From NCBI GenBank assembly GCA_905221615.1, contig CAJNDT010001269.1, positions 917,565 through 981,564 on the forward strand: 64,000 nucleotides of DNA. The letters run 5' to 3'. This DNA comes from Symbiodinium sp. CCMP2592 (taxonomy: Eukaryota; Sar; Dinophyceae; Suessiales; Symbiodiniaceae). The notes beneath the pieces are model-generated. The model worked only from the letters and a program-made list of their open reading frames with translations, searched no databases and had not been told where the DNA came from. Position numbers and translations under genes: made by a program. Shown here piece after piece: positions 1-64,000 of the stretch (its first letter is position 1; every line of letters starts with the position of its first letter).

Positions 1-84
<84 letters not shown>
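1..84. repeat. (CT)n dinucleotide microsatellite
   Basis: An almost pure CT repeat, with one TTT interruption near base 14, runs from the window edge to base 84. It is cut by the window start, so its full length is unknown. It probably lies in an intron or upstream flank of the cysteine-rich gene that follows. Confidence 0.97.
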
Positions 85-86
<2 letters not shown>

Positions 87-239
87 GCCGGTAGACATGC
101 ATACATAGCTACATACATAAACAATCAAATACATATGTATATATATATATATATATATATAAATATAGATACACGGGTGTGTACATGCAAATATACTTGG
201 TACCCATAAAGACTCCATTCTGTCATGTCTAGAGTCTAG
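85..239. other. AT-rich non-coding stretch, probable intron
   Basis: Contains ACAT-rich sequence and a short (TA)n run around 137-161. No coding signal was seen. Because the coding repeat downstream starts in mid-domain, this is best read as part of an upstream intron. An AG at 238-239 or at 266-267 could be its acceptor. Confidence 0.5.
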
Positions 240-1143
240 TGGCACTGTATGGGAGCAAAAAGGTCAGGATCCAGGCGCCGACAAGGGATGGTGTGCGGAG
301 CCCTACTGCTTCGTGGATCCCTGCAACTTGGTCAGTCTTCGACATCCTCTTTACTTCTTGTGGTCTAATCTGCAAAATTTATACGTATTTATGACAGGAG
401 CCTGAAACAGTACAGTTTCTTCTCTCCGTCCGAAAAGGGACCCAGGCAACTGCGACTTGGATGTGCCGCCCACGCTGGCGAACAGCTACTTGCCCGATGC
501 CAGCTACCAGGGCAAAGGCCTGTGGTATTCCTACGTAACTTGCGGTGGCAAGGACTACTGGATGGATGCTGAGACTAAGAAGCAGAAGCAGGAGTCCACT
601 GGCGTTTGCGAGAAGAAGGTGGATGAGAAGAAGTGGGGCAAGAAGAGCTGCCGCTGCGTTGGCTACGATGGCACCCCAGGTACCGTCAACGTCACCATTG
701 ATAAGAAGGAGCTCAAGTATCCCGCCGACACCGGCGCCACCTGCGATTCTTGGGATGCCAAAAGGCACCCCGATTGTGCCGGTGATAAGCCAGCGGACTG
801 GTGCAAGCAAGAATGGTGCTATGTGGACCCCTGCGAGTGCGACTTGGATGTGCCGCCGAAGACCTCGTCTTACCTGCCCAGCGGCATGGTGAATGGCAAG
901 CCCGTGTACTTCTCCTATGCCACCTGTGGAACCAGCGATTCCTACTCCGCGTCGAATAAGGAGTCCTGTGTCTTCCAGAAGTCTCAGGACAACTGCACCA
1001 AGCTCGACAAATGCGCGTGGGACGGGAAGGTTTGCCTGGGCAAGGACATTATGAAGGCATGCTCGGCGCACAGTGGTGCAGGTACCATCAAGGCCGCTTT
1101 CGCGGTTGCTTTGGCCTTTACGACCGCCGTGATTGGGTTCTAA
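240..1143 (+). CDS. Cysteine-rich tandem-repeat protein with GPI-anchor-like C-terminus (3' part)
   Basis: I do not recognise a named gene. Two exons are visible: about 240-322 (5' limit uncertain, could be 268) and 446-1143, joined across an intron at 323-445. The protein shows at least two tandem modules built on the pattern WC..-(Y/W)C-(F/Y)-VDPC-x-CDLDVPP, then SYLP, then a (Y/F)-x-Y-x-TCG box. Cysteines are numerous and evenly spaced, as in disulphide-bonded secreted domains. The last ~20 residues are a hydrophobic Ala/Val/Phe tail ending at the TAA, preceded by small residues (SGAG), which resembles a GPI-attachment signal. An extracellular or surface protein is therefore inferred. The N-terminus and signal peptide lie outside the window. 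The upstream reading frame at 240-267 still resembles the module (V-W-E-Q-K), which is why the longer exon was preferred. Confidence 0.6.
323..445 (+). other. Spliceosomal intron, GC-AG, with direct repeat at both splice sites
   Basis: Joining 322 to 446 restores the module sequence VDPC-x-CDLDVPP exactly as in the second, uninterrupted module near 826-855. The donor is GC (ccct|gcaac) and the acceptor is cccag|gcaac, so the pentamer GCAAC occurs at both boundaries. GC (and GA) donors and AG|G acceptors are known features of dinoflagellate introns. The alternative GT a few bases downstream (330-331) would break the frame. Confidence 0.75.
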
Positions 1144-1529
1144 ACGGATCCTTCTCTTTAGCAGATCTGCGCGAGAGGGCTGGAAAAAGAATTGAAGAGC
1201 TGCTTTGGAGAAGTAGTGCCTGCTTGCCAGTCGTCAGCGCAATCTGCTGCGACTTTTTCTACACGCTTTGAGTTGCCAGGATGGTGGGCCTGAGTTTACC
1301 ACGCCAACCCACAGCCCTAAACATAATTTCACACTGCCAATATAACCTCTCCTGGCTTGTCGGCTTGTCCGCGAGAGTGAGCGCCCAAGCCTTAAAATGC
1401 TGGTCCTTTGAAGCGTGGACCGAGAGAGAGGCAGCGAGGCAGTCTCGTCTCGTGGCTTCTTTAAGGAACAACTCGTATACTGTAATAATCTGAATCACAA
1501 ACAAAACAAGAATAAAGTTACAATAGCCA
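1144..1529. other. 3' flank of the cysteine-rich gene
   Basis: No credible ORF, RNA gene or canonical AATAAA-type signal linked to the stop was recognised. It may hold the 3' untranslated region. Confidence 0.4.
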
Positions 1530-1925
1530 TATCTACAAAGATAGCCGTGATAAAGCCAAAGCGAAGAGTACGTACCAGCAGTAGGAGTAGTAGTTGTAGT
1601 CCTCGTCGTCGTTGTAGTAGTTAGTAGTAGCAGTAGCAGTAGAAGTAGCAGCAGTAGCAGTAGCAGCAGAACTACTACTGCTGCCGCTGCTGCGACTGCT
1701 GCTGCTACTCTGACTACTGCTTCTGCTCCTCCTCCTTCTCCTCCTGCTCCGGCTCCGGCTCCGGCTCCTGCTCCTGCTCCTCCTCCTCATCCTCCTCATC
1801 CTAGGACTACTACAACTGCAAGGGAGGCAACTACTACTTCTACTACGGCTACGGTTGTTGCTGCTACTGCGACTCCTATCACAATTACTTCTAGTAACTA
1901 CCGCTTCAGCAATTATCGCGGCGAC
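1530..1925. repeat. Imperfect trinucleotide repeat block
   Basis: Dominated by AGT/AGC, CTG, CTC and GGCTCC units, with (GTAGCA)n-like, (CTG)n and (CTCCGG)n sub-blocks. Ser/Arg-rich translations on the minus strand are an artefact of the repeat and are not annotated as a gene. Confidence 0.85.
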
Positions 1926-3450
1926 CACCACCACTCGGAAACCTCATTTCTCTCCTGGCCTGAACACGATGCCCATAAGTCGAAACCAGACTCTCTGCTG
2001 AAGCACGAGATCCCACAAGCCCCAGACCCGCACTGGACCCCAGAGTCCACTCTCAGACCTCTTAAACCAACACCCCTTGCCTCCCCGTTCCCAATCAGCC
2101 CATCCCAAGCTATTCAGACTGAGCTTGTAATTTCAATCAGTTGGGCACTCAAAAATTCGAAACCAACGCCGGCAAGACCCCTGCCCTGCCTGACCCTAGC
2201 CCTACAACCCTAACCTATGAGTTCCTATATAGAGGCTCTCGAAAAAATCCACCAAAAACAAGCCCAAGGAGCACCCCGAGTGCCTCGAGCGGAACATGGT
2301 CCGGACAGACTGCGCGGTCCAACCGTCAGCTTGGCGCCTTGAGTTCCACCTACGAGAGGTGCTGGCTTTTCGGGTGTACGTATTGGTTCTTCTGTTTGAG
2401 ATATGCTTCATTTCTTTTGGGGCTCAGGTTGAAATAAGCGCTCAAGGGTTTAAGATTGCAGTTTGGGTTTTGTCGGTTTAGTGTTCAGGTTTGTCGTGTG
2501 TAGGATTCAGACCTCAGGCGTCCTGGAGGGAAGAGTCCGTCGGTTTGGGGGTTTGGAGCACTGAGGGATTTTAAGGATAGGTGCAAAGTAGCGGGAATCC
2601 TTGCGCAGACTGTCTCACGGTACTGGGTAGAGGAGTTCTTGGGTGTTTCTGGTACACTGAACCCTGAAGCTGTGTTGATTGTCATGTGAGTTAATGCGGG
2701 TGCTTGTTGGCTTTGAGGAGAACCATAGGTTGCGGCGTGTAGGAAGCTGATATTGACGAACCTAGAGTGATCTCTGGAAAGTTGGAGCATGGGTTTAGGA
2801 TGGTTAGTGCTGGATCAGTTCTAGGCTTTGGGCATTGATAGGTCGTTTGCCACGCTTTAACAAACTCTCCCAAAGACAGGTTTTGCAGCAGGGTGTGGGG
2901 TTTGAGGCTTCTGGTTTGAAGGGGCCCAGGTGCAATTGGTTAGGTTGGAGGGATCTATATGGTGGTCATGTGGTGCTCTATTGGTCGCGCATTGCCAACT
3001 TGTCCATTGTCGGTGAGCAAGTGTTTATTAACCGGTACTAGCCCTATCTAGCCCTTAGACTATAACCCTTTTCGCAACAGTTGTAGTAGCCCTATGATCG
3101 GAACCCTGATAGCCGCTAACCCGTGCATCAGGGCTTGCTCGGTAGATGGATAATGAGTAGGAGCGGCGTTTTGCAGGGAATGGGGGTTTAGAAGCGGGCT
3201 GGGAAGAAAGACCGGCCGGCCTCTCGTCCCTAGACCCTGAACCGCAGATCTTAAACTTCCTCGCGAGCGCGCGCCGAAACAAAACTGTAATCCTAGACAG
3301 GCTCTTGCTGGCGCATATGCAGACCCATCTGCCACACCGGCAGTACGAGCTCGCTCGAGCACAGGACCGGCCACGAGCAATAAGGTCTCTATGTTTTGAA
3401 GCGTTGAAAGTAGGGTGTACATGTGTATGTATATATATATATATATGTAT
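1926..3450. other. Non-coding stretch, no gene seen
   Basis: Short unrelated ORFs only. It includes G/T-rich runs such as ggtttagtgttcagg around 2440-2560 that look like decayed TTTAGGG heptads, and a (TA)n run at about 3429-3447 directly before the inverted-repeat element. Confidence 0.5.
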
Positions 3451-5336
3451 GGTCACCCCCCCCGTTGACAGACCATGCCCTTTCAACTCAGTCGTAGTGC
3501 ATGGTCTGTGATCGGGGGGAGGGGGCAATCAGCTTTCAAAAACTCAATTCCAAAGTTTCCAAAATTCTCTCCCCTAACTTTCCAAAAATTCCAAAATTTC
3601 CAAAAAGTCCGCCCTTACGTTTTGGAAAAATTCTGTCCACTAGGTCGGGCCGTTTTGGAAATTTTGGAAATGTTGGAAATTTTGGAAATTTTGGAAATTT
3701 TGGAAGTTTTGGAAATGTTGGATTTTGGAATTTCTGGATCTCTTGGAATTGATTCTCAGGAGGGCTGATTGTGACCCATCCGATGACAGACCATGCACTA
3801 CGACTCACTTGCAAAGGCAAGGGCTGTCAGTACTCATGCCCATATTTAGACGAATATCTCTCTATCTATCTATATATACATATATGTATTGATACTCCTA
3901 CATATAGTAATTGCCATTGCTAGTACTGACATTGATCATTTGTTGAATGCTCAAGCCAATACCAGCTTTACTACTAATATTACACTTCTATCAAGCCTAG
4001 TACGAATATGCATAACACAAATACTAATATTGATTAGTATTGCTAGTAGTACTCCTACGCATATCAGTAACCATATTCATATTGATAATAGTGTATATTA
4101 ATACCAATAATAACACACACCTGTATGTACTGATGTACATAAGAATATGCATACAATTACATTGAAATACAAATCCTTTAACTCACTCATGTATTCAATT
4201 GTTAGTATTTCCACGTGATCAAGAGTAATACTAATACAAACATTCTTGCGAATGTAGATCATCAATAATATTATAGTACTAACGCTAATACTACTGCTAA
4301 TACTTAACACAATATTTATACTAACATCAATATGTACATATAGCTTTTCATACTCCTACGAATACGAATACGTAAACTCTTGTGCATTAACAGTCGTGCT
4401 ATCACCAACACTAATACGGATTTTGATAATCTGCTGAATATTCAAGAATGTCACTAGTATTACCAGCATGAACACTCACATTATGGCTAATACGAGTATA
4501 AATAGTCCTAATTCTAATAATATTGACATTTATGCTCCTACGAATACCAATAGTATATTCATATTGATATGAAAACTAATATCATTACTAATAGACACCT
4601 GCATATACGAATGTACATAAAATACATACCACTATCCTAAGAAAAAGATATATACATTAGTGCATTCATGTCTTAATGCTTTGGCATAGGCTTATACCCA
4701 TATACCAATGTAACAATATACTTCTCGCTGTTGTATGAACATACTATACTATACTAATATGTGACTATACAAATATACGACTACTGCAATATGCAAGAAT
4801 ACCGACATGACAAGTTCGTATACTAATATGCCAACATACTTATATACTTATAAATGATTAGACAGTACATGAATGTAGTACACATACTAGTATACTAATA
4901 TGCTAACGTACGAATACACTGGTCTGCTAATATACTCGTAAACTAATACACCAATATACTAGTGTATTCATACACCAGATGTACTGACATGTAAAATATG
5001 CCAGTATACAAGAATGCAAATAGTTTACTGTTCGAATACATTGATGTATTGATATACTAATCTGCTAATATACGAGACTATCAATATACTAGCATATCAA
5101 AACTAACTAGTTCTAATATTGATACTAATACTAGCACTTCTGCGAATACAAGCTGCTATTGAACCCCGCGTTAAGACTGATATTTATACTACTCGTAGCA
5201 GTGGTGCTGTATTACTGACATTGACACTGGCACTAGTGCTAACTCTAACACGAACATGAGCACTAACACTAATTTATAGTTGGCAATATTGATACGTATA
5301 CTTACAACAAACAATAGTACTAATATTAATAATAAT
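3451..5336 (-). mobile_element. Terminal-inverted-repeat element, copy A (truncated by LTR1)
   Basis: The start ggtcaccccccccgttgaca is the reverse complement of the right ends of copies B (36358) and C (40667). After the terminus come the foldback core, then ~1.4 kb of AT-rich sequence full of TACTAATAT-like motifs. This matches copy C in reverse complement up to the stretch caatagtactaatattaat, where LTR1 begins. It lacks about the last 180 bases present in C. No transposase ORF was seen, so it is probably non-autonomous. Confidence 0.75.
3466..3834. repeat. Foldback core of copy A
   Basis: Opposed arrays of TTTCCAAAA and TTTTGGAAA units surround a centre containing a tccactaggtcgggc-like sequence. 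On each side lies a small hairpin beginning or ending with GACAGACCATG. The inner hairpin (3782-3834) is a diverged reverse complement of the outer one (3466-3512), so the whole block can fold on itself. The same block recurs in B and C. Confidence 0.8.
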
Positions 5337-5784
5337 TGCGAACGGACTGCGATGCCTTGTCAAGTTCTAAGGTGTCACTATAAGAGCTGTGAGCAAGACC
5401 GTGTAGAGTGCAAGAGAAGGGGGCACGCTACGCTTCCCTCGACTCTAGGAGTAAGCTTGTGGTCGTGCTACGCACACCGCATCGCTTCTCCTTACCTTTC
5501 TATGTGACCGCCCACGCAACGTTTGGCTCAAGTCAATGCCCATAGCTAAGTGCTATATGTGTCTTCTATCCTGAGCAATCAGAGCTATCCCGTGCACAGA
5601 CGAACCGCCGCCGGCAGCGAGTGCAAAAGGAACGGCCGCCGGTTCTGCCTGCATAGGATTGCACGTGTGGAAGTGTGAGAGAGACAGGGTCCCAGTCTGT
5701 GGAGAGTGCAAGCCAGCCACACCTATATTCATTACAGCTCTGGTGGGGAGAGCAGCAACATCATCGAGATCAAAACCCCACGCA
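5337..5784 (+). repeat. LTR1, 5' long terminal repeat of unit 1
   Basis: Begins TGCGAACGG and ends CCCCACGCA, giving the usual TG...CA ends; 448 bases. The same sequence recurs at 34752-35181 and, partly hidden by the gap, at 15966-16313. The left boundary is the exact point where inverted-repeat copy A stops matching copy C. It contains a spliced-leader-like motif (5522-5532) and is followed directly by a candidate primer binding site. Confidence 0.93.
5511..5532 (+). promoter_or_regulatory. Spliced-leader-like motif in LTR1
   Basis: TTTGGCTCAAG at 5522-5532 is identical to the last 11 bases of the 22-nt dinoflagellate spliced leader; the 11 bases upstream match poorly. It recurs at 16051-16061 and 34920-34930. 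It could be a relic of a trans-spliced transcript fixed at the start of R. Confidence 0.45.
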
Positions 5785-5803
5785 GGTTATCAGCCGTACG
5801 CGG
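5785..5803 (+). promoter_or_regulatory. Candidate primer binding site of unit 1
   Basis: ggttatcagccgtacgcgg follows the LTR end directly and is conserved at 16314 after LTR2. Its start resembles the copia type of site that pairs with a tRNA anticodon-arm half rather than the CCA end. The tRNA partner was not identified. Confidence 0.35.
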
Positions 5804-5848
5804 CTCTGCCTTTCTGCAGCAACGACTACTTGATCTACTACGACCACA

Positions 5849-8800
5849 ATGAACTCGGGATCAAGCCAAGATACGACAATGACTTTCGGTGCCGATGTGG
5901 CAGCGCCAGCCGTTGGTGAGTCAACAGCTGATGACACAGTGGTGCAATCTGTTGATAGCTCCACGGAAGATGACAAAGGTCAATCTTCTGCGCTTGCCAT
6001 TGCAAAGGCAGTTCCCAAAGTGAAAGCAAAGAGTCTACCAAGAGCATCTACGCCTTCGCGTCCGACATCCACAGGTTCGAGGACGGGCAAGGCTCCAGAA
6101 CGACGAGCCGAAGCGTCTGGTTTTCAGGCACCTCGGACTACGTCCAGGGCCAAGGACAAGGGAGTGAAGACCTTGGAAAAGAAGTCGAGACCATCATCTT
6201 CGAGAAGCTCTTCAGCACGATCAAGGACTTCGGCTACTCGTGGGCGTGACAAGTCCATGACATGGAATCGGATGGTTACCAATCAACCACGCGATGCTGA
6301 CGATCTGGATATGACTCTGGACACTATTCCTGCACGTGGTGATGCGTCATCGGTGACCACGCCAGCCATAGCCGATGGTCCGAATGCCTATCAGGAACTG
6401 ACGATTTCGCAACAGTTCGAAGCATCGAACCTTGCGCAGCAGATGTACTATCGCAGTCAGATGCAAGAGTACGAAGGAGTTGTCCAGACCCTGATGGATA
6501 AGATCAAGGAGATGCAACAAGAAGATGAAGGATCTGGGATTCGCATCGAAGAATTGGAACGACAACGTGACCATGCATGCTTAGCCATGAGGCACATCAA
6601 CAATGTCAATCAGGAGATGAAGCGAGACTATGAAGCAGCTTTGTTTCGCATGGATGAACAGAACTCTGCTCAACAACGTCAAGCACACGCCGTTGCCGAG
6701 GAGTTGGCTCAGCAGCTACATGTGTTTCGCACGGAAGCAGCCACTAACTTTGTGCAGTTGGAGGCAAGAGCGCAAGGCGATGGTGAACTTATGGCACGTG
6801 AGTATGAGCATCTGACTCATGAACTTCATGAACAAGCCAGAGAGAACTTGTTCCTCCGGTCGAACACAGCAAGTTCGGAACAAGCCTTACAAGCAATGCA
6901 GGAACGATTCCACCTGGTCAAGAATCAGGAGTTGCGGGCCGTGAACGAGATCCAAGGGCTAGCTGGGAACAGCGCAGCCATTGATCAAGAACGACCTCGG
7001 CTTCGCGAACGTCTTGGTGAAGAGGAAGAGTACCGCAAAATGGCTGTGAGGAGGATGCAAGATGCAGAGGACCGACTTCATCAGAATGAAGATCATGCAA
7101 GGCGCGCATTGCCTACCTTGCACGACGAGCTGAGTGAACTCAGGAAAACACTCAAAGCACAAGAAGATCTTCAAGCGAGGACACGCAGCGAATTGGAGGC
7201 AGCACGGAACTCCAACTACCATGGCGGAGTGACACGGCCTTCGAGCATGCCCATGTCTTCGAGGACTACTGAGTCTGGCTGGGAGCACGTAGGAAAGGAA
7301 GTAGTGCCTGCATTTTCCGTAGGAGGTGAGGTACGATCCCCTGAAATACGGTCCCCAAGTCAAGTTAGTCCAGTCGCCAAAGAGAAGTTCGCATTCTCGG
7401 AATCGGGCAAGGACAAGAACCTTGCGATGGATGGAATTCCATCTACCGGTGGAAACTTCTTCACTGGCAGCATCAAAGGTGAGGTGAATAAATCCTATTC
7501 AATGCCAATCGTGGCGGATGCAATGCCCGAGCACTACGTGCCAGGTATTAGCAGCCCAGCACATGCGCGTTCCACGCCTAGTGCAGCCACTCTGTTTGGC
7601 ATACCAAGCGGATTTCATGGGCAAAGTGATGCGGCAGCCGTGCGTGATCGACAGCTACGTGAACTCTTGGAGGATCGCGGGATGTTGGGATCGAAGTCCA
7701 CAGCATCTGCCAGCTCCTCAAGACCTGTTGGTATCGACGGCATTATCGCATCTACGAAGGGCAACGACCTCATTGGTGCCCCTGTCGCCTATGACGATTC
7801 CATCCATGAGGCAAGGAGGCGTCAGATCGAGAAAGAGGTCGCGGAACGGTACGAAGAGAAGATTGCTGATCTGCGAAGCGAAGTACTCAAGGCCCAGAAA
7901 GCCGAACAGCGTCTCAGAGCTGATCGTGATGAGTGGAGATTATTTGCTGAAACGATTCAGGAAGACAATGGAGACGATGACGGTGATGAAGCTGGCGACG
8001 AGAACGGAGAGGGAGAGCATGATGAAGGAGCCGGCACGGGGTATGACCCTCCAGATCCGCCTGATGATGACGATGATGATAAGAAGAGAAGCGGTGGAGG
8101 CAAACCTGACCCGGATCCTGACCCTCATGCGCGTGATCCTGATGGAGACGCAGATCCTGAAGTCACAGAGGTGAGAATTTCCAGGAGGGAGGCCGATAAA
8201 GTGACCGTCCCTCCATGGCCTACTCTCACTCACCTCAACAACTGGCGATCCGTATGCACGGCGGATGTCTTAGGAGCATCAGCCGACCCAAATCATGAGG
8301 ACTGGATGTTATGGCTGGCTCCAGCGTTCAATCCATTCCCTGATGTCGAAGCACTGAACGATTCGGGACACAAGAAGTTCAAGAGCGTAGACGTCAAATT
8401 GGGGATCGCCATGGTCGCAATGCTACGCGCTGGTGGTGACAAATCTGCTGATCTGTACCTGGAGGTGAACCGGAAGGCCAACGATTACATCAGCAGGCCC
8501 GAAGGGAAGATCATCAAAGGACGACAAATCATTGCGATGATGTATGAAAGTTTTCGAACGCACGATCGTCTCGACATGATCATCACTCTCGAGTATCTGG
8601 TGAAGCTCCAGTACCAAGGCGACAACAAACTTCATACGTTCAAGCAGACGTGGTTGGAAGTTCTGGGACGGATGAGGCCAGAAGACATACCATCCAAAAC
8701 AGCTCTCCGTGATTGCTTGTACAGCAAGATCAAGGACTCGCCCGCAATGAAGATGGAGTTGGGCATGCACTACGAACACTTGCCCTACAATCATGAAGAC

Positions 8801-10540
8801 CGATCGTACGACAATCTGATGAAGATCATCGACCGTACCATCATGCGGAGACGAGAACAATCAAATCTCACTCAGACCCAAATTGGTTTGCGCCAGATGC
8901 TTGAGGGCAAGGATTTGCTTGCTGCACCGGCCAAGGTACCTGAGAAACCAACGCCTAACGCAGCTCCATCCGCAAAGGTCAAGGCTTCGCCGACCAAGCC
9001 GGATAAAGCAACACCTGTACTACCTCAAAGCAAAGCGAAGAGTCATGCGAAGACCAAGCCAAAGCCCAAGAAGAAGACGAGGAGTGAGTCAGCGGACAAC
9101 AGAGGCGACAAGAGCAAGAAGCAAATCCGCTGCAAGTTCCATTTCACAGATGCAGGGTGCCGAAATGGTGACAAGTGCCCATTCAGTCACTCGAAGAAGA
9201 CTCCAGAGCGACCCTTTACGCCGAGGACGAGAACTCCAAGTCCGTCTGGAGGAGGAGGAAATAGGATATGCTACTCTTTCAAGAACACAGGCTCGTGCTC
9301 AAGAGAGAATTGTCCTTTCAAGCATGAGGCAGCAGCTACCCCGGCTCCGGAACCAAAGGCAAAAGCTAAAGCCAAATCCGAAGCAAAGGCAGCTCCAGCG
9401 AAGCCGAATGCCAAGGCCAAGGCACTCCCTGCGGCACCCGCCATCAGATTGTGCCGAAGGTGGAATCCATCAGCCCCGGCTATATGGAAGCGATCTTCAA
9501 GACAAGATGAGGAAGAGTCAGATTGTCCATCCGTTGACAGCGACGCTGATTCGGATTGTTCAACTGACGACGAATCCTCGGGACCGACTACGTCGACCCG
9601 AAAAGAGATCAAGCGTAACGTGACATTCGCCGACGACGTGAAGTTCATTTCTTCGTGTCCTAGAAGATCGAAGAAGGACAAGGAGCGGAAGGTGAAGTAC
9701 GTCGACATGGAAGCGCTTGTCAACAATGAGGATCGCGCCGTGAATTTGGAATTCGCTAAGCACAAAGCGAGATTGAGGGCACAGATCATGAGAGACATGG
9801 TTGACGACGATGGTGATCAATGCGGAGATCGAGTTTCATTCGTACGAATCCCAGGAACGTCTCGGGTGGAAGAAGTTTCCTTCTACGACGGTGAGGATTC
9901 CATCGTTGAGCGTGAACTCGATGCTGCGCACAGCAAACGGATCATCAATCAAGGTGTATTCAAATGCATGGTTCAACCAGTCATCCTCAAGAAGAAGATC
10001 AAATTTCTCATGGACACTGGGTGTGGCCATGACCTCATATCTCAGAAGAAGATCGAGAAGCACAGTCTCGAGACACTCGTGACTCCAGAGCCCATATCAT
10101 TTCAGACAGCAAATGGAATCACCGATACCGATCTTGTGTCGAACTTCCAGACTGAGTCGTTCGAGGAACCGATCAACGCTTATGTGTTGGATGACACACC
10201 GTCGGTGCTTTCCATAGGTAAAAGATGCATGAACTTCAACTACGGGTTTGTGTGGCCACCCGGAAGGGAACCATTCATGATCAACCCGCAGGGCAAGAGA
10301 ATATCTCTGTTCGTGAACGGTGACATTCCGTACATTCGCGCCGGGAGTTCCAAGTCACTGGTTCATGATGATCCGGAGGCCAAAGCGATCACCGAAATCT
10401 TCAAGGGTGTGCTAACCGCGGGTGATGTTGACGTCAGTGTCGCAGCTGCCGCTGAAGCTGCACCGAGCGAAATTGAAGCAGAAGAAGAAGGTGACGATCA
10501 TGAACGACCTCCTGATCTGAACCCCAAGAACCTCCTATAG
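5849..10540 (+). CDS. Gag-protease polyprotein of unit 1
   Basis: A 1,563-residue protein. The ATG at 5849 lies 64 bases after LTR1 and has A at -3. In order: a Ser/Arg/Lys-rich N-terminus (to ~130); a long coiled coil (~185-480); a second charged helix (~650-700); an Asp/Pro-rich acidic hinge (~710-775); a helical capsid-like region (~790-1030); and a Lys/Ala/Pro-rich linker. Two CCCH zinc fingers follow: C1095-x8-C1104-x5-C1110-x3-H1114 and C1141-x8-C1150-x4-C1155-x3-H1159. Copia Gags usually carry a CCHC knuckle instead. The aspartic protease active site is D1389-T-G, in FLMDTGCGHDLIS. It ends at TAG 10540 and overlaps the integrase-RT frame by 25 bases. Gag packages element RNA; the protease cleaves the polyprotein. 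Confidence 0.9.
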   Translation: MNSGSSQDTTMTFGADVAAPAVGESTADDTVVQSVDSSTEDDKGQSSALAIAKAVPKVKAKSLPRASTPSRPTSTGSRTGKAPERRAEASGFQAPRTTSRAKDKGVKTLEKKSRPSSSRSSSARSRTSATRGRDKSMTWNRMVTNQPRDADDLDMTLDTIPARGDASSVTTPAIADGPNAYQELTISQQFEASNLAQQMYYRSQMQEYEGVVQTLMDKIKEMQQEDEGSGIRIEELERQRDHACLAMRHINNVNQEMKRDYEAALFRMDEQNSAQQRQAHAVAEELAQQLHVFRTEAATNFVQLEARAQGDGELMAREYEHLTHELHEQARENLFLRSNTASSEQALQAMQERFHLVKNQELRAVNEIQGLAGNSAAIDQERPRLRERLGEEEEYRKMAVRRMQDAEDRLHQNEDHARRALPTLHDELSELRKTLKAQEDLQARTRSELEAARNSNYHGGVTRPSSMPMSSRTTESGWEHVGKEVVPAFSVGGEVRSPEIRSPSQVSPVAKEKFAFSESGKDKNLAMDGIPSTGGNFFTGSIKGEVNKSYSMPIVADAMPEHYVPGISSPAHARSTPSAATLFGIPSGFHGQSDAAAVRDRQLRELLEDRGMLGSKSTASASSSRPVGIDGIIASTKGNDLIGAPVAYDDSIHEARRRQIEKEVAERYEEKIADLRSEVLKAQKAEQRLRADRDEWRLFAETIQEDNGDDDGDEAGDENGEGEHDEGAGTGYDPPDPPDDDDDDKKRSGGGKPDPDPDPHARDPDGDADPEVTEVRISRREADKVTVPPWPTLTHLNNWRSVCTADVLGASADPNHEDWMLWLAPAFNPFPDVEALNDSGHKKFKSVDVKLGIAMVAMLRAGGDKSADLYLEVNRKANDYISRPEGKIIKGRQIIAMMYESFRTHDRLDMIITLEYLVKLQYQGDNKLHTFKQTWLEVLGRMRPEDIPSKTALRDCLYSKIKDSPAMKMELGMHYEHLPYNHEDRSYDNLMKIIDRTIMRRREQSNLTQTQIGLRQMLEGKDLLAAPAKVPEKPTPNAAPSAKVKASPTKPDKATPVLPQSKAKSHAKTKPKPKKKTRSESADNRGDKSKKQIRCKFHFTDAGCRNGDKCPFSHSKKTPERPFTPRTRTPSPSGGGGNRICYSFKNTGSCSRENCPFKHEAAATPAPEPKAKAKAKSEAKAAPAKPNAKAKALPAAPAIRLCRRWNPSAPAIWKRSSRQDEEESDCPSVDSDADSDCSTDDESSGPTTSTRKEIKRNVTFADDVKFISSCPRRSKKDKERKVKYVDMEALVNNEDRAVNLEFAKHKARLRAQIMRDMVDDDGDQCGDRVSFVRIPGTSRVEEVSFYDGEDSIVERELDAAHSKRIINQGVFKCMVQPVILKKKIKFLMDTGCGHDLISQKKIEKHSLETLVTPEPISFQTANGITDTDLVSNFQTESFEEPINAYVLDDTPSVLSIGKRCMNFNYGFVWPPGREPFMINPQGKRISLFVNGDIPYIRAGSSKSLVHDDPEAKAITEIFKGVLTAGDVDVSVAAAAEAAPSEIEAEEEGDDHERPPDLNPKNLL

Positions 10541-13500
10541 AAGAAGTACCAGAGTCCGAGGCCGGACGACCTCCGGACGACGACGAAGGAAAAGGAGTGG
10601 GTGAAATTCCATTGGACGGTGACGATGAGGTGATCATTGATGTGGAAGGCGACGGTGCGCCGAGCCGCAAGGCCAGAGTCGGAACACTGAAAGCCGAAGC
10701 CAAGACGTTGGCACATCTGTGTACTCATCGCTACCGCAATCCATATTGCGAATCGTGCATACGCGCGAAGATGAAGCACTTGCGGACACAACGAGGTGCG
10801 TTTCAACGTGTGATCAAACACTGGGGAGATCTTGTGACGTTCGACTTCCTCGATATGCGCAAGGCCGCCGAAGCAGGTATCGGACTCGATGATGGAGCAC
10901 GTGAAGTTCTAGTCATCAGAGACATCGCCACCAAAATGATCGCAGCGATTCCCACGGCTTCAAGGAATACTGACGAGGTCGTCATGGCCATCAGACGCCT
11001 AATGGGGAGACGCAAGATTCATATGGCGTATAGTGATGAAGCACCAGAGTTCGATTCAGCTATGGCGCAGTTGAAGATCGTGATAGATCATTCCCTTCCA
11101 GGGAAACCCAGTAACAATTCACTCGCTGAACGATCAAATCAAGAAGTGATCAACACAGTCGCAGCATCCATGCTACACGCCGGATTACCCGCCCAATACT
11201 GGTCCTTTGCGCTGAATTGCGTGATGCAGAACCTCAACATTGAAGACGTGGAGGGCGATGGTGATTCAGCATGGAAACGAATGACTGGAAAGGACTTCGA
11301 GGGAAAAGCCATACCATTTGGGGCCAAAGTCTTCTTCAAGCCGACGGATACAAGGCCGAAGACATATGGCAACAAGTTCGATCCAAAGGGGATCCCAGGC
11401 ATTTTTGCCGGATACATCATCACTGCTGGTCAAGGGTGGTCCAAGAAGTATCGCGTGCGGGACATGAAGGAATTTGCCAATGCGAACTTGTCGATGGACG
11501 CATCTGTTCCCAGGAAGTTGATGAGACCGTACGAGACAGAAGTTATCTACTTCCCAGAGGAGATAACATTTCCCCTGAAAGCCGAGTACGAGAGGATGAA
11601 CTCAACCATTGAGGGACTCAGGGACAACGTTGACCTCGCTGGCAAGGAGATAAAAGACGTCGATGACGGGGATGACGGTCCGCCTGGAGGAAATGGTGGC
11701 AACGGGGATGATGATGATCAAGATGGTCTTCTTCCTCCACCGGATCCCGGAGAAGATCCTGACTTACAGGACATAGATCCATCTGACATAGAGACGGAGC
11801 CGTCTGGCGAAGTCTTCAAGTCAGCAGAACATGAAGCTATTGATGCTATAGGAGACAAAAGACTCGAAGAACTAGACGAAGAGCTAGGTCTACGTGCAGC
11901 ACCGCCTCCTTCTGAACCAAAGGTCACTGGGAAAGATCGGCGATCGCCCCGCGAAGTCGGTCCAACCGGTAGACTCATCCCCGAAGGAGACATCGAAGAA
12001 CCTGGAGAGATCATTAAGATCTTGAAAGAAAAGAAGTTGGCTCCTGAGGAGATTGAACATTGGAGTACGGGGAAGAAAGGGGACGGCATTGTATATCTCA
12101 CTGATGATGGTGAAGCCTGCAAGATCGATAAAAGGGGAGTTCCATACAAGATCCGAAGCGACGGTCGACGAACTCTTCCTACACGGCGACCTATCCATTC
12201 CTATTCTCCGGAAGCATGGAAGAAAATGAGTGAAGCGGAGAAGAAGGCAGCGTACAAGAAAGAAAAGCGAGACAAAGCTCGAGTTGCCAAGAAGGACCGG
12301 AAGAAGGCTGTGATAGGAAAGAAGATAGTCACCAAGATCTTGGACAACATGATCTTTCCCAAGATTGTTCCATGTGAAGAAATTGATCTGCAACTCAACG
12401 TGTCCATTGACGACGACGATGGATGGTCCTGGGCACAGTCCTATGTGGATCAATACACACAAGAGCAATTCTTGTCAGACGTCGTGCCGGCCGTTCCGGC
12501 GCATATGGTCATGGATGATAACTGGATTCCGTCTATGCCGTGTACGACTTCTCACAGAAACGTACATCGGGAAAAGAATCATGCAGGAGGATCATGCTTC
12601 AATGCCATGGTCACTCGACCCGTCACACGCAAGGAGATGGTCAACAACCCCAAGGCCATGGAAGCTTTCATGAAAGAATGGAAGGGATTGTGGGACCAAG
12701 AGGTGTTTGATTTCTCAACTACGCGTGAATATGACGACGTCGTCGCTGAGGCAAAGAAGAAAGGTGAGAAAGTACATATGGCGCGAGTACATGGACTGAT
12801 ATACGAGAAGAACTATCAGCTCAAAGAGGACGATCCTGCCAGGAAGTTCAAAGGGCGAGGTGTACTACTCGGTGATCAGGTCAAAGATCAAAATATGGAA
12901 GCCGCGTTGTTGCAGGATTTGGGGAATTCCCCGGCTACGTTTGACGCCTCACGGTGGGCAGATTATTACGGATGCCTTCCTGGCAACGATGTCCAGATGG
13001 CGGATGCTATCCAAGCATACATTCAGGCGAGACTATCGGGCACTCCATGTTGGGTTGAACTGCCTGATGAAGCCTGGCATCCATCTGCGAAAAGGCATAA
13101 ATTCCGTAGACCTGTGTGTCGCCTGATCAAAGCCCTATATGGACATCCTGATGCAGGAACCATGTGGGAACAACATTGCCATACCGCGGTACAGAAAGTA
13201 GGATTCAAGCCGATTGGCGACGAATGGCCATCATTGTATTTCCACCCGCAGATGAAGCTCTTACTTGTCATCTACGTGGATGATCTCAAGATGGCAGGGC
13301 CCAAAGAGAACCTGCCCAAGGGTTGGGACATGCTGCGCCAAGAACTTCGATTGGAAGAAGAAACGCCACTAGGTTTGTATCTGGGTTGTCGCATCTCCAA
13401 GGGCGAGGCAACGTTGCATGACAAAACGAAGGTGCAGACCGTTACCTACGACATGGAGACGTACCTGGACATGACAGTCAAGAAGTACTGCGACGTGACT

Positions 13501-13749
13501 GGGTTCGATCCGACAAAATTCAAGACGGTACCATCGCCGAGTCCGGCTGAGGAGACTAAGAATCACCCAGCTCGCGCTCCGGCACAGTCAGGTAAAAGCC
13601 ATCGATGCACGTGGTGTGGACACACCATGCCTGTTGATAAGGATGGTCGGCTTGTTCCGCCTCCACCTATTCCCAAGGCGCCAGAGGAAGAGGAGATCAA
13701 CGAGGCTAATCGCGGTGCACTTGCTCCGCAGGCAGCAGCATTCTCATGA
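10516..13749 (+). CDS. Integrase-reverse transcriptase of unit 1
   Basis: This frame is open from 10516, -1 relative to Gag-Pro; the first plausible in-frame start is GTG 10597, and no ATG is needed if it is reached by frameshifting. Numbering from 10597: an HHCC-like zinc site (around 10711-10758, ending C-E-S-C); integrase catalytic D83 (FDFLDM), D147 (YSDEAPEF) and E178 (NNSLAERSNQ), with a D-to-E spacing slightly under the usual 35; a GYIITAG-type segment after the core; an acidic/Lys-rich linker; and the RT domain with W-V-E-L-P-D and the catalytic Y893-V-D-D (13273-13284). It ends at a TGA overlapping the RNase H frame. Unit 2 has one extra base nearby that keeps RT and RNase H in one frame, so the stop here looks like a one-base deletion around 13735-13740. 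Confidence 0.9.
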   Translation, partial: SEPQEPPIEEVPESEAGRPPDDDEGKGVGEIPLDGDDEVIIDVEGDGAPSRKARVGTLKAEAKTLAHLCTHRYRNPYCESCIRAKMKHLRTQRGAFQRVIKHWGDLVTFDFLDMRKAAEAGIGLDDGAREVLVIRDIATKMIAAIPTASRNTDEVVMAIRRLMGRRKIHMAYSDEAPEFDSAMAQLKIVIDHSLPGKPSNNSLAERSNQEVINTVAASMLHAGLPAQYWSFALNCVMQNLNIEDVEGDGDSAWKRMTGKDFEGKAIPFGAKVFFKPTDTRPKTYGNKFDPKGIPGIFAGYIITAGQGWSKKYRVRDMKEFANANLSMDASVPRKLMRPYETEVIYFPEEITFPLKAEYERMNSTIEGLRDNVDLAGKEIKDVDDGDDGPPGGNGGNGDDDDQDGLLPPPDPGEDPDLQDIDPSDIETEPSGEVFKSAEHEAIDAIGDKRLEELDEELGLRAAPPPSEPKVTGKDRRSPREVGPTGRLIPEGDIEEPGEIIKILKEKKLAPEEIEHWSTGKKGDGIVYLTDDGEACKIDKRGVPYKIRSDGRRTLPTRRPIHSYSPEAWKKMSEAEKKAAYKKEKRDKARVAKKDRKKAVIGKKIVTKILDNMIFPKIVPCEEIDLQLNVSIDDDDGWSWAQSYVDQYTQEQFLSDVVPAVPAHMVMDDNWIPSMPCTTSHRNVHREKNHAGGSCFNAMVTRPVTRKEMVNNPKAMEAFMKEWKGLWDQEVFDFSTTREYDDVVAEAKKKGEKVHMARVHGLIYEKNYQLKEDDPARKFKGRGVLLGDQVKDQNMEAALLQDLGNSPATFDASRWADYYGCLPGNDVQMADAIQAYIQARLSGTPCWVELPDEAWHPSAKRHKFRRPVCRLIKALYGHPDAGTMWEQHCHTAVQKVGFKPIGDEWPSLYFHPQMKLLLVIYVDDLKMAGPKENLPKGWDMLRQELRLEEETPLGLYLGCRISKGEATLHDKTKVQTVTYDMETYLDMTVKKYCDVTGFDPTKFKTVPSPSPAEETKNHPARAPAQSGKSHRCTWCGHTMPVDKDGRLVPPPPIPKAPEEEEINEANRGALAPQAAAFS

Positions 13750-15865
13750 AATTGCTTTATGCCGCGCGCATTTGCCGCTTTGATCTTCTGCGCAGTATCA
13801 ACAATCTCGCACGCAAGATCACGAAATGGACCAAGAAGGAGGATGCTCTTCTTCATCATCTCATGGCCTATGTGCACCAGTCCAAACATCACATGATGAT
13901 TGGATGGGTCGGGAACTCCTTGGAGGACTCGTCCATCGGGCTGTTTGCAGATGCGGACTATGCAGGTTGTGGAGAAAGTTTGAAATCTACCTCCGGTGCT
14001 CACTTGCACATTCAAGGTTCTCACACAAGATTTCCCTTGGCGGGACTTAGCAAAAGGCAGGGGTGCTTGAGTCATTCCACACCTGAGGCCGAGATTGTCG
14101 CGGCCGACTTTGCCATGTCACGTCTTGGATTGCCTGCTATCACGTTGTGGCAGCAGCTTGGGGGGCAAGACCCCAACTTCGTCTTCTACGACGACAACCA
14201 GACCATGATCGGGGTGATTCGCACGGGCAAGAATCCGACTATGCGTCACTTGGAACGTACCCACGGCATCTGCATTGGATGGATGCATTCTATCTTTCAG
14301 GAAGGTTACGTTTCTCTTGCCTATGAGGTCACTGCCAAGATGTCAGCGGACATACACACCAAGTCGTTCAAGGATTCTGTGTCCTGGACACATGCGTGTC
14401 AGCTCATCAACATTTTTCCGCCGGCCATCATTGGCTCCCAAGAGATTATGGATCTGATGCGCCCTACTCATACCCAGAGCACGGATGAGAAGGGTCAACA
14501 GCACTACTCATTCAAGAGCGAAGTGCCCTGTTTTCCTTACACGCAGACGCCGATCCTCCCTCAGGTGTTGTATCGCGCTGGATTGTCGAGTAAGGAAGGC
14601 TTGCAAGAACATGACAGTGTGGACCCCATCCTGGTTGTCAAGTTCCCGCGCATGCTGCGGGGGCCGCCTTCCGCGTTGCCGCCTGGTCGCTACCTTCGGT
14701 CGACTTGGATTCTTCGTGAAGGGCAGTGGCACCAAATGGAGGACCGTGCTGCTATCCTTGATCAACCGGGCAAGTTCGACCGCTATGTGGAGCGTGCTGT
14801 GTTTCAGTACCATCCGGTACGGGGGCATTTGCGCCCAGCCGCTATTGCGGACGTCCTTGCGCCGCCGTTTTTGCCTCCTCCTGAACCGCCTTTGGGCCAG
14901 TCTTATGTGCGCGCCCTGCCCGCCAAATGGCGAGCGGTGGTTGTCACACTGGCGCGTGCCATCCATGGGGGGTACCAGGGCTTTACATTACCTCTTTGTT
15001 TCAACGGCCAGTCCAAAAGTCAAGCCTCCCAATTCGGCTATGACCAATGGTCGTCAGTGTACGAGGATGTATGGCATGATGCGGCTGAACAGAAAAGGGA
15101 ATATCAAGGATATGATGGAGCAATTGTGCCTCACGTGGTCAACTTCGCCGAAAACAAACCCAAGGAGGGCCTGGTGATCCAATTCCTCGACCACGATGGA
15201 GGGTTGGTCCATACTTACAAAAATCCTTACAGCCGTTGGAAATACAGTATCACTATCAAAGATGCTCCAAAGGCAGTGACGGTGTGGACATTGGTAGGAG
15301 TCGATGAGGAGAACTGGTGGAATGAGTATGCTCCTGGCAAGGACTGCATTGCGCAGCATGCTCCCGATTCTCACTACGACCCTGGGTTGCAAGTAAATGT
15401 TCTGAGTATGGGGCGAGAAGTTGACGACGCCATGTGTGCCTACCTCTTCGATGTGGTGGAAGCAAGGAAAAACAACCCTAACTCCGTGATCTTCATTGGT
15501 GCAGGGGTGTTAGGCAAGAATGCGTGGCTGAGTCGGAAAATCGCTGACAACCCTGAAAGGGCCAAATTGCGGACAGACTACCCATGGGGGGAGGTCGTCC
15601 AAAGAATTGCGCGCAGAGCGGCATCATGGGGGTTCCAAATCATCATCGAAGTACCTCCTCGAGTACAAGTCCAGGAAACCAAGCAGTACAAGGGACTTCA
15701 GGAAGATGCCATGTGGAAGAGCATCAAGATCCAAGGATGCACTCACGGGCAACGTTATATCTTTCGGGATCCTGTATCTCCCGGAACCGCCGTTGAGCTC
15801 GGCTACTGCAAGGATGAATGGGAGTACATTGCCGCAAACGTCGCGTTGCATCCTAAGTGGTCTGA
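13746..15865 (+). CDS. RNase H and post-RNase H extension of unit 1 (cut by gap)
   Basis: Copia-type RNase H: D69-A-D71 (FADADYAGC), STPEAE with E114, YDDNQ, a conserved His-rich region (RHLERTHGI) and M-x-AD-x-HTKSF, spanning about residues 1-225. It removes RNA from the RNA:DNA hybrid during reverse transcription. About 480 further residues continue past the normal end of copia Pol, rich in Trp, Tyr and Pro, with no family I can name. The frame runs into the assembly gap after LHPKWS. It is separated from RT by a one-base frame change, so the ATG at 13746 is probably not a real start. Confidence 0.85.
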
Positions 15866-15965
15866 NNNNNNNNNNNNNNNNNNNNNNNNNNNNNNNNNNN
15901 NNNNNNNNNNNNNNNNNNNNNNNNNNNNNNNNNNNNNNNNNNNNNNNNNNNNNNNNNNNNNNNNN
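15866..15965. other. Assembly gap, 100 N
   Basis: Exactly 100 N, the conventional placeholder for a gap of unknown length. The left flank is homologous to 25975 in unit 2; the right flank resumes inside LTR2. If unit 1 resembles unit 2, about 9 kb could be missing here. Confidence 0.97.
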
Positions 15966-16313
15966 CCTCGACTCTAGGAGTAAGCTTGTGGACGTGCTAC
16001 GCACACCGCATCGCTTCTCCTTACCTTTCTATGTGACCGACCACGCAACGTTTGGCTCAAGTCAATGCCCATAGCTAAGTGCTATATGTGTCTTCTATCC
16101 TGAGCAATCGGAGCTATCCCGTTGCACAGACGAACCGCCGCCGGCAGTGAGTGCAAAAGGAACGGCCGCCGGTTCTGCCTGCATAGGATTGCACGTGTGG
16201 AAGTGAGAGAGAGACAGGGTCCAGTCTGTGGAGAGTGCAAGCCAGCCACACCTACATTCATTACAGCTCTGGGGGGGAGAGCAGCAACCAAGTCGAGATC
16301 AATCCCCCACGCA
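15966..16313 (+). repeat. LTR2, shared central LTR (5' part hidden by gap)
   Basis: Matches LTR1 from about 5438 to its CGCA end. In its middle it shares the ggagtaagcttgtgg segment with LTR1, whereas LTR3 lacks it. It serves both as 3' LTR of unit 1 and 5' LTR of unit 2. Confidence 0.9.
16040..16061 (+). promoter_or_regulatory. Spliced-leader-like motif in LTR2
   Basis: TTTGGCTCAAG at 16051-16061, same context as in LTR1. Confidence 0.45.
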
Positions 16314-16332
16314 GGTTATCAGCCGTACGCGG
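16314..16332 (+). promoter_or_regulatory. Candidate primer binding site of unit 2
   Basis: Identical to the 19 bases after LTR1, directly after the CA end of LTR2. Same weak half-tRNA resemblance. Confidence 0.35.
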
Positions 16333-16377
16333 CTCTGCCTTTCTACAGCAACGACTACTTGATCTACTACGACCACA

Positions 16378-18975
16378 ATGAACTCGGGATCAAGCCAAGA
16401 TACGAAAATGACTTTCGGTGCCGATGTGGCAGCGCCAGCCGTTGGTGAATCAACAGCTGATGACACAGTGGTGCAATCCGTTGATAGCTCCACGGAAGAT
16501 GACAAAGGTAAATCTTCTGCGCTTGCCATTGCAAAGGCAGTTCCCAAGGTGAAAGCAAAGAGTCTACCAAGAGCATCTACGCCTTCGCGTCCGACATCCA
16601 CAGGTTCGAGGACGGGCAAGGCTCCAGAACGACGAGCCGAAGCGTCTGGTTTTCAGGCACCGCGGACTACGTCCAGGGCCAAGGACAAGGGAGTGAAGAC
16701 CTTGGAAAAGAAGTCGAGACCATCATCTTCGAGAAGCTCTTCAGCACGATCAAGGACTTCGGCTACTCGTGGGCGTGACAAGTCAATGACATGGAATCGG
16801 ATGGTTACCAATCAACCACGCGATGCTGACGATCTGGATATGACTCTGGACACTATTCCTGCACGTGGTGATGCGTCATCGGTGACCACGCCAGCCATAG
16901 CCGATGGACCGAATGCCTATCAGGAACTGACGATTTCGCAACAGTTCGAAGCATCGAACCTTGCGCAGCAGATGTACTATCGCAGTCAGATGCAAGAGTA
17001 CGAAGGAGTTGTCCAGACCCTGATGGATAAGATCAAGGAGATGCAACAAGAAGATGAAGCATCTGGGATTCGCATCGAAGAATTGGAACGACAACGTGAC
17101 CATGCATGCTTAGCCATGAGGCACATCAACAATGTCAATCAGGAGATGAAGCGAGACTATGAAGCAGCTTTGTTTCGCATGGATGAACAGAACTCTGCTC
17201 AACAACGTCAAGCACACGCCGTTGCCGAGGAGTTGGCTCAGCAGCTACACGTGTTTCGCACGGAAGAAGCCACTAACTTTGTGCAGTTGGAGGCAAGAGC
17301 GCAAGGCGATGGTGAGCTTATGGCACGTGAGTATGAGCATCTGACTCATGAACTTCATGAACAAGCCAGAGAGAACTTGTTCCTCCGGTCGAACACAGCA
17401 AGTTCGGAACAAGCCTTACAAGCAATGCAGGAGCGATTCCACTTGGTCAAGAATCAGGAGTTGCGGGCCGTGAACGAGATCCAAGGGCTAGCTGGGAACA
17501 GCGCAGCCATTGATCAAGAACGACTTCGGCTTCGCGAACGTCTTGGTGAAGAGGAAGAGTACCGCAAAATGGCTGTGAGGAGGATGCAAGATGCAGAGGA
17601 CCGACTTCATCAGAATGAAGATCACGCAAGGCGCGCATTGCCTACCTTGCACGATGAGCTGAGTGAACTCAGGAAAACACTCAGAGCACAAGAAGATCTT
17701 CAAGCGAGGACACGCAGCGAATTGGAGGCAGCACGGAACTCCAACTACCATGGCGGAGTGACACGGCCTTCGAGCATGCCCATGTCTTCGAGGACTACTG
17801 AGTCTGGCTGGGAGCACGTAGGAAAGGAAGTAGTGCCCGCATTTTCCGTAGGAGGTGAGGTACGATCCCCTGAAATACGGTCCCCAAGTCAAGTTAGTCC
17901 AGTCGCCAAAGAGAAGTTCGCATTCTCGGAATCGGACAAGGACAAGAACCTTGCGATGGATGGAATTCCATTTACCGGTGGAAACTTCTTCACTGGCCGC
18001 ATCAAAGGCGAGGTGAATAAATCCTATTCAACGCCAATCGTGGCGGCGGATGCAATGCCCGAGCACTACGTGCCAGGTATTAGCAGCCCAGCGCATGCGC
18101 GTTCCACGCCTTGTGCAGCCACTCTGTTTGGCATACCAAGCGGATTTCATGGGCAAAGTGATGCGGCAGCCGTGCGTGATCGACAGCTACGTGAACTCTT
18201 GGAGGATCGCGGGATGTTGGGATCGAAGTCCACAGCATCTGCCAGCTCCTCAAGACCTGTTGGTATCGACGGCATTATCGCATCTACAAAGGGCAACGAC
18301 CTCATTGGTGCCCCTGTCGCCTATGACGATTCCATCCATGAGGCAAGGAGGCGTCAGATCGAGAAAGAGGTCGCGGAACGGTACGAAGAGAAGATTGCCG
18401 ATCTGCGAAGCGAAGTACTCAAGGCCCAGAAAGCCGAACAGCGTCCCAGAGCTGATCGTGATGAGTGGAGATTATTTGCTGAAACGATTCAGGAAGACAA
18501 TGGAGACGATGACGGTGATGAAGCTGGCGACGAGAACGGAGAGGGAGAGCATGATGAAGGAACCGGCACGGGGTATGATCCTCCAGATCCGCCTGATGAT
18601 GACGATGATGATAAGAAGAGAAGCGGGGGAGGCAAACCTGACCCGGATCCTGACCCTCATGCGCGTGATCCTGATGGAGACGCAGATCCTGAAGTCACAG
18701 AGGTGAGAATTTCCAGGAGGGAAGCCGATAAAGTGACCGTTCCTCCATGGCCTACTCTCACTCACCTCAACAACTGGCGATCCGTATGCACGGCGAATGT
18801 CTTGGGAGCATCAGCCGACCCAAATCATGAGGACTGGATGTTATGGCTGGCACCAGCGTTCAATCCATTCCCTGATGTCGAAGCACTGAACGATTCGGGA
18901 CACAAGAAGTTCAAGAGCGTAGACGTCAAATTGAATGGGGATCGCCATGGTCGCAATGCTACGCGCTGGTGGTGA
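16378..18975 (+). CDS. Gag N-terminal part of unit 2 (frameshifted)
   Basis: Homologous to residues 1 to ~850 of the unit 1 Gag: charged N-terminus, coiled coil, acidic hinge and the start of the capsid-like region. A four-base insertion near 18932, absent from unit 1, shifts the frame, and translation would end at 18975 after a short unrelated tail. The same ATG context as in unit 1 supports the start. The product would lack most of the capsid-like region and both zinc fingers. Confidence 0.85.
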   Translation: MNSGSSQDTKMTFGADVAAPAVGESTADDTVVQSVDSSTEDDKGKSSALAIAKAVPKVKAKSLPRASTPSRPTSTGSRTGKAPERRAEASGFQAPRTTSRAKDKGVKTLEKKSRPSSSRSSSARSRTSATRGRDKSMTWNRMVTNQPRDADDLDMTLDTIPARGDASSVTTPAIADGPNAYQELTISQQFEASNLAQQMYYRSQMQEYEGVVQTLMDKIKEMQQEDEASGIRIEELERQRDHACLAMRHINNVNQEMKRDYEAALFRMDEQNSAQQRQAHAVAEELAQQLHVFRTEEATNFVQLEARAQGDGELMAREYEHLTHELHEQARENLFLRSNTASSEQALQAMQERFHLVKNQELRAVNEIQGLAGNSAAIDQERLRLRERLGEEEEYRKMAVRRMQDAEDRLHQNEDHARRALPTLHDELSELRKTLRAQEDLQARTRSELEAARNSNYHGGVTRPSSMPMSSRTTESGWEHVGKEVVPAFSVGGEVRSPEIRSPSQVSPVAKEKFAFSESDKDKNLAMDGIPFTGGNFFTGRIKGEVNKSYSTPIVAADAMPEHYVPGISSPAHARSTPCAATLFGIPSGFHGQSDAAAVRDRQLRELLEDRGMLGSKSTASASSSRPVGIDGIIASTKGNDLIGAPVAYDDSIHEARRRQIEKEVAERYEEKIADLRSEVLKAQKAEQRPRADRDEWRLFAETIQEDNGDDDGDEAGDENGEGEHDEGTGTGYDPPDPPDDDDDDKKRSGGGKPDPDPDPHARDPDGDADPEVTEVRISRREADKVTVPPWPTLTHLNNWRSVCTANVLGASADPNHEDWMLWLAPAFNPFPDVEALNDSGHKKFKSVDVKLNGDRHGRNATRWW

Positions 18976-21900
18976 CAAATCTGCTGATCTGTACCTGGAG
19001 GTGAACCGGAAGGCCAACGATTACATCAGCAGGCCCGAAGGGAAGATCATCAAAGGCCGACAAATCATTGCGATGATGTATGAAAGTTTTCGAACGCACG
19101 ATCGTCTCGACATGATCATCACTCTCGAGTATCTGGTGAAGCCCCAGTACCAAGGCGACAACAAACTTCATACGTTCAAGCAGACGTGGTTGGAAGTTCT
19201 GGGACGGATGAGGCCAGAAGACATACCATCCAAAACAGCTCTCCGTGATTGCTTGTACAGCAAGATCAAGGACTCGCCCGCAATGAAGATGGAGTTGGGC
19301 ATGCACTACGAACACTTGCCATACAATCATGAAGACCGATCGTACGACAATCTGATGAAGATCATCGACCGTACCATCATGCGGAGACGAGAACAATCAA
19401 ATCTCACTCAGACCCAAATTGGCTTGCGCCAGATGCTTGAGGGCAAGGATTTGCTTGCTGCACCGGCCAAGGTACCTGAGCAACCAACGCCTAACGCAGC
19501 TCCATCCGCAAAGGTCAAGGCTTCGCCGACCAAGCCGGATAAAGCAACACCTGTACTACCTCAAAGCAAAGCGAAGAGTCATGCGAAGACCAAGCCAAAA
19601 CCCAAGAAGAAGACGAGGAGGGAGTCAGCGGACAACAGAGGCGACAAGAGCAAGAAGCAAATCCGCTGCAAGTTCCATTTCACAGATGCAGGGTGTCGAA
19701 ATGGTGACAAGTGCCCATTCAGTCCCTCGAAGAAGACTCCAGAGCGACCCTTTACGCCGAGGACGAGAACTCCAAGTCCGTCTGGAGGAGGAGGAAACAG
19801 GATATGCTACTCTTTCAAGAACACAGGCTCGTGCTCAAGAGAGAATTGTCCTTTCAAGCATGAGGCAGCAGCTACCCCAGCTCCGGAACCAAAGGCAAAA
19901 GCTAAAGCCAAATCCGAAGCAAAGGCAGCTCCAGCGAAGCCGAATGCCAAGGCCAAGGCACTCCCTGCGGCACCCGCCATAAGATTGTGCCGAAGGTGGA
20001 ATCCATCAGCCCCGGCTATATGGAAGCGATCTTCAAGACAAGATGAGGAGGAGTCAGATTGTCCATCCGTTGACAGCGACGCTGATTCGGATTGTTCAAC
20101 AGACGACGAATCCTCGGGACCGACTACGTCGACCCGAAAAGAGATCAAGCGTAATGTGACATTCACCGATGACGTGAAGTTCATTTCTTCGTGTCCTAGA
20201 AGATCGAAGAAGGACAAGGATCGGAAGGTGAAGTACGTCGACATGGAAGCGCTTGTCAACAATGAGGATCGCGCCGTGAATTTGGAATTCGCCAAGCACA
20301 AAGCGAGATTGAGGGCACAGATCATGAGAGACATGGTTGACGACGATTATGATCAATGCGGAGATCGAGTTTCATTCGTACGAATCCCAGGAACGTCTCG
20401 AGTGGAAGAAGTTTCCTTCTACGACGGTGAGGATTCCATCGTTGAGCGTGAACTCGATGCTGCGCACAGCAAACGGATCATCAATCAAGGTGTATTCAAA
20501 TGCATGGTTCAACCAGTCATCCTCAAGAAGAAGATCAAATTTCTCATGGACACTGGGTGTGGCCATGACCTCATATCTCAGAAGAAGATCGAGAAGCACA
20601 GTCTCGAGACACTCGTGACTCCAGAGCCCATATCATTTCAGACAGCAAATGGAATCACCGATACCGATCTTGTGTCGAACTTCCACGGACGACCTCCGGA
20701 CGACGACGAAGGAAAAGGAGTGGGTGAAATTCCATTGGACGGTGACGATGAGGTGATCATTGATGTGGAGGGCGACGGTGCGCCGAGCCGCAAGGCCAGA
20801 GTCGGAACACTGAAAGCCGAAGCCAAGACGTTGGCACATCTGTGTACTCATCGCTACCGCAATCCATATTGCGAATCGTGCATACGCGCGAAAATGAAGC
20901 ACTTGCGGACACAACGAGGTGCATTTCAACGTGTGATCAAACACTGGGGGGATCTTGTGACGTTCGACTTCCTCGATATGCGCAAGGCCGCCGAAGCGGG
21001 TATCGGACTCGATGATGGAACACGTGAAGTTCTAGTCATCAGAGACATCGCCACCAAAATGATCGCGGCGATTCCCACGGCTTCAAGGAATACTGACGAG
21101 GTCGTCATGGCCATCAGACGCCTAATGGGGAGACGCAAGATTCATATGGCGTATAGTGATGAAGCACCAGAGTTCGATTCAGCTATGGCGCAGTTGAAGA
21201 TCGTGATAGATCATTCCCTTCCAGGGAAACCCAGTAACAATTCACTCGCTGAACGATCAACTCAAGAAGTGATCAACGCAGTCGCAGCATCCATGCTACA
21301 CGCCGGGTTACCCGCCCAATACTGGTCCTTTGCGCTGAATTGCGTGATGCAGAACCTCAACATTGAAGACGTGGAGGGCGATGGTGATTCAGCATGGAAA
21401 CGAATGACTGGAAAGGACTTCGAGGGAAAAGCCATACCGTTTGGGGCCAAAGTCTTCTTCAAGCCGACGGATACAAGGCCGAAGACATATGGCAACAAGT
21501 TCGATCCAAAGGGGATCCCAGGCATTTTTGCCGGGTACATCATCACTGCTGGTCAAGGGTGGTCCAAGAAGTATCGCGTTTGGGACATGAAGGAATTTGC
21601 CAATGCGAACCTGTCGATGGACGCATCTGTTCCCAGGAAGTTGATGAGACCGTACGAGACAGAAGTTATCTACTTCCCAGAGGAGATAACATTTCCCCTG
21701 AAAGCCGAGTACGAGAGGATGAACTCAACCATTGAGGGACTCAGGGACAACGTTGACCTCGCTGGTAAGGAGATAAAAGACGTCGATGACGGGGATGACG
21801 GTCCGCCTGGAGGAAATGGTGGCAACGGGGATGATGATGATCAAGATGGTCTTCTTCCTCCGCCGGATCCCGGAGAAGATCCTGACTTGCAGGACATAGA

Positions 21901-23371
21901 TCCATCTGACATAGAGACGGAGCCGTCTGGCGAAGTCTTCAAGTCAGCAGAACATGAAGCTATTGATGCCATAGGAGACAAAAGACTCGAAGAAATAGAC
22001 GAAGAGCTGGGTCTACGTGCAGCACCGCCTCCTTCTGAACCAAAGGTCACTGGGAAAGATCGACGATCGCCCCGCGAAGTCGGTCCAACCGGTAGACTCA
22101 TCCCCGAAGGAGACATCGAAGAACCTGGAGAGATTATCAAGATCTTGAAAGAAAAGAAGTTGGCTCCTGAGGAGATTGAACATTGGAGTACGGGGAAGAA
22201 AGGGGACGGCATTGTATATCTTACTGATGATGGTGAAGCCTGCAAGATCGATAAAAGGGGGGTCCCATACAAGATCCGAAGCGACGGTCGACGAACTCTC
22301 CCTACACGGCGACCTATCCATTCCTATTCTCCGGAAGCATGGAAGAAAATGAGTGAAGCGGAGAAGAAGGCAGCGTACAAGAAAGAAAAGCGAGACAAAG
22401 CTCGAGTTGCAAAGAAGGACCGGAAGAAGGCTGTGATAGGAAAGAAGATAGTCACCAAGATTTTGGACAACATGATCTTTCCCAAGATTGTTCCATGTGA
22501 AGAAATTGATCTGCAACTCAACGTGTCCATTGACGACGACGATGGATGGTCCTGGGCACAGTCCTATGTGGATCAATACACACAAGAGCAATTCTTGTCA
22601 GACGTCGTGCCGGCTGTTCCGGCGCATATGGTCATGGATGATAACTGGATTCCGTCTATGCCGTGTACGACTTCTCACAGAAACGTACATCGGGAAAAGA
22701 AACATGCAGGAGGATCATGCTTCAATGCCATGGTCACTCGACCCGTCACACGCAAGGAGATGGTCAACAACCCCAAGGCCATGGAAGCTTTCATGAAAGA
22801 ATGGAAGGGATTGTGGGACCAAGATGTGTTTGATTTCTCAACTACGCGTGAATATGACGACGTCGTCGCTGAGGCAAAGAAGAAAGGTGAGAAAGTACAT
22901 ATGGCGCGAGTACATGGACTGATATACGAGAAGAACTATCAGCTCAAAGAGGACGATCCTGCCAGGAAGTTCAAAGGGCGAGGTGTACTACTCGGTGACC
23001 AGGTCAAAGACCAGAATATGGAAGCCGCATTGTTTCAGGATTTGGGGAATTCCCCGGCTACGTTTGACGCCTCACGGTGGGCAGATTATTACGGATGCCT
23101 TCCTGGCAACGATGTCCAGATGGCGGATGCTATCCAAGCATACATTCAGGCGAGACTATCGGGCACTCCATGTTGGGTTGAACTGCCTGATGAAGCCTGG
23201 CATCCATCTGCGAAAAGGCATAAATTCCGTAGACCTGTGTGTCGCCTGATCAAAGCTCTATATGGACATCCTGACGCAGGAACCATGTGGGAACAACATT
23301 GCCATACCGCGGTACAGAAAGTAGGATTCAAGCCGATTGGCGACGATCATTGTATTTCCACCCGCAGATGA
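18935..23371 (+). CDS. Gag C-terminal part-truncated protease-integrase-RT fusion of unit 2
   Basis: Continues the Gag frame after the four-base insertion; the ATG at 18935 is created by the inserted bases and is probably not a native start. Order: capsid-like region, two CCCH fingers, protease DTG, then a direct join to the integrase, because 413 bases corresponding to 10150-10562 are missing. The deletion removes the second half of the protease and the -1 frame change, so integrase follows Gag in one frame. The first CCCH finger has lost its histidine (CPFSP instead of CPFSH). Integrase residues D, D and E are kept. RT runs until a seven-base deletion near 23346, just upstream of YVDD. Confidence 0.85.
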   Translation: MGIAMVAMLRAGGDKSADLYLEVNRKANDYISRPEGKIIKGRQIIAMMYESFRTHDRLDMIITLEYLVKPQYQGDNKLHTFKQTWLEVLGRMRPEDIPSKTALRDCLYSKIKDSPAMKMELGMHYEHLPYNHEDRSYDNLMKIIDRTIMRRREQSNLTQTQIGLRQMLEGKDLLAAPAKVPEQPTPNAAPSAKVKASPTKPDKATPVLPQSKAKSHAKTKPKPKKKTRRESADNRGDKSKKQIRCKFHFTDAGCRNGDKCPFSPSKKTPERPFTPRTRTPSPSGGGGNRICYSFKNTGSCSRENCPFKHEAAATPAPEPKAKAKAKSEAKAAPAKPNAKAKALPAAPAIRLCRRWNPSAPAIWKRSSRQDEEESDCPSVDSDADSDCSTDDESSGPTTSTRKEIKRNVTFTDDVKFISSCPRRSKKDKDRKVKYVDMEALVNNEDRAVNLEFAKHKARLRAQIMRDMVDDDYDQCGDRVSFVRIPGTSRVEEVSFYDGEDSIVERELDAAHSKRIINQGVFKCMVQPVILKKKIKFLMDTGCGHDLISQKKIEKHSLETLVTPEPISFQTANGITDTDLVSNFHGRPPDDDEGKGVGEIPLDGDDEVIIDVEGDGAPSRKARVGTLKAEAKTLAHLCTHRYRNPYCESCIRAKMKHLRTQRGAFQRVIKHWGDLVTFDFLDMRKAAEAGIGLDDGTREVLVIRDIATKMIAAIPTASRNTDEVVMAIRRLMGRRKIHMAYSDEAPEFDSAMAQLKIVIDHSLPGKPSNNSLAERSTQEVINAVAASMLHAGLPAQYWSFALNCVMQNLNIEDVEGDGDSAWKRMTGKDFEGKAIPFGAKVFFKPTDTRPKTYGNKFDPKGIPGIFAGYIITAGQGWSKKYRVWDMKEFANANLSMDASVPRKLMRPYETEVIYFPEEITFPLKAEYERMNSTIEGLRDNVDLAGKEIKDVDDGDDGPPGGNGGNGDDDDQDGLLPPPDPGEDPDLQDIDPSDIETEPSGEVFKSAEHEAIDAIGDKRLEEIDEELGLRAAPPPSEPKVTGKDRRSPREVGPTGRLIPEGDIEEPGEIIKILKEKKLAPEEIEHWSTGKKGDGIVYLTDDGEACKIDKRGVPYKIRSDGRRTLPTRRPIHSYSPEAWKKMSEAEKKAAYKKEKRDKARVAKKDRKKAVIGKKIVTKILDNMIFPKIVPCEEIDLQLNVSIDDDDGWSWAQSYVDQYTQEQFLSDVVPAVPAHMVMDDNWIPSMPCTTSHRNVHREKKHAGGSCFNAMVTRPVTRKEMVNNPKAMEAFMKEWKGLWDQDVFDFSTTREYDDVVAEAKKKGEKVHMARVHGLIYEKNYQLKEDDPARKFKGRGVLLGDQVKDQNMEAALFQDLGNSPATFDASRWADYYGCLPGNDVQMADAIQAYIQARLSGTPCWVELPDEAWHPSAKRHKFRRPVCRLIKALYGHPDAGTMWEQHCHTAVQKVGFKPIGDDHCISTRR

Positions 23372-23754
23372 AGCTCTTACTTGTCATCTACGTGGATGAT
23401 CTCAAGATGGCAGGGCCCAAAGAGAACCTGCCCAAGGGTTGGGACATGCTGCGCCAAGAACTTCGATTGGAAGAGGAAACGCCACTAGGTTTGTATCTGG
23501 GTTGTCGCATCTCCAAGGGCGAGGCAACGTTGCATGACAAAACGAAGGTGCAGACCGTTACCTACGACATGGAGACGTACCTGGACATGACAGTCAAGAA
23601 GTACTGCGACGTGACTGGGTTCGATCCGACAAAATTCAAGACGGTACCATCGCCGAGTCCGGCTGAGGAGACTAAGAATCACCCAGCTCGCGCTCCGGCA
23701 CAGTCAGGTAAAAGCCATCGATGCACGTGGTGTGGCACACACCATGCCTGTTGA
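23346..23754 (+). pseudogene. RT catalytic segment of unit 2, out of frame
   Basis: After the seven-base deletion the RT homology continues in another frame, including YVDD at 23389-23400 and the following RT connection region. It then hits a one-base insertion near 23737 (tgtggcacacacc against tgtggacacacc in unit 1) and stops at 23754. A second one-base deletion near 23811 restores the RNase H frame. RT in this copy cannot be made as one protein from the sequence as assembled. Confidence 0.8.
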
Positions 23755-23862
23755 TAAGGATGGTCGGCTCGTTCCGCCTCCACCTATTCCCAAGGCGCCA
23801 GAGGAAGAGGAATCAACGAGGCTAATCGCGGTGCACTTGCTCCGCAGGCAGCAAGCATTCTC

Positions 23863-25521
23863 ATGAAATTGCTTTATGCCGCGCGCATTTGCCGCTTTGA
23901 TCTTCTGCGCAGTATCAACAATCTCGCGCGCAAGATCACGAAATGGACCAAGAAGGAGGATGCTCTTCTTCATCATCTCATGGCCTATGTGCACCAGTCC
24001 AAACATCACATGATGATTGGATGGGTCGGGAACTCCTTGGAGGACTCGTCCATCGGGCTGTTTGCAGATGCGGACTATGCAGGTTGTGGAGAAAGTTTGA
24101 AATCTACCTCCGGTGCTCATTTGCACATTCAAGGTTCTCACACAAGATTTCCCTTGGCGGGACTTAGCAAAAGGCAGGGGTGCTTGAGTCATTCCACACC
24201 TGAGGCCGAGATTGTCGCGGCCGACTTTGCCATGTCACGTCTTGGATTGCCTGCTATCACGTTGTGGCAGCAGCTTGGGGGGCAAGACCCCAACTTCGTC
24301 TTCTACGACGACAACCAGACCATGATCGGGGTGATTCGCACGGGCAAGAATCCGACGATGCGTCATTTGGAACGTACCCACGGCATCTGCATTGGCTGGA
24401 TGCATTCTATCTTTCAGGAAGGCTACGTTTCTCTTGCCTATGAGGTCACTGCCAAGATGTCAGCGGACATACACACCAAGTCGTTCAAGGATTCTGTGTC
24501 CTGGACACACGCGTGTCAGCTCATCAACATTTTTCCGCCGGCCCTCATTGGCTCCCAAGAGATTATGGATCTGATGCGCCCTACTCATACACAAAGCACG
24601 GATGAGAAGGGTCAACAGCATTTCTCGTTCAAGAGCGAGGTGCCTTGTTTTCCTTACACGCAGACGCCGATCCTCCCTCAGGTGTTGTATCGCGCTGGAT
24701 TGTCGAGTAAGGAAGGCTTGCAAGAACATGACAGTGTGGACCCCATCCTGGTTGTCAAGTTCCCGCGCATGTTGCGGGGGCCGCCTTCCGCGTTGCCGCC
24801 TGGTCGTTACCTTCGGTCGACTTGGATTCTTCGTGAAGGGCAGTGGCACCAGATGGAGGACCGTGCTGCTATCCTTGATCAACCGGGCAAGTTCGACCGC
24901 TATGTGGAGCGTGCTGTGTTTCAATACCATCCGGTCCGGGGGCATTTGCGCCCAGCCGCTATTGCGGACGTACTTGCGCCGCCGTTTTTGCCTCCTCCTG
25001 AACCGCCTTTGGGCCAGTCTTATGTGCGCGCCCTGCCCGCCAAATGGCGAGCGGTGGTTGTCACACTGGCGCGTGCCATCCATGGGGGGTACCAGGGCTT
25101 TACATTACCTCTTTGTTTCAACGGCCAGTCCAAAAGTCAAGCCTCCCAATTCGGCTATGACCAATGGTCGTCAGTGTACGAGGATGTATGGCATGATGCG
25201 GCTGAACAGAAAAGGGAATATCAAGGATATGATGGAGCAATTGTGCCTCACGTGGTCAATTTCGCCGAAAACAAACCCAAGGAGGGCCTGGTGATCCAAT
25301 TCCTCGACCACGATGGAGGGTTGGTCCATACTTACAAGAATCCTTACAGCCGGTGGAAATACCGTATCACTATCAAAGATGCTCCAAAAGCAGTGACGGT
25401 GTGGACATTGGTAGGAGTCGATGAGGAGAACTGGTGGAATGAGTATGCTCCTGGCAAGGACTGCATTGCGCAGCATGCTCCCGATTCTCACTACGACCCT
25501 GGGTTGCAAGAAATGTTCTGA
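23863..25521 (+). CDS. RNase H and first part of extension, unit 2
   Basis: Same copia RNase H motifs as unit 1 (ADADYAGC, STPEAE, YDDNQ, HTKSF), then the Trp/Tyr-rich extension. The frame is open upstream from about 23812, across the site where unit 1 has lost a base, showing that RT and RNase H belong to one polyprotein. It stops at 25521 because one base present in unit 1 (gcaagtaaatg) is absent here (gcaagaaatg). Confidence 0.85.
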   Translation: MKLLYAARICRFDLLRSINNLARKITKWTKKEDALLHHLMAYVHQSKHHMMIGWVGNSLEDSSIGLFADADYAGCGESLKSTSGAHLHIQGSHTRFPLAGLSKRQGCLSHSTPEAEIVAADFAMSRLGLPAITLWQQLGGQDPNFVFYDDNQTMIGVIRTGKNPTMRHLERTHGICIGWMHSIFQEGYVSLAYEVTAKMSADIHTKSFKDSVSWTHACQLINIFPPALIGSQEIMDLMRPTHTQSTDEKGQQHFSFKSEVPCFPYTQTPILPQVLYRAGLSSKEGLQEHDSVDPILVVKFPRMLRGPPSALPPGRYLRSTWILREGQWHQMEDRAAILDQPGKFDRYVERAVFQYHPVRGHLRPAAIADVLAPPFLPPPEPPLGQSYVRALPAKWRAVVVTLARAIHGGYQGFTLPLCFNGQSKSQASQFGYDQWSSVYEDVWHDAAEQKREYQGYDGAIVPHVVNFAENKPKEGLVIQFLDHDGGLVHTYKNPYSRWKYRITIKDAPKAVTVWTLVGVDEENWWNEYAPGKDCIAQHAPDSHYDPGLQEMF

Positions 25522-25523
25522 GT

Positions 25524-26885
25524 ATGGGGCGAGAAGTTGACGACGCCATGTGTGCCTACCTCTTCGATGTGGTGGAAGCGAGGAAAAACAACCCTAACTC
25601 CGTGATCTTCATTGGCGCAGGGGTGTTGGGCAAGAATTCGTGGCTGAGTCGGAAAATCGCTGACAACCCTGAAAGGGCCAAATTGCGGACAGACTACCCA
25701 TGGGGGGAGGTCGTCCAAAGAATTGCGCGCAGAGCGGCATCATGGGGGTTCCAAATCATCATCGAAGTACCTCCTCGAGTACCAGTCCAGGAAACCAAGC
25801 AGTACAAGGGACTTCAGGAAGATGCCATGTGGAAGAGCGTCAAGATCCAAGGATGCACTCACGGGCAACGTTATACCTTTCGGGATCCTGTATCTCCCGG
25901 AACCGCCGTTGAGCTCGGCTACTGCAAGGATGAATGGGAGTACATTGCCGCAAACGTCGCGTTGCATCCTAAGTCGTCTGACGTGTGCTCGTCCAAACAT
26001 TTGCACATGACCGATTCGGACGCTAAGGATCGATCTGATAAATGCGAGTTGACTAGCCAAATCTCCAGGAGATTGCTTAAAGCCTTGAAATTTCAGGCAA
26101 CGGGCGATGGGAGATTGGTAGCCATGCCGTCGAAGGCTGGTGGACGAAAGCCTGACCGCATGATCGTTGACCTATGTGGCTTGGGCAATGGCTACGCCGT
26201 GCCTAAGTCCACTAAGGGATGCGCTCGCATAACTTGCAAGGAGCTGATTGGCTCTAAGGCCGATGAGGACAGCCTTATCGGTGCGATGAAGGATGCGTGC
26301 CGGAATGACCTGCGCACACCTGTGCTATTCGTGGCATCGCTTTTGCGATCAGGTGCTGGTCCTGGAAGTAGTGAAGGGGCTTGCGTGGGGGGTGAGAAAC
26401 GTTCCGGTGGGAAGTACAAGGTTTTCAGAAGTGTCTTGAAATCTCTCAAACGCCTGCTGAAGAAGTGTGCGGAATTTTCCGACGTCTATTTTTCGCTTGA
26501 CATGCCTTCTTCATGTTCATGTTGGTCTTGGCCAGAGTTGCATGCTCTTGTTTCAAGTGGCAAGGTGACGAAGGTTAAGATTGATGACCATGTTGGTGCT
26601 GGTGGCGATGGTGGTGGACGCAGGATCATGTTCTCTAACATGCCTGAAGCGGATCGTTTGATGGTGAGACTGGATGATTGCTTGGACCATGAATCGAAGA
26701 GCAGTTTGTCGCAGCGCATTGATGTTTCATGGCGGTCGATTGCGAGGAATGTTCGCAGCCTTGTTCGAGCTCATGTCAGTGTCAGTCATGATGCACATGA
26801 ATCTGAGGACATTGCATGGCAGCAACGTCAGTGTGTAGACGCTGATGAAGGGGCTATAAGACAGCCCCAACTAAGGAACAACTAA
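25524..26885 (+). CDS. C-terminal part of the Pol extension, unit 2
   Basis: 453 residues continuing the extension after the one-base deletion; only the first ~155 residues are also visible in unit 1. From about residue 200 it shows D-x-C-G-L-G, a V-L-F-V-A-S-x-L-x-x-GAGPGS segment, then F-S-x-D-M-P-S-S-C-S-C-W-S-W-P-E-L (about 26490-26540) and V-K-I-D-D-H. This layout recalls, from memory, an uncharacterised domain often found at the C-terminus of dinoflagellate retroelement polyproteins (a Pro-Cys step, then a W-P-x-x-C-x-x-W step). No function is assigned. The native product is probably the C-terminal end of the gag-pol polyprotein, ending at TAA 26883-26885. Confidence 0.7.
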   Translation: MGREVDDAMCAYLFDVVEARKNNPNSVIFIGAGVLGKNSWLSRKIADNPERAKLRTDYPWGEVVQRIARRAASWGFQIIIEVPPRVPVQETKQYKGLQEDAMWKSVKIQGCTHGQRYTFRDPVSPGTAVELGYCKDEWEYIAANVALHPKSSDVCSSKHLHMTDSDAKDRSDKCELTSQISRRLLKALKFQATGDGRLVAMPSKAGGRKPDRMIVDLCGLGNGYAVPKSTKGCARITCKELIGSKADEDSLIGAMKDACRNDLRTPVLFVASLLRSGAGPGSSEGACVGGEKRSGGKYKVFRSVLKSLKRLLKKCAEFSDVYFSLDMPSSCSCWSWPELHALVSSGKVTKVKIDDHVGAGGDGGGRRIMFSNMPEADRLMVRLDDCLDHESKSSLSQRIDVSWRSIARNVRSLVRAHVSVSHDAHESEDIAWQQRQCVDADEGAIRQPQLRNN

Positions 26886-26996
26886 GGTCTGACCGACGGA
26901 TCGGGGAAGGGTGCCTCTTACGGAGAACCCGGAACCGTGAAGTCGAGTAGGGTGTAGGGACTTCTCTCCTACGGAGGAAGGACCGAACCCCGAGCC
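26886..26996 (+). promoter_or_regulatory. Pol-ORF3 spacer with candidate trans-splice acceptor
   Basis: 111 bases separate the Pol stop from the ORF3 start. They contain a pyrimidine tract cttctctcct at 26961-26970 followed by acggag|g (AG at 26975-26976), 20 bases before the ORF3 ATG. This would suit spliced-leader addition and a monocistronic ORF3 mRNA. That use is inferred. Confidence 0.4.
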
Positions 26997-29900
26997 ATGG
27001 CTGAAAGCTACAATGCCTACGAGCTGGCCTTCGAAGGAGTGGACCACGAAGAAGTTTTCCCATCTGGTGGGATGATGCGGACGTTTCTGAAGTTCCACAA
27101 GTTCCTGCAGATGTATTCTGAGGACTCGTCGCAGAGCGTTTCGCTCCCGCCAAAGATTACGAAAGACAAAGTGGTCGACAATGATCTCATTCGCACATGG
27201 GCAGCTTTCAAAGCACCTCCGTTGGTCTTGCTGTTCACGTGTGCAAATCTGTCGCCAGGAGGGGATCTTTCCATTCGAGTCCGAGAAATCCTCAAGGCTT
27301 GCTTATTTGCTGCCCCGGAGGAGTACATGGACAAACCCTATGGGGAGATACTCGCCATGGTCATCAAGTTTGGTGGAGGTCTCAAACACATTGTTGCTGA
27401 CTACGGAGGGAAGTTTCATGCCATCACAAGATTTATGGTGGATGAGGAAGTGATCCGCGATGATGCAAAGTTGGCTGTGGTTGAACTGGAACAAGAAAGA
27501 AAACAAGTTCGGTTCGACTTGAACACTGCAACCAGGAACATTGTCAGTGCGGACGTGTACTACAATCTCGCCGTTCTCATCAATTCCGTGGAGACGCCCT
27601 ATCAGGCCGTGACAGACACGAGAATTCAACAATGGTATACGGTGAATCAGGACTACTACCACAAGTTGCCTATGTCAGGCAGAGCACCTGACCAATCCGA
27701 CCTGTTGGGAGAGCCTACGTTATGTAGGGTGTGCAAGCTGATGTACATGTTCGCAAAGCACACTGGGTATGGGCTTCGGACCTACAACCAGGAATGTGCA
27801 GCGGGCAACGATGGCGCTACGCCAATCAACGTTCACCAGCTGGCTTTGATGATGCGCACATTGCCTCAAGGCATGGGACATCCGCTCGCCTTTGCGATGA
27901 ACTCACTCCAGGCGTTCAGTGTTTGTCTCCACGTGCTTCATTCCTATGTATCATGGATTGATCCACAAACTGGACTCCCGCATTACAGATGGTCTAATGA
28001 CGTGCTCCCCGATTCCGACTACACCACGTATGCTTTCCTCAAGTACCATGTGGATGCAGTATGTGCAGCTCAGGACAAGAACGGTTTCCAATTGCCGGAT
28101 GCGTTCCGTGGCTACACCTGGAATCAATGCGGAGTTGAATCTGGGTACGTGGTCGACTGCTCTACCAAACGCGCCACATTGGGCATATGGGAAGCGGAAT
28201 TCCAACAGATGAGGGCACCAAATCCGCTTATGCAAGATGATGGCCTATTTCCGCCCAACCTTCAACGGCATCCTAGCTGGGTATACTCAACGGGGAGAGT
28301 TGCGATGCCTACGGCAAGCAACCTCGAACCGGAAGGAATCGTGCACCCTGAGCATGGAAGAACGCCGGAACAATCGCAAGGATCCGCTGCCGGACCTCGA
28401 GCCACCCCTAGCCACGGACCAAAGAGGGCAAGGACGGACGAGGCAACGGCATCGGCGTCGTCATCTTCTGCGGCACCTCCTCCACAACAACCGCCTTCGC
28501 AACCGGAAGAGGAACCATCGCAACCGACATGGGAGGAAGCTCCAATCCCCGCTGGCGCTCAGGAAAGTTGGTACCATTATGTCAACATCGATGAGAAGGG
28601 CTGTCGTTCGATCTTGCTGACGACGACCCGTGATCACGACGAGTACCCACCTGCCATTGATGAGACGCCAAAGTTTGTGGCCAACCACGACGTGGGGACC
28701 ACACCGATTCAGCATTACGTCAGAAGACTGGTGACCTATTTGGCAAGGATCCGTTCCGTCTCTCAAAATGATGACAAGGGTCTCAACCTGAAGGTCTACG
28801 TGAAGCTGAGTACAAAGGTGTGGTTACGGATGTATTCACGGCTGTACCATGCATTGGCATTGGTATCATGCGTGCATCTTCCTTCTCCTCCAATGCTTAC
28901 CTCGGCAGTGATGATCGAGGCAGATAGCGATCTTGTCGACAACGATGACATTCCGGAAGAAGCAAGGATCAACACCATGAACACGCTGAACGGATTTCGC
29001 AATAGTTTGGGTATGGGTGGCAAACCTGATGCCGCGACTATGCGCTCTCAGTGCACAATCCTCGTCCAGGACTTTGACATGGTTGCAAGGACCAGGGGAT
29101 CAACGCACACGGTGAGAGAGAACCTCGGCATGCATGGATGGAGCGAGATCTACATTGTGAGCCCGTCGATCACCACAGGTGCCAACTACAACTTCCAAGT
29201 CACAAAAGGATCGTTGGAATCTGTGAATGCGACATTGGATGGCTTGACCGAAGAGCAGCTTGCAACCGTCACACTGCATTACCATCTGTCTCTCCAGGCA
29301 ATCCTCATCGAGAACATGTCTTTTCCGATGAGTGAGGTCGGAGACGGAGCAGCGATTCGCACTGACTTGCAGCGACAGCTCAAGGTGACGTACGTTGACC
29401 CCATCATTGCAGCAGGGAAGCGTACCACGCGCCCTCCAATTGTCAACATCAACCACGACTTACGGTTCGTTGGAGCAGCTAGCAATTACCTTCAGCACAA
29501 AGCTTCTCTGTTCAACGGTTTCCACGCGCTGGGAATGTATATTGAACTGGAGTTGCGAGCCCGAGCATGCGTGGTGATTCATGGATCTTCGTTTTGGTCA
29601 AGAATGTACAGCCAGATGAAACATGCGTCATCAGGCGTGCATACACTGTCAGCCGAAAAGGTGCCAGCACCGGACAATCGGGTCAGGTTCAAATTGGGCT
29701 ACGCTATCTACGAGAAGCAGCTGTTCTGCGAGAAGATGGTATCCACGTGCTTTGTTGAGGCATCGAAAGTTCGCTCATGGGACGAAACTGTCCGCGCCGA
29801 CTCAGTCGCTCACCCGTCGCTTGTCGAGATTTGGGAGGACAAGAGTGAAGTCAAGACGTCCACCAGGATTTCGCAGACATGGTTCACGGGAGAACAGCAG

Positions 29901-32900
29901 CAACAGATCAGGTCGGGTGCCCAGGGTGACACGGTCGCTGAATCGTCCACAGTCACCTGGCAGGACTTTGACATCGCCATGACCGTCCCCGAAGCCTACT
30001 ACGACAACAGGCACTACTGGTTCCGGATCGACACCTACGCGACCCCGAACACCGGCTATGTCAAAGGGAGAACGTTCTATTGCCCTGGATGTGACGCAAT
30101 GAAGTTGGCTGAGTGCTACGCACAGGCCTTCTTCAAGCCGACTGGAAACGGGTATCCTGGACACTGCATTGGGTGCGCGCATACTTCAGCCTTGAAGATG
30201 CAGCATCAAATCGGCTCCTTCAATGACTTAGTCGCGTCCCAGAAGTACACCTTGGCTTGCGCAAAGCACCTTTATGACCTGAGGCTTCAATTTGTGGACC
30301 CTCGCATGGACATCAAGGAGTTCCTCAAAGCTTGTGCGGAAGTGGTCTACGAAGACATTGGCAAGACGGTTTCTCACTACGGTGGTCTCCGAATCACAGC
30401 CAGTCAGGCCATCGAGTACGCGGCATGGGGAAAGGCCAAACAGTTGGCATGGGACAGAGGATACGACTCCGAAGGCAAGACATGCTACATCTGCTACTAC
30501 GATGCCGGGAACTGCGCTTATGCTGGTTTCATGAGAATGCTTTTGACTCCGGAGGAGCGCCAAGAATGCTACAGAGGGTCAGCCTTGCCCAAGGAGGAAC
30601 TCCTGGGTGACACGGTGGAGCTGGCGCTCGGGCTTCTTACAATTGCAATGAGACACCCAAGTCATTTTCCGAATTGGGGTGGCCTTGAGGGAGCAAATGC
30701 GTGCGTGAGGGGAATCGAAAGATCATTCTTCCGCTACGCGTCGGCCGAAGCTATCGAGCTGATCACGGTTGACTCCCCGCGCAAAAGGACACCGCCCAAG
30801 AAGAATGAAGCAGTCGCTGAGATCGTCAACAACATGTCCGCTGACCTCGTGATTGATTTCACAGTGATCGTCGATGGTGATATCTACCCCGTAGAGATTG
30901 CGAGAACCGACGAGACACAGGCCGCTGACAACGTCACGGACGATCCAGGGTTCTCCGTTGCTCCACCAATACCTGCACAGGATGTAGATGTGGATGCGCA
31001 ACCCGAAGAAGAACAAGGTGCAGAAGACCCTGATCCCAGGCAGATGATTCGTGAAGGATTTGTCGCGCAGCTTCAGGACTATGTGGGAGTACTCGCTCAG
31101 GGCGAAATGTCGGTCGGAAGCGATCGCCTCACGTTCTGTATCGCTTGTGGCAGTGATCAACACCATCTGTCCAATTGCACGGAAAATGCTGCGACCCGGG
31201 ATCTGGTACTTCGAGGCATCCAGATCATCAAGGAAAGCCTTCTTCGATATCCACGTCGAGTACCTCCACAAGAGGCTGAGCCAATGGACGTTGACACCAC
31301 AGACCATGTGAGTGTTGCATCCTCGGACCGACGACCCAAGGCCAAAGCCCGACCGCGACGCGGAGGCGAAGCCGTACGGGGTGATGTGGTCTTGATCCGT
31401 TATGAGAACAAACACAATCTCTGCACGGATGTGGAGAACCGTCGGGGCCTACATGATGCTTGTGGCGTACCACTGCAGGACATGGGACCAGAGAATAGCC
31501 AGCGGGTGGTGGACCTCATTGAGCAGCTTTCGGACCATCGCGACCGACGCCTACCTCAACGAGGAGACCGTCCTAGCTTTGAATATGATGATACTATTCA
31601 GGGCTACACCAATGCAGGCTACGAATGCATCGGCGGCGGAAGGCCAATCCGATGCGGGATTCTCGACCTGATCCCAACCAAGGGTGCAAGCTTCATCCAC
31701 AATCGATGGGACATCGTGAACGAAGTTGTCCTTCGCAACATCACCCATCATCGCAGAAGGAACGCGGATTGGGCGCTATCATGCATCCAATCTGACCTGC
31801 GTCACAGAATTGCCAGGCGCCCAGGCTCGGAATGGCTTGACAACAGGTGCCAGGTGGCATTCAGCAGCGTCATTCGATGTGATGAAGGAGGGTGGGTGCT
31901 GATCGAGGATTTGGTGAGGCATGAGCAACTATGGACCCATGACAGCAGACGCATCACAGAAGCGGTCTCAAGGACCGATGAGCAACAGAGGAAGAGAGTG
32001 TACAATGAAAGACTTCAGCTATTGTTCCAAGGGAACATGCTCGCAGCCACGAGACGCCACAAGGCCAAGATTCGGCTGCAGTTCCTGGGAGTGAGAGTGA
32101 AGGACCCCGGCGTGGAAACTCTTGGATCCGCAGGTTCGAACATGTTGGTATCGATTCCTGACGAGATCACAGAGATCCAGAACAATGACCGTTGCCGGCA
32201 CAGCCAGAGGTACCTGAACGTTTGCAACGGCTGGGTGAAGCCATGGGCAGTTCGGGCTACGAGTGGTCACTCTGCGCACTCAGATCCCCAGAACAATTTG
32301 CTTCAGTTGGACAAGAACAGGTTCGCAATATCTCCATCTATGACCCTCTTGCAACGTCTTGGAGGCGCGTTCCACGCTACGGCATGCCGCAACCTGGATT
32401 CCATTGTCACGCAAGGCATCATGCCTGGTTCGGAGGACCCCGACGGGGACTTCGACCATAGGCGCCAATTTCGAGGCAACCAAGGCGGCAGACTCCACAG
32501 CTATTGGGGGGTATTTGCACCGTTCGATCACCGGAATGCGACGACCAAGATGCGGGTACATGGACGAGATGCCAAGCACATGCCGCTGGCGGTCCTCCAT
32601 GTCCCATCGCAGGACCTTGCACGAGAAGATGGACGTATCACAGACAGCGGCATCATGATCGTTGGCCGAACGATACCGTTCCAGTTCGTCAAGGAGGTAT
32701 GGTTTTGCGTCCCGAACCCTCAAGATACACACTCTTTCGCTCTGGTGGAAAAGATCTACGATGAACGGTTGGAGAAAGAGATGGTGTTGGACTACAATGC
32801 ATCACCTTTGCTCCCTGAGTTCGAGAGATACCGAACACCAAGCAAGATCATGGAATTGCTTTGCGAGATGCCTCCTGGACCCCACGACACCAGCAAGGAG

Positions 32901-34487
32901 CAGATCATTCGAGACCTTACGACTGTCCTGGAGTCCCACAGGGAGAACACGGTTCGGCATCACTACATGGACAAAGGGATCAAGTTTGTCATCAAGAATT
33001 GGCGACCCGAAGACCTACGCAGAGACGAGGATGGAAGGAGAATGAGGGTGTGCCCGGCATGCTACAACATCGTTCCAGCATGCTTCTCCCGATGCACGTC
33101 TTGCTGGTCACAATTCGTTTCTAGCGGATATTACCAAGGTTCTCCACAACGGGAGACTCCTACGGAGATCCCCAGTGACTTCATTGCTCAGACAATGGAA
33201 GCCGCGGCAGCAGCAGTGCCTGAGGCGCCCGAAGAGGAGCAGGAAGCCATGGAGGTAGAGACCGTTGCGGAACCTGAGGAAATCCCAGAACCATCTGTCA
33301 TCGCGGAGGACGATCCAGAACAGGAACCTGATGAAGAAATGGACACAGAGCCAGGAGAGGACTTTGATGACGCAGTACCAGATGCAGTTGCACAGGAACG
33401 ACGTCCCGTCCTCATCGCCGGCCAGTCTTTGAACATCGATCCTGAACTACAACTCGCACGTACCGCCATGCAGCCATCCTACTACTCAGGGAAGCGAAAT
33501 GCCCATTGCATTGACACCAACATGGTCGCTCTTTCGTATATGGCATTCGTGGTATGCAGAACCATCTACAAGGCTTGGTCAGGATTCGCGAAGTGGGCTA
33601 CTATGCCGTTGTTCCAGATGAAGGAGAATTTCGCACTTGGCCAACGCTATGATGTGCTCGGAAAGTGGGGATCTTTGGCTGTAGTGGACAGAGAGACGGG
33701 TGTGAGCAGGGATGTGACTGACGAGGAGATCATTCGCTTTGCCAAGGAGCCTGAGAACCTCAAGCAGTACGATCCCAACGGGACTTACACTTTGAAGCGC
33801 TTCCGGACGAATCAGATGCTTTCGTTGCTTACACGGGGAGCCAACATGATGGGAATTGGCAGGGACAACTTCAACCCTACTACGTACTTGAAGAGCAACA
33901 GGGATGAAGATGTGAAGGCTATGCACTTCTGTTGCCTGAACGTCCTGTGCGAGGTGATTCCGATGGTGACAGGACACCAACAATTCTCAGTGCTACGACC
34001 AACGCCAACTGGACCGGTGGACTTCCTGTACATCGACCCCGTCGGTATCCTGCTGACTCATGCCGATCATTCAGTCCAGACCATTGGATTGCTGGTGGAC
34101 CACAATGTGCAAATGCCTGCGCATTTCATGGACAGATTGGTCAGATCCAAGGCTGAGAGACAGCAAAACCCGACAACCAAACGTACTGAAGCCCTACATC
34201 ACATTTCGGCCGCTGACTATCTCCCTCCAGGTGGTACTTCCATCCTGGACACGCCTGTCACTACGGAGGAACGTGCAAGCGCTTCTTCGGCCAAGGGACC
34301 TTCAAAAGGGCGTGAGAGAACCGGAGGTGAACAGCATGGAGGCTGGAACGCCAACACCTACTATGACTACACCGCCGGCAAAGGCCGAAACAAAGGCAAG
34401 GACAAAGGAAAGCAAAGGGAACAGTATCCAGAGGAAAACCTCCGGCCCTGGGACCGCGATCCTGCGACCACGCGAAGATGGAGATGA
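26997..34487 (+). CDS. Retrotransposon ORF3: giant protein with zinc motifs and a KptA/Tpt1-like RNA 2'-phosphotransferase region
   Basis: A 2,496-residue uninterrupted frame; the ATG is in a strong context (GCCATGG). Residues 1-500 resemble no family I recognise; a low-complexity Pro/Gln/Ala/Ser linker spans ~430-515. C1029-x2-C1032...C1057-x2-C1060 looks like a zinc ribbon. C1381-x2-C-x4-H-x4-C1394 is an exact retroviral-type zinc knuckle. Residues ~1600-1905 resemble KptA/Tpt1: R1602-H1603 with DEGGWV; R1753 in RATSGHS; H1793 in FHATACRNLDSIVTQGI; R1832 in GGRLHSYWG; then REDGRITDSGIMIVGRTIPFQ (matching the family's NGV..T..VP step). C2019-x2-C2022...C2033-x2-C2036 is another paired-Cys motif; an acidic Glu/Asp stretch (~2060-2130) and a Lys/Arg/Gly-rich tail follow. 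It lies inside the element, between pol and LTR3, so it is element-borne. Intact length in a copy with broken pol suggests constraint or recent activity. Confidence 0.8.
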   Translation: MAESYNAYELAFEGVDHEEVFPSGGMMRTFLKFHKFLQMYSEDSSQSVSLPPKITKDKVVDNDLIRTWAAFKAPPLVLLFTCANLSPGGDLSIRVREILKACLFAAPEEYMDKPYGEILAMVIKFGGGLKHIVADYGGKFHAITRFMVDEEVIRDDAKLAVVELEQERKQVRFDLNTATRNIVSADVYYNLAVLINSVETPYQAVTDTRIQQWYTVNQDYYHKLPMSGRAPDQSDLLGEPTLCRVCKLMYMFAKHTGYGLRTYNQECAAGNDGATPINVHQLALMMRTLPQGMGHPLAFAMNSLQAFSVCLHVLHSYVSWIDPQTGLPHYRWSNDVLPDSDYTTYAFLKYHVDAVCAAQDKNGFQLPDAFRGYTWNQCGVESGYVVDCSTKRATLGIWEAEFQQMRAPNPLMQDDGLFPPNLQRHPSWVYSTGRVAMPTASNLEPEGIVHPEHGRTPEQSQGSAAGPRATPSHGPKRARTDEATASASSSSAAPPPQQPPSQPEEEPSQPTWEEAPIPAGAQESWYHYVNIDEKGCRSILLTTTRDHDEYPPAIDETPKFVANHDVGTTPIQHYVRRLVTYLARIRSVSQNDDKGLNLKVYVKLSTKVWLRMYSRLYHALALVSCVHLPSPPMLTSAVMIEADSDLVDNDDIPEEARINTMNTLNGFRNSLGMGGKPDAATMRSQCTILVQDFDMVARTRGSTHTVRENLGMHGWSEIYIVSPSITTGANYNFQVTKGSLESVNATLDGLTEEQLATVTLHYHLSLQAILIENMSFPMSEVGDGAAIRTDLQRQLKVTYVDPIIAAGKRTTRPPIVNINHDLRFVGAASNYLQHKASLFNGFHALGMYIELELRARACVVIHGSSFWSRMYSQMKHASSGVHTLSAEKVPAPDNRVRFKLGYAIYEKQLFCEKMVSTCFVEASKVRSWDETVRADSVAHPSLVEIWEDKSEVKTSTRISQTWFTGEQQQQIRSGAQGDTVAESSTVTWQDFDIAMTVPEAYYDNRHYWFRIDTYATPNTGYVKGRTFYCPGCDAMKLAECYAQAFFKPTGNGYPGHCIGCAHTSALKMQHQIGSFNDLVASQKYTLACAKHLYDLRLQFVDPRMDIKEFLKACAEVVYEDIGKTVSHYGGLRITASQAIEYAAWGKAKQLAWDRGYDSEGKTCYICYYDAGNCAYAGFMRMLLTPEERQECYRGSALPKEELLGDTVELALGLLTIAMRHPSHFPNWGGLEGANACVRGIERSFFRYASAEAIELITVDSPRKRTPPKKNEAVAEIVNNMSADLVIDFTVIVDGDIYPVEIARTDETQAADNVTDDPGFSVAPPIPAQDVDVDAQPEEEQGAEDPDPRQMIREGFVAQLQDYVGVLAQGEMSVGSDRLTFCIACGSDQHHLSNCTENAATRDLVLRGIQIIKESLLRYPRRVPPQEAEPMDVDTTDHVSVASSDRRPKAKARPRRGGEAVRGDVVLIRYENKHNLCTDVENRRGLHDACGVPLQDMGPENSQRVVDLIEQLSDHRDRRLPQRGDRPSFEYDDTIQGYTNAGYECIGGGRPIRCGILDLIPTKGASFIHNRWDIVNEVVLRNITHHRRRNADWALSCIQSDLRHRIARRPGSEWLDNRCQVAFSSVIRCDEGGWVLIEDLVRHEQLWTHDSRRITEAVSRTDEQQRKRVYNERLQLLFQGNMLAATRRHKAKIRLQFLGVRVKDPGVETLGSAGSNMLVSIPDEITEIQNNDRCRHSQRYLNVCNGWVKPWAVRATSGHSAHSDPQNNLLQLDKNRFAISPSMTLLQRLGGAFHATACRNLDSIVTQGIMPGSEDPDGDFDHRRQFRGNQGGRLHSYWGVFAPFDHRNATTKMRVHGRDAKHMPLAVLHVPSQDLAREDGRITDSGIMIVGRTIPFQFVKEVWFCVPNPQDTHSFALVEKIYDERLEKEMVLDYNASPLLPEFERYRTPSKIMELLCEMPPGPHDTSKEQIIRDLTTVLESHRENTVRHHYMDKGIKFVIKNWRPEDLRRDEDGRRMRVCPACYNIVPACFSRCTSCWSQFVSSGYYQGSPQRETPTEIPSDFIAQTMEAAAAAVPEAPEEEQEAMEVETVAEPEEIPEPSVIAEDDPEQEPDEEMDTEPGEDFDDAVPDAVAQERRPVLIAGQSLNIDPELQLARTAMQPSYYSGKRNAHCIDTNMVALSYMAFVVCRTIYKAWSGFAKWATMPLFQMKENFALGQRYDVLGKWGSLAVVDRETGVSRDVTDEEIIRFAKEPENLKQYDPNGTYTLKRFRTNQMLSLLTRGANMMGIGRDNFNPTTYLKSNRDEDVKAMHFCCLNVLCEVIPMVTGHQQFSVLRPTPTGPVDFLYIDPVGILLTHADHSVQTIGLLVDHNVQMPAHFMDRLVRSKAERQQNPTTKRTEALHHISAADYLPPGGTSILDTPVTTEERASASSAKGPSKGRERTGGEQHGGWNANTYYDYTAGKGRNKGKDKGKQREQYPEENLRPWDRDPATTRRWR
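31794..32716 (+). other. KptA/Tpt1-like domain within ORF3
   Basis: In Tpt1/KptA an N-terminal winged helix (LRH...P...GL..D..GWV) is followed by R-A-x-Q-GHS, H-G-T-(S)-x-x-x-x-x-x-I-L-x-x-G-L, R-x-H-V-H-L-S and a C-terminal NGVW/VPP segment. Here the order and spacing are the same: DLRHRIARRP...DEGGWV, AVRATSGHS, FHATACRNLDSIVTQGI, GGRLHSYWG, DSGIMIVGRTIPFQFVKEVW. The usual Arg-His-Arg-Arg set is matched by R1602, H1603, R1753 and R1832. The family moves an RNA 2'-phosphate to NAD+. A divergent ADP-ribosyltransferase of another branch is the main alternative. Confidence 0.65.
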
Positions 34488-34741
34488 ATCAACGCTTGGT
34501 CTGCCTCGCCTTTCAGTTCGTGACCTCTGAGCTTCGCCCATGGAATGCCATCGCGAATGCTTCTTTCTTCGGTGACGCCTGATTCGTTTGCCATTTCAGG
34601 GGATCGTTACTGACGTAGATGAGTGTCACAACGTTTCTAATTGGGATGCAAAGCTCTGATTTTCAATGTCAACGTTGCGGCGGAACATTTTCTGTTGTCC
34701 TATCGTGCCATCTTCCGGGTGAGCAGCGTCGGAGACGCAAC
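34488..34741 (+). other. ORF3-LTR3 spacer
   Basis: About 250 bases with no ORF of note, leading to the purine tract. Confidence 0.5.
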
Positions 34742-34744
34742 TCA

Positions 34745-34751
34745 TGGGGGG
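34745..34751 (+). promoter_or_regulatory. Polypurine tract before LTR3
   Basis: A short purine run ending in six G lies flush against the TG of LTR3, in the position of the plus-strand primer of LTR elements. It fixes the LTR boundary at 34752. Confidence 0.6.
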
Positions 34752-35181
34752 TGCGAACGGACTGCGATGCCTTGTCAAGTTCTAAGGTGTCACTATAAGA
34801 GCTGTGAGCAAGACCGTGTAAAGTGCAAGAGAAGGGGGCACGCTACGCGTCCCTCGACTCTAAGGGGGCACGCTACGCGTCCCTCGTCTTTACCTTTCTA
34901 TGTGACCGCCCACGCAACGTTTGGCTCAAGTCAATGCCCATAGCTAAGTGCTATATGTGTCTTCTATCCTGAGCAATCAGAGCTATCCCGTTGCACAGAC
35001 GAACCGCCGCCGGCAGTGAGTGCAAAAGGAACGGCCGCCGGTTCTGCCTGCATAGGATTGCACGTGTGGAAGTGTGAGAGAGACAGGGTCCAGTCTGTGG
35101 AGAGTGCAAGCCAGCCACACCTATATTCATTACAGCTCTGGTGGGGGAGCAGCAGCATAATCGAGATCAAATCCCCACGCA
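34752..35181 (+). repeat. LTR3, 3' long terminal repeat of unit 2
   Basis: 430 bases with TGCGAACGG and CCCCACGCA ends. It differs from LTR1 and LTR2 in the middle: the ggagtaagcttgtgg segment is absent and agggggcacgctacgcg occurs twice (around 34832 and 34864). It contains the spliced-leader-like motif at 34920-34930. Confidence 0.92.
34909..34930 (+). promoter_or_regulatory. Spliced-leader-like motif in LTR3
   Basis: TTTGGCTCAAG at 34920-34930, conserved although the LTR midsection has diverged. Confidence 0.45.
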
Positions 35182-36358
35182 GTATTAGTCTTCACATCAA
35201 TATGAATATGACTATTGGTATTCGTAGGAGTATTAATGTTAATATTCGTATTAGGATCATCCATAGTCGTATTAGCCTTAGTATAAGTGTTAATAATGGT
35301 ATTAATACTGGCATTATTTTGAATATTCAACAAGTTATCAATGTCAGTATTAGTATTGGTGACAGCATTACTGTTAACAGCATAAGAGTATACGCAGTAG
35401 TATCCGTAGGAGTATCAATACTTATGTAAATCTTGGCGTTGGTATAAACATTGTGATTGGTATTAGTAATAGTGCTAGTGCTAATATTAAAATGAGGTTA
35501 TGTATTCGCATGAATGTTTGTCTTATATTAGTATTACTCCTGATTACATGAAAATATTAACAGATAGATACATGCACGAGCTAATGTACTTGTACTTTAA
35601 TATAGTGGTATGTATATTTATGTACATTGGTATATGCAGGTGTGTATTAGTAGTGGTATTAAAATACAGTACTACCAATACGGGCATAATTATTGATATG
35701 CGAAGGAGTATGAACGTCAGTATTAATCATTATTAGTATTTGTATGGTGCCTGTTCGTATTGGTGTAAATAAAGTGTAAATATTAGTGTTAATGCTGGTA
35801 TTAGGTTGGGCAGTCAGCAAATGATCCATATCAGTATTAGTATTGGTAATAGTGTTCGTAGGAGTACCACTTTAGAAAAAGTATATATATATATATATAT
35901 AAACACTGATAATCGTCTAAACAGACCTTGCCTTTGCAAGTGAGTCATAGTGCATGGTCTGTCATCCGATGGGTCACAATCAGCCCATTGAAAATCAATT
36001 CCAGAAGTTCCGAAATTTCCGAAATTTCCAAAAGTTCCAAAATTTCCTAAATTTCCAAAATTTCCAAAACGGCCCGACCTAGTCGACAGGATTTTTCCAA
36101 AACATAAGGGCGGACTTTTTGGAAATTTCGGAAATTTTGGAATCCGAAATTTCCAAAATTTCCAAAACGGCCCGACCTAGTCGACAGGATTTTTTCAAAA
36201 CATAAGGGCGGACTTTTTGGAAATTTTATAAAATTAGGGGAGAGAATTTTGGAAGTTTTGGAATTGAGTTTTTGAAAGCTGAGTGCCCCCTCCCCCGATC
36301 ACAGACCATGCGCTACGACTGAGTTGAAAGGGCATGGTCTGTCAACGGGGGGGGTGAC
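35182..36358 (+). mobile_element. Terminal-inverted-repeat element, copy B (left part missing)
   Basis: Starts abruptly at the end of LTR3 at a point matching about 39328 in copy C and runs to the same right end (ggggggggtgacc). The AT-rich part has TATTAGTATT-like motifs; the foldback core follows. The core (about 35996-36290) holds a partial tandem duplication around 36062-36215: the segment containing cgacctagtcgacagga occurs twice. Confidence 0.75.
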
Positions 36359-38252
36359 CATACATATATACATAGACTTTATACTTCGTAACTTTGTAGG
36401 GAATTACAACGCTAGTAATTCAAGACGGAGACAAACCCTGTTTGCCGGGCAAGCTGAACTTGACAGCCGTTCGGATCGGGCCCCTCTGCTTGGGGACCCT
36501 TAAACCCTAAATCCTCTGTAAACCCTCTTGCTCTACATCTCACTAGGGTTTAGGATTTATAGGGTTTAGGCGGTTTAGGGTCCTAAGCCCCAAACCCTAA
36601 ACCGCAATTTCGCGCGAGGGATCTCAGGCCCGTCTGCGGCCCCTTTCCAGGTTCAGGGTTCCCTTGTGCCTATACCACACCCTTGTAGTAATCCTTACTG
36701 CAACTCCAGTAACCACGTTTTAAGCAGAGCCCTTCGTGAAACAGCAACTCTTATAGAACCACCCTGCAACATCGCCGTAGAGCAGGGAAGCCGTTCCAGG
36801 AGTCGCGAACATCCATGTTCTTCACCCGGCTGCTGCACGAATTTCTCTTCGCCCCTCGACGCCGAGAAGTGGGGTTGATCGGGTTCCCGGAGGCTTGATG
36901 ATACTTTGTGTGTGCAGGAGCTGATCCTTAGCCCGGTTTCCATCAAATCCGTAAACTCCTGAATGTATATAGCCCATCTTATCACTCTAAAACCGTCTAA
37001 AAATCCCAGTCCCAGGCCCAACAGCCCTGGGGAGCCGGGAGTTTCGTGCCGAGCACGGACATCCGCTTGCAGCCTGCCGCCCTCCACTGCAGTCGCCTCG
37101 CCTTCCGGCACCAAGGGTACCGGCTCAGGGGTTTAAAAATAGGGGCTTAAATAATTACTATTTTGGGGGGTTCCTTATATATAATTATAGGCTATAGGGG
37201 CCTGATAAATGATTACCAATACTATTTGGGGAGGGTTCCTTATTATGATTATATATAGCATGAGGGGCCCCAAAACCCTATTCTAACAATTCAGGCCCCT
37301 ACATTAGGAGCGTATAAGGCCTCGGGGTTTAGGGGTTTTTGGGGTGCAGGGTTAGGGTGTTGACGGGGCAGCTGGTGCTTCGTTTCTGCGCTGAGGCCCA
37401 AGAGACGGGCTTCAAAAAGGCTTCAGGGTTCAGGGTTGAGTGTTTAGGGGCATCGTGGTAGGCTAGACCCTAAAAACATGAACCCCAAACCCTAAAACGC
37501 TTAGGCAGGAAAGATCACGCAGAAGAATCAGGTGTCACGGTCACCATGTTTTCGCCTTGTGAGGGTTTACCTACAGTTACAGTCTCCATTGCAATTCCTT
37601 TTTTTGTTGAGCCGTTCAGCCATGTTTATGTTTAGGGCTCTGTAAGGTAGCCATAATATAGCGAAGCCAGCCACGAATGACAACGGTAGGAGCAGTCGCT
37701 GTCGTGGGCAAGACCACCCCCACCACCGTCACAGTCATCACGATTCACGATCCTCATAGTTCCAGTTTCCGAAGCATGAGACCCGACCTCAGGCCGCAAG
37801 CAGTAGGATCCTCAATGTAAGGGATCCCCTCCTAGTGGGAGCCGTGGGGGTAAATTCTTGTCCCGAGTTCCTCTAGAAGCTGAAAGGGCTGTGTCGCTGT
37901 TGCATGGGTTAGAGCACAAGCCTGAGTTATCAGCTATTCCTTCTTTTCCATCTTGTTTTAAATAGACCCCACAACCCTATCCTAAGTTCTGTATTGTCCA
38001 GGGATTCAATAAAGCTCTGTGGATAAGTTCGGGTTCCGTGTAGGTAGCATCTCACAGGGCGGAACTGTTTGGGTGTGGGGCTATCGGGGATTAGGCTTGC
38101 TGCTACTTATGCATACACACGATCGTTAAGTCTGAAATCCTTTGAGCCCGGAACTGGCGTCACCGAGCACGGGAGACGCTCACACAAGGGCAGACACTAG
38201 CCAGATCAGTTCTTGGTTTGTTTTCGTGTTTGTGTGTGTATTCATATATGTG

Positions 38253-38254
<2 letters not shown>
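36359..38254. other. Non-coding stretch with telomere-like heptads
   Basis: No gene recognised. Clusters of CCCTAAA/TTTAGGG-type heptads occur around 36500-36606 and 37315-37500, degenerate and interspersed. A small inverted-repeat element lies at 37141-37300. Confidence 0.5.
37141..37300. repeat. MITE-like small inverted-repeat element, copy 1 (compound)
   Basis: Ends ggggcttaaataatta and caattcaggcccct are imperfect inverted repeats; inside are ttttggggggttcctta and ggccccaaaaccctattcta. The left half is repeated (aggggcctgataaatgatta at 37196), as if two copies were nested. Related copies are at 45416, 45895, 47158 and 49470. Confidence 0.6.
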
Positions 38255-38303
<49 letters not shown>

Positions 38304-38337
38304 CATACATACACATACGCACACACACAATCAATCA

Positions 38338-38411
<74 letters not shown>
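38255..38411. repeat. (TA)n microsatellite flanking copy C
   Basis: Long TA runs interrupted by ACAT and CACA units. Copy C starts directly after it. TA tracts also border the outer ends of A and B. Confidence 0.9.
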
Positions 38412-38412
<1 letters not shown>

Positions 38413-38413
<1 letters not shown>

Positions 38414-40667
38414 CTCACCCCCCCCCCCCCATGACAGACCACGGGTCTAAAAAACACCGCGCACGACGATATTCTATGAAGCAAAACCGTTACATGAGGT
38501 ATATCGTATAGCACCAGACGTGCGGCACATGAGTTACGTAATAGTCTTGTGGTAGTATCGGTATTAGGGTGAGTATTATTATTAATATTAGTACTATTGT
38601 TTGTTGTAAGTATACGTATCAATATTGCCAACTATAAATTAGTGTTAGTGCTCATGTTCGTGTTAGAGTTAGCGCTAGTGCCAGTGTCAATGTCAGTAAT
38701 ACAGCACCACTGCTACGAGTAGTATCAGTATCAGTCTTAATGCTGGGTTTAACAGCAGCTTATATTCGCAGAAGTGCTAGTATTAGTATCAATATTAGAA
38801 CTAGTTAGTTTTGATATGTTAGTATATTGATAGTCTCGTATATTAGCAGATTAGTATATCAATACATCAATGTATTCGAACAGTAAAATATTTGCATACT
38901 TGTATACTAGTATATTTTACATGTTGGTACAACTGGTGCATGAATACACTACACTGCTGTATCAGCTTAATAGTATATTGACATACCAGTATATTCGTAC
39001 GTTAGCATATTAGTGTACGAGTATGTGTACTATATTACTGTTTTATCTAATCATTTATAAGTATATCAGTATGTTGGCATATTAGTATACGAACTTGTCA
39101 TGTCGGTATTCTTGCATAGTGCAGTAGCCGTATATGACTATACTCACACATATTCGTATAGTATATTCGTACAACAACGAGAAGTATATTGATACATTGG
39201 TATATGGGTATATGCCTATGCCAAAGCATTAATACATGAATGCACTGATGTATATATCTGTATCTTAAGATAGTGGTATGTATTTTATGTACATTAGTAT
39301 ATGCAGGTGTCTATTAGTAATGATATTAGTTTTCATATCAATATGAATATACTATTGGTATTCGTAGGAGTATTAATGTCAATATTATTAGAAATAGGAC
39401 TATTTATACTCGTAATAGCCATAATATGAGTGTTCATGCTGGTACTAGTGGCATTCTTGAATATTCAGCAGATTATCAAAGTCCGTATTAGTGTTGGTGG
39501 TAGCACTACTGTTAACGCACAAGAGTTTACGTATTCGTATTCGTAGGAGTATCATTTGCTATGTAAATATTGATGTTCGTATAAATTTTGTGTTAAGTAT
39601 TAGCAGTAGTGTTAGCGTTAGTACTATAATATTATTGATGATATACATTCGAAAGAATGTTTGTATTATTATTACTCTTGATCACGTGAAATTCTAACAG
39701 TTGAATACATGAGTGAGTTAAAGGATTTGTATTTTAATATGGTGGTATGCATGTTTATGTACATTAGTACATACAGGTGTGTGTTAGTATTGGTATTAAT
39801 ATACATTATTATGAATATGAATATGGTTATTGATATGCGTAGGAGTACTAAGAGCAATACTAATCAATCTTAGTATTTGTGTTATGCATATTCGTACTGA
39901 GCTTTATAGAAGTGTAATACTAGTAGTAATGCTGGTATTAGCTTGAGCATTCAACAAATTATCAATGTCAGTCTTTTCAATGGCAATACTATATGTAGGA
40001 GTATCAATACATATATGTATATATAGATAGACAGATAGATAGAGAGATATTCGTTTAAATATGGGCATGGGTATTGACAGCCCTTGCCTTTGCAAGTAAG
40101 TCGTGCATGGTCTGTCATCGTCATTTTTGGCTCCGAAAGTGACACTAGTTCTGGTCCGATGCGGAGACTAGCACGATAAGGCGCGCGGGTGTCCTACCAA
40201 GAAAGGAATTACAGAGCACACGTGTATGGATGAGGGTTGTGCTGATACACTACATAGTAAGCACTACACAGTAATCTTACTTGAGTCATATATAGAACAG
40301 ATTCCAGCATTTCCAAAATTTCCAAAATTTCCAAAATCTCTCCCCTAATTTCCTTTCCAAAATTTCCAAAATTTCCGAAATTTCCAAAATTTCCAAAATT
40401 TCCAAAATTTCCAAAATTTCCAAAATTTCCCGACCTAGTCGACAGGATTTTTCCAAAACATAAGGGCGGACTTTTTGGAAATTTTGGAAATTTCGGAAAT
40501 TTTGGAAATTTTGGAAATTTTGGAAATCCGGAAAGTTAGGGGAGAGAATTTTGGAAATTTTGGAATTAGTCTTTGAAAGTTGAGTGCCCCCTCCCTCCGA
40601 TCACAGACCATGCGCTACGACTGAGTCGAAAGGTCATGGTCTGTCATGGGGGGGGGGGGGGGTGACC
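38413..40667 (+). mobile_element. Terminal-inverted-repeat element, copy C (apparently full length, 2.26 kb)
   Basis: Left end gctcacc, a C run, then atgacagacca. Right end tggtctgtcat, a G run, then ggtgacc: a terminal inverted repeat of about 30 bases, including homopolymer runs of unequal length. The interior holds ~1.6 kb of AT-rich sequence and the foldback core. No transposase ORF is seen. Relative to A and B there is an insertion of about 180 bases at ~40118-40300. (TA)n on both sides fits a TA target, as in Tc1/mariner-type elements, but this assignment is inferred. Confidence 0.7.
40298..40575. repeat. Foldback core of copy C
   Basis: A TTTCCAAAA array, then the centre cgacctagtcgacaggat, then a TTTTGGAAA array. 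tctctcccctaa and ttaggggagaga sit symmetrically on the two arms. This is the most regular of the three copies. Confidence 0.85.
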
Positions 40668-40683
40668 ATATATTTATATATAC

Positions 40684-40714
<31 letters not shown>

Positions 40715-40715
40715 C

Positions 40716-40760
<45 letters not shown>
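40668..40760. repeat. (TA)n microsatellite
   Basis: TA runs with occasional TACA interruptions, directly right of copy C. Confidence 0.9.
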
Positions 40761-41390
40761 GCGCACACACACACAGACGCGGCTGTATGGGATAAAGCAT
40801 TGGCTGCTCATGTTCGGGATTCCATCGGCCGCAGAATAGACCTGACCTTCTGACAGCGAAGGTGATGCTCCATGTCTTAGCGAACCCCTGCACCCTGGCT
40901 GCTATCGTCATGGCATATTCTGATATATGTGGGTGTGTCACAGGCATACGATGACATCTTCTGGTAATTATACAGAACGGTTTCCGATTGTCCCAAGGCG
41001 TGCAAGGAGGGATCAGGAGTCAGGAGGTCGGTGGGGAGTGGACTATGCCCCATAGCTCGACTCTTTTGAGGTTCTTGGAGCTTCCGGCCGACCGCCGATT
41101 GGCAGGGAAGACCCAGAAGAGCAATAAAGACAAGATAGAAGGAAGCCTCATGGGTTTAGGGTTCGTTTCAGATGAGCAATATAGGTCCTGGAAGCCAGTT
41201 CTGCAAACCTTCAGCCCTAAAGCCTGAACATGTCGCTGTCGTTGTCCTCGTTGTTGTTGGTGTTGTGCTGGTGCTGCTGCTTAGGGTTTAGGGTTGCTGC
41301 TGCGGTTACTTCTGTTTTTGTCGCAGTTGTTGGCGGTTCGAGCTCGCTTTTGCTGTTGGACTGCATTTATCCCCCGAGACCCCCAGAGTC
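40761..41390. other. Non-coding stretch, no gene seen
   Basis: Short ORFs only; TTTAGGG heptads around 41155 and 41283. A GTTGTTG-rich segment lies near 41235-41280. Confidence 0.5.
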
Positions 41391-41673
41391 ACACACACAC
41401 ACCCACACACCCACACACCCACACACCCACACACCCACACACCCACACACCCACATGCACACACGCACACACGCACACACGCACACACTCACACACGCAC
41501 ACACGCACACACGCACACACGCACACACGCACACACGCACACACGCGCACACGCACACGCACACGCACACGCACACGCACACGCACACCCACGCGCACAC
41601 CCACGCACACCCCACGCACACACCCACGCACACACCCACGCACACACACACACACACACAACCACACACACAC
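41391..41673. repeat. CA-rich minisatellite (ACACCC / ACACGC units)
   Basis: Blocks of cacaccca, then acacgcac, then mixed units, about 280 bases. Translations in all frames are low-complexity Thr/His or Cys/Val and are artefacts. Confidence 0.95.
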
Positions 41674-43418
41674 ATGTACGTTGCCAATATGTACGACATG
41701 GTACTAGTATATGTCATACATTTCATGTTCCTGTTCATGGTGTGTCCGTAGACATGTGGGCGTACTTCTAACTGCACAAAGATCTGCGTGCACCAAAAAT
41801 ACGTAAAATTACACTCACATGTTCTAGGTACATATACATACATACATATATACATATATATATACACACATACACACCTTTAGAAAAGACATACACATGT
41901 GTGTAAGATATATGTATATATGCATAAAAAATATTCCCTAATTATACATAATAAATGTCGCACATACATGTTGTGTAGGTGCACCTGTGCATTTCCGTCT
42001 ATGTTCTCATATGTTGCGATGTCTTCGCAAAGTCTTCAAACGAGATGCGTTAATGGCAGGGGTCTGGGGCTTCGGCTTCCTCACAAGAACACTGAGCCCT
42101 GAACTCTTAACCTTAAGCCCTCAAACTTGTGTGTAAAGCGAGCACAGCACGTCCGAGTTCCCCCCCCCCCCCCTGGTAAGACATGACTCTAGCAGCTAGC
42201 CATCTATCTTCAGGTTTTCGGCAAGGCTGCGAGGAGACGGCAGACAGGATGATGTGTCTGGGCTTGTTCTTGAGGTTCACAGGGTCACAGGGGCTTGTGG
42301 TTCCGTCGAATGTGGTGCAGGGCTACGTACATCATGGAGAGGGGTGTCGGAAACTCTCGATCTTCTTGTGGACAACTTCGTCCGTATGTTGTTTTCATAT
42401 GTGAGGCACTACAGCTACGGTTTTTTCGTTCAGTGATGTGTAGCACAACATATAGTGGCAGTAGCGCTGCGGAGCATCTCTCATGCTTTTAACTTCGGTG
42501 ACTCGTCCAGGCCTGCTCCACCCTCAAGCCATTGGAATGCAAAGCCCCCCCCTAATACCCAGCCCATGCCCCCTTCCAAAATCCCGGGGCACTTGCCCCT
42601 TCTCCCTCTCTCTAGCGTTCCCGGCACCTGCCTTTCGAGGCAGTTAGCCAGGCGGGTGGCCAACACCCACCCTAAGCCCGAGAGTTCTGAGACCTTCAGG
42701 CGAAACAGAAACTCCTTTGAAACCTCTGCAAAACCATATCCTCATTTTTAAGACCCTACAAGCCCCATGACCCTTGAACCCCCGAGACGACATGATAAGC
42801 CCTACACCCATAGATATTAAAAGGCAGGTGGTTCTAAACCCGATTGTCAGACCCGTAACGTTTGAACTCGAAACCACCCGAAACCCAAACAAAGACGAAA
42901 CAGCAGAACAAAGCCGCCGAGCTCGGAAGCTTTGGTGTCACATAGGGAGCCTGTTTTGTCGTTCCGGCCTTTGCGCTTCAGGGTTTGCTGCAGGCCTTAG
43001 GCCTACGGGGCTTTGAGTTAAGGGCCGCCACTGCCCGTTGCGAAAAAGATTAAGGGGTTTGGTGTTCTTGGATGAGGGTTTGCGGTTCAGCGTCTTAGCG
43101 TTCAGGGTTCGGGGATACGGGGTTGGGGTTCAGGGTTTCCAATAACAGGGCTGGATGATGGCTCCGATTTTGGCCTGGCTTTGGACGATGAAAAAACGGT
43201 TTCGACATGGGCAGGGCTTGCAGGGTATATTGTCTGGGTTTGTGATTGGGTTCAGGGTTTAGTCTGCAATAATCCATGATTGTTGATTCATGTTGATTCT
43301 ATTCTTCTTATACTTAAACTGACTATTTGCTTATGTTAGTACTGTATTGCTATTATTGTTACAGTTCTTTGTGCCATTCTTGTTTCAACCTTGAACCCCA
43401 ACCCATCGCTTGAGCCAG
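41674..43418. other. Non-coding stretch, no confident gene
   Basis: A short open frame after an AG|G at 42213 to a TGA at 42437 looks mildly protein-like but no family is recognised. A C run lies at 42162-42173. Decayed TTTAGGG motifs occur around 43080-43135 and 43255. Confidence 0.4.
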
Positions 43419-43545
43419 GTTTGCTGTCGGACGCAATGCGCGTATCACGAGGGAGATGGCCCTGCTCGGCCCTGCTGCAGTTCAAATGGTTGCGGAGCTG
43501 CTAATGAAGTTGCAGTCCCAGAAAGAGGTGGGGCTTTCCGCTCCT
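43419..43545 (+). pseudogene. Possible exon resembling the start of peptide deformylase
   Basis: After gagccag|g (AG at 43417-43418) an open frame reads VQMVAELLMKLQ...EVGLSAP, which recalls motif 1 of peptide deformylase (a helix, then G-V-G-L-A-A-P-Q). The next codon is GGA rather than Gln, and a GA donor there (cct|gga) would be needed for splicing. No following exon with the EGC-L or HE-x-x-H motifs was found within the window. A chance match or pseudogene fragment is quite possible. Confidence 0.2.
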
Positions 43546-44279
43546 GGATTTGCTTTCCATGGAGTTTGGCTAATACAGAGCTGATAATAGTGTATATAGG
43601 GTGTTCGCAGATGGAAACAGGCCTATATCGTTACTATTGCTACTAGCGCATACACACTACACCAGCATGAGTTTATGAATATGATTACTGCTATTTTCTA
43701 CGATGAGTATACTACTGAGATTGGGGCCATTATTGTCACGATTACGCCATCAGTCGTGTCATCTATTTATGACTGACGGTTGTTTTTTGTATAACACTTA
43801 CAAAGCAAAACCTTTCGGATGGTTGTACCTTGTACTCAAAGCCTCAACCCCATAGCCATAACCCGAATCCTCGAACCCCACACCCGCAGCCCTAAACTCC
43901 GAATCCTCAGTGTCAGTTTCACTCCTCAGACCTCGAACCAGGAGTGCGAGCGCCGAATCCCCGAATCCTGAAAGCCAAGAACCAACCCTCATGCCTCAAC
44001 CCTACTATGGCCCTGCTATGCAACCCATGTTGTCCCTTACATTAACGGCAGCCTTAAAGGAACAGAGCCCTCCAAATGAACCCCAGCCGAACGTCGGCAG
44101 GTCTGTCTGGAAGCGGTGACCTCCCTAACTCGCTACCTGGCTGCTGAAGAGGATTTCACATGTTGTGTGGAGGTCAGGGCTCGGGGTTCAGAAGCATTTG
44201 ACAATGCGATGAAGACATCTTGTTTTGGGGTGTTTGGAGGATCGCGTTTCACATGTTATCAGGACGCCAGGCACCCGCG
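43546..44279. other. Non-coding stretch, no gene seen
   Basis: Mixed sequence without repeats of note; short ORFs only. Confidence 0.4.
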
Positions 44280-44600
44280 CACACACACTCACACAAGCGC
44301 ATCTGCTCATGAGAGAGGTAGGGAGGGGGAGACAGGTAAGCAGGCCGGCAGATCTGCTGCATATCTATTTGCTGCATCGCGCATGCATGCAAGCATGCAC
44401 ACATGTATGTATGTAGTATATATATGTGTGTCTGCATGCATGGATGCATGTCGTATGTCTGCAGGCAGGCAGGCAGGCGGGCATGTGTTTGTCTGTCTGT
44501 CTGTCTGTGTGTCTGTATGCATGTATGTACGTATGTATGTGTGTGTTTTGCGCTCGCTTGTATGCAGTCTTTCGTTGCATGCTGGGTGCATGTATGATCA
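44280..44600. repeat. Mixed tetranucleotide repeat block
   Basis: Contains CACA, GCAT/ATGC, GTAT, GCAG and GTCT runs, for example ggcaggcaggcaggcgggc and tgtctgtctgtctgtctg. An ORF across the block is repeat-derived. Confidence 0.85.
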
Positions 44601-45415
44601 TGTCTGGATGCATGCATGGCTTTTCCAGCAACAAAAGATAACAGAAAAACTGGATTTCGTAGCAGCTCCTAAAGTCCTAAGGTTTCTGCTTAGAAGTGTA
44701 AGGCCAACAAGCTTCTTTTGGTATGTATGTATGTAAACACAGACAGGAAGGGAGCGGTTTATGTGTGGATGGTTTTGACAGTAATCGCAATGGTAGAAAA
44801 AGTTCAGCCGCGAGTACTTGTGATTATGAAGACTTTAAGGAATAAGAAGTAGCTAATTGACAGCTTTGGCTAGTGAGCACTTAGGGCCATTGATTTGTTT
44901 AACATGAACGTGTCTTCTCCGGTCATGTGACAGGCTTATGGCTCATCCTCCTGCAGCCTTGGAAAGCTCCGCGGCTCTACGACCCCCGGCTTTCGTGAGA
45001 AAGAAGGAATCGAAACCCCTTCGTAGGATTAAGGGTCGATAGCTGTGGGGTGTAGAGTTTCAGCGGGTACGAGTCTGAAGACCAATTCAGGATCTTAGGC
45101 AAGTCATCGGATTTAGTCAGGTTTTATGATTTCGGAGGTACGGTCAACAACTTTGGAGTGTTTAGACTGCAGGTTTAAGGCGTTCAAGGTTTGCAGGCTT
45201 GCGTGAAGCTGACGTTCCAGGGTTTCGAGTTGGGCTTCGAGGAGATCTTGCCAGGGCCTCTCACGGTTTTAGGGTTTGGGGTAGCAGGAAGTCAGGATTT
45301 TAGGGTATCACGCTTCGCACGCTCAGCCATGAGTGCCGGCGTGTGGAGCTGGGCTTAAGGGATTCAGGGCTCAGTGCGTTGCCGTCCCTGCTCCAAAAAG
45401 GGTTAAGAATGTAGT
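44601..45415. other. Non-coding stretch, no gene seen
   Basis: Short ORFs only. G/T-rich decayed heptads around 45160-45300. Confidence 0.45.
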
Positions 45416-45508
45416 GGCCTTGATAGTTAGAGTAGGGTTTTGGGGGCTCCTTATTATTATGCCTGTAGTATAATGTGCTCCCAAACCCTTTTGGAATTAT
45501 CAAGGCTC
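45416..45508. repeat. MITE-like element, copy 2
   Basis: ccttgatagttagagtaggg and cttttggaattatcaagg are imperfect inverted ends; ttttgggggctccttattat lies inside, as in copy 1. Confidence 0.55.
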
Positions 45509-45894
45509 CTTTTTATTAGAAGACATGCAACAAAGGCGCCACAAATCTGACCACTGTGCGGCACTCATAGAGCGGTGTTGCTTAGGCCTGGAACTGGGTA
45601 GCTTGCCCCTGCATGATAGGTACCGAGGTAGCCACAAGGATCTCACACCAAGGCATGCAGCTCTGAAGGGATCATGTGGCGGAATTCGTTCAGACTTCCA
45701 ACCCCCAAGGAAAAAATTGCCTCCTGCTCTTCGAACTCAGGCGTGGTACCTGACCCTGCGTCCGACGGAACCGCGGTTAGAGCCGCCGCAGCCCAGTACG
45801 ACGAAGACAACGAGTCTCACCGGCATTAGTCTGGGCTCCAGAACTGTAAAATAGGTTCCTTTACAGGGTTCTTTAAAAGGGATACAAAAAGGGT

Positions 45895-45953
45895 ACAAAT
45901 ATAGTATATTGGGCCCCCAAAAAACCCTATTCTAGTTATTAAGGCCCTCTAGC
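45895..45953. repeat. MITE-like element, copy 3 (right half)
   Basis: tatattgggcccccaaaaaa followed by ccctattctagttattaagg matches the right half of the family. The left half is not clear. Confidence 0.45.
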
Positions 45954-47157
45954 AATCAACCGACCAGGGAATGCCCAGACAGATCCGCCCCCCTTCACCT
46001 GCCCGGGAGTAAGAATGCCTTGGGCTTTGGGGTTCAGGGCTTAACCGAAGTCGTAGGTCCTGAACCCCGGTCCCTCATGTTCATAGCGTTGGGCTCGTAG
46101 GGTTTAAGCAAAAAGCCAAGCATTCGAAGGCCCCACCGAAAAAACCTGCTAGACCGATAGGGCCAGGAACGCAACCTTTTGCATCCATATGGTCATATAG
46201 TCATAGAACAACTATAGAACCAAACGCCCTGGTGAGAACCTAAAGGCCATGCGTACCAGACCCCATTTCGCCGTATGCATCGAAATTCACTCAAAGGAGG
46301 CCTGTTGATGTCGCACTTCTGGGCATGGAGCCGGAGACCACTGGGGAGCCACCGGTGCCGCCACACGGTGCTAATTTGAGTTTTCGCCATAGGCACTACA
46401 GGGGCGCATAAACCCCCTGAGCAATACGAGCCAGTTCCCAATTGCCAAAGCACTCCAGATTTCCTGCGGCCGCCAAGGAGTTCGGTGCCTCACTTTTGGA
46501 GTTTCGTCAATGAATTACTGTCCCTGAGATCTTGCCTGGCTAGCCGGCTAGCCCGAGAGTGTGTGGGAAGATACTGGGGTCCACAGCATAAAGCGCCCAA
46601 AATCGCAATTCATGTTACATGCAATCCCGAATGCAAACAATGCATCTATTGATAGGACACTTCTACTTCGAACGCAGTGTTAAAAAAGCAGTGGCAGCAC
46701 ACGGGGGAGTACGAGTACATGTCAATGTCCCGAAGTAGCGGTAAGAGGAGCAGTTTGGGTTGCAGCAGGCTCGATGGCACCCGCAGCACCATCACGATCC
46801 TCGTCACCATCAACTTGGCACCAGTGGTGATCCATCATCTTTCCTATCGTCTTCAGTACCACCAACACAAATGAATAGCGCATCCCTCGTCGTCCTCAGA
46901 GTGGGGTAGTCATTCTATTGCCACCATCTTCATCACATCATCGTCGTCCTCAGCCGAGTTCTTGTCTTTACCTTCGAGCGCCGTCTAAGTACCGTTCAAC
47001 AGTAAGTCCCCTAACCTCAAAACTCGAAAAACCACGAAACTTTACACATCGTTTAAATCCCTCAACTCAACTAATTTCTTGAGACCCCTAAAGCCCTCAA
47101 GTTCCTAAACTATCCGTGCCTGGTTTGTGCAAGTGCGCGAGCCGAAAAGTGCTAATA
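45954..47157. other. Non-coding stretch, no gene seen
   Basis: Short ORFs only; a CATC/GTC-rich segment around 46780-46960. Confidence 0.4.
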
Positions 47158-47262
47158 TAAGGGGAAAAATAATTACTAAGATTATCGTGGGGGCTCCTTG
47201 ATATGACTAATAATATAATATAACCACCAAAACCCTATTCTAATTGATTATTCGGGCGCGTA
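47158..47262. repeat. MITE-like element, copy 4
   Basis: aggggaaaaataattactaa at the left, gtgggggctccttgatatga inside, and ccaaaaccctattctaattg at the right: the same order as copies 1, 2 and 5. Confidence 0.55.
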
Positions 47263-48666
47263 TATTAACCTCTCAAGGCTGGTCCCAAAGGAGGCACTGG
47301 AGGAGCTACAGAGCTCCGTCAGCGCTGGCACGAGATTTGCGGCTGCCGCGGGGCGACTGGACTGAGCCAACGCAGGGGGCTGTAAGAAGTAGAGTAGGGT
47401 TTCTCTCAGGGTGGCTTTGAAGGGTTACGAGCGACATCAGGGCGTGGTTTCGCGGCATGTACCATTGGAATAGGAGATTTGGGGTTCAAAGGATGTTTAG
47501 AGGCTTCGGGTTTCATAAGAGATCTACAATGGTCCGTAGGTTTGATATATAGGTTTCCCAGACTTTGATTCAAGAAGGGTATTGTAGCAAGGCCATTTAG
47601 TGATGGCAAGCCAGGCAGAGAGCGAGAGAGCGAGGTCGTAGGGGTTGGCGGTTGGCGTCTTAAGGCTTAGAGTTTTAACATGTGGCTTGGTACGAAGGGG
47701 ATAGCTTGGAGCAGCCTGTCCCTGCTTTCCAGAGGCCAGAGGCTCGACGCCAGCCTAAATCCTGAAACCCTAAGCACCCTAAGATATCAGACGCCGAGAA
47801 TTTTTGTAGTTATTGGCCAGGGAGAGGGATATATGCTAAGCCCGTCTAGCCTCCTAGACCCCTATCCAAAACTTCCATCCAGTTCCCAAACGCCTGAGCC
47901 CTCGATCCTTACCCCACGAGCCCTGAGTCCTGCAAATGAGCATAACCTTACATCAACCCATTAAATTGCTGTAATCCCCATAACTACTCTAAACCCAAAG
48001 CCCAAACCGCCTTAGAGGATCTTCGTAGAACCCCCCTTCTTGTATTAAGATGGAACCTTGAAAGCACCGACAAAAACGTTTGAGTTTCATAGGCTGTTTT
48101 AGCAGGTTGCATCATAGGGGTTGGGATTAAACGTCAGTAAACTGAAGCCCTACTAATAGCGAAAATGGCCTGAACCTAACCGAAGCCGTATCTAAACCCT
48201 ACATGACCTACCCTTCTTGGGTTCCTTAATCAAACAGCAGGTTCTGTTGGGTCCAAGTAGGCCCTAAACCCCAAGCCCTCATATAAACCCTAAACCCTCA
48301 CAGTATCCCACAAGAAGATCCTAAACAGCCACGAAAAAGCCGTAGACACCCTAAAGGGAAACCTTATGTAAATCCCTAACCCCCTTTCAACCCCAAGCAG
48401 AATCCTCGCCCAGGCTTGTCCGAGCAAAGGGGCAAAGGAGGCACCCTTAATGGGGACCCCTACCCTATAATGGGCTATATAATGGATATATAATAGCTAT
48501 ATTAAGGGTATATACCTAGGGGTGCTTATTAAGGGTCCCTCCTTTTACCCTTGGATAAAACGATCCCCGAGGCTGACCTCTGCCGGCCTGGCTATGGCAG
48601 CATCCACCGCCGCGACCTCCCAGCTGGTTCCAGGCGGCAGCATTTCAACGTTTTAAGGGATTCCTC
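47263..48666. other. Non-coding stretch, no gene seen
   Basis: Many isolated CCCTAAA-like heptads between 47760 and 48400; a TATA/AGGG-rich segment near 48465-48540. Confidence 0.45.
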
Positions 48667-48775
48667 ATATGGGTGGCTGTCGAAATTATGGTTCTTTTTG
48701 GGTCCCTATTTTCACACGGCACCTATTATTTAGGGTGCCCAAAAAGGGACCATAATTTTGACAACCACCCATATA
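48667..48775. repeat. Palindrome, ~36-base arms
   Basis: Left arm 48667-48702 starts atatgggtggctgtcgaaat; right arm 48738-48775 ends aaccacccatat. The arms match with a few mismatches around a 35-base loop that itself holds ggcaccta/tagggtgcc. Confidence 0.85.
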
Positions 48776-48949
48776 GGTTTAGGGTTATAGTGGGGAGGAT
48801 CTGACTAGCCCCAAGCCCCGTGGCAAAAAGAGGGTTATAGTGGGTTATAGGTCTCCGAAGGTGATTGAGGAAGGCTCTGCCCTATAGAGAGCTTCGCTGC
48901 CGGCATAAACTGCAAGTCCGTGCTTAGAAAGGGTTAGATGGGTAGCTCT

Positions 48950-49145
48950 CTAAATTAGGGTCCTTTGTTTAGGTCCTCAAAATAGTGCGGCACCCTGATG
49001 AAATGGAGCCTATACTAAAAGGGACCCTAATTACAGGTTGGTGGTCTCTTTACTTGAGCTTCCTGTGTTAAGGGGCAGCATATAGGGATCCTGACTCGGG
49101 CTGTATTTGGCTGCATTAGGAACAGATAAAGAGACCACCAGCCTG
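48950..49145. repeat. Two adjacent palindromes
   Basis: taaattagggtcctttg (about 48950-48967) pairs with aaagggaccctaatta (about 49017-49032). Then caggttggtggtctcttta (49034) pairs with ataaagagaccaccagcctg (49126-49145). The second pair has only one or two mismatches. Confidence 0.8.
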
Positions 49146-49469
49146 TTTAAGGGGTTCCTTTCAAGGGATCCAGATCCGGTGAAAGGATTCCTTTAAGGGA
49201 TCCTTAAGGGGCTCTATAAGGGATCCTATGGTTGGGCGAGGTCCAAGCGCGTAGGGCTCTAGGATGTTATCGGGTTTAGGGTTTACAGTGTATAAAGTTC
49301 AGGGTTTAGCGCTTGAGCCTTGGGTTAATTCCAGGTCCGAGCTGCAAAAGGGTTTAATTAATTGGGTTGTACGGCTTAGGGTTCAAGATGTTGGAGTTTA
49401 GGCTGAGGGTTTAGGGCTCAGAGGTATCCTATAAGAGGCTTGTAATGGGTTGAAGGTTGCTCGTGATTT

Positions 49470-49566
49470 AGGGGCTTTAATAATTACCCATATTATTGTA
49501 GGTTCCTGATTTTATTTATGGTATAGTGGGCCCCAAAGCCCTATTCAAATTATTAATGCCCCTCTA
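49470..49566. repeat. MITE-like element, copy 5
   Basis: ggggctttaataattaccca and caaattattaatgcccctct form inverted ends; gtgggccccaaagccctatt lies inside. It is the copy with the clearest ends. Confidence 0.65.
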
Positions 49567-50543
49567 CTAGGGGATTTAGGGTTCAGGACCTGGGACTCAG
49601 AGTTGCCTCACGCTCACTGCCCAGCTGCAGGAAAAGGCTGCTGGGTGTCTGGCGAAGGGTGTTGATAAGTAGCTGCGCAGATAGCCTGGAAATTCTAGAT
49701 ATTTTGTAGAGTTATACAAGAACTGTTGAGTCCATCAGCCGGCGCTAAACCCGGAACTCTGAACACAATCTCCCGAACAATCATATCCTCACCGGCAAAC
49801 ACCAAGCTACACAGCTGTACTACCAGCTACCATCCTAAACCCACATACCTAATTCTTGGGTTTTCGGACCCTCAGAAAAAGACATGTGGGGGGAAGCCGG
49901 GTTCAGAGGATGGGCAGCAAAAATCTTTAGGGTGTGGGACTTTGGGTGTAGGGTTTTGGTGTTTTGCAGAGTGTCAGGGTTTGAGATTTGTAGGCTTCCG
50001 AGTTTCGGGTGTGGGTTGATGGCTCTTGCTGGATGTTTGTTGATGTACGCGGGATTGAAGCCTTACTGAACCAAGTTATCATATGCAAGTAAGTGTATGT
50101 AAGTATGTAGGTGCAGACATACATATATATATATATATATATGCATACGCACATACAGACAGACGGACACACAGAGCGAGAGAGAGAGAGAGAGAGAGAG
50201 AGAGCCAGAGATTGCGTAGCACTTACCCACAGAACCCTTCGCGGCCTCAGCCCTCATAGTTGCGGCCTACAAAGCTTGAGGGTTTGCATTCGCATCAGGC
50301 GAAGGGGACCCGTCCTCTTGGCGCAACTACGTCCGTGGCTTTCAGGGCGCATACCTCCTGCTGGAAGCCATCCTGTGCACGCCCTTGTAACTTCGCTGTG
50401 TTTGAGACCAAACTCCATGCACCCCAATCTTGCGGGTATCATGAACGGTCGGATCTTCCGCAGAGCGAATCTGGGTGCCTCTTAGTCTTACTCAGGAGTC
50501 AGCAAGCTTGGACTAAAGGTCCTCGACGCCCCTGAAGCCAAAT
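49567..50543. other. Non-coding stretch with short TA and GA microsatellites
   Basis: (TA)n at about 50124-50142 and (GA)n at 50177-50204. No gene recognised. Confidence 0.5.
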
Positions 50544-50650
50544 ATAGGAGTTTCCGAAAATGATGGGCACCTATTCTGGGGTCCTTATAATAGGGGGTCC
50601 TACTATTTTGGGACTATATGAGGGTCCCCCATTTTCGGAAACTCCCATAT
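50544..50650. repeat. Palindrome, ~24-base arms
   Basis: ataggagtttccgaaaatga (50544) pairs with cattttcggaaactcccata (ending 50649). The loop contains paired ggtcc/ggacc steps. Confidence 0.85.
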
Positions 50651-53532
50651 GGACCTATACATCTCCCCGTTTCTGTAGGCGAACCGCAAAGCTCCCGAGC
50701 CAAATCTCCGATCTCTCTTGAACGTGCCTTGGACACTAGGATGGAACCTTTTTAAAACCTCAAAACCCAGGCGCTCCAACAAGGTCCTTGAACTGTAAAC
50801 TCAGTTTTGACTGAAGATGCGTAGAGTCATAGAACTCCTTTTAGCAGAGATCCGCGAAGAGGAGATGCCGAGTGCTGTAACCTGTTCAAACATCAGGCCG
50901 TCGGAGCTCCGTTCAGTTTCTCTGAATTCCTCAACCCTTGAGACCTGTAACCTTAAGATCTCGTCAATGAAGGCATGCCGAGCTTTGTTTGGAGCTGGTA
51001 CGCCATGGGGCGGGTTGGGACCGGAACGACAGCATCTTTGCGAATGTGGGGCTGACGGCTGCCAGGCTCAGGGCTTTTCTAGCTTTCCTTCAAGAATGAC
51101 TTTTCATGGTTGTCATTGTATAAACCCAAAGGGTTGCTTGATTGGGTGTCCAAGGTGCTTGAAGCTTTGGTGTTTGCGTCTTTTCTCTGGTTTACGGCGT
51201 TGGTTTGTAGGGATTTAGATCTTTGCGGATATTCAGGGCTGAGGGCTCAAGAATGTTGTACGTTCGACTCCTTTGATGGAGGGGCGTGTAGATGCCTGTG
51301 GGACAGTTGTTAGTTGATGGCAGCGCAATTCCTTGCGACTGTCGTCTCTGATTGCCGCACGTATTAGTGTTTGGTGCTGGCGCCAGCACCTCTCCCGCGG
51401 CCGCTGCTGCTGCTGCTGCTGCTGCTGGGGCCGGTTCATCGTCTCTGCCGGTTAACTAGCTGCATTCTTGTCCGCACCATCACCATCTCCATCAGACCTC
51501 GACTCTAGCAACCATGATTGCACGTCATACAGCCGTGCATGGCTTTGCCATTCGCTACACCGAAGTTTGATCGTCACCGTCGTCATTGACATCGATGCTC
51601 TGGTTTCGTAGGGTTATATTGTCTGGGTGCCATTGGTGAGTCGTGAGTATTGGCACTATTTAAGGTAGTGTGTGTGCTTCAGCTGTTGGTTAGTCACATC
51701 AATTACATCAGGCTCGAAACTGTCACCCCCAAACCCAAACCCTGTAGCCGATAGCCGTTGTAGTGACAGAATTCAGAACCTAGGCCTTAAATCCGCTAAT
51801 CCCCAAGCCTGAAAACCAAACCTGACACCGAGTGTTCCCGTTTCCCTTGGAACTCAAATCAGGTTTTCCGGTCAACAACGCAGAAGGTTTCCCGCCAACA
51901 GCGCATAAGGTCTTCAAGCCCAGTGTCATTTCGTGTTTGGAGTTAGGGTTGAGGATGTGTGTTTTTAGTGTTTAGATGGCTAACGTTCACCCGGTAGCCC
52001 AACTTTTTTGATCTTTTTTCCCCAGAAATCAGGATCATTGACTCTTATGAAACGCCTGTAGAAGCACAGATACCTGCAGAGTTTCACAAGCATGGTAGAC
52101 TTTATGATTCGAATATCGACCATTAAATTATGTAAGACAGGCCAAAATACCGTCAATAACTACACTAAGATGGTTTAGCATGTATACATACAGTATACCT
52201 TTATCTGTAGAACAGTAATATAGGCCATTACGATAAAGCAACATGTCATTAAGATTTATCACTAAGGTATACCTAGAAGTTTAATTTAGGCCATGAAGAT
52301 AGACCCAAATGACTTTTCCATTGGCCACTGAGTTATACCTATCGTAGAACCCAGAAAGTTAGAGCATCATGGTCCTCGTGCCCTTAGAATAGTCATCCTA
52401 AATCCATGTTCCAACTTTCTGGGCCCCTATAAACCTTAAACCCCAAATTCCTATTTCCCTATCCCCTAAACCCTAAACCCCTAAACGCTAAACCCTTCAT
52501 GTTCCCTAGCCCTGCCATCGCCAGGCCCTCTTCTGCAGGGAATTGGGGCAACTCGCCGTCTCCTACAGCGGCCCAGCTCTTGAGGTGCAACCGTTTCAGT
52601 ACTGGGGTTGAGGGTTTAGGGTCCATACTTTAATACATTTTTTCTTAATGCAACCATTATGAAATACAAGTTTATACTATTTCTCCCTGGTTACTTAAAA
52701 GCCCAGATTGAGGCCCTAAAACCTTAAGGGTGAGTTTAGGGTTTAGGGATTATGCATATGTTTGCTTAAATGCCTTCAGCGTCGGGGATATGACTGTGTG
52801 TTCGGGTTTAGTTTTGAGTGGAGGTTCCTAGTGCTACGAGGTATTAAACTCAGAGCTGCTCAGCAATAGTAACGGTAGCAATGGACCTGGAAGCCGTGCC
52901 TGCGATTGTGCGAGTGTGCGAGTCGAAACTCTTAGATGTTTAGGGCACAGGGTCGCATCTTGAAAATTCTGGATCTGCAAAAACTCGATACTACCATATT
53001 CTATCTAACTACCGTAGCCAATGTATCCATAGCTACTTCTGCCTCCGGTTCTGACCGAAATCAGGCTAAGCATGGTGGTCGTAAGTCTAACAAGTAGAGG
53101 TTGCCGCTCCCGGCTTGGAAGAGCCCAATATCATAGGTGAAACCCTACACCCCTAACCCCCCCACCGTAAATCCCGTAAACATTCAAACTTCAAACCCTT
53201 AAATTTCTGCCGCCCCTACAGTAAACCCAAACCTGCGACTCCCCCAATGCGAGGCAGCGCCACGCCATTCAGGCGTTGAAGGCCTTGGGGCAAACTCTCC
53301 TCGCCTTCGATGGCGCCCTGGGCTGCGGATTGCGATGCGGTCTAGGAATGCTTACCCATAGGCACAATATTAGGTCCTTTTTGGGATCACCTTATAGGAT
53401 TCTAAATATGAATCCCACAAGGAACTACGATGGAGCCCATGGGCACACTATTTTTTTTCAACAGGGTGTTGGTTAATTCAGCTTCTGGGATGTTCAGGGC
53501 TTAGACCTGTGGGTTTCGTTGTTATTCATTAT
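50651..53532. other. Non-coding stretch, no confident gene
   Basis: An open frame at 50817-51218 resembles no family and is not called. (CTG)n at 51406-51427. Telomere-like heptads cluster at 52455-52495 and 52608-52622. Confidence 0.45.
52455..52495. repeat. Telomere-like CCCTAAA cluster
   Basis: Four to five CCCTAAA-type units with small variations (cccctaaaccctaaacccc). Arabidopsis-type TTTAGGG is the known dinoflagellate telomere repeat. Here it is interstitial. Confidence 0.7.
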
Positions 53533-53666
53533 AGAAGCTGCCCCCACCCTGTAATAGTGACTATAAGGATTATGATAGGGCCCTATTATATTCCTATTAT
53601 GCCACTATTACAGGGTGGGGGATTATATTCCTATTATGCCACTATTACAGGGTGGGGGCAGCTTCT
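53533..53666. repeat. Perfect 27-base-arm palindrome with internal tandem duplication
   Basis: 53533-53559 (agaagctgcccccaccctgt...) is the exact reverse complement of 53640-53666. The segment attatattcctattatgcca with its following cagggtggggg occurs twice in tandem (about 53585-53621 and 53622-53658), so the right arm is partly duplicated. Confidence 0.92.
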
Positions 53667-54516
53667 AAGTTATTGAGCTCCTGAGCTTTCGGCTTCAAAG
53701 TTTGGGTTTCTCGGTCAGTGCGTGTGTGCACGGATAGAACTGGTTTTGTCAGCTCGGGTCCGAGGAGGGGGTACGCTTGAGGCCACCAAGAGCCTCAGTC
53801 GTGTCTGCATGAGTACGAGCTTTAGGATCAACGGTGCTGATGTTGTTCCCGGCTGCATTTGCCGTACGCACAGATGCACATGCCAGGCTTTTCTGTGCAA
53901 GTACCCACTCAGGAAACCTAGGTTCATGAGTTGAGGCATGCAGGTTTCCAAGCAAGGGTTGCACGTCCGGCACAGCATCTGCTCATCCAGGCCAGCTCCT
54001 GCAGATTCTGCAGAAACTGCCGCCTGACTCCGGCCAGTGGCTGGCTGAGCGAGGGATTCCGCTCGAGTCACCGATGCTCCCCATCTTCGAGGATGAGCTC
54101 TACATTGACACGGGAATCTCCATGAACTGACCTGTAACAATTCCTAAATAGTATAGGATCCCTTGTTGCAAAGCCTCCTTCAAGAGAGCCCCCGTATTTG
54201 AGAACAAATCTCCCCAAGCCCGCCACCAACATCGAGAAGTTGGAACTCAACCCCGATCTGTTGAAGACTTCTCCATCGAAGTATATAGGGTTTGTGGGAG
54301 TTATAGGGTCTAGGGTCCCTAAACCCAAAACCCTAAACCCTAAACCCTGGGCTTCAGTGGGAGGAGAACAGCATCCGGCCGCAGCTGATGCGAGCCGTTT
54401 CCATCACTTGGGCGGCTCTGCTCTCAGCAGCCAGCGTCCTGGAACTTCAGCCGTCGCTGGGTTTATCAGGGTTACTATAAGGGATCTATAATATGGGATC
54501 TATAATAAGGGTACTA
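53667..54516. other. Non-coding stretch, no gene seen
   Basis: Short ORFs only. A telomere-like cluster (ccctaaaccctaaaccctgg) lies at 54330-54349. Confidence 0.45.
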
Positions 54517-54574
54517 TAATAATAAGAATAAAAATAATGACAATAATAATAATAATAATATTAAAAATAATAAT
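54517..54574. repeat. (AAT)n-like microsatellite
   Basis: Runs of aataat with aaaaat and gac interruptions. Confidence 0.85.
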
Positions 54575-54595
54575 GGGAATACTTACCTTTGGGAA

Positions 54596-54658
54596 GTAGG
54601 GAATGGAAGAATGGTAGTAAGAGTAGTTATAATTCTACCCCATTCCTCCATTCCCTAC
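54596..54658. repeat. Palindrome, ~22-base arms
   Basis: gtagggaatggaagaatgg (54596) pairs with ccattcctccattccctac (ending 54658). An outer cttacc/ggtaag pair extends it to about 54581-54673. Confidence 0.8.
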
Positions 54659-54673
54659 CAACCAGCGGTAAGC

Positions 54674-57487
54674 TTGTTGAGGGTATCTGTGCCATAACGT
54701 AGGCTTCTTGCCATATAAGCTTTAAATGAGTGGTAGCCGAAAAAGCCTTGAATGACAAGCCCTATAAACCTCAAACCACGTTTAACCCTAAAAACTATAC
54801 CCCCTAAGCCCTCCAAAAACACCCGTCTTTAGGTTGCTTGCGGCGATTTCCCGGCAGCTGCAACATGCATCTCTGTGGGTTCCCGGCCGTTTTCCGGCGC
54901 TGGAGGACACGAACAAGCATCGGCCGTTTGCACAACAAGTGCTGCAAGAGCTGGGACAGGGCTTCTCAGCTGGGTTATCTAAGAGTTCAGGGTACTAACG
55001 GTTACCACCGGTGAAATATCAGCTTTCAGGGTAGGTTCCCTTCTTTGCCGGCATCTTTTGATCCATCAGTTCGTTTCTTAATCAGGTCGGGTAGTAGAGA
55101 GCTTTGTTGCCCCCTCCTCTATGCAGACGTCCCAACTCAAAACCGAAATCCCAGATCCGAAGCTATAGCCCCTGTAATCTAGTCGAGTTCTCCAAGCAAC
55201 AGACCCGAAAGCTCCCAAACAAACCCACAGCCGAAAGCACAAAGAAGCCTTCTACAAGTTGTGGTGGTGGAAACTGAAGGCTCGTCCCTTGCCTCCAGCT
55301 CACCACCAAGAGCTCCCTCCGCAGCGGTTGCGGCGCAGACGGCAGCTGCGACGTTGCCGTCCGTGTTTGGGCCGGTTCATCTTTCTTTAACTATAGGATT
55401 ACATACATACCATTGCCATTGCGTAAACTAGAGACAGGAACTACCAAGGAGACTAGGTGCTATCCAGCAGTGCCCTTTGGTTTTTGCTTGTTCAACTCGA
55501 AAAGTCGTCGAAGAGCACCGTCAAAATTAAGGGGCTACTGGGGAATCTTGTTTTAAACATAGTTCGATTTCAGGGATTTTACCGTGATTCTGCTAGGGGC
55601 GTTGGATGTTCTGCTTGTTGAGCTGAGGGTCTTCTTCGCTGGGGAAGTGGTGAACTGTAGCCGGATAAGTTCAGGAAAACTGGGGCTTCAACATAGCTAC
55701 ACCTGTCCTTGTGGGAGTGATGACTTGAAAGAGGATTCGCCCAAAGTTCAGCGTTGAGGAAGTCGTTGTTTCTAAGTGTGACTCCCGAGCAGCAGCCAGG
55801 TCCGTCCTCAGGTCCGTCCTTCTTTCAACAGGTGGGTTGTTGTACCCTAAAACCAGTAGTAGCGTGGGAAACCTTTAACCTTTTGGGGCACTATAAACCT
55901 TCCAAATTCATTGCTCAGGACATGTCATGACTCTGCAATGGTCGCACCACGCACGATATGGTATGTGGCAAGCTGCAAGCTGGCGTCGCGAATGCTCCCA
56001 CTCTCAAGACATGAGCACAAAAGTATCCACCACAAGCCGTGTCGGAACAGAATCTAGAACCCCTGGTTGAAGCTGTTAACACTTCAGTTGCAATAACGAG
56101 ACGCCCTACTAGTTCCCAAAGCCCGGTTCCAGCTATTTGCCTTTTCTCTCCATCGTAGTTTCTTTTGGGGGCTACCTTATAAACCCTTACATGTATGATA
56201 GGTTACCCCAACGAAAGGAACTGCAATGGAGACTGCAGGTACGTCCATGCAGCAGCATCATGTCCAGGTGTTCTGAGCCCTTGTTGAGCTGATGCTACAG
56301 AAGCCTTGTGTAAAAGTCTGGTAAAGTCATTTAGCCCCTCACTTCATCACTAATCCTAGCGCCCAAACCCGAAAACACCCTTAAGCCGCCCCAAACCCCT
56401 GCCCTCCCCCCTGAACCCGAACATCTAGACCCTCACCTCTAAACCCTCAGCCTTTTTTCAGCCCAGAAGTCTTTTTTGGGTTCTGCCTAGGTGGAATTCA
56501 CGGGCTCCGAGTGGCAGCGTCCGCTTAGGGGTGGCGAGTTCGAGCCGTTCCTGTGCATCTGGGACTCCCTGGGGTGAGAAGGGCTGCTGTAAGGGCTCCG
56601 CAGAAGGTCTATTATCTAGGTAGGGCTTTGGGACATTTTATATTTTCCTTTATTGGGCTTAAGAGGATCTTACCTACTAATATTTTTCAAAAGCTTCAAA
56701 AGCCCCACCTAGTTATGCTTTAGGGGCGTAATTAGAATAACGGTTTGGGAATCACGGGCTCTAGGGGACTAGGATTCCCTTACATGGGGGACTTTGGATT
56801 CGGATGTTTGGTTTAAGGGAGGGGCAGTTTAAGGTGTTTTCAGGTTTGCATTCGATTTTTGTTGGTCCTGGTGGGAACTCTGCAGTTTTTCAGTTTTTGC
56901 TGTTCTTTGGTTATAGTCCGTTAATGCCTCTTCGAGTGTCCACGAGCGCTTTTAGATTTATGGTCTAGGCTTTTACGGTGAGGCAGCGCTTTGAAGTCAG
57001 AATGACGTTAGATGGTGGGGTCCTCTCGATTTGGGGGTTTCGAGGTCTGTAGGGTATTTCGAATAGAGTGTAAAATGCAGTACCCTGTCCCTGTGCCAGC
57101 AAACTGGCTCTCGACCCCTCTTTGTGAACATGCGTATCCGTGCAGAGCAAAGCAATTCCGCTACGCTCCCATTGGTTCATCGACCACCGCCCCGCAGGAA
57201 GGCATGATTAATCTGGGGGCGGGTGCGTGAACATTTGGCGGTCTTGTTTCCTTGAAAGGGCCCCGTAATGGAAATCTACTTACTAATTCTATTGGACACG
57301 CTGCTATTGAAGGGCCGTTATAGTGGTTCAACCTTTTGGCCTGAGCCTTTGCTCTTGCATACCCGTATCCCATGTAAGCCCCATCTTCGACGTAGAGTAG
57401 GTAACCGATTATCCCTAAACCCTATGAACCTTCAGAACCTGCTTAGGACCAGTAACGGACCCCAGATTCCCTAAACCCAAACCCCTA
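54674..57487. other. Non-coding stretch, no gene seen
   Basis: No ORF or RNA gene supported. Scattered CCCTAAA-like heptads around 56360-56450 and a MITE-like AT/GGGC segment near 56610-56735 (tctattatctaggtagggc to ttaggggcgtaattaga). Confidence 0.4.
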
Positions 57488-57567
57488 AGGGTCCAAGTAG
57501 TTCCTATTTATGGTTTTTGGTTCTGAAAAATGCCCTAAAGTCCTATAGTAGGGAGTACTTGGACCCT
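57488..57567. repeat. Palindrome, 19-base arms
   Basis: agggtccaagtagttccta (57488-57506) pairs with tagggagtacttggaccct (57549-57567), two mismatches. Confidence 0.85.
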
Positions 57568-58136
57568 CTGGAACCCCGAGGCCTGTCGTACTGGCTGGCC
57601 AACGCCATAGACCAGGCACTGGGTCGCCCACCGCTGCGCACGGGCTGCGGCTTGAACCATAAGGGTTTTGGGTTCAGGGCTTAGGGTTCCCTTTTGGGGG
57701 GATTTCTAAGAGAGTTCCTTTAAGGGTTTAGGGCCCAGGGTTTAAAGGATATAGGGTTTAGGGCCGCTTAGGGTTGAGACAGGCGTTTCGGGGTGAGGGG
57801 GGGTGGGGCGTAGGGCCAAGGATCCTATTGGGTTTCGGGCTTTGGGACTGTTGCATTTAGGACTTGTCGCTTTCCTGCAGTCTTAGCTGACCTATAAGAG
57901 CCCTACAGCCCCGCCTACAGCCTTTCAAAGCAGGATCCTTTGCATGTTTTGGGGGCTTAAGGTACTTACACATACACAACTTGCAACGGTAACCTCAACT
58001 CAGCTTGGAGGGAAACCGGGATGATTGGGCACTGCATGCGACATCCTTGTAGTTTGGTAGTTCAGGTTCTCGCATTTCATTTTAGATATGCGTGCATGCC
58101 GAAATCGCTATGTTGAGTGTCGCGGCTGAGGTGACT

Positions 58137-58147
58137 GAGAGAGAGAG

Positions 58148-58186
<39 letters not shown>
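58137..58186. repeat. (GA)n microsatellite
   Basis: Nearly pure GA with one GC interruption. Confidence 0.95.
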
Positions 58187-58192
<6 letters not shown>

Positions 58193-58299
58193 AGGTACTT
58201 GGGGGAAGGGTGCCGGGTCGAGTCTTCTTGGCATTCTCGGAGCTTGCCTTCTTTCCGAAGGTTCTAATGTCTAGTCTAGCCTCAAGCTTTGGAAATTAG

Positions 58300-58400
58300 A
58301 ACCCCTAAACCCTAAACCTTAAACCCTAAACCCCTAAACTGCCTCGCCTGGATTGTCCGAGTGTGAGCGCCGAAACCCCTAAACCCTAAACACTAAACCG
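58300..58400. repeat. Telomere-like CCCTAAA clusters
   Basis: Two clusters, about 58302-58340 and 58375-58400, with four and three heptads, separated by unique sequence. Confidence 0.75.
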
Positions 58401-58499
58401 TGTTTGGCCGCGCAGTCCGGAATCGCGAATCGGGAAGTCCAACCCCAAAGTCGCCAAGATTGGTTGTGAAGAGTGTGCGTGCGCGCATGTAAAAACAGT

Positions 58500-58745
58500 T
58501 ACATACATATAATTATATAAGTATGTGTACATTTATGTATACATACACATATATATATACACGTATGCATATATCTACACACATATACGTGCACCCATGT
58601 CTGTAAGCACGTGCATTTATGTATGCATGTATGTATGTATGTGTGTATGCTGGTAGTATACACAGGTGGGTAGGTAGGTAGGTCGGTGGGTAGGTAGGTC
58701 GGTAGGTAAGTCGGTAGGTAAGGAAGGAGGGAGGTATGCAGATGC
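58500..58745. repeat. Mixed ATAC/GTAT and GGTA tetranucleotide repeats
   Basis: ACATATA-type sequence, then gtatgtatgtatgt, then ggtaggtaggtaggtcggtg over about 80 bases. Confidence 0.85.
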
Positions 58746-59267
58746 ATATGTGCATGCTATGTGTCCTGCACACATGAGTACTCATATACATCTATACGGA
58801 GATAGATATCCTACCCGGATATCTGCAATCTCCGTAGACAGTCTTGATCCTCAAGTCTTCAGCTGTCATTCCATTACTCATACACTTCCATGCAGATACA
58901 CTTACTTACATGCATACATACCTGCATATACGCAGCCAAGTACACCAAATACATCATATACAGTACAGAGTATGGGTACATTTTTTCTATTTATATACAA
59001 GTGTACATATGCACATATGTCTGTATTTTGAATAATAAAGATAGCAATAAGACAATAAGAATATGGGTTTACCAGCCTACATGCGTGCATGTCTACGCAT
59101 ATGTCCATATGGTATGTCTGCAACATAGTTTTATGAAGCATACATGTTTTCACTGCATCAAGGTGTTTGCAGCATACACACATCCAGCACACAGGTTCGT
59201 GTACATGTTTATACTCAGACACCGCTGAGATACAGCCGCAGGCGCAGGTACATGTACACATGCATAC

Positions 59268-59340
59268 GCAAACATACACACACACATGCATACATGCATG
59301 CATGCATGCTTGCACATACATATGCATGCATGTATGCAGA
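59268..59340. repeat. CACA / GCAT tetranucleotide repeats
   Basis: catacacacacacatgcata followed by (GCAT)n. Confidence 0.8.
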
Positions 59341-59394
59341 TGTGTACTTATACATCTGACCCACACGGGTAAACAGAGAGAAAGAGAGGGAGTG

Positions 59395-59396
<2 letters not shown>

Positions 59397-59470
<74 letters not shown>
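59397..59470. repeat. (GA)n microsatellite
   Basis: About 74 bases of pure GA. Confidence 0.96.
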
Positions 59471-59475
<5 letters not shown>

Positions 59476-59585
59476 CAGAGGAGAGTTTGTACTGCACTTC
59501 TGTGTTCGCCTACCGACATGTATTTTTTCGCTACGAATACATACAGACAGAGATGCAGACGTGCATACATCCACACGTGCTCTCA

Positions 59586-59587
59586 TG

Positions 59588-59627
<40 letters not shown>

Positions 59628-59630
59628 CGT
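59586..59630. repeat. (CA)n(TA)n compound microsatellite
   Basis: CA run followed by TA run. Confidence 0.9.
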
Positions 59631-61963
59631 ATACATATTTGTATGCATGTACTTATATATGTATGTATGCTTGAGAAATTATGCTCACGGTGGTTTCATC
59701 TCTTGATGTATGCCGCGCACATAGGAACCTGTAAAGCATAAACTCTATACGTATATCCTGCATGTTTCTGTTGGTTAATGACGTTTCATAAGTGGCAGGA
59801 GGATGGAGAGATTACCTGAAAGTTGGGGTTTCAGCAAGGTGGCCCCGTGCCGCAGACCGAGTGGCCCCGCATGTTTGCCAACTGGAAGCTCACGATTTGC
59901 GTGTTTTGGCTTCGGTTTAGGGTTTGCGACTTGAACAGATTGTCAGAGGTCTGTTTATGGCCCAGGGTGTACAGTAGGTCTAAGCTTCAAGGTCCGAACA
60001 GGCTGAGAATTTCTGTGACTTGTCGAGCTGTTTTGTTGTTGGGTAGTGTTTGTAGCGATTTGTGTGGGCTCGTCGCCGTAGGGCACTGGAAGATGCAGGG
60101 CGACCTTTTGTAGCAGGTATTATTATAGAAACAGACTATGAGGACTAGGGTACCAGCTAAGGTGAATCTCATCCTTTTCTTGGCACTCTGGTGGTGAGCG
60201 CAGGCACGTATTCTCACAGTGGCTAGCAAGACCGTCGCAGGCCATATGGCTCCCAAAAGAGATGCTTGCCAGGGTGCTGAGGCCCTAGCGCTTCTGGGTT
60301 TAGCACTATCCCTTTGCTTATGCGCAAGCCGAGTCTTGATGGTTCAGGATCTCGTTTCCGAGCTGTAGTCACACTTTATAACGCCTATTAGGCATGGCAT
60401 CGCATATCGCATGTCGTGGTGTCCCAACTACAGCAGCCCAACGCTACAGCCTTGATTCAGCCTTGATAGGGTTGACTAAAGTGGGCTATCACTCAACTGC
60501 GGAAGTGGATTCAGAGCAGCTTCCTTCCGCCTGGGAGCGAACAAATCTTGGTGTCAGAGGTGTCCCAGCTGCCTTTTCACATCAATAGTTGGACTTATCG
60601 TTGTGAAGCCTTGCCTGCCTTCGGAGCAGCACGTCGGAGTGCATGTGAGTGTATCGGCAAAGGCTTGTGCGCTTCACTTGCCCATTGAAGCAACAACACA
60701 TCTTTACAAGGCATTACGCTCGCACCCTAGCCTGCTTTGTGGGAGTCGTGAGCATCGCCTCAGGTTTGGTGTCTTTGGGTCTTGGTAGCCCGCTCCTCTC
60801 CGGTCGCTGGACCAAAAGAAAGCGTAAACACATGAACCTCTGTGTTGCAGCAGTAGCCAACGTAAGCGGTCGAAGTCGTCGTAGCCGCAGGAGTCGGAGC
60901 ATGTCTTGTGAGGTGATTGCCGGCGACAAGCTTTTGTGAAAGAAAATCCTTTTCTGTTTCTTCCGTTCCGGATGCAAACCTCAAGCAGAGGGAGGCTTTA
61001 GTGGGGTTGCTCTGCCCCTGCCTCCGGCACTTGGGAGGCTCTGTGGGCTTTGTCTACGCCAGGAACCTCCTCCTTAGACTAGAATCTGCTTCATTCTTAG
61101 GCTGCGAGGCCCATCTTAGGAATCTGTAGGTGGAGGGTTGACTTGAGAATCTGCAACAAAGGAGGCTCGAGACTCATATTCATACACGGAAGGACAAGCA
61201 TTGTAGAATACTGTATACCAACAGCCGCCAGTTAGGATCGGAAGCTTCGGATGATGAAGGTTCACAGAAACGGCCATGTTGCTGATGATGATGGTGGTAA
61301 TGGTGATCGTCAGCTTCCTCTTCTTTGCGGTGATTACCAACAAGGTTTTAATCCCCACTGCCAGCATCACCTCCATCAGCATGGCGCCATCTTTATCATC
61401 AGCAGCAAGCCCGTCTAAAAGGGTAGTGTGATAGGGATTTAGCATGGCCGACTTCCTATAATATAGTCCCTACATCCCGCCCTCCCCATCAAAGAAGCCC
61501 TAAACCCTGAGCGTTGTGAGCGCCGAAACCCCTTCGGGCCCTTAGTACGTTCAAAGGGTTTCCTTGTGAGCTCCAACCTAGACCTAGACGGCTCAGTAGT
61601 CTTTGTGTGTTCATAAGTGTATATATATATATATATACACATAGATTTCTTATTTTATTTGTTATATGAGTATATAAGAATAAGTGTGTATATATAAAGA
61701 GGGGTTTGGGCTTAGATCTTATAGTTCAGGGTTAGGGCAGGTTTTAGGCTTTTGGGTTGAGGGTTTGGAGTCTTGTTGTCGATCTCCAAGGAAGCTGCCC
61801 CCATCCCAGCCAGGTGCGCTCCTGGAACCATGAAAAGGCAAGCTGCCTTGGATTGCCAGGGCTTAGGGTCAAGATTTTGTCTCTTATGCACTATATTTAT
61901 GTATACATATATATATATATATATATATTCTCTGTTGCATACTATATACTATATATTATTCAG
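59631..61963. other. Non-coding stretch, no gene seen
   Basis: Short ORFs only; (TA)n at 61620-61637 and 61904-61928; a GAT/GGT-rich segment near 61275-61310. Confidence 0.4.
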
Positions 61964-62050
61964 GATTTGTATGCGGACTGGATTTGGAACGCAAATCCAG
62001 ATGTGAAGGATGAACTTGGTCCACGCATTGAGGCTGAGCGAGAGTTCTTT
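61964..62050 (+). CDS. Possible isolated exon of an unknown protein
   Basis: After attattcag|g an open 29-codon stretch reads DLYADWIWNANPDVK and continues DELGPRIEAEREFF, of good protein-like composition unlike its repetitive surroundings. It ends at ttt|gtatgt, a canonical GT donor. The next AG|G (62145|62146) would give only a seven-residue tail before a stop. No family is recognised and no partner exon is certain. Confidence 0.25.
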
Positions 62051-62169
62051 GTATGTTATGCGTTCTGAGTTGTCCTCTAAATTTGGGTCCTGGTTTAGGT
62101 CCCCAAAATAGCACAGTGGACGTTCCACTCTGGATGTTCTTGCAGGGACATGGACCAGGAAGATCATGA

Positions 62170-63470
62170 CCAGCTAAAGCTTTAGAAACAGGTTAACCGC
62201 GACAGAAAGTAACACAGACTCAGGCAATCCTGAAGGAATCAAGGGATCACATTGTAAAATCCCGAAGCCACTATCTCCGGTACCACTCTTACACTAGAAT
62301 CACTGGAAGTTGCTGCTACTACCATCGCTGTCATCGTACAAGTGCTGATGCTGCTGGTTCGCCGGACCAGCAGGAGCATTGGCTGCTGCTACGGCTTGAA
62401 CGACGACGACGATGACTACGACGACGACTGCTACTGCTAGCCCTAGTGCCCCAACTTCTGCGGATGCTGCTGACACAAGGAACTCTTAAGCGCGAAGCTG
62501 AAGCCGTTCAGGCCTGCTAGCGCCATGGCAGAGCCACTGAAGCTGCTTCGTGAAATTCAGTATGCTAGATGGGTTTGGGCAACCATGGATTTGGTGGAAG
62601 CCTTTCCGATGCTTTCTGAAAAAAGCCATTGCATGGTTCTACATCCTTCGCTCATACCCGAGAGCCCTTACAGCGCAACATCCCAGCGTCCCAGACCGAT
62701 AACCCCACGTTCCAAGCCCTCAGCCGGGTGTTGCGAAGCAAGTCGTGCCACAGCTGGATGTATGTCGCAGTGTCAGGGTACGGATCAGCAGCCTTAGCAG
62801 TCCGTTCTCAATTTAGGGTCAACTCTTTGTTTGTGTAGCAGTGTAGCCTGTTTGGCTGTGACTGCGGCTTATGGTGGGTTTGTATACCAGTGGAGTCCTG
62901 CCGCCAAATGCAAGGAGTAGTAGTGTCATTTTGGGCGGGGCTCATAAGCGTGTCACGCGTGCACCCGAATGGTGGCAAAGCAGCAACCGGAGGCACACTA
63001 AAACCCTACACTCTCGAAGCCATCGAAACATCCGACGCTGATGAATCGTTTAGGGCATCGGCTAAAGTTTCGCAGACCCTGTGCCGCAAGCACTCTAGAC
63101 CCAAGACCATGAACAACGCAAACCTCATAGTCCCTGAGCTCCAGGCCTTACACCGAAACTCTCAAACTTTAAAGCCGACTGCGACGAAACCACCCTAGAT
63201 CGCCCCAAACCCTACAGTACCCAGGATAAATAAGGGAAAGTTTGAACCTGAAGCCTAAACCCGAAACCCTAAAAGGCTCTACTACTTCCCGGTGATGGCG
63301 AAAGGCTTGGGCCCTGCGCTGGTCTGCGAGCTTTCGGGCCTTTCTTGGCTTGGGCCGAAGGCCCTTACGGGTTTAGCGTTTAGGGCTTGAAATTTTGGAG
63401 TCCAGGGTTTAGGGCTCAGTGTCTAGGGTTCAGGCTCAGAGATGGGATTTCTAGTTGTTGATAGTACTTT
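62170..63470. other. Non-coding stretch with trinucleotide-rich block
   Basis: GCT/GAC-rich sequence at 62310-62450. A 90-codon open frame from 62525 resembles nothing known and is not called. Confidence 0.4.
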
Positions 63471-63574
63471 TAGGAACCTGATTTATGAACTAAGTAACCT
63501 GGGCCTCTAACCAAATAGTAGGATGCATATAAGGAACCCGAATAAAGGCCCAGGGTTTCTTAATCGGGTTCCTA
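63471..63574. repeat. Imperfect palindrome, ~30-base arms
   Basis: taggaacctgatttatg...cctgggcct (63471-63506) pairs imperfectly with aaggcccaggg...aatcgggttccta (63545-63574). Confidence 0.7.
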
Positions 63575-63712
63575 CATGAGTATACTTTCAGTTCTGGAGT
63601 TAGGCTTATGGAAAGCTGCGTGGCTTCAGATCCTCTGGATCCGGCAAGACTGAGCCATCCGGGGCCGACTTACCAAAGTAAAGCCCGAACCCGTCGGTCT
63701 GTTCTGAAGTAT

Positions 63713-63886
63713 ATGAACACCTTGGATCTCTATGCCTCTAGGATTACGAGAGCAACTCCTATCATACGAACATATATATATATATATATATATATTTATT
63801 TATTTACTTATTTATTTATTTATATATGTTCGTATGATAGGAGTTGCTCTCGTATTCCTAGAGGCATAGAGATCCAAGGTGTTCAT
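63713..63886. repeat. Near-perfect palindrome, 66-base arms
   Basis: Left arm 63713-63778 starts atgaacaccttggatctcta; right arm 63821-63886 ends tagagatccaaggtgttcat. One mismatch was found (gattacg against gaatacg). The loop is (TA)n plus (TTTA)n. Confidence 0.95.
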
Positions 63887-64000
63887 GAAGTTTGTCGCAT
63901 GAGCCAGCTGATCCTGGACCTGTGGTAAAGACATGCCTGCCCCATGCGGGCGTACTCCTCAAGCCCGCCAACTACAGGTGTCGGAATTCTTAGGGTTCCT

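Follow-up and report, generated by a model that had tools for sequence, protein, structure and literature searches.

Enzymes of the Tpt1/KptA/TRPT1 family (PF01885) join a winged-helix RNA lobe to an ADP-ribosyltransferase (ART)-fold NAD+ lobe, and share an Arg-His-Arg-Arg tetrad and an HxT motif. As described in PMC6333775, Tpt1 uses NAD+ in a two-step reaction to take off an internal 2'-PO4, the tetrad touches the junction 3'-PO4 and 2'-PO4, and HGT is the NAD+-site motif; the same account presents Tpt1 as widespread and leaves open what it acts on in organisms that lack a fungal-type ligase. KptA also occurs as polyprotein cargo of selfish genomes, in a few RNA viruses that are positive-strand and, unlike the element described here, not reverse-transcribing (PMC9503650); the retroelement and dinoflagellate terms that we tried are absent from the main text of that paper. 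Among dinoflagellate retroelements, an acquired host-type nucleic-acid-modifying enzyme has its closest parallel in Symbiodinium retrotransposons with DNA methyltransferases, but those are LINE and DIRS elements, the Symbiodinium Copia elements covered in that account being without a DNMT domain, and its main text makes no use of the word phosphotransferase (PMC5890265). Literature searches in open-licence PubMed Central yielded no report of Tpt1/KptA in any retrotransposon, Copia or LINE, in keeping with the original prediction, whose author knew of no LTR retrotransposon with such a domain.

The window, a stretch of 64,000 nucleotides from Symbiodinium sp. CCMP2592, holds a Copia-type LTR retrotransposon of ~19-20 kb whose ORF3 is a post-pol polyprotein with a complete Tpt1/KptA domain (Table 1). 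Like Copia/Ty1 elements (Pseudoviridae) it has RVT_2, weak aspartic-protease matches, LTRs of the form TG..CA and, in a copy on another contig, a 5-bp target duplication, whereas the additional post-pol ORF3 of ~2,500 aa and the total length set it apart; a usual Copia element is several times smaller. An RNA-repair enzyme joins the host-type enzymes carried by retrotransposons.

Table 1. Features of the element in the window. Residue counts are of aligned rows with a letter at the site, window included; the rows are gene models, some of them cut.
Feature	Position	Strand	Evidence or remark
5' LTR of unit A	5337..5784	+	Unit A is a second gag-pol copy; it runs into the assembly gap ahead of ORF3
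Unit A ORF with RVT_2 and weak integrase-related matches	10597..13749	+	RVT_2 35.1 bits, cut-off 31.6 (Pfam)
5' LTR of unit B, first ~100 bases lost at assembly gap	15966..16313	+	Self-comparison
PBS-like stretch right behind LTR, GGTTATCAGCC...	16314..16335, also 5785-5806	+	Read in the window
Unit B Copia ORF: zf-CCCH; weak, below cut-off: gag-asp_proteas, SH3_retrovirus, RVT_2	18935..23371	+	Pfam
Unit B pol end, RNase H-like by eye	23863..25521	+	No Pfam match
Unit B ORF between pol and ORF3	25524..26885	+	No Pfam match
ORF3, 2,496 aa, with Tpt1-like domain	26997..34487	+	Longest ORF of the window; in frame with ORF 25524-26885
Retroviral-type zinc knuckle CX2CX4HX4C, residues 1381-1394	31137..31178	+	Motif in 2/2,000 composition shuffles
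Tpt1/KptA-like domain, winged-helix RNA lobe and ADP-ribosyltransferase NAD+ lobe	31752..32762	+	ORF3 residues ~1586-1922; Pfam, profile-profile, structure match
Tetrad Arg1602-His1603, motif DLRHR	31800..31805	+	R 31/31, H 31/31; aligned to LRH in the global profile alignment
Tetrad Arg1753, motif RATSGHS	32253..32255	+	33/34; profile-profile alignment
NAD+-site HxT motif, HAT 1793-1795	32373..32381	+	H 30/33, T 31/33
Tetrad Arg1832, motif GGRLH	32490..32492	+	27/29; profile-profile alignment
Zinc-ribbon-like CPxC...CxxC, residues 2019-2036	33051..33104	+	In 15/35 homologues, many partial
3' LTR, TG..CA	34752..35181	+	Self-comparison

The LTRs were located by self-comparison of the window, and the unit that carries ORF3 (unit B) runs from a partial 5' LTR through gag-pol, the ORF at 25524-26885 and ORF3 to the 3' LTR. 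Its gag-pol is interrupted compared with that of unit A, and its RVT_2 scores 19 bits, below the cut-off of 31.6; the Copia assignment is made on the RVT_2 of unit A, and the matches to gag-asp_proteas, Asp_protease_2, rve_3 and SH3_retrovirus each lie below the Pfam cut-off. The units are separated by a run of N whose last position is 15965, the match of unit A stops at 15865, and an ORF at 13746-15977 spans the run, its end not being real sequence; the link between the units is unsure because of this assembly gap. The outer LTR flanks of the window have no 5-bp duplication in common. A copy on another contig (C914, ~92174-111850), of which the ends and the domain stretch were read, has 5' and 3' LTRs ~19.7 kb apart with the domain between them, LTRs TG..CA (the 5' LTR starting with one extra base), the target duplication CTTGC and the same PBS-like start as in the window. 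This copy is itself nested: it lies within the Tpt1 part of a further copy of ORF3. As for the ORF at 25524-26885, a similar region precedes the ORF3-like part of a 3,161-aa protein (P0011), and to the eye it looks methyltransferase-like (FASLPCTGG).

A KptA/Tpt1-like region had been predicted at 31794..32716, inside the ORF3 of a copia-type element. The ORF and its motifs are present, the latter in the order first given, and the interpretation is borne out by Pfam, profile-profile comparison, structure match and the conserved tetrad; the extent alone has to be adjusted, as the structural match is somewhat wider (Table 1). Against PF01885 (PTS_2-RNA), with a curated gathering cut-off of 26 bits, the predicted stretch scores 32.2 bits (E 1.4e-7), a 421-aa slice of the window's ORF 30.9 bits, and the entire ORF3 25.3 bits, slightly below the cut-off. 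Seven of eight homologous slices match the family (Pfam scan, E up to 10); none of the seven full-length homologues scanned reaches the cut-off, the only matches being in P0008 (13.9 bits) and P0012 (17.1 bits), and a precomputed PF01885 annotation exists for 1/35 homologues, P0013 of S. microadriaticum. Plain Pfam, that is, often overlooks the domain in full-length homologues. The profile-profile comparison, made with 33 rows of >200 residues each, gives a score of 46.97 against the Tpt1 family, compared with at most 21.72 for column-shuffled controls (n=40) and 17.06 for the reversed profile. A PDB sequence search with the single window protein gave no match; searches with two profiles gave E values of 0.085 and 0.046, with Tpt1 as top row both times. 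A structure model predicted from an alignment of 26 of the 36 sequences (window and 35 homologues) matches KptA/Tpt1 structures, TkoKptA with DNA and NAD+ among them, over residues ~1586-1922; it has the two lobes, winged helix and ART. We are all but sure that the ORF3 domain is a Tpt1/KptA domain. An earlier model, built on only 8 sequences, was of low quality (pLDDT 50.9) and was set aside for the 26-sequence one; its top two Foldseek rows were KptA/Tpt1 (E 0.019 and 0.031), but ART toxins followed closely.

The four Arg/His/Arg/Arg positions, said beforehand to be filled, are all occupied. Their equivalence to the tetrad of Tpt1 holds in a local profile alignment for R1753 and R1832, and in a global one, with low column confidence, for R1602-H1603. 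The domain differs from known Tpt1 in its HAT for HGT, in which His and Thr are kept and Gly is replaced by Ala, in a wide insertion in each lobe, in its deep separate branch (below) and in its setting within a retrotransposon polyprotein, where a zinc knuckle precedes it and a zinc ribbon follows. The exact zinc-knuckle motif occurs in 11/35 homologues, many of which are partial and too short to hold it.

The domain is under purifying selection, has many near-identical copies and recurs in other Symbiodinium proteins. The best 129 of 1,153 genome candidates were scored, and all 129 match the domain at 97-100% identity, 3 of them with a stop codon within the matched stretch; because only the best candidates were scored, this sample leans to young copies. 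A 12-mer adjoining the LTR occurs 1,484 times in the genome, against 40 for the reversed control. The 35 homologues (7 from one search, 28 from another) come in part from Symbiodinium sp. KB8 and S. microadriaticum, and a search with P0011 returned only P0011 itself and no new homologue. The same linkage, for which a wider search had been proposed, is seen in KB8: RVT_2 and a stretch with 40% identity to the domain occur together in a single gene model. Compared with four diverged copies of the same genome, the window's domain has dN/dS values of 0.115 and 0.112 (dS 0.53 and 0.55) and of 0.097 and 0.105 (dS 1.41 and 1.42), and compared with two close copies, 0.026 and 0.132. One of the four diverged copies, L036, has a stop in the matched stretch; L036 and L037 are without one search motif, yet were included. 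The remaining ORF3 gives 0.05-0.16 against the diverged copies, and the domain is not below it; the two are equally constrained, and the domain is therefore maintained together with the whole protein.

Tpt1 is not confined to the Copia element. A PF01885 search across the genome returned 152 matches (best 150 of 1,550 candidates scored); among the matches listed all lie above the cut-off and none is low-scoring like the Copia copies. In the subset of listed matches that was read, at least three LINE-like retrotransposon groups carry canonical Tpt1 domains. In group a, Tpt1 and Exo_endo_phos share one ORF in L023:4679-9181, which has an RVT_1 ORF downstream (L027:784-2955), and likewise in L034:4429-8619, whereas a relative has Tpt1 and the endonuclease in adjacent ORFs (L020:2486-5347); Tpt1 in the L023, L034 and L020 elements scores 152-174 bits, and the endonuclease is APE-type. 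In group b (L017:4298-6292, L028:2489-7216), a 665-aa ORF holds a weak PARP-like part and Tpt1, possibly two ADP-ribosyltransferase folds in one chain, and the neighbouring ORF has RVT_1 and UCH (ubiquitin hydrolase), a weak endonuclease and zinc fingers. More than 100 listed PF01885 rows have the profile span and score of group b, and we take them as one putative multi-copy family. Contig C5312 has two group b Tpt1 ORFs that share 92% identity over 2.4 kb; they are separated by ~10 kb, and a single RT ORF is situated in this interval. In group c (L025), a 757-aa Tpt1 ORF is followed by Exo_endo_phos and RVT_1 ORFs. A further match, L010, has human TRPT1 as its closest PDB entry (E 1.2e-30) and looks like a host-gene exon. 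In a tree of rows with >250 residues, ORF3-type rows stand apart from all LINE-like and L010 Tpt1 (support 1.0, branch 2.07), on which ground the Tpt1 of the Copia element and that of the LINEs were probably captured separately. We tentatively propose that dinoflagellate retrotransposons have captured Tpt1 repeatedly and independently, as a module that occurs in one genome in a Copia lineage and in at least three LINE-like groups, and that 2'-phosphorylated RNA may generally hinder reverse transcription in these cells or serve as a host restriction mark. If so, retroelements would overcome such RNA with an NAD+-dependent RNA-healing enzyme of their own.

What does the domain do? The conserved active site, taken with the selection on the domain, speaks for catalysis, and an NAD+-using RNA activity is probable. 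The best explanation, which we hold to be somewhat better than an even bet, is an active NAD+-dependent RNA 2'-phosphotransferase whose target is the element's RNA, from which it would strip phosphates that stand in the way of reverse transcription. A host RNA ligase of fungal/plant type would reseal cut element RNA, leaving an internal 2'-PO4 on the template, and/or a cleaved tRNA primer would bear a 2'/3'-phosphate at its 3' end; the 2'-PO4 would presumably stall reverse transcriptase. The element's own domain would then clear 2'-phosphates from the RNA needed for reverse transcription, the 2'-PO4 attacking NAD+ with loss of nicotinamide and a transesterification freeing the 2'-OH RNA. That selfish elements keep Tpt1 under selection points to a substrate within the reverse-transcription cycle, and suggests an element that brings its own RNA-repair tool for self-copying; a role in reverse transcription as such is nevertheless put forward with some reserve, at rather less than even chances. 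A tRNA-ligase CPDase exon (PF08302; C2491:321619-321867; 37.9 bits, cut-off 23; 72 of 250 profile positions) hints at a fungal/plant-type tRNA ligase in the alga.

As to the exact substrate, the candidates would be (1) ligase-resealed element RNA, (2) a tRNA primer with a 3'-end phosphate and (3) 5'-phosphate ends. LINEs prime on target DNA and need no tRNA primer; since they also carry Tpt1, primer healing cannot be the common reason, and substrate (1) or a role in defence is favoured over (2). The PBS-like stretch resembles the half-tRNA/initiator-tRNA pattern of Drosophila copia (11 bases, one mismatch); in half-tRNA-primed Copia elements (Hemivirus type) the PBS is complementary to a tRNA anticodon arm. 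A tRNA-like pattern search for the primer gene gave one match, as did its control, and none matching the PBS. tRNA-Ile(GAU) was considered as primer and dropped, because it is normally absent from eukaryotic nuclei and because the sequence flanking the PBS is able to form a UACG hairpin. This potential hairpin, AGCCG-UACG-CGGCU, lies right after GGTTATC in both PBS-like starts and could matter for priming. Given the distance of the domain from canonical Tpt1, its long insertions and the sub-cut-off Pfam scores of the full-length homologues scanned, its substrate may have shifted; the work of Munir in 2019 is said to have found terminal 2'/3' phosphomonoesterase activity in some Tpt1.

The presence of several Tpt1-carrying retrotransposon groups in one genome is also what a common host pressure would produce. 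Host metal-independent RNases might cut tRNA or element RNA in stress or defence, and the element's Tpt1 would remove the 2'-phosphates left after repair, so that translation and transposition continue. We know of no such defence in dinoflagellates, and in the element ORFs that were scanned Pfam recognised neither an RNA ligase nor a kinase nor a 2H partner. Phage KptA has, on the other hand, been read in this way (PMC9503650), and we regard the explanation as unlikely, though the strongest competitor of 2'-phosphate removal for reverse transcription. Less likely still, the domain may add ADP-ribose to the 5'-phosphates of element RNA or cDNA ends, as a shield against nucleases or sensors. Tpt1 and TRPT1 do ADP-ribosylate terminal 5'-phosphates of single-stranded RNA in vitro (PMC9458441), the TkoKptA match holds DNA together with NAD+, and a role at 5' ends would suit LTR and LINE elements equally; yet the tetrad that contacts the junction phosphates (PMC6333775) is retained in almost every aligned row. 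A protein that only binds RNA would not need this retention of tetrad and HxT, and it is quite improbable that the fold is kept as a non-catalytic RNA-binding part of a structural ORF3 protein, although the flanking zinc motifs, the strong divergence from canonical Tpt1 and a constraint similar to that of the remaining ORF3 would fit. That the domain belongs to a host gene or an assembly artefact beside the element, as the run of N and the unmatched outer LTR flanks might suggest, has next to no chance of being right, since ORF3 is enclosed by LTRs and the gap is upstream of it, the 129 scored copies and the RVT_2 linkage in KB8 speak against it, and the C914 copy in effect refutes it.

Beyond the element, the window has long arrays of the dinucleotide AT at 38239-38441, in which large inverted arms occur, and repeats near these arrays are common to 35183-36374, 38575-40700 and the window's left end (3418-5336).
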